Source: Owenia fusiformis
Lineage: Eukaryota > Annelida > Polychaeta > Sabellida > Oweniidae
Direction of reading: 5' to 3'
DNA: 64,000 nt
Assembly: GCA_903813345.2 (NCBI GenBank)
Contig: CAIIXF020000006.1
Location: 17,984,348-18,048,347, forward strand
Shown: piece by piece, positions 1 through 64,000 of the stretch
How the letters are laid out: each line of letters starts with the position of its first letter
Numbering within the stretch: the stretch's first letter is position 1
The notes under the pieces: model-generated
Told to the model about the DNA's origin: nothing
Seen by the model: only the letters and a program-made list of their open reading frames with translations
Database searches by the model: none
Translations under genes and position numbers: made by a program

Positions 1-934
1 AATGAAATTAATTGTATGTAGTAAGGGGTATAATTAAAAGAACATGCTGAAACATTGGAAAGTTTTGAATGTTTATCCCTTAATTAGAAATATTTGAACT
101 CAAAAAATGAAACGTAATTTTGTGAATTTTTCACATGGCTTCAATTCATATTTCTTTCAATTTATACTTCTTACAGACTGAATTTTTATCGAAATGATAT
201 AGTTTTTTGATAAGAATATAGAATATGATATGCCTTTCAGGAATCAAAAAAGAATAATTCACCTTTCAAACGATTTAATGTTTAATTGATCAAAATATAT
301 ATCTTGTTGGTACGAAATTCTGCCTGTCGACACTTTTTTTGCATAAATATAAGCGTTAAGTTAGCATTGTTATATTATGACGTCATCACACAGAATCTGT
401 TTGTCTTTTCCAAAATGGTGAATTTAAATATTGTGAAAATTTGAGAAAGATCCGTTGGGAAATGAAAAAGTTATCTTCATTTTTCGTTTAAAATTAAAAT
501 CACTTTTCTTCAAAATGTTACAGTCGACACCCGGTTTTAGCATAGAAAGTCGCATAATACGGCTTGCGTGATTCTCATTTAAAAAGTCCCAAAGCAGTTA
601 TTTGGAATTCTGATAGGCAAAATATTTCATGGACATACTTGTTCAACTGATGACGAAAAATTGTAGAAAAATATGATTTTGCTGTCGAGCTATTGCGGTT
701 TTAAAAGTAAGTACGCATTAAAAATGCAGTAAAATGCCGCGATGTACAGTATCTGACGTCGTATCATATATATAAATATATACATATGCAGTGGTTAGTT
801 TAATATAACTGTATAAAACTCTATTGTAAATGGGGACTAGGAATATTAGATTCCCTCACATAGAATAGAGCTCACTAAATGCCACTAATAGCTGGTTAGT
901 GTGTAAATATGACACAATTAAATTGTAAAATAAA
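1..934. other. AT-rich DNA with no recognised feature
   Basis: No open frame with family resemblance, no splice-bounded exon and no clear repeat was seen. A short TATATA run lies near 765-785. Confidence 0.5.
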
Positions 935-1255
935 TAGGGATGTCACAGGACAAAAATATTTCGGGAATAGGACAGGAATCATCCATTTCGGGATGGGATG
1001 GGACAGAACATAACTAACTAAAGTTTATCACAGTAAAAAACTTACATTTTCCTTCTACTTCCGCTTTTGCTCATGCCCGGATCTTTTTTTAATGTCACAT
1101 TAGAGAACTGCACAGTTGCGCAAAACATATATAGGAGAAATAGTATATCTTGGGCCGAAATATATTCGGTACACAGGGGTTGTCCCGACTCCCATCCCGT
1201 CCCAAGACCGAAGTCCAGAGGGACGGGACAATATTGGGAAACCGTGACATTCCTA
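935..1255. mobile_element. hAT-like MITE with perfect 8-bp target duplication
   Basis: The 321-bp element begins TAGGGATGTCAC and ends GTGACATTCCTA. Both sides carry the same 8-mer AAAATAAA (927-934 and 1256-1263). Internally, GGGATGGGATGGGAC and its reverse-complement-like counterpart recur near the ends. An 8-bp TSD with this type of terminus is typical of non-autonomous hAT elements. No transposase remains. Confidence 0.85.
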
Positions 1256-1435
1256 AAAATAAACGTCATTAACCTCACATAAATTTTTTTCTGATCAAAA
1301 GGTTTTTGATATTATTGATGTAATTTATGTTGAAGATTTTTAAATTACATGTAATTGTATTACATGTTATTGCATCTGTTGCATCCTCTGAATTTCATGT
1401 GAGCTATCAAGAGTTCTCAAAGCCATTGGACAAAG

Positions 1436-1571
1436 TACAGGGTGTCCAAAAAACAGGACTGAAGTAAAGTTGATTCACTAGGTCAATCTTGCATATTCTG
1501 CTTTGAAATTTTAAAATTATTTAGTTCATTCAACTAAATAATTCTGTAGTCCTGTTTTTGGACACCCTGTA
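1436..1571. mobile_element. Tc1/mariner-like MITE
   Basis: It is bounded by TA and has inverted termini CAGGGTGTCCAAAAA and TTTTTGGACACCCTG around a core of about 100 bp. The TA dinucleotide at each end fits a TA target duplication. It is non-coding. Confidence 0.8.
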
Positions 1572-2168
1572 TGTATGGTAATTTACAGAAATAGTTATAT
1601 CTACAAGAATTATTTTAAGTATGTAAGTATTAATTATTACAAATGTTATATTTGTTTGTCTGTATATATATTGCCATTTATATGTAGTGGAATAAAAATC
1701 CATAATAAATAACTTCAAAAATATTGTTATACAGTGTATATTTAATAATTTTTATTTTTGTATTAATACATAATACTTGTAACGTGTAATACTGTAATTT
1801 GAGATGAAATACTAATACATCTACCAATGTTACTAACAGGTTCACATTTCTAAGTTTGCATGTGAACGAACCAAAGGTCTATTGAAAAGATGACATGTGA
1901 TGTCATTATCCTACATATCTTATGTCCGGATATTTTTCAATCAAGAAGGAGAATGTCACTGTCTAGATGGCTCTCTTTTTGATGTAAGAGATGAAAAGCA
2001 TAAGGCAATTGATCCTTTCAAAATGACTAAATAGATCAATAATGCCAGGTATCAGATTCAATATACACAACAAAAATGTTTGATTATATGTTGCTATTCA
2101 CTGCCGCTCAATTGTAAAAAATGTTAGGTTCTTCATTGATGGTTTTCACTGATTGGTCATTTTATATT
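1572..2168. other. 3' flank of the unknown 279-aa gene
   Basis: AT-rich sequence downstream of the minus-strand stop codon at 2169. A possible minus-strand AATAAA lies at 1751-1756. Nothing else was recognised. Confidence 0.35.
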
Positions 2169-5100
2169 TCAGAATCCTTGGATCGCTATCTTACTTCTGA
2201 TATTTGTTGGTGTAGGATTCATTTTATAAAATCCTTTATATTTGTCCTGGTAGTTTTCCATACGTCCCATACTACGGAGTCCTGTATCTTGTACTCTTGG
2301 AACTGAAATACAGGAATAATTCTGTTAATTAATTATTCTATTACAGATTGATGTGACAATAAAAATAAGAAGAGCAATCACTTATGAATAAACCACGTAC
2401 AACAAAGACACAGAAAACTAAGCTATTCAAAATGAAGGTTTTATGATCTTATACATTCCTAAATTGTTTAATTGGTCACGTGTGACGTATTCAGTTTCGT
2501 TTGAGAAAAGTTTAATTTGCTTACCTTTTTCTGTATACCATGGTTTATATCCACCTCTGTGTATTTCATTTTCTAATCCTTCTCTAAAATTTATATCCCT
2601 TCTGTCAGTATATATTGGGGTTGCCATTTTGGCAGTAGGAGCTATCCCAGAATGCAACAGATGACTGTTGACTTTTTGAGTGTCATATACTCTGACTAGT
2701 CCATCTACAAACACTACTCTGTTTTCACCATTACTTTGAACCTCTTTGATATGACGCCATGTGCCTCCTATACGGCCCGCTCGCTCCCTGAAAAATATTG
2801 TAACAGTTTTATTAAAAATGACAATATTTACTCATTAGTTTATTTGTCACTCGAATGTTGCCAATGGTGCTTTTTAAAACTGAATTATTTTAAAGTATAA
2901 AATGGCCTCAGCAACAAACCTTGGTGGCCCAGGGTTGGGATATCTGTATGCCACTTTCTGCATTAGATCATAGTAAGCCTTGTCATACTGTAGTCCTGGA
3001 TGTGCCTCTCTGGCTGAGTTCAGTACATCACCTCCTGTGATAGGCCAGCCAGCATCCTAGAAACAATAGAAAGCATAAAGTAGTAATACAAAGTACCTTT
3101 TCCGAATCTTTACTTACATAATGATTTTCAATAGTTTTGTTTATACATTGTACATGTATTGAGATTGTAATAACTTGGCCTCTTTCAATTTACCTTTTCA
3201 TTGTTCATCTTCAAAATGAATGATAAGTTATGAATGTATCCAAATAAAATCTAGCTAGTACTGTACTTTGACTTAATTTGGTAGCCATTTTAATTTGGCT
3301 GGCCAAATTGTCAAAATCCATCAAATTAAGTGGCTGCTAAATTCAAGATTTCAAATTTCAATTGAAAATTTGTATGGTATATACATTTCATTATTGTAAG
3401 TCTGCCAAATTAAGTAGCCGCAAAATGTTCAAAACAGCAAATCCACCAAAATAAGTAGGACCAAATTAAGTAGAAGTACATTAAGTAACTTACCCTTTTT
3501 ATTGTAGATTTAGTTTTTCGCCAATTGGCATCAGATGTTGTGAGAGGAATTCTTGTACCACTGATGGTTTCTGGGACACGCATACCTTTTTCACCATTAC
3601 GCCACTGGTTCATACCAGAATATGACGTCCTGGAATGCATAAACCAAATGTAACTTCAAACACAGATATATGATAATCATGCAATATTTGAAATGAATTC
3701 TAAGAAAAGAATGAGAGAATTAATCAGATTAATAATTAAATATGAAATTCTTTTTTTTAGTTCAATTCATGAATATTTTGGTTATAAATACATAGTCAAT
3801 GATGAGCTTAAAACACAGTTCAAAAGATAAACTCGATCATATGACACACTTTACATGCTGGATGGAGACTGTTACTATTAAGGGGCTCCAATTGTCACTA
3901 TTAAAGATCTAAGCTAAAGTGTTTACTACTAAAGAGCTATCAAAGAAATGCCATTCTACATCAAGAACAGAAAGAGAATTAATCAGCCATAGTCTTTTGA
4001 TGTTTTTCATATTAACAAAAAAGAAACATCACAGAATTGTCAATAGCTAAACATTAATGAAGGACTGAGTCAGATATCGTTGTGTCATTTGTAGAATGCA
4101 TAAGCAATTTAGTTACCATATATTTAGCAATATAGTAGCATCATTGCAATGAATAAACGAGGAGGATAAGAATGGGGACTTATTCCTCTTTAATGTTTTG
4201 GCCCAGCTCCTTTAATAGTTGTAAGTTGAAAGTTTTAGCTATTGTGCAATTAAATAAAGTAAACAAATATTTACAATATGCTGTTTCCATTGCAATAGAT
4301 GTAAAGAAACAACCTAGAAAACTTAAAAAGCACTATTTATTCTAGGGTGCTCATACCCGTTATGACGCTGAAAATCTGGTTCCCCTAAACCTATCCCCAT
4401 ATAACCCGCAACTGTCCTTGGCCGTCTGAAACAAAATCTGAGAATGAGAATCTGTTCCATGGATGCTGCATATAGTTTAAGTCATTAACAAGACAAAATG
4501 TTACTACCTTGTTTAACTTAGTTATTCTTAAGAGTGTAAGAAATGTGAGAAGTGTTTTCTGTTTCCGAGGTAACATATATTATATGCCATGGTAACTGAA
4601 ACTGCCAAAACTATGTTAAAAGTAGTAAAATGTCTATATGTCTGTATGTGTTGACAATAAAAATTTCAAGTTCATGTGAACACTACTTCTTAAATCAACG
4701 CAAACAAAATGTCACCAACTTGTAAAATGTAAAAAATTATTGCAAATGATAACAAAATGTTTCAAGTCCAATAAGTAAAAATTTATAGTCTTAACAGCGC
4801 TTGTTACACTACTTAATCATTTGAAATGACTACAAAATGTGAAGTCCACTTGTTGTCATGGTAACAGATATCAGAGCTGTCAAGTGTCCCGCGAATGGCG
4901 GGATTATCCCGCGAATTCGATCAAAATTAGGCTAATTCGCGTGTCCCGCAATGTCCCGCGAAGTCCCGCAAATGTGGCTTTCGACCTCCGCGAATTTCCG
5001 AAATTGTTGCAATCCCCTATATTGTGATTATCTTATTTTATATAAGAAGCTAAGTTTTTGCACTTTTGAGGAGTAAAGTTTACCTAATTTTAAGTACCTA

Positions 5101-8100
5101 GCATGCTGTTGTTTGGTATCAAAATAAAGAGGAAGGGTTCAACTTTCATTTAAATTACGACAATAGGGATGTAGGTCACAAATAGTTCCAGTGTTGGCCT
5201 TTTTACTATCCGTGTGGCCTTCATCTCAGAACTGAGCAAATGTTAGCAAACGCGAGTTATAATAAATGGACGCTGAAATCTAGAAAGGGTTTGTAGAAAA
5301 AACCGGGTACCGGGTAGTAAATCCTCCATGCTGGGTTCAAACTTGGTATCCGGTACCCGGTCAAAAAACGGGTACCCAAAAAACAAAAAATATGAATATA
5401 CGAGTATAACATAATTAGATTATCAGAAAACGTGTAAGATTTGTTTTGAATTTACAAAAATGTATGTAACATCCTTCAAAATTGAGCTAGAAGCTTCAAA
5501 TAAAAAGCATATTTTAAGGCTCTTTTTTTCCTCTATCGTCATGACCATATTTTCATTGGTTTTGGGGGGGGGGGTGTGATCGCCCAATCGCACCCTCTCC
5601 TGGCTACGCCTATGACATTGTAAGACATAACAATTTAGTGGACAATTCAGTATGATTTTGTTGACAGTTGGGATATCTTAAATTATGATTAATAATCAAA
5701 ATCTTACACATTGCATCATGTAAATTAACAAACGTCACCTCTCTGCTAAAGCAACGATAGCAATTTACAGATTTAAATCATAATAAAAACAATTCACGTA
5801 CCAACATACGAACTATTGAAAGTAGAGTAAAATTGGTTTGCCTTGTTATTCAAATCGTCTTACAATGTCATTGGCGTAGCCAGGAGAGGGTGTGATGGTG
5901 CGATCGCACCCCCCCCCCCTCCCCCTTCATTACCAATGGAAATATGACCATGATGATAGAGGAAGAAAAGAGGCTTAAAATGCTTTTTATTTGAAGCTTC
6001 TAGCTCAATTTTGAAGGAAGTAACATACATTTTTGTAAATTCAAAACAAATCTTACACGTTTTCTAATGATCTAATTATGTTGTATATTCGTATATTTCG
6101 TTTTTAGGGTACCCAGTTTTTTCGACCGGGTACCAAGTTTGAACCCAGCATTGAGGATTTACTACCCGGTACCCGGTTTTTTCTACAAACCCTATCTAGA
6201 AAAGTAACCTCATTCCCTATAATTTGATGTAGATTATTCGAACCCCTATACCATGGGCTTTCAATTGAAAGCCCATGCCTACAGTATATGAATAGGTACA
6301 TTTTGATATATAACATTATGGGCTTTCAATTGAAAGCCCATGCCTACAGTATATGAAAGGTACATTTTGATATATAACATTATGGGGGTAAGCGTTTCAT
6401 ATATAGTTGGTCACGACGCCAGAAGTGCAAAGTATTGTTCCAAATTTTTGAATTTCTTGTTAAATTACGATACTCACACCTGAAGCATGGTTTTTGTTTT
6501 TGATAAATTACAATAAAGTTTAATAATATTTCTATGCGTATTTTGTGAAGTTATGTTGACGTTTAATTAAGTTACAATGTAACGGTGCATTATATTTGAT
6601 TAATCAGTATCTGAGAGTTTGATTTAAGTACTTTTACACGCTTTTACATTAGTCCAAATCACGCAAATCCCTTGAATGTCCCGGGACATCCTGCAAATTT
6701 AGGTGGATGTACCGCGAAATCCCGCAATTTAGGGCACTTTTTCTAGAAAATCTGTCCCTCTATCTTTGGGGGTTGACAGTACTGAGATATGGGCAGAAAT
6801 GTGTTGGATCCCATAACAGTATATATGTTCACGGTAAAAATTTGAAGTCCGTTTAAACAATACTTGTTATCGGTAAGAATTTGTTACAGATGACATAAAA
6901 TGCTTATTGCTGAATTGCCAAACACCATCCACAAAAAAAGTTGGAGATTATTACAGGATGTCATCACTTCAAAATGGCTCTGTCTCAAAAGTTCATCAAT
7001 TTTTAAAAATTCATAACGGCATGCTATTTACATTATGAACAGACTCATACAAAGCTTCTTTCATACAAATACCAGTTTTGTAAAAATACTACGGAAATCC
7101 TATTGATGATGAAAGTTACAGGCAATGATTTAAAATAAACAGTGAGCCCTTTTAACTTTTAAGATGTTTTATTTGTTTGTGAGCTTCAGTTTTAGCTTCA
7201 GTCTAATTCTTGACTTTTATCTATTAGGCCCATTTTTATGTCCCCACCACATAGTGTGGGGCCATATTGTTGGCCTAGGCGCGTCCGTACGTCCGGGAGT
7301 TTTCTCCAAAACCGCTACAGATATCACCTTCAAATTTTCATGGATAACTTATGAGTGCATATAGATGTGGATGGAAAAAAATTAACTCGAAACCTACTTC
7401 CTGTCGGCCATTTTGAAGTCAAATGCTAAAATCCTTGTCTGCGAAGTTTAAGAAAAACAGCTTCACAGTTGCTTTTAAAACTTAAAATCTTGTTCAGCTC
7501 ACTTCATTCTACATCTGATTAGGTTTTGGACCTGTTAGCTCAGTCATGTCAGCCATTTTGAATGTCTTAAGAAAAGTTAGCGCGCGATAATACTTTGTAT
7601 CATATTAAATGGTGTTTTTGAGTTTTCATACTTTAACTATTTAGTAGCTTTATAAATAATTTCAGATGTACTTTGTTGTAAAAGCCTATGTTATTGTTAA
7701 CAGTAGTTATTTGTGATAATTTTGTAAAAAGAAATCAGCAAAAAGTCATATCACTTTTTTATTGTCGGCCATTTTGGATTTTCCCGTCCTAAAATCTTGT
7801 CTGTGAAGTCTTGTCTGAGCGTTTTCAGGTGAACCGTTTGGTTGATCAATTTCAAATTTTCAGGGATGATTCTCAGTTTAAAAATCTAGATCCGATTCGT
7901 TTTTTGGCATTCTGGGTAAATGTCAAGGCAGCCATTTTGGATTTTCCGTCCTAAAATCTTGTCTGTAAAGTCTTGTCTACGCGTTTTCAGGTGAACTGTT
8001 TGGTAGATCAATTTCAAATTGTCAGGGATGACTTTTAGTATGAAAATCTAGAACTGATTAGTTTTTTGGCATTCTGGGTACCAGATTTTCTCGCATATAA

Positions 8101-9879
8101 GTCCTGGGCGCATAACTGAAAGAAGGGGTAATTTCGTCTGTTATTTTACCTCTTATTTTTCGCCCATGGGCGTATAAGTGTACTACTTTCGATTACGTAT
8201 ATGCGAGAAAATCTTGTAAATGTCAAGGCAGCCATTTTGGATTTTCCGTCCTAAAATCTTGTCTGTAAAGTCTTGTCTACGTGTTTTCAGATAAACTGTT
8301 AGGTAGATCACTTTCAAATTTTCAGGGATGATTCTGAGTATGAAAATCTACATCTAATTAGTTTTTTTGCATTCTGCGTAGATGTCAAGGCAGCCATTTT
8401 GGATTTTCTGTCCTAAAATCTTGTCTGTAAAGTCTTGTCTACGCGTTTTCAGGTAAACCGTTAGGTAGATCAATTTCATATTTTCATTGATGATTCTTAG
8501 TATGAAAATCTAGAAACAGATTAATTTTTTGACATTCTGGGTAAATGTCAAGGCAGCCATTTTGGATTTTCCATCCTAAAATCTTGTCTGTAAAGTCTTG
8601 TTTACATGTTTTCTGGTTAACTGTTTGACGGATCAATTTCAAATTTTCAGGGGTGGTTCTTAGTATGAAAATCTAGAACTGACAAAACTTTTAGCATTCT
8701 GGGTAAATTTTAAGGTGGCCATTTTGGATTTTCCGTCCTCAAATTGTGTTGGTAAAGTCTTGTCTATACTCATTTTCAGGATAACCATTTGACGGGATCA
8801 CCCATTGGTGGGGACATTTTGTACACATTTGTGTTTTTGTTCTATTCTTGTATTGAATTTTCACATTCAAACCCAAATTGACAAATGAATACTGACACGA
8901 ATCATAAATTGAAAACTAGATTCTGAATAATATTTTTCTGTCTGCGTGATTGTATATTAGCTTGGATTGATTACTTTCCAGGACCATATCCATATCACAA
9001 ACAGTTAGTAACAAAATAGCTCAGCTATGATTGCTTTAGCAATAAATGCCTCAAAAGAAAATATTAGTGTTTTAATTTACAGTTGCCAAGGTGACTAATT
9101 GAAATTCCATTGATCACCAGTAACTCTGAAATGATATTTATGTCGATTGTGATATGTAACTGCAGAGCACTATAATGGAAACAATATCAAAATCTTTTTC
9201 CCGTCATCTGATTGTTCCCAAACTTCAGTGAATTTCTGAAGAAGGAACTGTTTGTTTCTCTCTTGAGTGCGTATTTAGAATAATGTTACAGTCAACCTCT
9301 GGAGAGGTCAATAGTTCATTCATTATTTATTGCACGTTTCTGCTTATTTCAAATTATAATTAAGAATTAATTAATAATTGCATCCACAGGTGAACACATT
9401 TAGTAACAATCTTGTGCTGTATTCAATGTAGAGCATTGATTCATGTGTTATTAGGTAAGTTAATAGTTAACAGTGAACATGTTTTATGTATGAAGAAGTA
9501 CTTGTTAAAATGTTATTCACATGTTATTACTTTACTGTTATCACTAAAAATGTGTTAGATTATTTATAAAAAACAAGTAGGCCTTGGTCCTGTATTTAAA
9601 AATGTTGTTAGATCATTTGTAAAAAGAAACAAGTAGGCCTTGGTCCTGTATTAAAAAGAACACTTGTATCAAAAAGAACACATGTTATATGTAATGTATA
9701 TTTAAGAAAATTAGTTTCTTTTAATTTATTGAGATGTTAGAACAAAAAAACATCAAATCCTAGAGGGGATATAATTACCTCTGTCTTGAGAAAGGTCTGA
9801 AGTCATTTTGAGTCTGTTTTGGTGGGCTGTAAGGCCTGTAAGCCTGATACTGTGTCTGTAAGTCTGATTGTGTCTCCAT
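2169..9879 (-). CDS. Uncharacterised six-exon gene, 279-aa protein
   Basis: I do not recognise this protein. Coding exons in transcript order are 9879-9779, 4425-4357, 3629-3494, 3056-2920, 2787-2525 and 2302-2169 (TGA at 2171-2169). Every junction is GT-AG and the phases join without a break, giving 279 codons plus stop. The protein is rich in Arg, Gly, Tyr, Pro and Asn, with no signal peptide, membrane segment or obvious catalytic motif. Recognisable tracts are RPRTVAGYMGIGLGEPDF (about residues 35-52), DAGWPITGG (103-111), AYRYPNPGPPR (about 138-148), IYTDRRDINFREGLENE and a basic C-terminus ending IAIQGF. Short Tyr/Gly/Pro/Arg-rich tracts without a globular core resemble small axonemal or sperm microtubule-associated proteins, but that is only an impression. 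The chosen ATG at 9879 lies in an exon whose acceptor is near 9898. The frame stays open to that acceptor, so a further 5' exon, coding or UTR, may exist. I am confident that it is a gene and have no function to offer. Confidence 0.85.
5280..6200. repeat. Large inverted repeat (inner element)
   Basis: Arms of about 345 bp (5280-5628 and 5858-6200) are near-perfect reverse complements. The outer end is TAGAAAGGGTTTGTAGAAAA, followed by ACCGGGTACCGGG. The inner end is GGCTACGCC and a long G or C run. The spacer is about 230 bp. This is a typical foldback or long-TIR non-autonomous transposon. Confidence 0.8.
6243..6390. repeat. Tandem duplication carrying a perfect palindrome
   Basis: Two copies of a roughly 75-bp unit each contain the perfect palindrome GGGCTTTCAATTGAAAGCCC, flanked by AT on both sides, followed by GCCTACAGTATATGAA. 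Confidence 0.75.
6391..7237. other. Intronic sequence of the 279-aa gene
   Basis: AT-rich sequence. It holds the right end of the outer palindromic element (to about 6782). No exon or other repeat was identified after that. Confidence 0.4.
7238..8843 (+). repeat. Dispersed cassette with internal tandem units of about 162 bp (copy 1)
   Basis: It starts with a hairpin-like CCCCACCACATAGTGTGGGG and ends CCCATTGGTGGGGACAT. Inside are about six copies of a roughly 162-bp unit marked by GGCAGCCATTTTGGATTTTC and CTTGTCTGTAAAGTC. A second full copy lies at 12.34-13.64 kb. It is non-coding. The terminal hairpin plus internal minisatellite could suit a Helitron-type non-autonomous element, but I cannot assign a class. 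Confidence 0.75.
8081..8216. mobile_element. TA-flanked MITE inserted in a tandem unit
   Basis: The 136-bp element has inverted ends CCAGATTTTCTCGCATATA and TATATGCGAGAAAATCTTG. It is flanked by TA (8079-8080 and 8217-8218). Neighbouring units keep the uninterrupted site GGGTAAATGTCAAGG, so the TA was duplicated on insertion. This is mariner-like behaviour. Confidence 0.85.
8844..9778. other. Intronic sequence of the 279-aa gene
   Basis: AT-rich sequence. A short direct duplication (AACAAGTAGGCCTTGGTCCT, twice near 9570-9650) is the only structure noticed. Confidence 0.4.
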
Positions 9880-9898
9880 GGGTCTAGGATTACATGCA

Positions 9899-11199
9899 CT
9901 GAAACAAAATTATGTTGATCATCAAATAACGAAAGAAAGTATTCTGGGGAAATTGTATAGCTTAATTTCACTGTTTACTGGATTGCAAAAGTTCATTCAT
10001 AAAAGGTTATTATGCACTTATTTTTTTCCAGCTCAATTAAAAAGTATATCCAGAAAATGGGTTCGTTATTTTGTGCCCATTAATTAAACATGTTATATTT
10101 ATCATGTTGATTTAGTTAGCTCTTTTGTTTTCTTACTCATGTGAAAAATAAGTTTCTATTAGTTCAATAAAATGTATATGGTTAAGAGGGGTTTCATTAG
10201 CAGCAGACAACAGGCAATTTTCACTGGTTGTTTTCATAGAATCGCCTGTTGTTTTAAGTGACTTTCCAACTTTTCCATGTTATTAATTTTGCCTGTTGTG
10301 AGAAATTCTCTGTTACAGTATTCATTGTGAGAAAAAGTTATAAGGAATATTCAATCAATTAAACATATTCAGTTAACAAAAGTCAGTTCACATTAATATA
10401 TAAATTCATAGCATCAAAAGTATACATGAACTGTTTTAAACACTTACCAGAATTTAGAGAATATATCAAACTTTATGATCAAATCCTAAAACATGCACCC
10501 TTGGATTCCTTGTACACGATTCATAATAAATGCTCCTCATGTAAATAGAAACCATCTATTGTTATTGCACTAAGCCTTGTTGGTCTTGGAGCGTAAGGCT
10601 TATCAGACTTCAAGCAGCGACTTATTTATTCTTGACAATAGATTATGATTTGAGTTATTGATCGTTTTTGGAACTATTCATAGCTCTTGCAAAATCGTTC
10701 CATTTTTGTTATACACGATTTGTTTTTCTTACTCTTTTGATTTTGAACTTTAAAGTTATTAGAATTTCTAAGAATTCACAAAATCTCTATAACTTGTATG
10801 TAATTAACTGTTTCTTGTTATTTCCCTTGATGTTCAACAATAATTTTTATCACAATGGTCCTGTTTGAACAATGTTGAAAGGGTGCCCCAACTCTGAGAT
10901 ATTGAAATCTTTATAAAAGTATTATCGGATCAAATTCTTAAAAATTAAGATTATGAAATAGGCGTGCATTATATTATTGGTCAATGTCACTCAAGGATTA
11001 TGTACTAAGCAGTTTACCCTAGCAACCCCAGCGAACAAGGTGTCTCAGTGAGATAACTTTATCATATTTCTTGATATTATCAAACGTATAAACACCCTAT
11101 GGCCATTTTCTAAACTCATGTTATGATTATAACAATTTTTAGCATGGTATCCTAACTTACACATACATGCAGAGGTGAATCATACAATCAATCTATGCT
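9899..11199. other. Upstream flank of the 279-aa gene
   Basis: AT-rich. A good minus-strand acceptor ends at 9899, so an untranslated or additional 5' exon is expected somewhere to the right. I could not identify it. The GCCTGTTGT words near 10205-10300 are low-complexity repeats. Confidence 0.35.
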
Positions 11200-11315
11200 G
11201 AAGCATATGTAATCAGTAGGGTGAAGCATATGTAATCAGTAGGGTGAAGCATATGTAATCAGTAGGGTGAAGCATATGTAATCAGTGAGGTGAAGCATAT
11301 GTAATCAAAGGGGTA
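11200..11315 (+). repeat. 23-bp tandem repeat, about five copies
   Basis: The unit is GAAGCATATGTAATCAGTAG plus GGT, starting at 11200, 11223, 11246, 11269 and 11292. The last copy is diverged. Confidence 0.9.
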
Positions 11316-11527
11316 TACAATCCATACACAAGGCATTAACATGCAAAATGTCACCACCTGCCATTAGTTACAGGTGCTGAACACTGGTTCACTAAACACT
11401 TGATAACCAAATAATTTAAAATATCCGCCCTTATAGCTTATATCCACCCATTTCTTCTCTGTTTAGGTTTCTATAAATAAACGTAGGTAGGCCTACATTT
11501 AACATTATTTTGTATATGTATTTCCAG

Positions 11528-11842
11528 ACTTGGCATGATGAACCAGATAGGCAACAAGTTGATAAATGTCTCATTCAATGTGGCTCAGACTGTGACTTGT
11601 ACAAATGTTGTGGAGCCAAACATAAAGCAAAATGTGAGGCCAGCAAAGATGAGGCAACCACAGAGGATATCACCCCTGGTCCACAACAAGCTCTCCTTAA
11701 TCAAATAACTGAAGACGATACTATGATAAACAGTACTGAGAGACTTCAGAGAGCTGTAGAGGGGAGCACTATATGGAGCTATTTAATGAGAAGCCCTGAT
11801 CAAAACTCAGGGCAAGAAGGAGCAGAGTTACAAGATGTTTAA
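11528..11842 (+). CDS. Probable terminal exon of an unidentified plus-strand gene (Cys-rich, acidic tail)
   Basis: A good acceptor (TTTCCAG ending at 11527) opens a 104-codon reading frame ending in TAA at 11840-11842. An AATAAA follows at 11953-11958, a normal distance for a 3' UTR. The start of the exon holds a six-Cys cluster (KCLIQCGSDCDLYKCC, then KC). The rest is acidic and Ser/Thr/Gln-rich (SKDEATTEDITPG) and ends in ELQDV. The composition looks coding, unlike the AT-rich surroundings. I could not find the exons before it. They could lie to the left, interleaved with the minus-strand gene at 2.2-9.9 kb or beyond the window. No family was recognised. It could also be an exon copy stranded by transposition. 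Confidence 0.5.
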   Translation, partial: TWHDEPDRQQVDKCLIQCGSDCDLYKCCGAKHKAKCEASKDEATTEDITPGPQQALLNQITEDDTMINSTERLQRAVEGSTIWSYLMRSPDQNSGQEGAELQDV

Positions 11843-11952
11843 ATTGTAGTGCATCTCTAAAATGAATGATAATACCAGTGTACAATATATACGCATTGTG
11901 TCATATATACTCAGTGTAACAAAAGAGTAGAGTAAGTGAACAATGAGTACCA

Positions 11953-11958
11953 AATAAA
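11953..11958 (+). promoter_or_regulatory. Candidate polyadenylation signal AATAAA
   Basis: An AATAAA hexamer lies 111 bases after the stop codon of the isolated plus-strand exon. It supports that exon being a 3'-terminal one. AATAAA is common by chance in DNA this AT-rich. Confidence 0.4.
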
Positions 11959-12344
11959 ATTGCCTAAATCAGGATTTCTGGATGAAGTTTAGGATCAGTG
12001 GTAGAATTGGAGTGTGGGTTGTAGCCCTTGATACTGACACATATTGTTACATGGCTACAAGTATTATATCACATTTTTACTGGACATTGAAAGCTACATG
12101 TACTGCATCACATTTTTTACTGTACATCATATACAGGGTGTCAAATAAGTCCCGTCTTGCTGTATATTAAAACCTTCATGTATGGTTTCACATGTTTTAT
12201 TGTTTATTGAGAGCTACATGTATTGTATCACATGTTTTACTGTACATCACATTTAATATCACAAGTATTATGTTTTTCTGTACATTGAAACATACATGTA
12301 TTGTATCACATATGTTTATTGTACATTGAGAGCTACATGTTTTT

Positions 12345-13645
12345 ATGCCCCCACCACATAGTGTGGGGCCATATTGTCGTCCTAGGCGCGTCCGTCCGTC
12401 CGTCTGTCTGGTTGTCTGTCTGTCCGTCCGTACGTCCAGCAGTTTTCTCCAAAACCGCTACAGGTACTTGTGAGTGCATACAGATGTGGATGAAAGAAAA
12501 TTAACTCGATAGCTACTTCCTGTCGGCCATTTTGAGATCAAATGCTAAAATCCTTGTCTGCAAACTTTAAGAAAAACGGCTTCACAGTTGCTTTTAAAAC
12601 TTTAACATCTTGTTCAGCTCACTTCATTCTACATCTGATTAGGTTTTGGACCTGTTAGCCCAGTCATGTCAGCCATTTTGAATGTCTGAAGAAAAGTTAG
12701 CGCGCGATAATACTTTGTATCATATTGAATGGTGTTTTTGAGTTTTCATACTTTAACTATTTAGTAGCTTTATAAATAATTCCAGGTGTACTTTGTTGAA
12801 AAAGCCTATGTTATTGTTAACAGTAGTTATATGTGATAATTTTGTAAAAAGAAATCAGCAAAAACTCGTAATCACTTTTTTATTGTCGGCCATTTTGGTT
12901 TTTTCCGTCCTAAAATCTTGTCTGTAAAGTCTTGTCTACACGTTTTCAGGTGAACCGTTTGGTAGATCAATTTCAAATTTTCAGGGATGAATCTTAGTAT
13001 GAAAACCTAGATCTGATTAGTTTTTTGGCGTTCTGGGTAAATGTCAAGGCAGCCATTTTGGATTTTCCGTCCTAAAATCTTGTCTGTAAAGTCTTGTCTA
13101 TGCATTTCCAGGTGAACCGTTTGTTAGATCAATTTCAAATTTTCAGGGATGATTCTTAGTATGAAAACCTAGATCTGATTAGTTTTTTGGCATTCTGGGT
13201 AAATGTCAAGGCAGCCATTTTGGATTTTCTGTCCTAAAATCTTGTCTGTAAAGTCTTGTCTACGCGTTTTCAGGTGAACCGTTTGGTAGATCAATTTCAA
13301 ATTTTCAGGGATGATTCTTAGTATGAAAATCTAGAACTGATTAGTTTTTTGACATTCTGGGTAAATGTCAAGGCAGCCATTTTGGATTTTCCATCCTAAA
13401 ATCTTGTCTGTAAAGTCTTGTTTAACTGTTTGACGGATCAATTTCAAATTTTCAGGGGTGGTTCTTAGTATGAAAATCTAGAACTAGCTAATTTTTGGGG
13501 ATTCTGGGTAAATTTTAAGGCGGCCATTTTGGACTTTCCGTCCTCAAATTGTGTCAGTAAAGTCTTGTCTACTCATTTTCAGGATAACCATTTCATGGGA
13601 TCACCCATTGGTGGGGACATATTGTACACATTTGTGTTCTTGTTA
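12345..13645 (+). repeat. Dispersed cassette (copy 2)
   Basis: It is homologous throughout to the cassette at 7.24-8.84 kb, including termini and internal units of about 162 bp, and carries a GTCCGTCCGTC run near 12390. It lacks the TA-flanked MITE present in copy 1. Confidence 0.8.
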
Positions 13646-13833
13646 TTACATTTTTTACTCTACATTGAGAGATACATTTATTGTATCACATGTTTTACTC
13701 TACATTACGTGTAATATCACAAATATCACTTTTTGCTGTACATTGAAACATAAATGTATTATATAACATAAGTTTACTGTACATTGAGAGCTATGTGTAT
13801 TTTATCACATGTTTTACTGTACATCCCATTTAA

Positions 13834-14187
13834 GGATGTTCCCTGGTCAGATAGGAAAATATTCAATAGTATTTAACTTTTTCTCAAAAATGGTTTTCTG
13901 GGATTCTCACGGGCAACAAAGAATATTAAAACTTTAAAAACCATATGTTAGTGTGCTTTTTTCTGAGCAAGAGGCCTCTAAAGTGTCAATATTTGACAAA
14001 AGTGGGCGTGGCACTTTCTCATTGAAACCCATGTTAAAAATCAGGTTTTCACCCCAAAACACACTTTTGAATATTTAACTTTTTCTTAAACTCACAGAAA
14101 CACTTAGTTATGCTATGTACTTCACATTTTGAAAAGAAAAATTAGGGGTTGGTGTTCATCGTTTTCAACTTCGTCCAGGGAACATCC
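13834..14187. mobile_element. piggyBac-like MITE (TTAA target duplication)
   Basis: The termini are GGATGTTCCCTGG and CCAGGGAACATCC. TTAA flanks both sides (13830-13833 and 14188-14191). The same minisatellite unit at about 12245 shows the empty site CATTTAATATCAC with a single TTAA. The interior is 354 bp and non-coding. Confidence 0.85.
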
Positions 14188-14625
14188 TTAATATCACAAA
14201 TATCATGTTTTGCTGTACATTGAAACAAACATGTATTTTATTACATGTATTACTGTATATTGATAGCTACGTGTATTTTATCACATGTTTTACTCTACAT
14301 TGAGAGCTACATGTATTGTATCACATGTTTACTGTACATTGAGAGCTACATGTATTTTATCACATGTATTACTGTACATTGAGAGCTACATGTATTTTAT
14401 CACATGTATTACTGTACATTGAGAGCTACATGTATTGTATCACATGTTTACTGTACATTGAGAGCTACATGTATTTTATCACATGTATTACTGTACATTG
14501 AGAGCTACATGTATTTTATCACATGTATTACTGTACATTGAGAGCTACATGTATTTTATCACATGTATTACTGTACATTGAGAGCTTCATGTATTTTATT
14601 ACATGTTTTACTCTTCATTGTCTAC

Positions 14626-14880
14626 CACTGGCGGATTAGGGGGGGGGGGGGGGGCCTGGGGGCCCAAAAAAAAATTTAGGGCCAAAAAAGGCCTTCAGGC
14701 CCCAAAAAGTTTGAAGAAAAATTTGAAGAAATTTTGAAGAAAACGAGCCTCAAAATTTCAAAATTTGGGCCCACTTTTGGCTTTTAGGGGCCCAAAATTT
14801 TTTTCCGCTCAAGCGCGGACGTTTTTTCCTCTGACTTGAAATTTGGGCCCCCCCCTTGTTGATTCCCAGATCCGCCCCTG
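14626..14880. mobile_element. MITE with G/C-homopolymer ends, flanked by TCTAC
   Basis: The inverted ends are CACTGGCGGATTAGG and CAGATCCGCCCCTG. The 5-mer TCTAC flanks both sides (14621-14625 and 14881-14885). The left end runs into a long G tract. It is rich in GGGGCCC words and has no coding potential. Confidence 0.65.
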
Positions 14881-14885
14881 TCTAC

Positions 14886-15560
14886 AGTGAGTTGAAACAA
14901 GAGACTAGAAGGAAGATGAGAGCAATTACACAAGATATCTGTGAACGTTTAGTTAGTGAAGTCAGTTTGCCTCCAGAGATGAGCCCGGCATTTTGAGCAT
15001 GTTTTCTAATTGGCCATAAAACTGTGACCAGTGGTCATAGACCAATGAAACTTAGAAGAATGAAAGAACATTAAACATGGCTTAATTTTGCCAAAAATGA
15101 TCTCAAACCCATGCTAAATGACTGAGTTATTAACAATTGTTTGGGTTTCTTTTTTGGCTCACGCTGTACTTAAATGTGTTATGACAGGTTTTTGCTGTAC
15201 ATCAATATGTGTCTTAATTGAACTGTATCATAACGTGCATTATTTCTATTTTTTCTATTTATGATGTGTGCATAAAATACTGCTGCTTTAAGGGAATTAA
15301 TAGAATCATAGAGAGCATTAAAAACTTGATGCAAGCCTGATAAACTGATAAATATTTTACATTTTTGATCAAATCTCAAATCAATCTTTAAATTACATTT
15401 TATGTAATCTGTCATGTGGGCATGGATAGAGAACATTTTTAATTCTGAGTCCAAACCAACAAAATTCAAAAATGCATGTAGGATAATGTCTCAAGAAACT
15501 TTCAATGCAAACTTGTATGTAATAATTTATTATTATGTTTTTCAATATTTGCTTTACATT
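14886..15560. other. No gene recognised
   Basis: AT-rich sequence. A 96-codon open frame on the minus strand has no family signature or splice context, and I do not call it. Confidence 0.4.
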
Positions 15561-15567
15561 CAAGCAC

Positions 15568-15734
15568 AGGTTGTTCAATAAGTAAAGCTAATTTTGCTCT
15601 AAAACCCACATTTCCACAAGAGTAGCATTATATATTTCATTCACTATTTACCATTCTTTGTAAATTTGGACTATAGATATAATGATATTCCTTTGAATTT
15701 TAGAGCAAAATTACCTTTACTTATTGAATGACGT
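15568..15734. mobile_element. Mariner-like MITE
   Basis: The inverted ends are GGTTGTTCAATAAGTAAAGC and TACTTATTGAATGAC, followed inward by matching ATTTTGCTCTAAAA words on both arms. It is about 165 bp and non-coding. Confidence 0.7.
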
Positions 15735-15736
15735 GT

Positions 15737-16400
15737 ATTTAGTTTTGCACACCATTAGAAAGATGTGAGGCTCAGAAAAAACATTAATCATTAAATGGCT
15801 TTTTGCCATCATATGTTTTATCACCTCTTGAAAAGGTGCTATCTTGTCATATCTTGTGGTGATGGGCATTTATGCATGCATGCTGGTGGGTGGGTGCACA
15901 TAAATCATGCCAACAACTTCCAAGAAAACCATTCATCTGTTTTACTAGAATTCTTTGCGTTGCTCGATGCAACAGAACGATAATATCAAATTATAAGGAA
16001 GCGAGCTTGCCACTTTTGTTTTTGTTGCAAAATAGCTGCTGTAGCAGCATGGTGTTATGAACATGGTGAAAACACAGTGATAAAAGACAAACCATTTTTG
16101 ATGGTTGGGTAATGGATTCCAAAATAAGCAACTGTGACAAAACATCTGAATATCTCAGAGATTGATAAGTGAGATCATTAAGACTCTTAGAAAAAATTAT
16201 TAGATAACATTTAGCAAAACTGATTGATTTCACCATTAAAACTTCAAATCAACCTCTTCATGGCAAAACTCAGAATGAAGTTAAACGCCACTCTGACATG
16301 CACTAGTGCAAAAACAACTTAACATTCACTCATCCACCTGTTCCATTCCGATGATACCTAAAGCTTTTATTCATGAGGTAATATCGCTATGCTGAAATGC
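15737..16400. other. No gene recognised
   Basis: Short open frames on both strands look like chance. There is no splice-bounded exon. Confidence 0.4.
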
Positions 16401-16792
16401 AGTAGCCCGGACAGAATTGTTCAATGGTCACTTTTTCTTTAATAACTTTTTTAATTTTCAGTATTATCAAAATCTGATTACATATTTGAAAACTAGAGTA
16501 AAAATTCTGACATACAAAAAACATATTTAAGGAACATTAACTGAACATTCAAACCACAAAATATGCCGCCATTTTGAACAAATATGAGACAAAATGGTGA
16601 ATTATGTATTTGCGTCACTCATACTAGGAGCGCCTATAATATCAATAAATTAAGAGATGTTCCTTAAATATTGTTTTTGTATGTTAGAATTTTACTCTAG
16701 TTTTCAAATATGTAATCAGATTTTCATAATACTGAAAATTAAAAAAGTTATTAAAGAAAAAGTGACCATTGAACAATTCTATCCGGGCTACT
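16401..16792. mobile_element. Foldback MITE of about 390 bp
   Basis: The arms 16401-16535 and 16655-16792 are near-perfect reverse complements. The outer end is AGTAGCCCGGACAGAATTGT and the inner end includes CATATTTAAGGAACAT. The spacer of about 120 bp is non-coding. Confidence 0.8.
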
Positions 16793-17410
16793 ATGTAAAA
16801 TTTTTACTGATGCAAGAGCAGACTAATATAATGCCAAGATCTGATTAGGTTTTGGGCATGCTGGGTAAATTACTTGGTGGCCATTTTTCTCTTCAGAGTG
16901 TGATATTTATTACTGTGTCTTTGTTTACACATGTATTTTTTTAAATTATCACAAGGGAATTAATAAGTATAGTATTATTGTTATAATTGCCTGTCCATGT
17001 TGATCACTATCACTGCAAAATAGTTACCCATGTCCTAAACTATTTAGATAACCATTTTGCCACAAATATTTAATTCAATTACAAATATTTCTAAATGTAT
17101 ATAATGCAAAGTTTATTTCGAGGAAGCATGGAGGGCAAACAAACATGTTTGTGTCAATTCAGGCTTCAAATTAACGTGTAGTGTGCATATTACAGGAAAT
17201 GATGTCAGTAGAATAGAAACATCAATGTCGTATATTCAGTATGAGTGATTTTGAATGCTTATTTTTGTATTGGTGAGAAATAAATAGAGGCAGTGGTCCT
17301 TATTCCTGCACAGTCCGAATTCTTTTGAAGATAATCCTTAATAGCTGATACATCCTCATCTCCAATAGTCTTGTTCTATTAGAACAATAATCAGTAAGGT
17401 TATTACCGTT

Positions 17411-17786
17411 CATTCTCCAAACACAGGCTTCCAGAACTTGTACCTCCTTCCTGGAAGGAATGTTATGGATGATCTCTTGAGCCCTGCGTTTGGTATCCTC
17501 CGATCATAGGGCTTCAAAATCCAGAATATATTCTTTCTTTTTACCCCCTGCGATAAGTAGTTAGCATTTCCCCGATTAAGAATAAGCATTTCCCCCGATT
17601 AAGAACTCGCCATCTGATTGGCTGTCGCAACACTGCGACAGAAATCATGTATTAGTCATTGCGCATAATTAGATCACATGATTCAGTTTAATTGGGGGAT
17701 TCCAAATTGGTTATAGCAGGGGGAAGAAGGAGGTACGGATTCTGGATACCTGCTTAGGAGGATGTGCGTTTGGAGGATGATTACCT
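17411..17786. mobile_element. Non-autonomous DNA element with loose inverted ends
   Basis: The left end (CTCCAAACACAGGCTTCCAG, then GTACCTCCTTC) is inverted at the right end (GAAGGAGGTAC ... GTTTGGAGGAT). Inside, CCCCGATTAAGAA is duplicated in tandem. No TSD is clear. Confidence 0.5.
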
Positions 17787-18392
17787 ATATAAAACCACTT
17801 GTGCAATGATAGGATCATTCTACCTTATGATTGCTAACTTTTCTCCTAAAGTTTAAGTCAAATATTGAAATGACATGTCATTGTAAATGTAAACAAAAAA
17901 AAATATATATATTACATATAAAATATAAACATTTTATATTTAAGATGTCTTTGTTTGTTTACAACTTGTATACGTATTTGAAACAATATACTTTATTTGA
18001 GCAAATATCAAATTAGAATTTTACTAGAACAAGTTGTTTACCCTCATCATTCCAACTTTAAAATCTGTAACTTTCCAACCTACTATAGTCAAGCTTTAGT
18101 GAATCTATTCAGTGCATGAAACATCTGTACTGGAGTATTGAAGGTAAATGCATGGTTTCAAGTTAGATTAAAATCGGATTCCTTCATTGAAATAGACCCA
18201 TAGAGATCCCTCAAAAGAATATTTCTTATTACAGATAAAGAAGTCTGAAGATTCTCTCTATTACATCATCCTGTATGGTATATGAAGTGAACAGTCAATT
18301 GTAGTTTTTGATCACAGTAGATGGTACTATGGTCTAGGAAAATCCGACCAATATTGAAATTACCATATTCCTATCATTATAAATGTTCATAG

Positions 18393-18398
18393 TTTATT
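18393..18398 (-). promoter_or_regulatory. Candidate FLAD1 polyadenylation signal
   Basis: On the minus strand an AATAAA lies about 105 bases past the FLAD1 stop codon, a plausible 3' UTR length. It is not proven, because the region is AT-rich. Confidence 0.4.
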
Positions 18399-18502
18399 TA
18401 CTATGAGATAAAAATGCATGGATTTACTATGTCGAATGTACAACTGTCTTTTACATCTATATCGATAAGAATAAATACTAATAATTGCACGTATGTCCAT
18501 TA

Positions 18503-21500
18503 TTAATTCCTGCCGTCACGTTCAGTGTGCCAGTCCTCTAGTAGATATGCTGGTTTATAGTGTGTTATCCCCTTCTCATCTCTCCAGGCCAGCTTAGGGT
18601 TGGGATGTGTATTCTCCATACTCCCCAGAGATGTATATCTGGAATAAAAATTGAAATATCTTGATACACTAGTTAAAAATTTATGCAATCACTATTAAGC
18701 ATGTTCAGTGGATGTTTACAATTTTTGAAATAATTTTCAACTTTTTCATGATCTTAATGATCAACAATGAATATCAAAATTTTAACAAGGCATTAACATG
18801 ACAAAATGTCACCACCTAGTTGCTCACAATATTATGAGTTCAAACTCTAGTCAGATTTGAATTTCTGAAAACTTGTAAAGTCAAATTTGAACTTCTGAAA
18901 AGATGTAGATGATTTTGAAAAAAAAATTTGGTCAATTTGAAGCAAGTTGAAAACAGACCTTTTTGACCTTTTTTGACCTTGAGAAGGTCATTAAAGGTCA
19001 AATGTCAAATCTAAAGTCAGATTTGAATTTCTGAGAACATGTAGATGATTTTGAAAAAAAAATTAGTCAATTTGAAGCAAGTTGAAAAAAGACCTTTTTG
19101 AACTTTTTTGACATTGAGAAGGTCATTGAAGGTCAAATGTCAAATCTAGAGTCAGATTTGAATTTCTGAGAACACGTAGATGATTTTGAAAAAAAATTTA
19201 GTCAATTTGAAGCAAGTTGAAAAAAGACCTTTTTGACCTTCTTTGACTTTGAGAAGGTCATTGAAGGTCAAATGTCAAATCTAGAGTCAGATTTGAATTT
19301 CTGAGAACACGTAGATGATTTTGAAAAAAAATTTAGTCAATTTGAAGCAAGTTGAAAAAAGACCTTTTTGACCTTCTTTGACTTTGAGAAGGTTATTGCA
19401 GGTCAAATGTCATTGAAGGTCAAATGTCAAATCAAAAGTCAAATCTAAAGTCATATTTGAATTTCTGAGAACATGTAGATGATTATGAAAAAAAATTTAG
19501 TCAATTTGAAGCAAGATGAAAAAATACCTTTTTGACCTTTTTTGACATTGAGAAGGTCATTGAAGGTCAAATGTCAAATCTAGAGTCAGATTTGAATTTC
19601 TGAGAACACGTAGATGATTTTGAAAAAAAATTTAGTCAATTTGAAGCAAGTTGAAAAAAGACCTTTTTGACCTTCTTTGACTTTGAGAAGGTTATTGCAG
19701 GTCAAATGTCAAATCTCAAGTCAAATCTAAAGTCAGATTTGAATTTCTGAGAACACGTAGATGATTTTGAAAATTTTTTTTAGTCAATTCAAAGCAAGTT
19801 GAAAACAGACCTTTTTGACCTTTTTTGACCTTGAGAAGGTCATTAAAGGTCAAATGTCAAATCTAAAGTCAGATTTGAATTTCTGAGAACATGTAGATGA
19901 TTTTGAAAAAAAAAATTAGTCAATTTGAAGCAAGTTGAAAAAAGACCTTTTTGACCTTTTTTGACCTTGAGAAGGTCATTGAAGGTCAAATGTCAAATCT
20001 AAAGTCATATTTGAATTTCTGAGAACATGTAGATGATTTTGAAAAAAAATTTAGTCAATTTGAAGCAAGATGAAAAATACCTTTTTGACCTTTTTTGACC
20101 TTGAGAAGGTCATTGAACGTCAAATGTCAAATCTAAAGTCAGATTTGAATTTCTGAGAACATGTAGATGATTTTGAAAAAAAAATTTAGTCAATTTGAAG
20201 CAAGTTGAAAAAAGACCTTTTTGACCTTTTTTGACATTGAGAAGGTCATTGAAGGTCAAATGTCAAATCTTAAGTCAAATCTAAAGTCAGATTTGAATTT
20301 CTGAGAACACGTAGATGATTTTGAAAATTTTTTTTAGTCAATTTGAAGCAAGTTGAAAACAGACCTTTTTGACCTTTTTTGACATTGAGAAGGTCATTGA
20401 AGGTCAAATGTCAAATCTTAAGTCAGATTTGAATTTCTGAGAACACGTAGATGATTTTGAAAAAAAAATTTAGTCAATTTGAAGCAAGTTGAAAACAGAC
20501 CTTTTTGACCTTTTTTGACCTTGAGAAGGTCATTGAAGGTCAAATGTCAAATCTAAAGTCAGATTTGAAGGTCAAATGTCAAATCTAAAGTCAGATTTGA
20601 ATTTCTGAGAACATGTAGATGATTTTGAAAAAAAATTTAGTCAATGTGAAGCAAGTTGAAAAAAAAGACCTTTTTGACCTTGAGAAGGTCATTGAAGGTC
20701 AAATGTCAAATCTAAAGTCAGATTTGAACTTCTGAGAACATGTAGATGATTTAGAAAAAAATTGAAGTCAGTCTAAACAGTATTTGTTAAGTTATAGGAA
20801 GTTGTAAGAAATTGTTACAGACGCCGGACGCCAACCGCCGGACGCCAACCACCAACCGCCAACCGCCGGACGCCGTCGCAAAAAAACGGAGACCATAACA
20901 ATATGTCACCACTTTTGGTGGTGACATAAAAACTGTATGGTAATGTGATTTTTTGCTGACCTAGAGGCCATTGAAATGTCAATATCTGATATATATAATA
21001 AGTGGGTGTAGAGCTTTTCCATTCCATCCTACGATAGATAAAAAACTCCCCAAACTCATTGCAGGCTTTCAGTACCTAGTCACAGTATTTACTTCTAATT
21101 ATTAGGGGTTACTAATCATCATTTCAAACTTTATTCAGGGGCCATATGTAAAATTAGTCAGTCAGTTTGTATAAAACATACATGCTTGTCTATAAAAGTA
21201 ATTGAATATGATTTTTTTCTGAATAGAATTACTTTCAGTTCTGGAGTAGTTTCAAAATCCTAAATATAACAATAATAATATTATCCCAGGCAGCATATGT
21301 CTATCATATCAGTTTACAGTGAAGAACTGTCCCATTAAAGGTGCAATAATTAGTGCAGATCATGGACCAGTGTCAAAATATATTTAAGTTTGGATATATC
21401 ATCAAGTCTAACATCTATTTTTATCATCTACAAAGAAACCCCCTAGATAAACATTATTTTAGCTGATATTCCTCTTGAAACATGGTGGATCTTAAAAAAT

Positions 21501-24500
21501 AAAAGTGGAAGTCCCCTTTTTGAAGCTTTGAACTGAATTTACACTTCTTAACTCATTCAATACTGGGGCAAAAAGCACTATAATACTGACGATATTTTGA
21601 AAATTGCCATATATGGTACCTCTGAAATAATATATATTGTATATACATGGGCATACATATATAGTGTTATATAGTGCTGAAATTGATAATTTATCCATAC
21701 AATTTAAGAAAATAGGTATGTCAAAGAAGATGGTTAACCAAATGTTGCCTTGATAGCTCAGAAAAAATGAAAAAACTTTCCTATTTTCTCTACAGTCCTT
21801 ATTGCCCCTTTAAATACCTACCCTCTATCATAAAGTATACAGTACGGAAGACTAAATCTGCGTAGGAATGTCCAAACATCGCTATATGACCAGTCTAATA
21901 TAGGACTAACACGCATGAACTGTGGCCAATCAGCATCAGTCATACTGAAGCTTTTTAAATGCTCTGAAATAAAATATATATTACACTAACAAGTTAAAAG
22001 CTCTGTATCTTCTAGTGAAAGGTATGAAGTTTTTAGATTTACAGGAAAAGGTAAGAAATTACATGCTAATAGAGCCAAGGACTGATTACACCATTTCAAG
22101 CAACCAGGGTACCTTGTTTTCAACTGTAATGGAGATCATCATCTAAAACGACTACATCATCCCACTCTGTATACCTTGATCACTCTCTACATACCTGAAT
22201 AAGGGTCAGTTGCCCGGGTACCCATAAGGACAGCTTTTATGTGAGGGTGGGATGTTTTCAGCTCACCAAGTGAGTCTCTTATTCTACCAAGTAAGCTTAT
22301 TGAGTCCAAATTATAACTGAAACATATGGAATAGTCAAGTCATTTTAGATTCAACATTCTATTTTGAAGCATATTACCTAACAACTGAATTTAACTACAC
22401 AGGTAAGCTTGATAGTTGGATATTCACTCTTGCGTGTGATTTTCTCATGCGATATTTCATCATACAGTTATTGTATTTCATCTGATCGAGTTCTCAGCAA
22501 CAGACTTTCAACTCTTACTTGACCTCAGTTACAGTGCTGTAGCCCCTTCCCCCTGTACCCCCAGACTATTTTACCTATAATGTATTGTATCATTGGTCGT
22601 ATCTTGGACTGTGGATGATTTAAAGTACTCATGTCTTGTATCCTCACCTTTGAATTCAAAATCTTGATATCTATCTACAATATACATGTATTGTAAAAAT
22701 AAAGAAAAGCCTACGTTTTTACTCCTTTTTCTATAAATTGTTCTAGTTCAGGGAATGGTAGCCCTCTACGTATATACAGTGATTGTATTTTGTCGTTAAA
22801 TTCAGGATATTTTTTCTTTATAACAGCATAGCAAAGGTGTAGCAACACAGTACAGTCCTTGCCTCCATTGAAGCCTACACAGACCTCAGAGAGCCTGGAA
22901 ATACAGCACATGTACATAAATATGGAATTATAACAGACACCCCATTTTTAAACTCATATTATACAACTTAAAATATTACTCATGTTCATTGTAACAGACC
23001 CAATTCCACAAAATTGTGGTTTATTCTTATAATGGTTTGTGTTGAGCGTTAGTTTGTATCATCATTTGCCAATAATCCAGAGTTTTGTAGGTGTTCTTTT
23101 TTGTACAGTCATTTACAAAATATTGGAAATTATTTATTTAGTTTGCAATGCAAGGTGGATTATAAGGGTATTCTATTTAATCCATTCTATATCCATTTAA
23201 AGATTCTCTATATTGAAAGATGGCAGCACTGTTTGTTTACATCAAGGTCAATAGTGCTGAATAAATAATGAATAAATCGAGCAATTATAGGAAATGAAAT
23301 GCAACACGTAATAAAGAGAAAATATTAATATTAGGATTAGTCCAAGGAAACAACAAAATTGATATTCTAAAAAATCAACAATATTGGTTGATCATCATCA
23401 AGTCCTACTTTTAGAGTGTACTTTTGTGCTGGCCAAATTAAGGGGTTACTTCGCACATTTCACATTTGGAAACTGAATTAATTTGATTCCTTGTCTCAAT
23501 GACAAGGGGCCAATTAAAGAACCCCTGATGCTATCCAGCACTTTTACCATCCACATTTAAGACCATGCAATGGGGACGCCAAAAGCCACTAAAAGCCTCT
23601 AAATTAAAATCACCAGATCATTTTTCAATGAAAGTCCAACCAGGAAGTCTTGGGTTCAAATCTCAAAAATGGAAATATTTTTTTCCTTAACATAAATCCA
23701 TATTTTTCCATATACAGGGAAACATACTTCATCCACAACTAATTGGAAACTCAGAGGATTCAAATCTTCACACTCAGTGCTCTCCCCAGGATTTTTTTGT
23801 GCGGGGGATTTATTTTGCTGTCTCTTTATTTCAAATCTTGTAATTTTTTGTGCAATATTTTCAGTTTTTGTAATTTTTAGTGCAACATTTTCGGATTTTG
23901 TAATTTTTGTGCAACATTTTAAGGATTTTTATGTTTTTAAGGAGGATTTTAGCTGCCACACAGAAATAATGGAGGAGCATTTTTGTGTTATGGAAGTGCT
24001 GCACCTCAGAGATTTCAATGTGGGGAAAGACATTATCTGTAACTTATATTAAAGGATGAGTTGGTTAATATTTTCCCTGTATCGATTCTTCCAAAAATGA
24101 TTAAAATCGAACTTATCTTACTTGTATTTTTCAATGCATTCTTCTATAGTTCTTATTGCCGATTTGATCTTTATGTCTAATGGATCAGTTCCAGAGCCTT
24201 CTATTGTTCTGTATATCCTTTCAGAGGCATCCTCTAATGGATGGGGATCGTAATCAACCAACTGCTCTGAAATGTACAACATTGTTGAATCATTTTACAT
24301 GAAGATATCTGAGGACTGATACATCTAAGATAATCTTGAGTATTGTCACCCTTGTATAATGATTCAATGCAACACAGAGGAAATACTTCGCTTAAGACTG
24401 AACCCAAATCAGCAACTCATTATTCCGAGCACAAAGTTAAGTTCTGAACTGGCCTCTATATAAGTCAGACAATTTTAAAGTTTAGCAGCTCTGCCCTCAC

Positions 24501-27500
24501 TACAGTTGGCAAGACAAACGCTGGATCAATCATCAATTGAAACGCATCCCACTGACTTTCTTTCAGCTCAGCAAACAGAAATATGTTACATGTGGTTCAA
24601 AAAAGATAAATGTTTTTACCTTTTCCAATATGGTCTTCTATATACTGCCTAGCTTCAGATAGTTTCTCCATATTCTGAGACTCTAAAGTCAGTTTCACTT
24701 TGTAATAGCTGTAAATAAATGATAGCATTAGATATATACATGTAGCATATAATGCAACCTTTACTTTGATTAGATAACATTATGTTTATCTGTATTTGTT
24801 ATCATACCCTGATACATTATGGGATGTTCACTTAAAGGCAACAGATTGAAAATCCTCCCATGTTTATTTCATATTAAACTTGAAGGAACGATTAAAATTA
24901 TTCCAAAGAAATCAAACAGGATTTTCTCTGAAATTATAATTTTAAAGCCTGTATACATAGAGGTTCTTATATGAGTACCTGTGCAAGATCGTCCATTCTT
25001 GATGAGCTTTGATAATTCTTCTTTATCGAGTCTCAGACGAGATAAAGAAACATTATCAAAGCGAATGTTTTTCTCATATGACTCTGTATTATGCTTTATT
25101 TTCACTTTTTCATGACAAAACTGGGTGCAAAATAGCTTCAGATTAATGGAACTTCATCTTTCAATTGTTATGACGTCAAAACAATATTGTAGAAAATACA
25201 TGGATACACGAGGCAACAAAGCTCCATTGTTATGACGTCACAGCTTAGTTTTGTAGAATGAGCATGGATACTCTTAGCAACAGTGTATTTGTTGCTATGT
25301 TGTTGATGTTTATAGACCAGTGATGTCACAAGTAAATCTCATCTTACACGTGTGACTTTTTAGGATGAAAGATGGCAATATCTTGCATGGGGTAAAGATG
25401 GCTGTATCTTGGTTAGTCATATGAGAAAAGCCTGTAATACAGCGAAAACCTGTCTATTTGAACATCTCTTTCAACTTAACACCTTGAAATCTTTTTTTCA
25501 ATTCAATATTTGTTGTCCAATTGATCCTGATGTTTTTCAAATGAATACTTATTAATAGCTGACATACTTGTAATAGGCACATTTCTACTGCACATATTAT
25601 ACCTTGATCTGTAGGGATTTCAGTACCATCAGGCAACGGGTGATTTTCTATAGCTCTCTCATATTGAAAATCACAAAAGTTTTTATTCTTTGTTTTTTAA
25701 AATTGTCTTGTAAAAATAAAAATAGGTTATGGCCTGTCCTACTATTAGTGCCATGTTTCAATAGGTTAAACTGTTGAATATAATGAACAGGGTCCATGTT
25801 AATTTTATCATTTTCCACTCTGTTAAAAAACAATAAATTTTGCAAAACAATGAATTTTGCAACTGCTTCCATGTTAAAATATTTAATTACTATCATTTTG
25901 CCTATTAATCACAATCAAAGCCCCTGCTCTAGCTCATTTCAAAATAGCATGATATCTTAATATATAGAAAATCAGATTAGAAATAATATGCAAGTTCTTA
26001 TGATAATATACATTGTATGTTTCGGTCCATTAGTATAAGAATAGTTCAGCGATTTGTTGAACAATTGAGAAACAAGTAATGCAATATAATGTCATAACAA
26101 CAAATATCCACCCAGCTAATAGCAAATATATTGTCACATAGCCTAGATTATACCTGTTGTAGAAGTCAGGATACGAGCCTAATATGACGTCCTTCTTGAA
26201 TCTATCGTTGACTTGGTTCAGAATTGGTGTAATGGACACCTCATCCTTGGCGATGTATACAACTTTTGTGTGAAATATTGTCCCAGGGTTTAGAAACAGC
26301 TCCTTCAACAAAATCAGTGTGAACAAGTGTAAATACCATAATATATGGCTTCAATTTACTAGTTAAAACCCAGGGGGATTAATTGGGAATGAAATACCCA
26401 CACAGGTTGTCTGAGCTCTAAAATGTATAGTAATGTTTGAAAATCAAAAGTTTAATTCAGGTGTTTGTGAAAAAGTGTGAAATAGGATGAACATGGTAAA
26501 ATAATTTGAAAGAGTTTCATACAGCATGTAGGTATTTAAGCGTATTGTACATGTGTATGTCCATATTACACATGATAAGATTAGATTCTTTAAGTCTACA
26601 TGTTATACATATATGTATAATAGACAAAATTATTACAGATAAGTAAGGTCTAGCCAGGGAGACAAGATATTATTTACATGTATATTGTACATATGTACTT
26701 ACATGATGTTTTATATTTAATTACTGTATAAATTATTTATATCTAGTTGAAAGCCCATGATTCAAATTTCATTTAATTGTTAATCTTGATTAGCCGTAAA
26801 GTATAACAGAAAAAACTTACATCAAGACTATCGAATGCTCGTTCTAAAAGAGGTGGGACGCCTGGGAACACATAGACATTCCGTACTGAGACAAGCGGGT
26901 AAATAAGCTGCTCTCCAGTTTGTTTGTTTATTCCATAGTTCGTCTTGGCTGATTTAGGCACCTGGTATAATTCAGAAACTTGAAAATTTTATGATCACCC
27001 CTGTATGAAAGATCAGCCGTCTTGAACCAAAAATCTTTTTTATCTTCATAGGATATGATGGCTCTTATATCTCATAAATGAAATGCATATGGTTAAAGAT
27101 TTATATCAATAATAGAACTATAAATCAGGCCCGTAGCCAGGGGGGGTTCGATGGGTTAGAGCGAACCCCCCCCTGGCCAAAATATCAAAATGGCCGCCAA
27201 ATTGAAAAATTCAAAATGGCCACCATGTAATTCAGCCAGCATACCCAAAACCTAATCAGATCTTGGCAATAGTCTGCTCTTGCATCTGTAAAAATTTCAA
27301 GTTGAACGGTTAAGTGGTTTTCCTGGAATTTTGATGACAAGATTTGTTGAAAAATTCAAAATGGCCGCCACATAGTTTACCCAGCATGCCCTTAACCTAA
27401 CCAGATCTAGGTACTAGTCTGCTCTTGCATCTGTAAAAATTTTAAGTTGAACAGGTAAGCAGTTATCCTGGAAATTTGATGACAAGATTTGGTTTATGTG

Positions 27501-30500
27501 CCGCCCGCCCGCACGCCCGCCTGCCCGCCCGCCCGCCCAACAGCACAAGACGACGACAATATAGCACTTTTTCAAAGTGCGATAAAAAGTGAACCCTCCC
27601 TTGGTAAATCCTGGCTACGGGCCTGATAAATGATTGTATCTTTATTTCCCACATATGTGTGGATTCTATTTCTTTTCAATGATGGCTTCTCTTACTTGCT
27701 GCTATTTGTTTACTGAGTTGAGAATGAAATCAAATTAACCTTATAATAAATTGTGCATTATCTGTAATTTAACTAAGTGTAAAATATGTAGTATGCAATA
27801 TCCTGTTGTTGAATAGTACCCCAGACAAATTGTTTTAAAAATTCATTCACAAATGATTTCAGTGATTCCCATGGCATTTGTTTTGCTCACATGGTGAGCC
27901 TATGGAATCGTCTATGGAATCGTCGAATTTTAAATTAAAACCTAAAACCTTGTTAAAACCTAGACTGTAGTTATCACATCACCAAATTAAATTTCCAAGT
28001 TGATACAGTTCAAGTGTTTAAAACTAAAGTAATTTTGTGTATATTTCGAATATGATACCACTTAGACTAAATTTTAGATATTAAAAGATGAAGATCGTAA
28101 TTATTTCATGTCACATCCTATCTGTTTGGAGTACTATTCAACTGTATGCTCTTCTTAGTCCTTGAAATCAGTGACTACTGAAGCGTAAACATTTACCATT
28201 CAACAGTACACCACTTCATCACTGAATGTCATTAATAAATAAGTTTTTATTTGATTTAGGGTTTATTTATGAACAAGGTTATTTGTGTTATTTAGATAAT
28301 ATAAAGGAAACCTCACCAATGCTAGTTTTAACTTGGGTGATGTCACATCTGTTGTTCCGAAGAATTTACCACATAATTTCACAAGCTCTGGATGGTGATA
28401 GGTTGGCTCTTCAAACGCTCTCGCAACTCCTAGAATATGAAACGAATACATTGCAAATTAAAAATCTCTTGAAGATATTGGCTGTATTTCAAAATAAAAA
28501 TTAACATATATAAAAGGTGCATACATACTCTGTACTGAATTTATATTACACTGGAAGCAAATAATGTTCTCCTGTTTCCTGTATAAAATACCAATTGTCA
28601 ATCTTGTTTGTGACCAAATGCATAAATAATAGATGTATATAAAATTAATAATCTACTCAGAAATTATTAAAAAAATGATCACTAGGCATAAAATGTAAAA
28701 ATACTGCTTCATTACTACTGAATCTAGACATTTGTAGTCCATTCTCATGTATTCCAATCTCCTAAGTTACTGGATATATTGATGTATGACATCACAGATT
28801 ATATGACAGTATACCTGACTGATCATCCAAAGATTCTGTATTGAGACATAGTCATAGTTGACTCCATATGTCAGTGTAATTATTTCGCTTCGCATATGTC
28901 TCTAAATGCAATGTCATTCCATAACCTAATTTGTTATGAAATCATGTTAGTTTATATTTTTATTGTTATAGTTGTTTTAATGATCTTTGAACTAAGTGTG
29001 ATATTTCACAATACCAACAATTTCTTGTTTTATCTCCATGTTAGAGCAGTTTTAGGCATGAAATAAAGTACCAAATTATTTTGAATTTTTGGCATATATT
29101 GAAACTGAAGACTGCCACTTTCTTATAACTAAAGCATAATTTTATTCTGAGTCTGGGGGTCATTAACAGAAACTTAGTAAAGTTACGAATTCGTAAATCA
29201 ATTGTTGTAACCATGGATATAATGAGGTCACAGTTAGAGAACAATGGGTTTTACGAATTCTTAACTTTATGAAGCTTCTGTTAATGGCACCCTGACTAAT
29301 TAAAACTTAAATATTCCTGATGCTGAATGTACCTGTAAAATCTACATAACGTTTCACGAACTGTTGGACTTTTTAACTTGGAAATTACTTCATAAATATG
29401 TATTTTAAACACTCGTTTGATTATAAACTAAATTACTAAACCACACCCAGAGTTCACAAGATGAGGTTCGGATGTTCTGTCTAAATTTTTCCTTTTCACA
29501 AAAACCTAGTTGTCACACTTTCAGTAAACATTTGAGTTTTGTTTGTACCAGGTAGGCATAAAATCAGCACCTTTTTATTTTTCATAATAATTCACACTTA
29601 TTTCTAGAAAAAGTTTGATTAAGGTGCTATGGAAGTTAACAGGAAATGACAAAACAGGAAGTGAAAAGCCATGCTGGATTTTGAAAATTTTTTGAACCAA
29701 GATAACAGAGTTCTGTTTGGACCTCCAGTCAGTTTAACTAGTTCCACATATCATTTACATGACCAGGAACACAACGGAAATGGTAAGAATGACCATAAAC
29801 ATGATGAAATAACCTTTTCAGCCCTCTGAAAATGTGCCTGAAAAACAGCTAAGAGTAGGTGCTCAGGAAAGGTCACTGAACAGAATCTTTTGACTTTTTC
29901 AGAAAATCTGCCCAATATATTGCTTAAAATGATACAATTTAAAAAAAATTGATATCATTCTTAGAAAAAGAAAAAAATGAAAAAAACTGAATCGAAAATT
30001 GATCGATTTACCTTTTTACTACAGCCATTAATGTTTCAGACAATTTTTTAAAATTTCAAAGATTGTATCATTTAGAGCAATATATTGGACACGTTTTCTG
30101 AAAAAATCGAAAGATTCTGTTCAGTGACCTTTCCTGAACACCTACTTTTAGCTATTTTTCAGTCACATTTTCAGAGGGCTGAAAAGGTTATTTCATCATT
30201 TTTATGGTCATTCTGACCATTTCCTTTGTGTTCCCAGTCATGTAAATGATATGTGGAACTCGTAAAACTGACTAGAGGTCCAAACAGAACTCTGATATCT
30301 TGCTTCAAGAAATTTTCAAAATCCAGCATGGCTTTGTCACTTCCTGTTTTGTCATTTCCTGTTAACTTCCATGGCACCTTAATTGGTTTTTTCAATATTT
30401 CATTGAAAAAGACCTCTTATTTCAGCTTTGCCCACCTCAAAATTAAAGAAATTAAAGATATCTCTCAACTCAGTTTTGACTTCAAAATTGTTTTTGTATG

Positions 30501-33500
30501 AATCTAGTTTGGGTGACCTAAAACCTATTTTTTATATTCTGGTTAATTGTACTTTCTGCAGGGCAATGCATTATATGAATGGGAAATGGACTACATGAGT
30601 GGGCAAGGAACTACAGGAGTGAGTTAATAAATGTATGAGCCAGTAAAAAACTAAATGAGTGAATACGAAATTATAAGTGGACAATAAAGATAGTAAAATG
30701 AGTTGACAATAAACTACATGAGTGAGCAATGAACTACATGAGTGGGCAATGAACTATATAAGTAAGCAATGAAGTACATGAGTAAGAAATGACCTACATG
30801 TATATGAATGAAAAGAACTACATGTACGTGAGTGAGGGAAAAAACAGTATGAGTGGATAATGGATCATGAATGGGCAATAAACTTGATGGTAACATGAAT
30901 GGGAAATGAACAGTACGAGTGGACAATGAAGTATACCTTCAAATGTGAGGTCATCATGTGTAGGTCCTATACCCCCAGATGTGATGACGTGGGTGTACTT
31001 GGCAGAAAATTCTTTCACCTCATTGGCTATTTCATCTAGGTCATCAGTTACAACAGATATCTAAGGAAATAAATATGCCAAGCCATTGCCAATCTGGTAT
31101 TTCTGATTAATATACATACATGTATATTACAGATGTACGTGAAAGTCACAGACTTAATTATTTAATTTGGTGAAGGAAAAATGTCACAAGCAAATTCAAT
31201 GAACTTGAATTTTTTACTTGAACAATTAGTAAAAAAGTAATTGATTAATCTTCAAATTAATTAAGAATAACTTGACATGTACATGTACAGTAAATATTAG
31301 TTGCATTCTTATTGTTCTTCACATTGGTATGGCAACAATAGATGTCCAATGATTCTTCAAAGTAATGATATTATCGGCTCTTTTCATAACCATTCTACCG
31401 CAATCTCTGGCTTACCTTCTTCACTCTTACTCCAAGTCTGTAAAGTCTCTTGCAAAGGTAATGGGAGTTACTGTCTTTCACTTGGCCCTTAAGTATCTCA
31501 TCTCCAATTACTGGAAAATATTAATAATTTAGAAATACTTAATGGAAGGGCTTTCAATATTTTGTATTGGCCTGTAAAAGTTCATCCTAACATATTCTCA
31601 AATCATTCCTTCATCATCCAGGGGTTTATTCCTCGAAAGTTTATAAAGTTGCAAATTAGTAAGTTCATTGGTGTTTGTAAAATTTACTTTAAACTTGCAT
31701 TTCTTGAAAATTAGTAACTTTTTTTCGCCCAATCTCAATAAATTCCTGAGTATTTCAAAATTTTATGTACACTAGTTGAATCCCAAATTATATAATCAGG
31801 AGAGTGAGGAAACTTTTGTGTTTCATGGAGAAAGATCACAATTCTTTTCAAGATAAGATAGGTTTTAGAAGGGGAATCCCCATAATAACATCTGGCTCTG
31901 GTGCTGCAGAGCCGTTCCATTAGGAGAAATGTTGATGGTTGAAATAAGTAATAAGGAAATAAGAGGTGCAACAATTAGTGCAGATGGGCCATTCAAAGAT
32001 CATGGACCAGTGTCAAAATATATTTAGTTTGGATATCACATCTATTTTTATTATCTACAAAGAAACTCCCTAGATAAACATTATTTCAGCTTATATTGCT
32101 CTTGAAACATGGTTGATCTTCAAGATATTAAAGTGGATTTCTCCTTTTCGAAGCTTTGAATTGAATTTACACTTCTTAATGTTGAAATTGATAGTTTATC
32201 CACACATTTTAAGAAAATAGGTATGTCAAAGAAGATGTTAAGCCAAAATATTGCCTTGATAGATCAGAAAAAGTTAAAATGTTCCTATTTCCTCTCTACA
32301 GGCACTGTTGCCCCTTTAAATAACATGCAAATATTGCTATTCAAAACAAAAATTTCCCTGTTCTGCAAATTAACCCATACGATTGGTAATTCAACTAAAT
32401 AAGAAGAATTCTTAAATACTCAGGACTTTATTGAGGTAGGTATTTTAGGCCTATCATTTTTGAGGTCATTCTAACCATGACCATTGTGATCCTGGTCTAC
32501 TACCCAGAGACCTTAAGAATTTTTCTCCCATATTGTAATCATATGGGCAATCTCTCGGAATGTTCTCAGGAATACTGTCCAAGCAACGGATAAACGTAGG
32601 GGGTAATAAAATATATTCAATACTGGTAATTAGTTACCCAGTGAGTATCATATAATTTCCTTATTTTTCGATAACTTTTTGATCATAAAATCAATCTAGA
32701 TCTAGCCTACAATTTGTAGAAAAATATTCTATCTGAGGCCTGTTTCCATAAAAAAAGGCAAGCATTTGACTCACAGTAAAGAAAAATATCATGAGTTAGC
32801 TCATGGATGTATAAATTGTATAAAAACAAAGGTCCATGTGCAGTATGGGAAGTGATTTTATACATCAATACAATGTTTTTTATTAAAACAATATATTTTC
32901 TTTCAAGTGAAGTCCCCATGAATAGTAAAATATCATTCTAACTCTCTGAAAAATTATGGATTAGGACCCCACCTTTGCACTTTTTAAAAAAATATTAGGC
33001 TCATTGTTTAAAAAGAGGATCTTGTTTTTCTCAATTTAAACATATCAAAAGTTTCTTCTACACTATATTAACGACTTCTGAAAACGGGATGCGTATTGAA
33101 ATCCGTTAAAGTTAAAAACCACATATCCCATGTTATTTTCCCATAGGGAAAACTCGTGCTATCTATTGTTTTCAGCATAATTTTGGTCATCGAAAATTGA
33201 TATCTTCAAAACTAGACTTTCAATACCATTCTACTTTTGAAGAAGTTTTAGACCCATTGTTGAATAATCTTTTCAGGCAATAAAAACCAGAAAAAGAAGA
33301 TCCTCTTTTGAGTAAATAGGTTCAACATTTTGAAAAAAATGTTGACATGGGGTCCCTATTTATAAATTTTCAAATTGTTCAATTGATATTTTTATCACCA
33401 TGGGTACTTTACTTGAAAGGAAACATATTGTTGTAATAAAAAACACTGTATTTATGCCCAGAAAGTATTCATGGTTCAATATATGACTGACTAAAATCAC

Positions 33501-36500
33501 TTGCCATACTGCCATTTTACAAAAAAATATTTTTCACACTCCTTTCTAGGTACATTAGTGCACTCTTTGTCCAAATCTAAAATCTGAATAATGTCAGTAG
33601 ATGTGCTTGGCATAATAAAGCTTTATAGTTCAAATGTGGTCTGAGATAACGTTTTTATTTGTGTCATGGAAAATCCTAAACTTCCGGTTAGTGATTAACC
33701 AAACTAAAAACTTTTCGTAGATTCTAACTACATTTACGATTAGCGGCAATCATATTAATTATTGATTTAACTCCTGGTATCACTTAAACCCTAAATCATT
33801 AGAAAATTTTAATGTAATGGGTCGTTATTGGCATCCACTGCATCTTCAAAACAAGATGGTGGTGGGTCCAGATAAAATTTGAAATGCCGGGAGTTCGCAT
33901 TCAAAGGTGCATTAAAGCTAAAGGTGATCAGTGTAAAATTTAATATATATGCACAAAAGTTGAACAAAGGATTGATCTTTATTTTTGTGTGTGATAATTG
34001 GTTACTTGGCAAAGCTTTATAAGTGAATCGAACCATAATGCAATAAGTTTTTTTTCACATAAAGTGGTGAACATAAATAAAGATATGAAGGACCCACGGT
34101 CCTATGCTCACAGTTTGGAACCTTCAGAGGAATTTATATCCTGACTTTCAAACAAAAATATTGATTTGGATTTGTAGTCTCGAACTTTGAGAAACTTAGA
34201 TAGCATAGTTATGTGACCTACTTTGATGACCTTTGACCTTGAAAATTCTACTTATTCAGAGCTCAGTAAGGTCTTTTGTGATTAAGCTGACCAAAATTTA
34301 CATCCAAAAATCAATTTGAAAAACAACTTTTTTTGACCTTTCGAAGGTCACTGAAGGTCAAGTAACTAATGTCTAAACTAATGTCAGATTTGAACTCCTG
34401 GCAACTTGTAGATGATTTTCAAAAAAAAAGTTGGTCAAATTGAAGCAAGTTGAAAAATAACTTATTTTTACTGTTTTTGACGTCAAATATTTCAAAAACG
34501 GTAAAATTTGATGCTGACATATATTGAGAAATATGTAGGGAATGCTTAAATCTATTAATGATGTAATTTATTACAGGAAATGATCAAGTATAAGGCAAAC
34601 TTTAAGAATCTTGTCAATCACAAAACCTGCCATTGACTTTATACATCAGAAAGTTTCCTGAAAATGACGTCCTACTTTTTTTCAAATTTTATAGAGTAAA
34701 CACCAAAAACCGTAATTCCAAGAGCTTTGAAATCTTCAGAGGACAAAAGTTATTTGAAAGTTCTACTTCAACAAAGTGTCTAGTATTTACAGAAAAGTTG
34801 ACTTTTTGATGTCAAAATCCGCAATTTCTCGGAAACCGGGCGAACTTGGGAAATGGCGATGATAGGTCAAATAGGCATTATGGATATGCATAAAATGAAT
34901 GTGGATATGACTCAATCCGAATAGCAGTTTTAATTTGTGCGGCCAATGTTGACGGACGTCTTGTAATATATAGATACACTGTCCCACATGTTTTGTTAAA
35001 GAGCAACTGAAGCATACAATCTTTCCACAAAGATAAATTCAGACCAACATTTGGATATCTACATCATGTAGGTAGATTATAATTGATTTTATTTATTTGT
35101 CATATCCAGTATTTAATTTATTATAGGTTTCAACCCATATTAATATTGAAGTCATATTTGGTAAGTTAAAATCCAGTATATATTAATTATAGGAAATACC
35201 CATATTAATATTTAAGTCATGATTGGTAAGATAAAAATCCACATTAGATATAAAAGCAGGTTCCTCAGGCTTGTGACTGGGCATAGGTGGGTTTAACGTT
35301 TTAGTCCATGGAAACACTCCCCTTCCCTGCATGGATTCAATAAATAAGACATAACTGGGTCCCTGAACTATATTAACAAGTCCATGAACGCTTCAGTGTA
35401 CGGTGTATTTTTATAGTTAACATTTTTCATTTGTTTTCCATTTTTATAGTTAACATTTTTTATTTATTTCATTTTTTATTTTTCTATTCATATATCTATA
35501 CCATTTACTCAGTATTTTAAACTATTTAAAAAATTATATGTATATATATTTTATTAAAAAAAAAAAGTTTAACCTGTTAGGGTATGGGATTAATGGACTA
35601 TTTAGACTATACACCATGTGTATAAACCGGAAAAATTTTGTACAGTTTAAAGTCATTTTCGGACCACTTACCAAAATACTCCAACTCAGCCACATCAATA
35701 TTGGTACACAAAGTCAATAAAAGGTGAAAGTGCAAACCACAAAGGGAATTAAGCATGCAAAGAGGAAAAGAGGAAAACGAGGAAAAGCAGGAAAAGCAAG
35801 TAGAGCATTAAAAGTGCAAACTATCTAGTCACTCCAAACAACCAACACCAGGGAAATAAAGTATGAGAAGGGTCTCTGTGATCTTGTAGTTAAACATTCA
35901 GAGGAAATGAAAAAATCTTTTGGAAGGAATGTACACTTAAAAAATTACATAAAAATGTAATATTCATATTAGTATTTTAACTGTTTAAAATACTGATATA
36001 TCCCCGTTTCGATATTATGATGGGGCTAAGGGTAAATTAGGATCTATTATAATCCTCACCATTTTTTCAATTTACAGACGGACGGATGGACCAACGGACG
36101 GACGGACGCCTGGTCAATCCCATAGCTCACTGTGTGAGCCAATTACTACACTATGAAAAAGACATTCTGTCACATGTGTCATAAATTCTTACCTCAGTGA
36201 ATTGAGTGCTCTATTTTCTTGTCCCGGAACGTACAAATATAGTGGAATTTGTGTCCATGACAAATATGAACTTAAAAATTTGAAGTGATATTCACATGTT
36301 AATGCCGACTCTTCAAATGTTGAGGTGATTTTGGAGCCTGAATATGCCGCAAGGAGGATTGGCTCCCAGAATGCAACATGACATGTGCCAGCTTTCAAAA
36401 TGCTGTTCCGCCATTTTGAAACCTGTCACGAGTAAATAAGGTTAACTTATGTTGCATTCTGGGAGTCAATCCTCCTTGGGACACAAACATGGCGATTTAT

Positions 36501-37409
36501 CGTTAGATTTGGTAGGAATTTATCATAGGTTCTGGGCCGATATAAAGATGGCAGCACCAACAGAATCCAGTATTATCTTTTTCTAAGAGAATATTTATAA
36601 ATAAACAAAGATCGACCACCATGCCATCTTTATTTAAAAATTATTCCTATCGGCCTTTGCCTATGGAATTTATCTATCATTTGCAGGTATGAAGCTTTGG
36701 ATTCATTTAGTGTACTACTTAGAGTGAACGGGAATTATCTTTCTACCGCTTGGGAGGGTTTGAGACATGAAACTTAGAATATAGCTCATTGTGACAACTT
36801 TTGATGGTTGAGGTTTATCAATGTCTCCAACTGTAGTCCACGTATTGTATTGCATTTCAGCATTGTATCTTGGTTACCGCCATATTTGACGAGCAATACC
36901 TCATTGGTATATTCCACATTTTACACTCTAAGGCAGAGCCAGAAACACCTCCTTGGAGGAGCCCTGTGTTCGTTTGTGTGCACGGGTACATAGACATACA
37001 GGAACATACCACAGCCTTTTATACAAGTTGTAAACCTCCCAGTCAAACACCCAGAATTACATAAGTACATGTAATGCACAAACAAACTTGTCTGAACCAG
37101 GAATCCAACCCAGGGCCAAGCGATAGTGGTAACCTTGACTGTGCAACTGAGCCATAGTGGGTGGACTAAACAGTTTAAATACATATGTTGACTCAATTTT
37201 TTATACATGTTCCCTGGCCCTAGGCTATGTCATGTGATAGAACATTTCTCTGTGGAGTTGGAGTCTTAGATAAAATCATACTCACTTATCATGCCAACAG
37301 TTGGTTCTGTTTTAGAATTGGTTACCACATTGTTGGCAGCCATCACAAGGTGCTTACCGACTGTATCTACACGTCGACAGTGTCGAGAAATTTGAAATAA
37401 ACTTTGCAT
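18503..37409 (-). CDS. FLAD1: FAD synthase (FMN adenylyltransferase with N-terminal molybdopterin-binding-like domain)
   Basis: The enzyme makes FAD from FMN and ATP. Twelve coding exons in transcript order: 37409-37286, 31510-31416, 31060-30937, 28429-28317, 26961-26821, 26302-26154, 24708-24620, 24266-24122, 22894-22715, 22316-22195, 21963-21822, 18638-18503. All junctions are GT-AG, phases agree, and the total is 519 codons plus stop, within the animal range. Residues about 40-250 form the MoCF/molybdopterin-binding-like domain (GDEILKG at 44-50, [15 protein letters not shown] at 100-114, [14 protein letters not shown], and [19 protein letters not shown] across a junction). Residues about 327-500 form the PAPS-reductase-like synthase domain: P-loop-like [10 protein letters not shown] (332-341), [10 protein letters not shown] (418-427), [14 protein letters not shown], and the tail [10 protein letters not shown]. 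All conserved motifs are intact. An N-terminal leader is described separately. The gene is divergent from MED18. Confidence 0.97.
18784..20930 (+). repeat. Dispersed element built around a 135-bp minisatellite, about 14 units
   Basis: It lies in the last FLAD1 intron. Units average about 135 bp, marked by AATTTCTGAGAAC at 19031, 19166, 19301, 19465, 19600, 19747, 19883, 20019, 20153, 20301 and 20437, and later. Longer steps of 147-168 bp reflect local duplications. The array is preceded by ACAAGGCATTAACATGACAA and followed by GC-rich CGCCGGACGCCAACC words and the hairpin GTCACCACTTTTGGTGGTGAC. Each unit carries TGACCTTGA and GAAGGTCA words. Partial relatives lie at 34.2, 46.6, 51.7 and 59.4 kb. 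Confidence 0.85.
21339..21809. mobile_element. TTAA-flanked piggyBac-like MITE touching an FLAD1 splice donor
   Basis: The ends are AGGTGCAATAATTAG and CTTATTGCCCC. TTAA lies at 21335-21338 and 21810-21813. A diverged relative is at 31.96-32.32 kb. Its edge is about eight bases from the donor of the FLAD1 exon at 21822-21963. It is non-coding. Confidence 0.7.
22895..24121 (-). other. FLAD1 intron (between the P-loop exon and the preceding one at 24122-24266)
   Basis: There is no exon. A stretch near 23775-24050 (CTCTCCCCAGGATTTTTTTG, then repeated TGCAACATTTT words) looks repeat-derived but has no clear ends. The exon at 24122-24266 follows immediately. Confidence 0.4.
24709..26153 (-). other. 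FLAD1 intron
   Basis: It has no exon consistent with the FLAD1 frame. Near 25150-25260 TTGTTATGACGTCA occurs twice within a loosely duplicated stretch. An open stretch near 25614-25690 is discussed under rejected items. Confidence 0.4.
27126..27625. mobile_element. CAGGCCCGTAGCCAGG-type element with 6-bp flanking repeat
   Basis: The inverted ends are CAGGCCCGTAGCCAGG and CCTGGCTACGGGCCTG (one interruption in the right arm). ATAAAT flanks both sides (27120-27125, 27626-27631). Inside are two partial units with AAAATGGCCGCCA, and a GCCCGCCCGCCCGCC run near 27500. Related elements lie at 45.26, 60.49 and 62.93 kb. It is in an FLAD1 intron. Confidence 0.75.
28430..29618 (-). other. FLAD1 intron sequence
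   Basis: AT-rich intron DNA. A short inverted pair of ACTTAGTAAAGTTACGAATTC-like words lies near 29170-29280. There is no exon. Confidence 0.35.
29619..30382. mobile_element. Palindromic TTAA-flanked (piggyBac-like) MITE, 764 bp
   Basis: Long arms (about 29623-29945 and 30050-30378) are close reverse complements. The outer termini are GGTGCTATGGAAGTTAAC and GTTAACTTCCATGGCACC. TTAA lies at each edge. It sits in the FLAD1 intron between exons 30937-31060 and 28317-28429. Confidence 0.85.
30560..30936 (-). repeat. Degenerate minisatellite adjoining an FLAD1 donor
   Basis: The unit is about 25-30 bp (AACTACATGAGTGGGCAATG and variants), repeated irregularly. The array runs up to the GTATAC donor of the FLAD1 exon at 30937-31060. 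Confidence 0.75.
31960..32315. mobile_element. Diverged copy of the element at 21.34-21.81 kb
   Basis: It shares AATTAGTGCAGAT, CATGGACCAGTGTCAAAATA and the end TTGCCCCTTTAAAT with the earlier copy, in the same orientation, with a small insertion near its left end. Confidence 0.7.
32700..33560. repeat. Inverted-repeat element in FLAD1 intron 1
   Basis: Matching reverse-complement blocks flank a centre near 33160, for example GAGGATCTTGTTTTTCTC against AAAAAGAAGATCCTC, and GTATGGGAAGTGATTTTA against ATCACTTGCCATACTG. It is imperfect and old, and no target duplication is clear. Confidence 0.55.
34080..34975 (-). repeat. Dispersed repeat (related to 41.65-42.11 kb)
   Basis: On the minus strand it contains CAACATTGGCCGCACAAATT, then blocks on tolerance of AAATTGCGGATTTTGAC, matching the plus-strand copy at 41.65 kb. 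The left part carries GACCTTTGACCTTGAA words like the 135-bp array. Confidence 0.7.
35000..36350 (-). other. FLAD1 intron 1 sequence
   Basis: Low-complexity AT-rich DNA. There is a purine-rich GAGGAAAAGAGGAAAACGAGG stretch near 35761 and a GGACGGACGGACG microsatellite tail near 36075-36110. No exon. Confidence 0.4.
36351..36477. repeat. Hairpin-forming inverted repeat
   Basis: AAGGAGGATTGGCTCCCAGA plus ATGCAACAT is inverted as ATGTTGCATTCTGGGAGTCA plus ATCCTCCTT. The loop is about 65 bp. It is probably a short MITE in FLAD1 intron 1. Confidence 0.7.
36931..37173 (-). mobile_element. tRNA-derived SINE (copy 1)
   Basis: Read on the minus strand it begins GTCCACCCACTATGGCTCAG, with an A-box-like TGGCTCAGTTGC and a B-box-like GGTTGGATTCC, then a non-tRNA body ending near GGCTCTGCCT. 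A second copy with clearer boxes lies at 57281-57515. It sits about 110 bp inside FLAD1 intron 1. Confidence 0.75.
37286..37409 (-). CDS. FLAD1: FLAD1 first coding exon with mitochondrial-type leader and internal second start
   Basis: The first ATG (37409-37407) follows an in-frame TAA only 24 bases upstream. It reads [20 protein letters not shown], with several Arg/Lys, no acidic residue before Asp15, and hydrophobic positions spaced as in an amphipathic helix, all typical of a mitochondrial presequence. A second in-frame ATG (37343-37341, residue 23) has G at -3 and G at +4. The first ATG has C at -3 and C at +4. Animal FLAD1 is known to exist as longer mitochondrial and shorter cytosolic isoforms. 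Here one exon could supply both by leaky scanning or by a choice of transcription start. The exon ends in phase 1 at a GTGAGT donor. Confidence 0.85.
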
Positions 37410-37682
37410 CAGAAAAATATTTCCAACCGGAAATTATGATTTACACATTCCAAATTGACATGTGTAAAAACATGAAATACTTTATATAGCATGCAATTTT
37501 TAAGGAAAACATTTTAGAATTATATATCCAGAATACACGAAGTGGTAATTTTGTCATTACAACATCATATAGCATATATACTAATTCTAAGTTTATTTAG
37601 AACGTGTTTACATCCGGGAGTTTTAAATATGGCAGCCCCCTGTTAGAAAGGCGCTGATAAACAAAATATATTGTTTTCACGC
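37410..37682. promoter_or_regulatory. Probable bidirectional FLAD1/MED18 promoter and non-coding first MED18 exon
   Basis: FLAD1 starts leftward at 37409. A strong donor (CACGC|GTAAGT, GT at 37683) lies on the plus strand. The first MED18 coding exon opens with an acceptor (CTCCAG) eight bases before its ATG, so MED18 needs an upstream untranslated exon. The stretch around 37600-37682 is somewhat richer in GC and CpG than its surroundings and is the natural candidate. If so, both genes start from a shared interval of about 200 bases. No TATA box or initiator can be assigned with confidence. Confidence 0.45.
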
Positions 37683-38098
37683 GTAAGTTATTGCAATGTT
37701 TTACAATTAATATTTCTAAAAGCAGATTTCTAGATATTTTATTACAATAAGACTAAGAGCAAAATTCTTAGGCCAACTGCGTACTCCTGCATTTGATTGT
37801 ATATGAATTCTTCTTCTTCGCCGGATCTGAAAATGGAATCATTTGGATTTTATGCTGTCTTTGGGCTATCCTTTGCATTCATTCAAGTTTGCTTTGTAAA
37901 AGAAACATTCATCGCCACTCTTTCAGTTTACAATAAATCTTTGAACACACCAGATTTGTCGTTGAAATACAGACTTTCTAGAGGAGAAATGGTCCTAATA
38001 TTGTAATGACCCGAACCAGTTCATATGGTTAAAATAATGAAATGTTACCATATGTCTACTTAGCAGTTTGTTCTATCCATCCTGCTAGGTTACATTGT

Positions 38099-38350
38099 GG
38101 AACTCCGCCAAACAAGACACTGAAGGCAACAGCATATCGATGCTGATCTTAGCAGAATGTTTGTTTGTATCTTTTAGCAGAATTCTTGGAAATTTAGATC
38201 TTCCATTTTGCAAGCTCACATGACTGATCATGTGTCACGTGTCTGATCTCTGACCGAGCTTGCAAAATGGACGATCTTAATTTCCAAGAATTTCTGCTAA
38301 GATCAGCATCGATATGTTGTTGCCTTCATTGTCGTGTTTGGCTGCGTTCT
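38099..38350. repeat. Palindromic element in MED18 intron 1
   Basis: The outer end GAACTCCGCCAAACAAGACA is inverted as GTCGTGTTTGGCTGCGTTC. The inner arms ATCGATGCTGATCTTAGCAG and CTGCTAAGATCAGCATCGAT match exactly. Confidence 0.75.
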
Positions 38351-38663
38351 TTTTCAACTTTGTATCTTATTTAAACTTTCTGAAAATCTCTTCTTTTATT
38401 CTAAGTTGACAAGCCCTGAAAATATTTTTGCACAGAAAGTAATGACCACTTGTCTAGAAGTGATTTTGTGCTACTTTCCTATACTGTTATGGGCAAGGTT
38501 ATAGAAGTTGAGAGTTGATGACATCACTTCCTGCAAGAAATCTTAAAAGATGGCAGCTCACTGGAAATAAGCACTAGATTTTTAAATGATCAATATTGAC
38601 CATATTAAAACATTTTCCCATGTTTTGCTAAATATGGAAACTATATATATGATTATAGCCACG

Positions 38664-39657
38664 GGGTACCATCGAATAATTTTGGCAACGTACCGGAGAA
38701 TGTCATTTTACTAAGAAATGGCAATAATTTAGCACAATATATTTTTTAACTAGAGTTCTATTTTGATTTTGGCAAAAGTAAGTATTCCATGCAATAACTA
38801 TTTCATTTATGAGTTTGTAGGAATTCTGTTGGAACCCAGTTCTGATCAAGTACGAAGTTATTGAAATCGGCGCAGACGGACTTTACTCCGAAAGATGGTT
38901 TTTCGATTATAACTTTTCACAACATTTAAGTATAGACTTTTGAAAAAAGTACAGAATAGTCCTTATACTTTTGAATAATTCTGTTATTTCTGATTCACAC
39001 GACTCTGATTTGTTTAATTAAAAAAAAGTTTTAAAAATATTACTTAGGAACGTAACCGGAGCTGGGAACGTAACCGGAGCAGATCAGTTGAATTATTTAA
39101 TCAAAAAAATTAAAATATATGATTTAAAGCACATATACTAATTTAAAAACATACGGGATTGTTCGAATGCGTATTTATTAATATATGTATGCTTTAAATC
39201 ATATATTTTATTTTTTTAAATTATATAATTCAACTGATCTGCTCCGGTTACGTTCCCAGCTCCGGTTTCGTTCCTGAGTAATATTTTTAAAACTTTTTTT
39301 TAATTAAACAAATCAGAGTCGTGTGAATCAGAAATAACAGAATTATTCAATAGTATAAGGACTATTCTGTACTTTTTTCAAAAGTCTATACTTAAATGTT
39401 GTAAAAAGTTATAATCGAAAAACCATCTTTCGGAGTAAAGTCCGACTGCGCCGATTTCAATAACTTAGTACTTGATCAGAACTGGATTCCAACAGAATTC
39501 CTACAAACTCATGAATGAAATAGCCGTTGCATGGAATACTTACTTCTGTCAAAATCAAAGTAGAACTCTAGTTAAAAAATATGTTGCGCTAAATTATTGC
39601 CATTTCTTAGTAAAATGTCGTTCTCCGGTACGTTGCCAAAATTATTCGATGGTACCC
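38664..39657. repeat. 1-kb near-perfect palindrome in MED18 intron 1
   Basis: Two arms of about 490 bp meet near 39160. The outer ends are GGGTACCATCGAATAATTTT and AAAATTATTCGATGGTACCC. The inner part carries CGTAACCGGAGCTGGGAACG, inverted on the other arm. Only scattered mismatches were seen. The axis spacer is under 20 bp. It has no coding potential. It is probably a foldback transposon. Confidence 0.9.
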
Positions 39658-39871
39658 AGTGATAGCTACCATATCAAGAGAGAAAGGGTCTGGCAAGGAA
39701 TATTCCTTTATGATATCACACCGGAATAGCCCGACAATGGCAAAGTGAGATACCGTTGTCACAAATGGCGGACACAACCTTCGCTTCAAGTCTTTAATTA
39801 CTTGGTCCTCATTTCATGGGATTTTGTTGTCACTAATTCTGTACATGTATTATATGTCTCCAGATTGAAGC

Positions 39872-42800
39872 ATGGAGTCTATCCTTGCAGCTGTCAACAG
39901 TAGCATAGTCCCTCTACAGGAGTATCTCCTACAGGGGAGTATACTGGACTCTTCTAGAGATATGCTGCTACACAGATTAAAGGGACTCTGTGATAATGTA
40001 GAGGCAGGAACCGTATCATTCCAGGACCATGAGATGGTCTACATCATGAGTGAGTAAATACTAGTATATAATATGAATTTTCCCGTGTGACTTCATTTCT
40101 AGGTGTTTCAATTTTGGGATCCTTTCTTGGATCAAGCTGCTTAGTGAACTAGGTAGCACTGAAAACCCCCTACACCCATATATCTTCTCATTTACTTACT
40201 AAGTAGCCTGTTGCAAGTAGGGGTCCCGCGATACATTATCTTTAATTTCGATACGAGCAACGATATTTACCTCACGATACGATACAAATGATACGAGCAA
40301 TATAAGAGTATAACAAATATTTTTATTATTTTTAAAAAACATAGGGGTAAACAAGACATCAAGATGCCAAATGTACCAACCACCGAACTCGTGAAACAGT
40401 ATGAAACTATTAATGTCCTCCTAAAACTAATGTCCAGTGTCCATCCATGATTTTTTCATTGAAAGAAACCGGATATCTTATATTGGAGATACATTCTATG
40501 CCACATTACACAAGGAAAATAACAAAATGGAAAAAATGGGAAGATACAATCTTATCTAAACTGCTTTCGAACATGATTTTGCTGTTTTTGGAGGTTGAAA
40601 ACGATACAGAATTTTAACCGATATTCAAGTTAAGTATTGATACGCTTGTATCATGCCTAATTGCTTGAGTGCTCGAGCAAATCGGAGCAATCGTGAGACC
40701 CCTAGTTACAAGGCTATATTCTGTATAAAAAGGAATATCAAAACTTCAGATAGGCCTACAGGAATGATCTAGATGTCTTTTCTTGTTTTAGCTCACATGG
40801 CATTTGCTCTGTCCATTTGTCCATCCATCTGTTTGTCTGCATGCCTGCCTGAGAAATTTGAAATGGCCACCATTTTTATTGCGAGAAAATTATTTACTGA
40901 ATTTGTTCTCATATGTAGTACCAAGGCTTTAAGTCATAATATTGATATTAGTTTAGATTGAAATCACTATATGTTATGTGAGCCCAGTGCCCATCCCATG
41001 GCACTATTTATTTTGTTTAGGGACACTTTTGATTTTGATAATCTGAGAATACTTAAACACTCTGTTTACTTTCATAAATGGGAATAAAATGGAAATTATT
41101 GATATTTTCCACTTATTTTTACATTTTTATTTGAAACTTGATTGATAGCAGGGGTAAATATGTGAAATGAAACAATAAAATCGTTTAAAAAACCTGAAAA
41201 AATGGGTGAAAATATTAATTGTTTTTATCTTATCTCTAGACTTCATTGCAGTGAAATCAAAGAAGTAGTGTTCATGTTCATGTAGACAGGTCAGTTTGTT
41301 CTAAAAGATAAAAAGATAAAATGATAGAGCATTCTGACATGTAATTTAGAATTCGTTTGATTCTCACTGAGATGGAATGATTTTTACATATCACCTCTTG
41401 GGAGGATTCAATCATGTGTCAGAAATTAGATAAATTCTATGTGTAATCAATTAGAAGTTGTGAAATTGCACTAATTGAAATATAATACAAGAAAAAACAG
41501 ACTTTAATCATTTGAAAATCTCTCACCATAAGTATTAAGTGTAAGGTTATATGATGCATCACTTCTATTTGATATGATCAATAAACAAATTTTTAAAGAA
41601 AGATGGCGTTAGTATTTACATCCAACAGTGTCAGTTTTGTATTTAAAAAAATGTTGTTGTTTTTGACTCACAGTGAGCCTATGGGATCCAGGCATCCGTC
41701 CGTCTGTTGGTCTGTCTGTCCATCCGTCAACATTGGCAGCACAAATTAAAACTACTATTCGGATTGAGTTATATCCACATTCATTTTATGCATATCCATA
41801 ATGCCTATTTGACCTATCATCGCCATTTCCCAAGTTCGCCCAGTTTCCGAGAAATTGCGGATTTTGACGTCAAAAAGTCAAATTTTCTGTAAATACTAGA
41901 CACTTTGTTGAAGTAGAACTTTTAAATAACTTTTAGTAGTTCTGTATATGCAACTTATGTCCTCTGAAGATTTCAAAGCTGTGGGAATTACAGTTTTTGG
42001 TGTTTACTCGATAAAATTTGACAAAAAGTAGGTCATTTTCAGGAAACTTTCTCATGTATAAAGTCAATGGCAGGTTTTGTGATTGACAAGTTTCTCAAAG
42101 TTTGCCTTATCCTTTTTTCACCTTTTCACTGGGGTGAATACAGCAAATTCAGGTGGGACCTTATCTGGGGAATGTGCTGCGTGGGGCAATGCTTCCATGC
42201 TTCCATGCCAAGCTCTGTTATTGTATTTTGGACAATAGAGGATCTGTGAGCAGGGGCATTATCTTGGTGGAACCTATAGGTTGATATTGCTCTTTGTGGA
42301 CATTAAAGTGTGTGGCTAGGGGGTGTCCACTGTAAACATCAGCTGATTGAGATTCTGGTGCGATATTCCTCCCAGATCTCTTTTCATCGTTGTTAGATAA
42401 TACATGTGCATACAATTCAAACTGACAATATCAAGATTTGACCATATCAACAGTTTTTATTCATCAAAGTGTTTATTTGATGTATAATAATAATTCATCA
42501 TGTAAACCGTTAAGGTTGCCCCGCATACCCGTGACCATGGTTACCATAGTAACCATAACTTTGTCAATACTAGTTCTGTTGTCCGGAAATTTGGATAGAA
42601 TAAGGTCAGATACAGTATGTGTTGCTTATGAAAGTTTCATGAAGACAAAAGCAAGATAACAAAAGTTATAACAAAATTAGCAATACTTTTTGAATGCCCT
42701 GTACAACTACGGTATTCTCTCTAATAAATGCACAGTGTGTCTCTCAAATTCTCCTCGAGGAGATGTCTCATTGTGCACAGAAATGATAGTGGTAAGTGAA

Positions 42801-45800
42801 TTGATTGAATTCACCCTATTATCGCCCAATGATTTTTATTTTTCTCAAGAAAAGTCAAACGTGCGTTTATTGGAGTATGTGTGCCTATTAGAGATAATGC
42901 GGTACTTCTAAGAAGATAGAAATGGATTATCCTACACTTAGTGTACTAAATGTATAACATTAAAAAATAAATTTGATGTTTATTAGCAAAATGAATAACC
43001 GGAGGATATCGTAATGATATACTCAGGGCGGAGGATATCGTGACGATATACTCCGGAAAACCCAATATGCGGAGGATATTGTGACGATATACTCCGCTTG
43101 TTGATTTCCCGCCAAATTGACTCTATTTGGCATGAAATTCATTTTGCAATAATACAAGGGGCGATCCATATATTCTGATAAAAATGCTCTCATTTTGTGA
43201 TTTTTTCACATATCCCTTTCATTTTTTCAGAACATGTAGATTATGTAATTACACATACGATGCTACTATTTTAGCTATATTTTAAATTAATTTTGAAATA
43301 AGGTTGCTATGGTAACCTGTATTTAGGGTAGGCAGGTCGGTTAAATTATAACGTCAAAAATAGATAAATATGTTAATTTAATCATTCCTCGGTACCTATT
43401 TTAAGCAGACCAAACGCATCTTCCAGTCATTGCCAACTATTCATTGATCTGTTCCATACCCCTGTTCCATACCCCTGTTCCATACCCCTGTTGCCCTTGC
43501 CCTAATTTATACAGTGGGATAGCTATCTTTTCATGAGTAACATCTCAATTTATCATAGTATTATTCTCTGTCTGCAAGCTCTTCTTGCAACCAGATTGTG
43601 GATGATCTTCAACAGTGACCATGCCTTCCTCTTTACAATACTACCTATAGATGCTTTATGCAGATATAACACCTTGCCCATGCACTTAATAAGTCCATGT
43701 ATGTCTCTGAACTTATTCTTAAAAGAAAAGAAATTTAATTGTATTCCCTAATGTATCCGTTAATGTCACACTCTGCATCAGCCACATTAACCTCATCTGA
43801 CAATTTGATTTTTGGTGTGTCTCATAACATGTAATGTCAATTGGCCCATTCTGTCTTACAATGCTATTGTGATTTGTTGTGATGTTATAGTGAGCACATA
43901 TAAACATTTGTTTAGCAACAAACAAAGAGTGAAGAGTAACAATACCAAACTCTTTTAGAAAATGCATGATTTATGATTATGATCATTTACAATGATCACG
44001 TTATTATGATATTTATATGTTATAATTTAATTGACCTGCCTACCCTTAATACAGGTTACCATGGCAACCTTATCTCATTGATAATTTAAGATATAGCTAT
44101 AATATTTTAGCATTGTATGTGTAATTACATAATCTACATTTTCTGAAAAAATAAGAGGGATATGTCAAAAAATCACAAAATGAGAGCATTTTTATCAGAA
44201 TATATGGATCGCCCCTTGTATTATACATTTAGTACACTCCTTGTAAGTGTAGGATAATAAGAACATCCTATGATTTTTTTTCAGAATATCATTTTAATCT
44301 ACTCGGTGATATTAATACATGCACTCGTTCGCTTTGCTCTCTCGTGCAGATATCAATATCACCTCGTAGATAAAAATGATATTCCTCAAAATCATAGAAT
44401 ATCCTATAATTATTAAATGTTGTTTATGTTATGAAATGTTGTTTATGCTATCATTAAAGATCATTTCATTTCAAATAAACATCCTACTTTGTAGACTGTT
44501 TACAAGTAGACAGTCGGCAGTTCCTTGATGAAGGGGAGGGGGGTTGGGGGTAAAGAGCCAGAAACTTTTTATAGTTATCGTTTCGTTCCTCAAATAAGGA
44601 GTTGCTCGCTGTAAGTAAGCAAAATGATACGTAGAAATGAGAAGGGACACATGCATTCTTTTTAAAAGGCAATTAATTCACCAACTGTATCAGCTAATTT
44701 TTCAAAAAAAGGAAATAATTGTTCAACAAGCAAACATCATAAAAAACAAATTTCCACTAGGAAAAATGAATATTGCAACCTGCTTACTGATCCGTAAGTC
44801 CTAATAACATTATAAAATTAATCATAAACGGATGCCTCTTGTCTTTAATCATATCCCACATCAGAGGTATCATTTATGTTAAATAGAGCATTGAAACCTG
44901 AATGTTTCAACACATGTTATTATTCACTGTAATATGCAAGGGGCTTTTACTTGATTGACTTTCCTTAATCAGGAAAAATCACTTCCAGTTGGAAGCATTA
45001 GGTAATCATTACAAAAATGCAATCATAACAAAATATATATAACATTTTCAGAGTTGATAACATGAGCTAGAGGTACCAGGATTTGTATAAATGAAATGTG
45101 TGTTTTCATTATGGCAAAGTAATTTTACTAGCCATGTAGAAACAGATCAACAGCATTCTACGTAATATCCTATGTATCATTTTTTATCATAGAAAGTAGT
45201 CCAGATTGTCAAATACTATTTATATTTATTCATATCACCCTTGTTCATTTATAATAATACAGGCCTGTAGCCAGGATTTACCGAGGAGAGCGGTTTTACC
45301 AAGGAGGAGCTTTTTGATAGTTCATTATGCATCATGCTTAAAGTGCTCAGAATGGTGAAAACTGCATGATTTTGAAAGAATTCCTGGCCAGGGGTGAGGA
45401 GCGGCCGCTCCCTCCGCTCCCTCCGCTCCCCCCCCCCTGGCTACAGGCCTGTAATACAGATTTAGTGTCATATTCATAAGGCATTTGGCATTCCTGAAAT
45501 TGAAATCCACAATTTCATAGTTTTTTATCATGATTTCAGGGTTCAGCACACTCAACATAAAACTCAAAATGTACTCTGTAACTATATCATGGTTGCAACC
45601 TATAAACTAGTAGCCCTAAATGATGTTTATATTTCAGGATCTAACACAACAAACCAACAGCCAATGATATTTAGAGCAAGACGTTCACTTACACACAGAG
45701 AAGCCCCATGGTAAGTAATGAATGAAATCTGAGTAACACATAAAAATAATTGTCTAACAATAGAACAGTTGAAACTATTAGGAGTTGCAATTAAATTGAT

Positions 45801-48800
45801 TGATGATTTATTTGCCTATAATTAAATTTAAAACCTTGTGAAAATTACATTAAAAGGGAAATCTGTTAGAAAATACTGTCAAAGAAACTGAAGTATACTG
45901 ATAAGGAAATTAGACATTGTCTGAGAACTCCCATTCTGTGGTTCTTTTCCTCAGTATGCAAACTTGGCAGGACACTTTTAGAACAACAGACCATAGCATA
46001 AATTTTCTTTTCTTTCCACTGATTTTGTCCAAAAATCAAAAAAACTTTGAGCAAAAGCATTGTACATTTGACAAATAACTAAATAAATACTTGAAAACGA
46101 TAACACTATAATTATGATTCAACTTTCTGATAGAGTTCCTGCTCTGTCCGGAAAGCATTCTCTACTGTAGCCCTGTATTATACTATACTGTATCCAATCT
46201 TTTCTTGATATATGAACCTCATTCTTTCTAATTCTATACCATCGGCAGAATTGCAGGTAATAGGATAAGATATCAATTTTATTCAATTTATCATTGTGTC
46301 TGGATTGAGTGCTTGTGCAATTGTTATTTACTCATAATTACTACTTCATCTATTACTATCATACATTATCCCTCATATACTTATGGCATTATGTCCTAGA
46401 ATAAATTCGATTTTTTTCTAAAGAGGTATTTCATGTATCTTTGTACTTTCTTATTTTATATAAATCGTTGGTTGACAAAGATGTTCATATATATTTTAGA
46501 CAAACATTTTTTCATTACACAGTGAGTCAGATATTTCATTCACTTTTTTTATGGGTCGTGGCTCCACCTTGTGGGTCGAGCCACGGCTCAACAATCCTCT
46601 TCATTGTCACATTTGTGACGGCGGTTGGTGAGCGGTGTGTGGCAGTTGGTGATCGGCGGTTGGCGGTCTGAAACAAATTCTTAAAACTTCCATTAACTTA
46701 ACAAATACTGTTTAGACTGACTTCAGTTTTTTTCAAAATCATCTACAAGTCTTCAGTAGTTCAAATTTTACTTTTTAGATTTGAAATTTTACCTTCGTTG
46801 ACCTTCTCCAGGTCTAAAAAAGGTCAAAAAGGTATTTTTTCAACTTGCTTCAAATTGACCAATATTTTTTTCAAAATCATCTAGAAGTTTTCAAAAGTTC
46901 AAATCCGACTATAGATTCGATGACATTCTCAAGGTCAGAAGTTCAAATCGTACTTTATATTTAAGATTTGACCTCCAGTGACCTTTTCAAGAAAAAAAGT
47001 TCAAAAAGGTATTTTTTCAACTTGCTCCAAATTGACCAGTATTTTCAAAATCATCTACAAGTTATCAGAAGTTAAAATCTGAGTTCAGATTGATATTATT
47101 GTGAGCAACGAGGAGTTACACTTTGTTATGTTAATACCTTGTTTAATTTGTCTAATTCACAACTCCAGTAAAATAGTAATTGTATTGCTATGAAAATACA
47201 TAAAGTTTAACAAGAAACCAAGTGGGTGATAATAGAATATTTGTACTACAACGTGGTAAAAAAGACACATATATTGTAATTCAATGCATCATTCCAGATG
47301 AATATCTACCTTCCATTCTTAACTAATATTATCTCAAAATACAGTTGTAGTCCAAAATGAACAAAGGAAATGTTCAAATTCAAGAGTCACGTTTCAACAT
47401 TCAACTAAGTAGGCTTGTGCGCACATCATTTTCGTTAATCACTGTGCTTTTGTTTGGTCGCATAAGCCCCTTCCATATTCCACTGACGACTCAATGATGA
47501 TAAATATTAGCAGGCACTTGACTTTGGCCTCCTGCCAGGATGTTTTACTTTTTTGTGATTTTAATTGATCCAAGATTTTAATTTGCTGAAATACTACTTA
47601 AATCAGCATGCAACATATTAAATTTCACAGATTATATTTTAGCAATACAGTTTTCCCTGAAAACTGTAAAATTTAGGTTTGATTTAAAAACGACCAAGTT
47701 ATAGTGGGACGTATGCCGAGTGGCTTACAATCAGGGATAGTTAAGTTGACTCTGGGATTTCAGAGTTTTTATCTGGTAAAGTTCCAAAGTTTTTAAATCG
47801 TGCATACATTTTCATTAGTGGTCTCTCAAAAAACTCAGAATTTTACTTGATGTTACAGGTGTCCTTTGATTTTATTTTTGACTCAAGTTTGGTTTTGTGG
47901 GTGAGTCCCATCATTTCATTAGTTCCAAGAGCATTTTGTCTACTCAGCTCAGCCCTCTGCCCAAAACTCAATTACAAATAACTCAACAATTACACAACAA
48001 CTTATTGTTCACTGAACAAATTTATTTTGTTATGGTAGATGTTTCTGAAATAACATCCACCTTCCTATATTGGCACATGTAATCGTTAACAATTTTTATG
48101 TAAATATTTGAATGAATTATGACATAATTTGTCGATGATGATAAAAAATGAATTCATAATGTATTGTTGTTCTAGGCACCTACGCTATCTTGGAACAACA
48201 GAGCCAGTAGCAGACAAAAGCCGTCACACATTAATGCGCAGCTCAATAGATGTAGGAACGTCAGACAATTTAGTTCAATTTCTTCGAGATATTGGATTCA
48301 GGTGTGTAAATGATGAAACATGTTATCTTAAAACTCAAGTAATTATAAAATCTCTGAGTGACCAAGAAGCATACAAATGTACAGCACAGTGTATTTTATT
48401 CCAACAAAATGTAGCCCTTAAATTATCCCCTATGGCACTATTGTTGACTGATGGTGAGACAAATTGTCAAATCAATGATAACTAAAATGGTTATAACACT
48501 AAAAAAGGGGATATAAATTTTTTAACAAATTATCTCATAAAACTACAGTGTACAGTGCTATGGCTTTTGAAATGCAGGGCACCTGAAATTATTTATAAAG
48601 CTACTAAATGGTCCAAAAGTGAATTTCACAAGACAAAAATGGCTGCCATTTCGTTTTTGGAACCAGGAGTCATAGGCAGGTTTTCTGTATGATGTTCAAC
48701 AAAAATGACTTAATACGGGTGGTCAAAAAAATGGAAACCCTGTATTTTCCTCATATCTTTGCCATTTTGGGTAATTATTCCCTGAAATTTGACACATATG

Positions 48801-51800
48801 TACAACATTCAATTTCCTACCAGCTAACCATATTTCATGACCATCAGATTGATAGTCACAATGGTACAGCACTTTGAACAAGATGCCCCAGTGTGGCCAC
48901 CATTGCGCTATTGGCAAATCTGAACAGGTTGTCAATGATCTGACTACATTTTTCAGCAGGTATGGCCTGAATGACATGGATGATCTGCTTTTTGAGGTAT
49001 GCAGTTGTCCTGGGGTTATTCTCATACACTCTTTTTTGGTGTATCATCACAGGTTGAAGTTAGGTAGGGACATTTTGGATGATAGGTGCAGGTTTGCCGA
49101 AAGTGCAATATTGGCCACTGGAGCATGTTGTTTAAAGTGCTGTAACATTGTGACTATCAATTTGATGGTCATGAAATATGGTAGACCAGTAGGAAATTGA
49201 ATGATGTACAAATGTGCTGAATATCAGGGAGTAATTTCTTAAAATGACAGAGATATGAGGAAAATGGCGACAGGGTTTCCATTTTTTTTACCACCCTGTA
49301 CATGCTACTTTTGTTGATGGACTGACAGACAGACTGGCGGACAGATGAATGGATGGACAGATGGACGGACAGATAGACGAACAAGTGAGCGATTGCAAAA
49401 CCTTCACCTGAAGTGAGCTAAAAATATCAGTGTGTTGTATCATTGACACAATACTTAGTATTCATCCAATTTTTGGAATGAGCCAGTGATAGATTTTGAT
49501 TTTGTTTGATTCCAATATTGTCTGCAAAATGATTTGGAAGTCTGCAAAGAGAAATGTTATGGAATATACTTAATGGGATGATGTTGCATGAGAAATAGAT
49601 CAAAATACTTCTCATTATACGTACATGCAAAGATAAAATCATCTTCATCAGTAATGCCACTTTTCATTCAACTAAGCCAAATTTTGAAATGAAGTAAAAA
49701 ATGTTGAATTTGAATAAAATGAAATAACCAAGCCTCATGAGAATACTCAATGTCAAAAAAAAATAATTACTGCACTTAAATTAGAGTTGATTTATTTTAG
49801 CGTGACGAGCTGTTGACATTTTGATTGAACTGCGTTCTTATTACACTCATTACAAATTTCACTTTGGTGCGTATCTCTCCAATTTTCATTTAAATCTTAT
49901 GTTATAGTATTAATCAGGATCATGATGCTCAACTTTAGTGATTTCACTGGGAATTTTTTTCAATATTCCGCACAAACCTAACTTTAGCTGTTTTGGTCAA
50001 AATATCAATATTTCAGCTTTTTTGGCAATGTGTAAACACTGTAGACCTTCATACATGGTGCAGCACTTTCTTGATCTAATGCTGTAACCTTTGAGGGATT
50101 ATTATCCCATCGAACAAAGTTCGGAGGGATATAGGGAACGCCTCCGTCCGTCCGTCCGTCCGTCCGTCCGGGCAATAACTCAAATACCGTTGGCCCGATT
50201 TTGTTCATATTTTGTACACATATACCCTATGGGGGTAGAAGTTCTGCTCGAAAGCCGATTTTCAAAATGGCCGCTCATTTCAAAATGGCGGCCATTTTAG
50301 TGCCGATTTTACAGTAATTTAGGTACAATATGTAAAACTGTAATAGCGATATGTTTTAAATGTAAAAAAATTATAAAGGACATTAATAAAGCTACAATGT
50401 AGATATTAAAAAAGCACATGGCAGCCATCTTGAAAAATGGCGGCCTTTACTCGTTATTTTACGATTTTTGCTGTAACTCGAAAAGTAGTGGAGCGATTTT
50501 GTTCATATTTGGTATGTGAATACTATAAACATTGCACACTGTCTAAAGACACTTTTGGTAGAAGGCGGCCATTTTGAAAAATGGCCGCCATTTTAACATA
50601 TTTTACTATAACTCGAAAAGTAGTAGAGCGATTTTGTTCATATTTGGTATGTGAATACTATAAGCATGGCACACTGTCCTATGACATTTTTGGTAGAAGG
50701 TGGCCATTTTGAAAAAAAAATTGAAAAATGGCCGCCATTTTAAAGTATTTTACTATAACTCGAAAAGTAGTGGAGCGAATTTGTTCATATTTGATATGTG
50801 AATACTCTAAGCATGACACATTGTCTAATAAAATTTTGGGGAGTAGTCGGCCATTTTGAAAAATGGCCACCATTTTTATGTATGTTATTTTACAAGTACA
50901 TGTGTGCGATTTTTCAAAAATTTTATAGGTGGCTACTAAAAAGCATATTATTTCTTCTGATGACAACTTGGCTAGTGAGCAACCATTTTGAAAATGGTGG
51001 CCTTTCTGGTGTGTTGTTTTATGATATTTGCTATATATTTCATTTGTAAAAATGCCAGCCATTTCTGTTCGATGGGATTCGCTATGCTTTGGCGTTGCCG
51101 TTGTTCTGGTTGAACTTTGCAAATGAAATTTTCATACTTTCCAGTTATATTCATGCCTTTGTTTTTCAGGTTAGACCATGAATTTGTGTTAAAAGGCTAC
51201 TTTTTTCGAAAGGGCAGGATGAAAGTGACTGTTTCCAAAGTATTCAGAGTAAGTCCACCTATTAACTAATAAAATGATTTTTCTTATCTTATACATGTTC
51301 ATATGTACATATTTATTACAGGGTGACAAAAAGAATTCAACCCATGAATAGCAGGTTGCACTTTTTGGTCATCCTGTATATCTTATAATGTGAATGAAGA
51401 TACAAGTTGGAATACCTTGCATGTCTGCAAAACTTGAAAACTGCAAAATCTGTGCCAACAAATACATATTAAAAAGTGTATGTAAGGATCTATTTTGTAC
51501 ATATGTGCCATTGACAATGAGTTCATGAAAGTGATATCAGATTTTATTTCACTGTTCTTTATGTTGACCCAGTTTTTCCACATTACATATCTTTCTTTCT
51601 TACAAAAGTCCATGGCTTATTGTCCCAATGAACAGTAGTTACATAGTGAAGGCCTCTGTCAGTCATTTCATTTGTTCACCCGTCAGTCAGTCCGTCCATC
51701 CGGAAGGTAACTCAAAATAAATACAAGATTAGTGGACAGACAGATTTTCGTTAATTTTGAGATCTTTCTGAAGAAGACTTTATATTTAAGATTTGACCTT

Positions 51801-54800
51801 CAAAGACCTTTTCAAGGTCAAAAAAGGTATTTTTTCAACTTACTTCAAATTGACCAATTTCTTTAGTTATCAGAAATTTAAATCTGACTTAAAAAGGTCA
51901 AAAGGTATTTTTTCAACTTGCATCAAATTGACCAATTTTTTTTCAAAATAATCTACAAGTTCTCAACAGTTCAAATCTGACTATAGATTTGACCTTCAAT
52001 GACATTCCCAAGGTCAAAATAGATTTGACCTTTAATGACCTCCTCAAGGTCAAAAGGCCTTTTTTATCCTGCTTCAACTAGGTGGTGACATTTTGTCATG
52101 TTAATGCCTTGTTCATTAATTTTCTGATCTCTTGAATATGTATGGCTATATTATACTCAAATTAAAGGAATTATAGAGCAGATCACAATTGTATTATTGT
52201 TTTTCTGATTCTTGCCTCAAAAAAATCAAAATGAACAGTTTTACCACTTTGTATAATGTTTGTATCTGGACAATTTTCAATCTTAAAAGTTTTCGCAAAG
52301 AAAGGAGACAAAAGCCTAGCGGCTCATCGGTTTCATTCTCTACTACATAGCGTAGAGAAAAATTGTTTTAGTAGGTATTATAAGAGGTTAGGCAGTGTAT
52401 ATACCGCAACCTCTAATACTGTAATATGGCTTTTGTTCGTATACCTAAGTGTATTAATATTACCATAGGTACCATTTTAGGTGTAATATATTATCTTGAA
52501 ACTATTCAACCACATTGTATGTCTATATTGACATTAATGAATTGAGTAATTGCTACCTGATATACAATTATGAGACCCCATGGATTTATAATTTAACAAT
52601 ATGCTTCAATCATCTAACCAGGTAAAGTTCATTACAGTTATAGATAAGCCATCAGTCTGTCAGTTCATTCATTCTGCTGTTTATTTGATAAATCAAGTCT
52701 AAAAAAACATACAGTAAAACTTGTCTAATCTGAACACCATTGCGACTGGTTAAAAGTGTTCAGATTATGTGTTTAGATTTTGAAGTTTTTGCATTCACAA
52801 GTTTCTGGATTTTGAACAAATATGAATGCATTCTCAATGACTATTAATACTAGTACTTCTATTGACAACATTGGTTTATGGCATTCCAAAATCCGATTCA
52901 AATGAATTTAGTTATGCTAGAAAGAAAATAGTTTAGCAATTTTGTAAGAAATATGTAATATTTTGTGAAAAGTGTGCAGATTAGACAGGTTAATTTTTCA
53001 AATATAAATACTCACTGTTCAAATTACGAGGGGTTCAGATTTCAAGAAAATGGGAGGAAGAATGAGACCAAGAAAAAGTGTTCAGGTTGAAAGGTGTCCA
53101 GATTAGCCAGGTGTTTGGATATACTACAGGTTTCACTGTATTTTACATTCCAAATTCATTGCATATTAAACCAAGATCACCAAATTATTTAATCATTGTA
53201 TCTACTTGAATGAAGCTTTGAAACATGAAAAAAGTACTATGAAATGATTGTGTATAGGAGACAAGCAGCAAAAAATGTATATTTAGAAAGTGGGTTTATA
53301 TATCCCGCTCCTGATCATCCAGTATTTGTTTTATTATGCACCTTCTCAATCAATCTTTTGAGTGTGCTACGATGTAGTTACATTTTTAGATTTTTTCTAA
53401 AACCTCGAAGACTTCTGTCTAGCTATCAGGCTATACACCGAACGAAAAAGCATTGTCTTGTCCTGGGATTTAATTTACATTTATTTGAGGCGTTCTTCAA
53501 GAATTATGCATTATGTTTAAATGATAAGGGTAATTTTGATTAAGTACACTTTTTTCTTCTATTTGCCATCAGTTTCTGATGTTAGCTTTAGTAGTACTAG
53601 AGTTATTGAGAAATATTAAGTGGGGAATGTTGCAAAAACATTGAAAAAATATTGGTCAGTTGCAAAAAAATATTGGGCATGTTTTTAAAAAGCCAGATAT
53701 GGCCAAATTGCCAGAAGCTTAGAACCAATCAGATTTCAGTATCTAGACAAGGTGCATAATAACATATTTTCTCGAGTAAAAATTTATTTCCATCGCGACC
53801 ATCAATAACCTATTTATTCCACAATATTTTTACTGAAACTTATTCATTTTCAAGTTTGATTTATCACCATCCAGCAACATCATATAACATTTCAAGTTTT
53901 AAAATAGAACCAAAAATGTAAAAATCAAGAGAAATTCCTCTGAATAGTTCTGATACAGGATTTTGGCTGATACAGGATTTTGGCTGATACAGAATCTGAT
54001 ACGGTATTTTGGCTGATATAGGATCTGAAGTGGCATTTTTTGAATATCAATTCTGTTCCCTGTTTATTTCCCATATTTCAGGGAAAACATGTTACCATGG
54101 AATAATTGCATTAAAACTAAAACAGTTAATTACACTTGTAACTAGATATTCCCAAAAACTGAATTGCAAATCATCTGCCCTATTAACACGGTCTCGTTTA
54201 TATCGTTCCATATTAGTGGTTTTGTTGACATTAATACAGAATAAATCATACCATTTCATGAAAAATGGTGACCTTGTCCTACGGATATTGAGATTATGTT
54301 TCACAGCAAGTTTGCACGGCAATACTGTATAGCACATTCTCAAAGGAATTGATTCTACTTTCTATAGACACCAAATACATCTCTGTCGATAGAATAATTA
54401 AAAAGCCTCAGGGTCCCAACCTCCTTTGTATACATTCGCAAAAATGTGAAAATATGACAAAAGTTGTTATAACTTTTTAAAACTAAAACTATTTAAACCG
54501 TTTTCACATGCCAGCGATTGATACTTTAATCCCCCACGAACCAAGCATGTCAACCTAAAGATGTAGACTAATGAAGAAATATGACAAACGGGCTCCCATT
54601 GAAATAGGACAGGAGACTAAGAATCATTTTATATCTTCTGTAACTTTAATTGAACACTTTACACTTAAAAGATTGAACAGTTGAAATTTCTTTACATGAT
54701 AGTATATCCTTTGTTGATTCTTGAGCGAATACACATTCTAAAAACAGATTAACCTGGAGATATGGGATATGAATTCAAGTAACATATCCACCTTTTTTAT

Positions 54801-57800
54801 TTTTTATTTATTAAAATCAATGTAACATATTTACAGGTTTTAGTGGCTATGACCCCCAAGAGGGAGTATTAGGTGCCACACAATGGTATTTACAATGATT
54901 TGTTAAATATTACAAGTATTTTTGTTTCAATTAAAAATCGACATACAGGACTTCAACAGGTACAGTGTAGTTCAATGGGCAACGTTAGGCTGTCAAACTT
55001 ATGAAGGATGCTTAAAATGTTAAAACATCAATTTAGGCTGCTAAACATCTTTTTTTATTTTAATAGCAGTCACAGTCACAGTCACAAAGACGAAAATAAT
55101 CATACTGCTCCAAACGCCGATATTTGATATTTATTCATCTCTCAGGGAAATTTTCAAATGGAGATTTTCCCAATGAAGGTATACATACAACCAATAGCTT
55201 ACAACAATACTCAAAAATGCCTTTCAATCTTAACTGTAAATACTGTAAGTATTCAAATGACACAACTGCAACTTGTAAATGCATTTAGACTTACCTGATA
55301 CATCGCTGTCCGTTTCACTTGACTACCCACTTTTAACTGTAGAAGACAGTTGCCTCTTGCTCTTCCCAACGTCAATTCCAATTTCTTCTTCTAACGAGGT
55401 CGAGGCATCTTCATGAAAACTGATACGAGAAAAGGTTTGCCTATGATCCTTTTACAGAGGAAGTTTGGACCCTAAGGCTTTTTTATTATTCTATCAACAG
55501 AGATGTATTTGGTGTCTATAGAAAGTAGAATCAATTCCCTTGAGAATGTGCTATACAGTATTACCGTGCGAACTTGCTGTGAAACACAATCTCAATTTCT
55601 GTAGGACAGGGCCACCATTTTTCATAAAATGGTATGATTTATTCCGTATCAATGTAAACAAAACCATTAATATGGTACGATATAAATGAGACCATGTTAA
55701 GCCCTACCTTGATACAATGGAGATTGGCTATTTCACCTTGGGACTGCCCAAACACCCACAAAATCCTGGCAAAATCTACTTTATATATTCAGTATTTAGC
55801 CATGAGATGGCTGAATATTGCACTTAACTAAGTCACACATGGAAATCAGATAGGTCGTCATACTGAAGGAAACATCACTCCAGACCCCAGGAATACTAAG
55901 TTCTGCTTTAATTTTTATGTCAGCACCAGTAGTGGTAATTTGTTGTATACAGTACAGTCTTTTTGTAGACAGTGTTTGGCAGTCTGCAGTTATTATTCTT
56001 ATAAATTCACAAATTTAATTCAGGTATATCTTCATATGAACATGTAACATATGCAATATATGTCAGTTTTGTTTTATTTATTTTGATATATGATGTGGGT
56101 AATTGCATCAGATGAATTAGTTTTCTTAAAGGAGAAGTACATAGGTACTTGTACAATATGGTTCTTAAATACAGAATGTGCACACTGGTATACATATAAA
56201 GTAGTCTCCATAGCAACCTAATGGTGTGTTTTAAAACAAAACTTGATTTAGTATCAATTAGTTCATTTCATTGCTCAGTTCCTAGTGTATTCATCCTTTA
56301 TTCATAAGTTGATTAAACCACACTTTTTGGTGTTCAGCTATTTCATAATCAGCTTAAATGAGTTGTTAAAGGCCCCATGTAAAGTTTAAACCTCCTTAGC
56401 TTATATTTGTAGTCCTACCCAATGTTATCAAAATACATGCAGTAATGGATTATACAGTGATACAGAATACTAAATGAGTTGTTAAAGGCCCCATGTAAAG
56501 TTTAAACCTCCTTAGCTTATATTTGTAGTCCTACCCAATGTTATCAAAATACGATGAAACTTTTCAATTTGATTTCCAAAAGTTAGGTTTGAAGGACCTT
56601 TTGTTCAAAAAATTGTGAATTCAAATAAAATTTTAATTGTCACTTACATACTGAATTAGCAGATAGTACATGTACTAATATCCAAAGAAAAATATCTATA
56701 GCGTGTTTTGGTGCACATGTTTCAGATGGTCCAGCCAAACAATGTACTTGTGTTTGTGTAATTATTTCAGCTGAACAATTTTGACACAGCAATAAGTGTG
56801 TATTTCTATGTATTTAAGATAGTTCAGCCAGATAATCCTGATCGGGTGGAACCTTTGACCGGATCATACCTGGTAGAGCTCAGTGTTGTCACTTCTGCAG
56901 GCCAGGTATTTAAGCATTTTATTCACTTCATCTATATAGTACTATCTAATAGACTAGATGAGAGTAGAAATAATCTTGATTTATGTCATTGAAAATTCAA
57001 AATTCAGTCATTGATGTCATATTTGGAAATTATATGAAAAATAACATCTAGAAATGTGGTTTCAAAAAGAGTTTATCGACTTTGAAAATTTAATTTTCTT
57101 TGAAAATGTGATTTTTAGGTCGGTGAGATTCCCCATAAACCCCATGTTGTAAAATCACAAAAAGTGAAATATCTTTTCTTGTGTTTTTGTATTATATTTC
57201 GTTTACCACCAATGAAGGTGAGCAATAGCTCTTGGTTATATTCTGTATATATATGGTCGTAATCAATGCATTATCATAGAAGGCAGCTGATCCAGGAACC
57301 CCTCCTTGAAGGAGCCCTGTGTTCTTTTATGTGCACTCATGCATAGGCATACAAGTACACACCACAGCCTTTTGTATGAGTCGTGGACCACTCAGTCAAA
57401 CACCCTGAAGTACTTTATGCAACAAGCCAAGTGCCTAAACCAGGGATAGAATCTGGGACCTATGCGTAATTGGTACATGTGCTCTACCGTTGAGCTATAC
57501 GGGTGGACTGGGCAGATATTTTCTTTTATTGGACATATCTTAATTTGTATAACTATCAGATACATAAGGGTAGTATGAAAAGTTGACCACTAAAACTGAT
57601 GAGTTTTGAAGTTTAAGAGAACTTTGTAATACCCTGCCATGTTATTTCCCCGATTTTGAGTTATTGGTTGACAGCTATAAGAAATTCTATGATATCACTA
57701 CTATACAGAGGTCTTTTATTGATAACTTTGTAACTTCTTAAACTAAAAGGTACTGGTGTCATATTCCCATCTGAAATTCAGACTTAAAATCAAATTCACA

Positions 57801-60800
57801 TTTAGCAAGCCAAATATAAAATTACATTCATATCTTTAAGCCAGGCATAAAAATATATTCATATCTGAGAGTCATGCATAACAGATGTCATATTCCCATC
57901 TGAAAACCACTTTGGGCAAGATACGGGCTGCGGGAAATATACTGAGGGAAAAATGAACATGTATTCACCTCATATCTTTAAGCCAGGCATAAAAATATAT
58001 TCATATCTGAGAGTCATGCATAACAGATGTCATATTCCCATCTGAAAACCACTTTGGGCAAGATACGGGCTGCGGGAAATATACTGAGGGAAAAATGAAC
58101 ATGTATTCACCTCATATCTTTAAGCCAGGCATAAAAATATATTCATATCTGAAAGTCATGCATAACAGATGTCATATTCCCATCTGAAAACCACTTTGGG
58201 CAAGATACGGGCTGCGGGAAATATACTGAGGGAAAAATGAACATGTATTCACCTCATATCTTTAAGCCAGGCATAAAAATATATTCATATCTGAGAGTCA
58301 TGCATAACAGATGTCATATTCCCATCTGAAAACCACTTTGGGCAAGATACGGGCTGCGGGAAATATACTGAGGGAAAAATGAACATGTATTCACCTCATA
58401 TCTTTAAGCCAGGCATAAAAATATATTCATATCTGAGAGTCATGCATAACAGATGTCATATTCCCATCTGAAAACCACTTTGGGCAAGATACGGGCTGCG
58501 GGAAATATACTGAGGGAAAAATGAACATGTATTCACCTCATATCTTTAAGCCAGGCATAAAAATATATTCATATCTGAAAGTCATGCATAACAGATGTCA
58601 TATTCCCATCTGAAAACCACTTTGGGCAAGATACGGGCTGCGGGAAATATACTGAGGGAAAAATGAACATGTATTCACCTCATATCTTTAAGCCAGGCAT
58701 AAAAATATATTCATATCTGAGAGTCATGCATAACAGATGTCATATTCCCATCTGAAAACCACTTTGGGCAAGATACGGGCTGCGGGAAATATACTGAGGG
58801 AAAAATGAACATGTATTCACCTCATATCTTTAAGCCAGGCATAAAAATATATTCATATCTGAAAGTCATGCATAAAATTATATTCACATCTGCTATAGGG
58901 CTCAGATTTGTTGTGAAACTCGCAACTGAAAACCACTTTAGGCAAGATTCATCTGAATAACTGAACTTTAACTGAAACGGTCCATGGAAATAAACTAGTA
59001 TGTCAAGACCTGGACAAACTGCTTCAGAATTCCTATTTTCAATAAAGAATTTGACCAAACTTACATGTTCCGCCCTTGTTGTTTATCTTTGTGTTTCCCA
59101 GAATTCCAATGACCTTCATGTGGGTATTGTAAAACTCTCTGCTACTGCAGCAGGAAAAAGAAAGTCATCAAAATGATCACAAGTATGGGACAAAAGTGAT
59201 TATCAGCGTTTTAGTTAAGAAATTGTTCATATTGTTTTATTTCTAGACTTTTTTGCAATGTGCAGGCATAGAATCTTGTGATTATTTAGAATGGTTTTGG
59301 TTTTTAGATATTAGAGTCTGTAACCCAACTTATCCATATTTTGCATCCAAATTTGAGATTTCACCTTCAATGACCTTCTCAAGGTCAAAAAGGGTCTTTT
59401 TTCAACTTGCTTTTTTACAAGAGGAGGGAAACCCCCCGAGCTTTAGCAGTTTAGCGATGACAGACATATTACGTCTTTTGCATACCACCTTCGTTTGCGC
59501 AAATTCTCACCAATTAGTTTTTGAATATGACACGTCGTTGTCATGTTTTAATCGATGTAAGCATATTCCTTACATCTTTCTTGATGTTAAATGACAGCTA
59601 TAACATGCAATTTTATATACATCAGAAATAAACATAATATTACTCGAAGTGTTATAAGTTGAGTCAGCCTTTTTTGTTTGTCGATTTGGACCAATCAGGA
59701 CAGTGGGTCATCTCAATACAGTTCCCTGCTCCTTTTTCCAATATCATCTACAAGTTCTCAGAAATTCAAATCTGACTTAGATTGAACTCATCATATTGTG
59801 AGCAACTAGGTGGTGACATTTTGTCATGTTAATGCCTTGTTTTCATTACAGCTGAACACTTCCTACTATTAGTTCAATACTTATCATGTAAATTCAATGT
59901 TTTGCTTTTGCTTCTGTCAATAATTTGCAGTTTGTTTACATTTAGAATGCTACTTATTTTCCTTTTATTGAATCCCAAACCTTTAAGAATATTCGCTTTT
60001 CCATTATTTTTATTTCCCCTATGATTAGAGAATGCTGTATTACTATTCACTGATTTATTCATGGCATACAGATTCGCTTGGGCCAGCATTAACAATAACT
60101 TTAAAGGAATGCTTTTTGTCAATTAACTTTTCTCTACATGTCCAGCATTATTTATATAATTATTGGAACTGCTATTGAGCAAAGGATCACAAATTGTATC
60201 GCAAACAATTTCGGCACATTTTGATAATCAGAGAAAAATTGAAAATATTGGCTAGCTCGATGATGTCATAAGTAGTATTTTTTTAAATCAGCAATAAGTT
60301 AATCTCGTTTTTGCATTGTCAGATTTCTACCTACAACCAATGACATCATCAATTTAGCTGATATATCTTAGTTCTTCCTATAATTCAAAAGGTTACAGGA
60401 TTCACCAGAATGATCTATTGATTTGTGATTGTCCATAATAACTGTCTGTATTTGTTAGGTGTAATCATATTTCAAAACTGAAATCTACAGGCCAGTGGCC
60501 TGGATTTATCGGAGGGAGCAGTTTTACTTAGCGGGAAGCTTTTCCCAAGGGCTGGAGCTTTTTGACATTTTTGGCAAAAAAATCATGTGTAAAGTGCTCA
60601 TAATGGTGAGCACTTTACTGCTTGATTTTGAAAGAATTTCTGGCCAGGGGGGAGTGTCTGCTCCCTCTGCTCCCTCCCCTGGCTACAGGCCTCATCTACA
60701 CATTACAAATGCAGTGATACCTATTTACATGTATTATTAGGATGCAATCAAGATATTTTAACTGAAGAATTAATTAGGGATATCTGATATAGCACTGCTC

Positions 60801-62045
60801 TAAATTGCTTCCTGATTACAATTTTATTCAGAAAAAACTATTTAGCAACTTTTTAGAATTAATAATCCCAAAAGGAGCTTAGTTAGATTGCCCCATGTAT
60901 TTAGATAATATCCCATGATTTATGAGTGATATGCTTCATATCCAGGAGCGAATATGATACTAAGTATCTGCATGAATAATCACAGTGAGACTGCAGATAT
61001 AATTACTTAGATGCGAGTAGGTAGTTACCAGTTTCGCCACCAGGTGGCTGATGTCCAGTAAAGGAAAATGTTATCTGTCACAACACAAGAAAAGATATTT
61101 CACTTTTTGTGATTTTACAACATGGGGTCTATGGGGAATCTCCCCGACCTAGAAGTCACATTTTCAATTTTCAAAGTTGATAAACTCTTTTCAAAACCAC
61201 ATTTCTAGATGTAATTTTACATGTAGATTCCAAATATGACATCAGTTTGACTGAATTTTGAATATTTAATGATGTAAATCAAGATTATTTCTGCTTGCAC
61301 CTAGCTGTCTAGTCTATTCATATTAATGTGGATCACAGTGTCATATTTTAATTTTAGCAAAATATCTAAAAGATGTCGGATATAAATGATAATTTTTGAA
61401 AACCATATAGGATATTAATTTTTCTGGACTAAAAGCCATATTTCACGGTTTGGAGAAAATTTAATAATAATTATAGTTTGATATGATTCTGCATTTCAGG
61501 AACAAGTGCAAGAAGAAATGAAGAATTTTGCTGAACAATTAAAACCGTATCCTTTATAGTATATCCTGAAACCATATCCTGCAAGTCTTTCAATCTGTAT
61601 TAAGGTACCATATGAACAAATCATGGTTATTAAAGCCACTTTTCCAATGCTGTCATGGATCACTTTAGTTCTATACTCACAAATCTACTTTTGTTAGGTC
61701 AAAATTTTGATTTCTTAAAAGCAAAGTCGAACAAGTTTTGATTATTCTCATTATAAATTCATGAAAGTCAAGAGTAAATATGATTTTGGAGAACAATACC
61801 TCTATGCGAAGGTGAATGCCATTCTTCAATGTTTAATACCATTCTACAATGTTAAATACCATTCTACAAAGGTGAAATATCAACAACGATGAAATATCAA
61901 CAAAGGTAAAATATCAACAAAGGTAAAATATCGAGTTATTATCAGAATGACAAGATTCAAAATGTTCTTTATTTATTCTTTAACCCCTGACAGATTGGTT
62001 ATATTAGAGAAGGTGGATCACCGGAGACTTCAGCAGAATATGTGA
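39872..62045 (+). CDS. MED18: Mediator of RNA polymerase II transcription subunit 18
   Basis: MED18 is a head-module subunit of Mediator that pairs with MED20 and docks on MED17, linking activators to RNA polymerase II in the nucleus. Seven coding exons: 39872-40049, 45638-45710, 48176-48301, 51170-51248, 56819-56905, 61500-61546, 61994-62045. Phases join cleanly to 213 codons plus stop, close to the roughly 208 residues of vertebrate MED18. Family landmarks in order: EYLLQGSILD and HRLKGLCDN (N-terminal region), FRARRSLTHREAPWHLRYLG across junctions, DVGTSDNLVQFLRDIGFR, LDHEFVLKGYFFRKGRMKV, SYLVELSVVTSAGQ, and EEMKNFAEQLKPLVILEKVD near the C-terminus. Nothing is missing. Introns are large (0.4-5.6 kb) and loaded with repeats. 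The last intron looks U12-type. The start is the only ATG in frame after the acceptor. Confidence 0.97.
40218..40704. mobile_element. hAT-like MITE with near-perfect 8-bp TSD
   Basis: The termini are TAGGGGTCCCGCGAT and ATCGTGAGACCCCTA (allowing small gaps). The flanks are GTTGCAAG (40210-40217) and GTTACAAG (40705-40712). The internal GATACGAGCAACGATAT words repeat. It lies in MED18 intron 2, counting the untranslated first exon. Confidence 0.8.
40773..41640 (+). other. MED18 intron sequence
   Basis: It includes a GTCCATTTGTCCATCCATCT microsatellite-like stretch near 40810. No exon was found. Confidence 0.4.
41660..42110 (+). repeat. Dispersed repeat (inverted relative of 34.1-35.0 kb)
   Basis: It starts CACAGTGAGCCTATGGGATC, then a CCGTCCGTCTG tract and CAACATTGGCAGCACAAATT. 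The body is homologous to the copy in FLAD1 intron 1 but in the opposite orientation. Confidence 0.75.
42926..44258. mobile_element. Long-TIR DNA element of 1.33 kb with a nested insertion
   Basis: The outer ends are ATTATCCTACACTTAGTGTA and the reverse complement of TACACTCCTTGTAAGTGTAG plus GATAAT. The arms continue as GGGCGATCCATATATTCTGA on both sides. The left arm is interrupted by about 190 bp (about 42961-43149) that the right arm lacks. The insert carries three copies of GGAGGATATCGTRAYGATAT (43001-43096). The core has no recognised transposase. Confidence 0.75.
44263..44415. mobile_element. Short palindromic MITE
   Basis: ATCCTATGATTTTTTTTCAG with AATATCATTTTAATCTAC is loosely inverted as GTAGATAAAAATGATATTCC with AAAATCATAGAATAT. 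It is about 150 bp. Confidence 0.6.
45260..45451. mobile_element. CAGGCCTGTAGCCAGG-type element
   Basis: The inverted ends are CAGGCCTGTAGCCAGG and CCTGGCTACAGGCCTG. It is flanked by a shared TAATA. The interior is rich in GAGGAGC words. It is a short relative of the element at 27.13 kb and ends about 190 bp upstream of the MED18 exon at 45638. Confidence 0.75.
46553..47150 (-). repeat. Relative of the 135-bp array element
   Basis: It has the same order as at 18.8-20.9 kb, read in reverse: GC-rich GGCGGTTGGTGAGCGG words, then two to three units with TTTTTCAACTTGCTTCAAAT, ending GTTATGTTAATACCTTGTTT. Confidence 0.75.
48716..49298 (-). mobile_element. Mariner-type element with long TIRs
   Basis: The ends are CGGGTGGTCAAAAAAATGG and CCATTTTTTTTACCACCCTG, each next to TA. 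The arms of about 190 bp are inverted (for example CATCAGATTGATAGTCACAA against TTGTGACTATCAATTTGATG). The core keeps a piece of transposase on the minus strand. It is in the MED18 intron between exons 48176-48301 and 51170-51248. Confidence 0.8.
48856..49050 (-). pseudogene. C-terminal transposase remnant
   Basis: The minus-strand frame reads RVYENNPRTTAYLKKQIIHV and continues with IPAEKCSQIIDNLFRF. This matches the C-terminal pattern of mariner-family DDE transposases (RVYENNP, IP, NL..R). The catalytic domain is absent, so this is an internally deleted copy. Confidence 0.65.
50104..51078 (+). mobile_element. Element with 13-bp perfect TIR and internal tandem units of about 140 bp
   Basis: ATCCCATCGAACA (50104-50116) is exactly inverted as TGTTCGATGGGAT (51066-51078). 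It contains a CCGTCCGTCCGTCCG run and three to four units marked by AACTCGAAAAGTAGTGGAGC and AAAATGGCCGCCATTTT. Its right edge is about 90 bp upstream of the MED18 exon at 51170. Confidence 0.75.
51317..51378. mobile_element. 62-bp TA-flanked mini-element
   Basis: The ends are TACAGGGTGACAAAAAG and CTTTTTGGTCATCCTGTA. It is a tiny deletion derivative of a mariner-like family, 68 bp after a MED18 exon. Confidence 0.6.
51650..52113 (-). repeat. Relative of the 135-bp array element
   Basis: It has a CAGTCAGTCCGTCCATCCGG start, then AAGATTTGACCTTCAAAGAC and TTTTTCAACTTRCWTCAAAT units, ending GTCATGTTAATGCCTTGTTC. Confidence 0.7.
52712..53138. mobile_element. Tigger/pogo-like MITE
   Basis: The termini are CAGTAAAACTTGTCTAATCT and, at the right end read in reverse, CAGTGAAACCTGTAGTATAT, with inward GTGTCCAGATTAGCCAGG. 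TA lies on each side (52710-52711, 53139-53140). CAGTRAAACY with TA target sites is typical of pogo/Tigger derivatives. No coding frame. Confidence 0.75.
53140..54170 (+). other. MED18 intron sequence
   Basis: A 99-codon open frame at 53244-53543 has no family signature or splice context. A short GATACAGGATTTTGGCT repeat (three copies) lies at 53950-54020. Confidence 0.4.
54174..55707. mobile_element. Long-TIR non-autonomous element, 1.5 kb
   Basis: The arms (about 54174-54425 and 55455-55707) are inverted, for example CCAAATACATCTCTGTCGAT against AACAGAGATGTATTTGGTGT, and CAAGTTTGCACGGCAATACT against AGTATTACCGTGCGAACTTG. The core is about 1 kb without a recognised gene. Confidence 0.75.
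56356..56552 (+). repeat. 81-bp direct duplication
   Basis: AAATGAGTTGTTAAAGGCCC through ATGTTATCAAAATAC occurs at 56356-56436 and again at 56472-56552, almost identical, separated by 35 bp. Confidence 0.85.
56950..57195. repeat. Left member of a distant inverted pair
   Basis: It matches the reverse complement of about 61075-61320 (for example GAGATTCCCCATAAACCCCA and CACAAAAAGTGAAATATC). It starts about 45 bp after the MED18 exon at 56819-56905. Confidence 0.75.
57281..57515 (-). mobile_element. tRNA-derived SINE (copy 2)
   Basis: On the minus strand: GTCCACCCGTATAGCTCAAC then GGTAGAGC (A box), GATTCTATCC (B-box region), and a body shared with the SINE at 36931-37173 (CACAGGGCTCC and GGAGG near the tail). 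It is Pol III-type and non-coding. Confidence 0.8.
57837..58875 (+). repeat. 142-bp satellite, seven full copies plus a partial one
   Basis: Copies start with TAAGCCAGGCATAAAAATAT at 57837, 57979, 58121, 58263, 58405, 58547, 58689 and 58831, spaced exactly 142 bp. They are nearly identical. One site alternates between GAGAGTC and GAAAGTC. The array lies in the MED18 intron between 56905 and 61500. Confidence 0.95.
59340..59845 (-). repeat. Interrupted relative of the 135-bp array element
   Basis: TTCAATGACCTTCTCAAGGT and CAACTTGC (59360-59415) resume as ATCATCTACAAGTTCTCAGA to GTGACATTTTGTCATGTTAA (59745-59830). The roughly 330 bp between them is unrelated and may be an insertion. Confidence 0.6.
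60488..60692. mobile_element. CAGGC..TGGCTACAGGCCT-type element
   Basis: It is a relative of the element at 45.26 kb, with GGAGCAGTTTTACTTAGC near the left end and CCCTGGCTACAGGCCT at the right. Confidence 0.65.
61075..61320. repeat. Right member of a distant inverted pair
   Basis: It is the reverse complement of 56950-57195 and ends about 180 bp upstream of the MED18 exon at 61500. The two members bracket a SINE and the 142-bp satellite. Confidence 0.75.
61547..61993 (+). other. MED18 last intron, U12-type (minor spliceosome) signature
   Basis: The donor reads GTATCCTTT, a perfect match to the U12 consensus (A/G)TATCCTTT. Just before the acceptor lies TTCTTTAAC, one mismatch from the U12 branch-site consensus TTCCTTRAY. 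Its likely branch adenosine is about 11 bases from the CAG that ends the intron, within the short spacing these introns require, and there is no long pyrimidine tract. The intron splits a Pro codon (CC|A) in phase 2. If it is retained, translation stops within a few codons (TAG at 61557-61559), removing the last 17 residues. Confidence 0.8.
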
Positions 62046-62402
62046 AACTTGAAAACTGTCGAGTTTCAATAATTTTCAATACAAGAATGTCATTCAAGAG
62101 TGTCATTCAATACAACATGACGTCCCCCAATATATACCAAGTGACAGTCAGGGTCAGGCATTCAAACATTTGAGGAAGTTAGACTTCAAACGCATGATCT
62201 CAATTTCTTATTTTGCAATCCTTGACTATATGTCAAGAATGCAATTTAGAATTTTTAACAACACTCTAGCCTGGCATAAAAGCGATGATGTATGTCCCAT
62301 GCTTTCGATAAACTCAGTTGTTTAGTTTATATCCCAGCATCAGTGTGTTTTGCATGACATAACTACAATACTGGATATTGTAATCTGAACTATAAAAAGT
62401 AT

Positions 62403-62408
62403 AATAAA
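62403..62408 (+). promoter_or_regulatory. Candidate MED18 polyadenylation signal
   Basis: An AATAAA lies 358 bases after the MED18 stop codon. It is a plausible but unproven 3' end. Confidence 0.35.
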
Positions 62409-64000
62409 CGTTGGGATTAAGTGTATATCAGTACATGGAAAAACATGTTCTGTTAGTCTTGCTTCAAATATGCTGATATCGGATATAAGGTGTCAGTATG
62501 AAGTATATTTTAACTCTGAATGTTATCTTGTACTAACATCCAACTTGATGATATGACTGGGATAATAAAGTACTCACTTTTCACAGCAAAAAAAATGTTC
62601 CGTATATACTCTGTAAATAGTGCCCAGGGGCTGAGAAAATTCTGAATGCCTACTTCAGACCATTCTAATAAGCGTCCATATATGAAACATGTCAATTTGA
62701 TGAAATTTTATAGTGGCGAAATTCCAATAGTTCAAGTTCACAAAATATAATATTAAAAAAATTCCCGGTAATTCATTTCAGTGTTAATGGTGTTTTGAAA
62801 ATAAGGTACCTTTAATTCCCCAACTACTGTGTTGTGTCCACAGTCTTGAAGCAAAACTAAAACCATGTATATCAGATGGTGAACCTAATACCATGATACA
62901 TGCAATTTTAGTTTTGATAGGACTCGGGCCCTCGACCCCCCCCCCCCCATCCAAAAATTCTTTCAAAGCCATGCAGTTTTTCACCATTCTGAGCACCTTT
63001 CAGATGATTTCGGCCTTTTTGTGCCAAAGTTGTCAAAAGTGAACCCCCCTGGAATTTTTTAAAAAGTGGCAAATCCTGGCTGCGTGCCTGGAACTCATTA
63101 CTTTTTCTCAATAGGAAATTAATGCAATGCATATTTTTCATTTGATTTATCTATGCAGGTTGTAAGCATTACATATACTTATGTATTAGATGGAATTGAT
63201 TGGATTGGTTTGAGGGCATCATGTGATGAATTGGCTTGGGTATACACAAAAACATGTAATTTCTTGTCACAAACTGTGCTCTCTAAGTTTCTCAAAGTTA
63301 AGACTTCAGATCAATATTTTTGGTTAAAAGTCAGGATATACATTCCTCTAAAGGTTCTACTCTGTGAGCACAGGGCCGTGGGCCATGTTTATTTTGTGAG
63401 AGTGTTAATAGAGTTCAAGACTTCTGACTTTATGTTAGGTCCTTAAACTTGTTATTTATAATTGTGACAGAGAATATATCAAATATTTGCGCACTTCTGG
63501 GTGGTTTCAGGAAGATATTCCCAACACACTACATAGTAGCAGGGAAGAATAAATAGTACCATGGGTACTGGGCTCACATAGTGAAAGTGCGTTCAAAGAC
63601 TGCTATGGCTATGAAGACTTCAAAAGCAATGTTTAAACTAAGGATTGAAAATGTAACATGTATTTTTTATATTATCTTTAGAGAATGGTGATGGTTCACA
63701 TATTCATGTATGAAGCTAGGAAGTGAAAACAGAAATAGAAATCATAGTCAAATAGTGCTCAAATACACATGAACATGTCCATAATGTGAGATTATTTTGT
63801 CTTTTTTGACAAGAAATGAATTGCCAAAAAATGTCAAAATTTAGAAAAATGCAATTCAGGCCCACATTTATGGGGTAACATGCTATTGTCACATAGTGCT
63901 CCAAGTACATATTTCATTGTCATATATTACTCAAACACATACCATTTACTGTAATTGTCAATCAGTGCTCCACATTACTCAAGTACACATGGCATTTTCA
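62409..64000. other. Downstream flank of MED18, no gene recognised
   Basis: AT-rich. A truncated relative of the CAGGC-type elements lies at about 62925-63090 (poly-C tract, then AAATCCTGGCTGCGTGCCTG). Near 63765-63990 AGTGCTCMAATACACATG-like words repeat loosely. The open frame at 63153-63446 is unsupported. Confidence 0.4.

What the first reader, a model, noticed from the sequence alone, without database searches (positions are those of the whole stretch)
61547..61993. U12-type (minor spliceosome) intron in MED18
The donor GTATCCTTT matches the U12 consensus exactly. TTCTTTAAC sits just upstream of the acceptor at the right distance for a U12 branch site. None of the other introns of MED18 or FLAD1 has such a donor. 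Retention would truncate the last 17 residues, so splicing efficiency could tune functional MED18.
Basis: partly seen in the sequence, partly recalled or inferred. Interest (0 to 1): 0.7.

Follow-up and report, generated by a model that had tools for sequence, protein, structure and literature searches.

The report
Minor-spliceosome intron in animal MED18
The last intron of this animal's gene for the Mediator subunit MED18 carries the signals of the rare minor spliceosome, which makes it a sound but ordinary new example of a known class of intron.

Summary
Window 61547-61993 (+) is the last of six coding introns of a MED18 gene model (213 aa; Pfam Med18 E=3.7e-38; PDB MED18 chain 7emf_R E=3.6e-71, no gap across the junction). 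Protein similarity and the lack of other suitable GT or AG fix the junction. The donor GTATCCTTT is a full U12 match and alone reaches its score among 6,707 GT sites. None of the other 13 donors placed in MED18 (5) and FLAD1 (8) is a full match, though one FLAD1 donor leans slightly to U12. Phase 2 and C at -1 also fit. I conclude a GT-AG U12-type intron, inferred from sequence alone (0.96). Retention would replace 16 residues (not 17) by YPL. That retention tunes MED18 is untested, and so is conservation in other animals: no animal genome was available to me. New member of a known kind; low interest.

The parts
61547..61993 (+). MED18 intron 6 (last coding intron), 447 nt, phase 2, GT-AG, U12-type by sequence
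61547..61555 (+). U12-type donor GTATCCTTT
   Evidence: log2 U12/U2 ratio +18.7 (weakened matrices +12.4); 1 of 6,707 GT sites reaches it (matrices recalled)
61976..61984 (+). U12-type branch site TTCTTTAAC; likely branch A at 61983 (-11)
   Evidence: 11.7 bits; 2 of 6,611 AGs, this one included, have as good a site with A at -9 to -14
61992..61993 (+). acceptor AG, the only AG between 61975 and 62006
39872..40049 (+). MED18 coding exon 1
45638..45710 (+). MED18 coding exon 2
48176..48301 (+). MED18 coding exon 3
51170..51248 (+). MED18 coding exon 4
56819..56905 (+). MED18 coding exon 5
61500..61546 (+). MED18 coding exon 6, 47 nt, ends ...AAACC
61994..62045 (+). MED18 coding exon 7 with stop codon
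61561..61580 (+). two further ATATCCT copies (61561, 61574) just behind the donor; role unknown

Best explanation
The last coding intron of this MED18 gene is a GT-AG, U12-type (minor) spliceosomal intron. U11 with its 48K protein would bind GTATCCTTT and U12 would pair around TTCTTTAAC, leaving the A near 61983 as branch nucleotide; U6atac would then replace U11 and the minor spliceosome would join codon CC|A. The 47-nt exon 6 is probably defined across the exon, by U11 on its right and major-spliceosome factors at the U2-type acceptor on its left. Shown here: gene model, motifs, their spacing and rarity. Inferred from knowledge of minor introns: the removal itself, and exon definition. Not shown: any regulation by retention.
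For: Gene and junction. Donor: full consensus match, log2 U12/U2 ratio +18.7, alone among 6,707 GT sites; the 5 other MED18 donors score -14.2 to -26.3. Branch site: 11.7 bits with A at -11, against at most 4.0 for the 12 other acceptors scored (5 MED18, 7 FLAD1); 2 of 6,611 AGs match it at A -9 to -14, itself included. Branch distance agrees with the 11-13 nt optimum in PMC6717393 (passages). Phase 2 fits the bias of minor introns away from phase 0 (PMC10639083, passages), and C at -1 fits their avoidance of A and G in phase 2 (PMC7367187, passages).
Against: No RNA evidence. The branch core differs from TTCCTTAAC by one base. Pyrimidine content before the acceptor does not discriminate (12 of 17 at -20 to -4, within the 9-14 range of the others). 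The motif RTATCCTTT alone is at chance level in the window. No minor-spliceosome RNA was found in the window at Rfam's gathering thresholds, and no genome was held to look further.
Confidence: 0.96

Rival explanations
1. It is a U2-type intron whose donor and branch region resemble U12 signals by chance, for example with a branch point elsewhere.
For: The motif RTATCCTTT occurs at chance level in this A+T-rich window. U2 acceptor context is not excluded: 12 of 17 pyrimidines at -20 to -4.
Against: T, C and C at +4, +5 and +6 and C at -1 are poor for U2 (donor score +18.7, or +12.4 with weakened matrices, toward U12), and the branch site at -11 is an independent rare coincidence.
Confidence: 0.03
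2. Beyond being U12-type, the intron works as a switch: slow minor splicing leaves it in, giving a MED18 that lacks its last 16 residues, and so limits full-length MED18. (An addition to the best explanation rather than an alternative.)
For: An in-frame TAG lies at intron positions 11-13, and no coding intron follows (sequence). One ATTAAA lies inside the intron at 61629. Minor introns have been described as switches governed by unstable U6atac (PMC3728624, title and start of abstract in listing).
Against: No expression data. A[AT]TAAA is common: 146 on the + strand of the window. The shortened protein still matches Pfam Med18 (E=1.9e-34, 120.1 against 132.3 bits). A survey of over 3000 genomes suggests neutral processes may explain much of minor intron evolution (PMC10639083, title and start of abstract in listing).
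Confidence: 0.15

Closest known systems
GT-AG subtype of U12-type (minor) spliceosomal introns
   Same: Donor GTATCCTTT, branch core one base from TTCCTTAAC, A at -11, GT-AG ends, phase 2, one such intron among U2-type neighbours
   Different: Nothing found that departs from the class; splicing by the minor spliceosome not tested
[quoted passage not shown]
   Same: More than one U12-donor-like motif close together, downstream of a U2-type acceptor (PMC5473595, passages)
   Different: In the USSE the copies are not used for splicing; here the first copy is the donor, and the other two continue GA and GC instead of TT. Conservation untested.

Membership tests
U12-type intron | 5' splice site close to RTATCCTTT | tested here: met
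   GTATCCTTT, no mismatch
U12-type intron | Branch site close to TTCCTTRAC with its A about 11-13 nt from the acceptor | tested here: met
   TTCTTTAAC, one mismatch, A at -11; optimum from PMC6717393 passages
U12-type intron | No polypyrimidine tract between branch site and acceptor (recalled feature) | tested here: inconclusive
   12 of 17 pyrimidines at -20 to -4; other introns 9 to 14 of 17
U12-type intron | Removal depends on U11, U12, U4atac and U6atac | not testable with these tools
   No RNA data and no way to perturb; no genome held
U12-type intron | Conserved position with U12 signals in other animals (supporting, not required) | not testable with these tools
   No animal genomes offered; one scan of prokaryote contigs with MED18 exon 1 confirmed none of 124 pattern matches
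Mediator subunit MED18 | Med18 domain over nearly its full length | tested here: met
   PF09637 profile 1-239 of 243, E=3.7e-38; PDB chain 7emf_R residues 11-207 of 208
USSE | Tandem repeat of U12-type 5' splice sites that are not used for splicing | tested here: not met
   The first copy is the predicted donor and the other two lack TT after TATCCT

The most novel reading that the evidence does not exclude
The donor and the two ATATCCT copies behind it form a cluster of U11-binding sites that makes definition of the 47-nt exon 6 sensitive to the supply of minor spliceosome; MED18 output, and through Mediator the transcription of snRNA genes including those of the minor spliceosome, would follow that supply in a feedback loop.
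Probability: 0.04. Interest if true: 0.6.

Novelty: new member of a known kind. Interest (0 to 1): 0.2.

Why it matters
It adds one well-supported minor intron, near the very end of a Mediator head-subunit gene. If the position is shared or lost or of another class in other animals, it is a usable marker for intron loss and class conversion. If it is retained under some conditions, it would tie minor splicing to Mediator. Neither is shown here.

Tried and rejected
Tried without result. Rfam scan of the window at gathering thresholds: only a vault RNA, no spliceosomal RNA. Search of the own genome: none held. Paper searches: MED18 with U12-type, 0 papers; with minor intron, 0; with minor spliceosome, 1, a review on snRNA transcription (passages); a search for matrix papers gave one unrelated paper; U12-type introns with mollusc and intron retention gave 2; Med18 structure terms gave 1, on other enzymes. 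These cover open-licence full texts only, and supplementary tables could not be searched, so absence from print is not shown.

Considered and rejected or left open. A USSE proper: the first copy is the donor and the others lack TT. Three TATCCT within 35 nt occurred in 2 of 200 shuffles, but 45 of 1,597 hexamers of 10-30 occurrences also show such a triple in this window, so it is mildly unusual and was noticed after the fact. ATATCCTTT at 24213 and 54704 (+): the first lies among exons of FLAD1, which is on the - strand, the second inside MED18 intron 4; neither is a donor of these models. A second U12 intron in FLAD1 (donor GTATACTTC, about 30936, -): left open, since the next exon was not found and I recognised no FLAD1 exon behind any of the 4 branch-like stretches listed between 30900 and 26900.

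Full report
Gene model. Seven coding exons on the + strand (39872-40049, 45638-45710, 48176-48301, 51170-51248, 56819-56905, 61500-61546, 61994-62045) give a 213-residue protein ending in a stop (one search printed 212 because its last exon was cut one base short). It matches Pfam Med18 over 1-239 of 243 profile positions, E=3.7e-38, and PDB MED18 chain 7emf_R (human, as I recall) over residues 11-207 of 208, E=3.6e-71, with no gap across the last junction: KPLVILEKVD against KPLVHLEKID. The six introns have phases 1, 2, 2, 0, 0, 2. The last is 447 nt, the others 2,465 to 5,588 nt. There is no RNA evidence for the model.

Junction. From 61527 to 61600 the GTs are at 61547, 61559, 61585 and 61597, and only the first fits the protein. 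The AG at 61992 is the only one between 61975 and 62006.

Donor. GTATCCTTT is a full match to the U12 consensus of the GT subtype. Of 6,707 GT sites on both strands, 1 (this one) reaches the score; 586 have a ratio above 0, so a weakly positive score means little. The 5 other MED18 donors score -14.2 to -26.3. Of 8 FLAD1 donors, read from exons placed by a recalled FLAD1 probe, seven score -0.4 to -22.3 and one, GTATACTTC, +3.2. With weakened matrices two FLAD1 donors are positive, +3.3 and +2.7 (all). The motif alone is at chance level in the window: 3 RTATCCTTT, 2.26 expected.

Branch site. TATTCTTTAACC, with its tenth base (A) at -11, scores 11.7 bits. The 12 other acceptors scored (5 MED18, 7 FLAD1) give at most 4.0. 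Of 6,611 AGs, 12 have as good a site within -8 to -40 and 2 have it with A at -9 to -14, this one included. The fixed pattern TTCYTTRAC+7+AG occurs 4 times, 0.24 expected; three are copies in the tandem array 18876-20569. The -11 position agrees with the 11-13 nt optimum quoted in PMC6717393 (passages). Pyrimidine content before the acceptor does not discriminate: 12 of 17, others 9 to 14.

Other traits. [quoted passage not shown] PMC10639083 also notes relative minor-intron enrichment in molluscs and in the brachiopod Lingula anatina, so such an intron in a lophotrochozoan would be no surprise.

Retention. The retained reading shares 197 residues, loses 16 (LVILEKVDHRRLQQNM) and gains YPL. 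It still matches Pfam Med18, 120.1 against 132.3 bits. No coding intron follows the new stop, so decay set off by a downstream junction is not expected unless the 3' UTR has an intron (inference). One ATTAAA lies in the intron at 61629, but 146 A[AT]TAAA lie on the + strand of the window. Whether retention occurs is unknown.

A possible extra. TATCCT occurs three times within 35 nt: in the donor, at 61562 and at 61575, the last copy preceded by the same AAACC as the donor. Such a triple arises in 2 of 200 shuffles, but 45 of 1,597 hexamers of similar abundance cluster so in this window. USSE elements are tandem U12-type 5' splice sites not used for splicing, which recruit U11 and activate an upstream U2-type acceptor (PMC5473595, passages); here one copy is the donor, so it is not a USSE. 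A review states that Mediator is required for efficient snRNA gene transcription, that Med26 is required for U1, U2, U4, U5 and U11 genes, and that Med18 is in the head module (PMC5493778, passages); it does not say that Med18 itself is needed for those genes. A feedback from minor splicing through MED18 to snRNA genes is conceivable and is my boldest reading, at 0.04.

Verdict. A convincing U12-type intron by sequence and a new member of a known class. Regulation, and age in other animals, are untested.

Noticed in passing
window 23426-23545 (+): Vault RNA match to Rfam RF00006, 42.8 bits (gathering score 34), whole model 1-99, ending in a run of T (CTTTT); it lies in the FLAD1 region on the opposite strand.
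   Followed up: partly
window about 30936 (-): FLAD1 donor GTATACTTC leans slightly to U12 type (+3.2 bits); the following exon was not found, so its branch site could not be judged.
   Followed up: partly
window 57828-58875: Seven near-identical copies (99% matches) of a 142-bp tandem repeat inside MED18 intron 5.
   Followed up: no
window 61815-61932: Two adjoining short tandem repeats (20 bp x 2.8 and 17 bp x 3.9) inside the U12-type intron.
   Followed up: no
window 18876-20569: Tandem array of about 12 copies of a 135-bp unit, between FLAD1 exons on the opposite strand, holding three TTCTTTGAC followed by AG that mimic a U12 branch site and acceptor.
   Followed up: no
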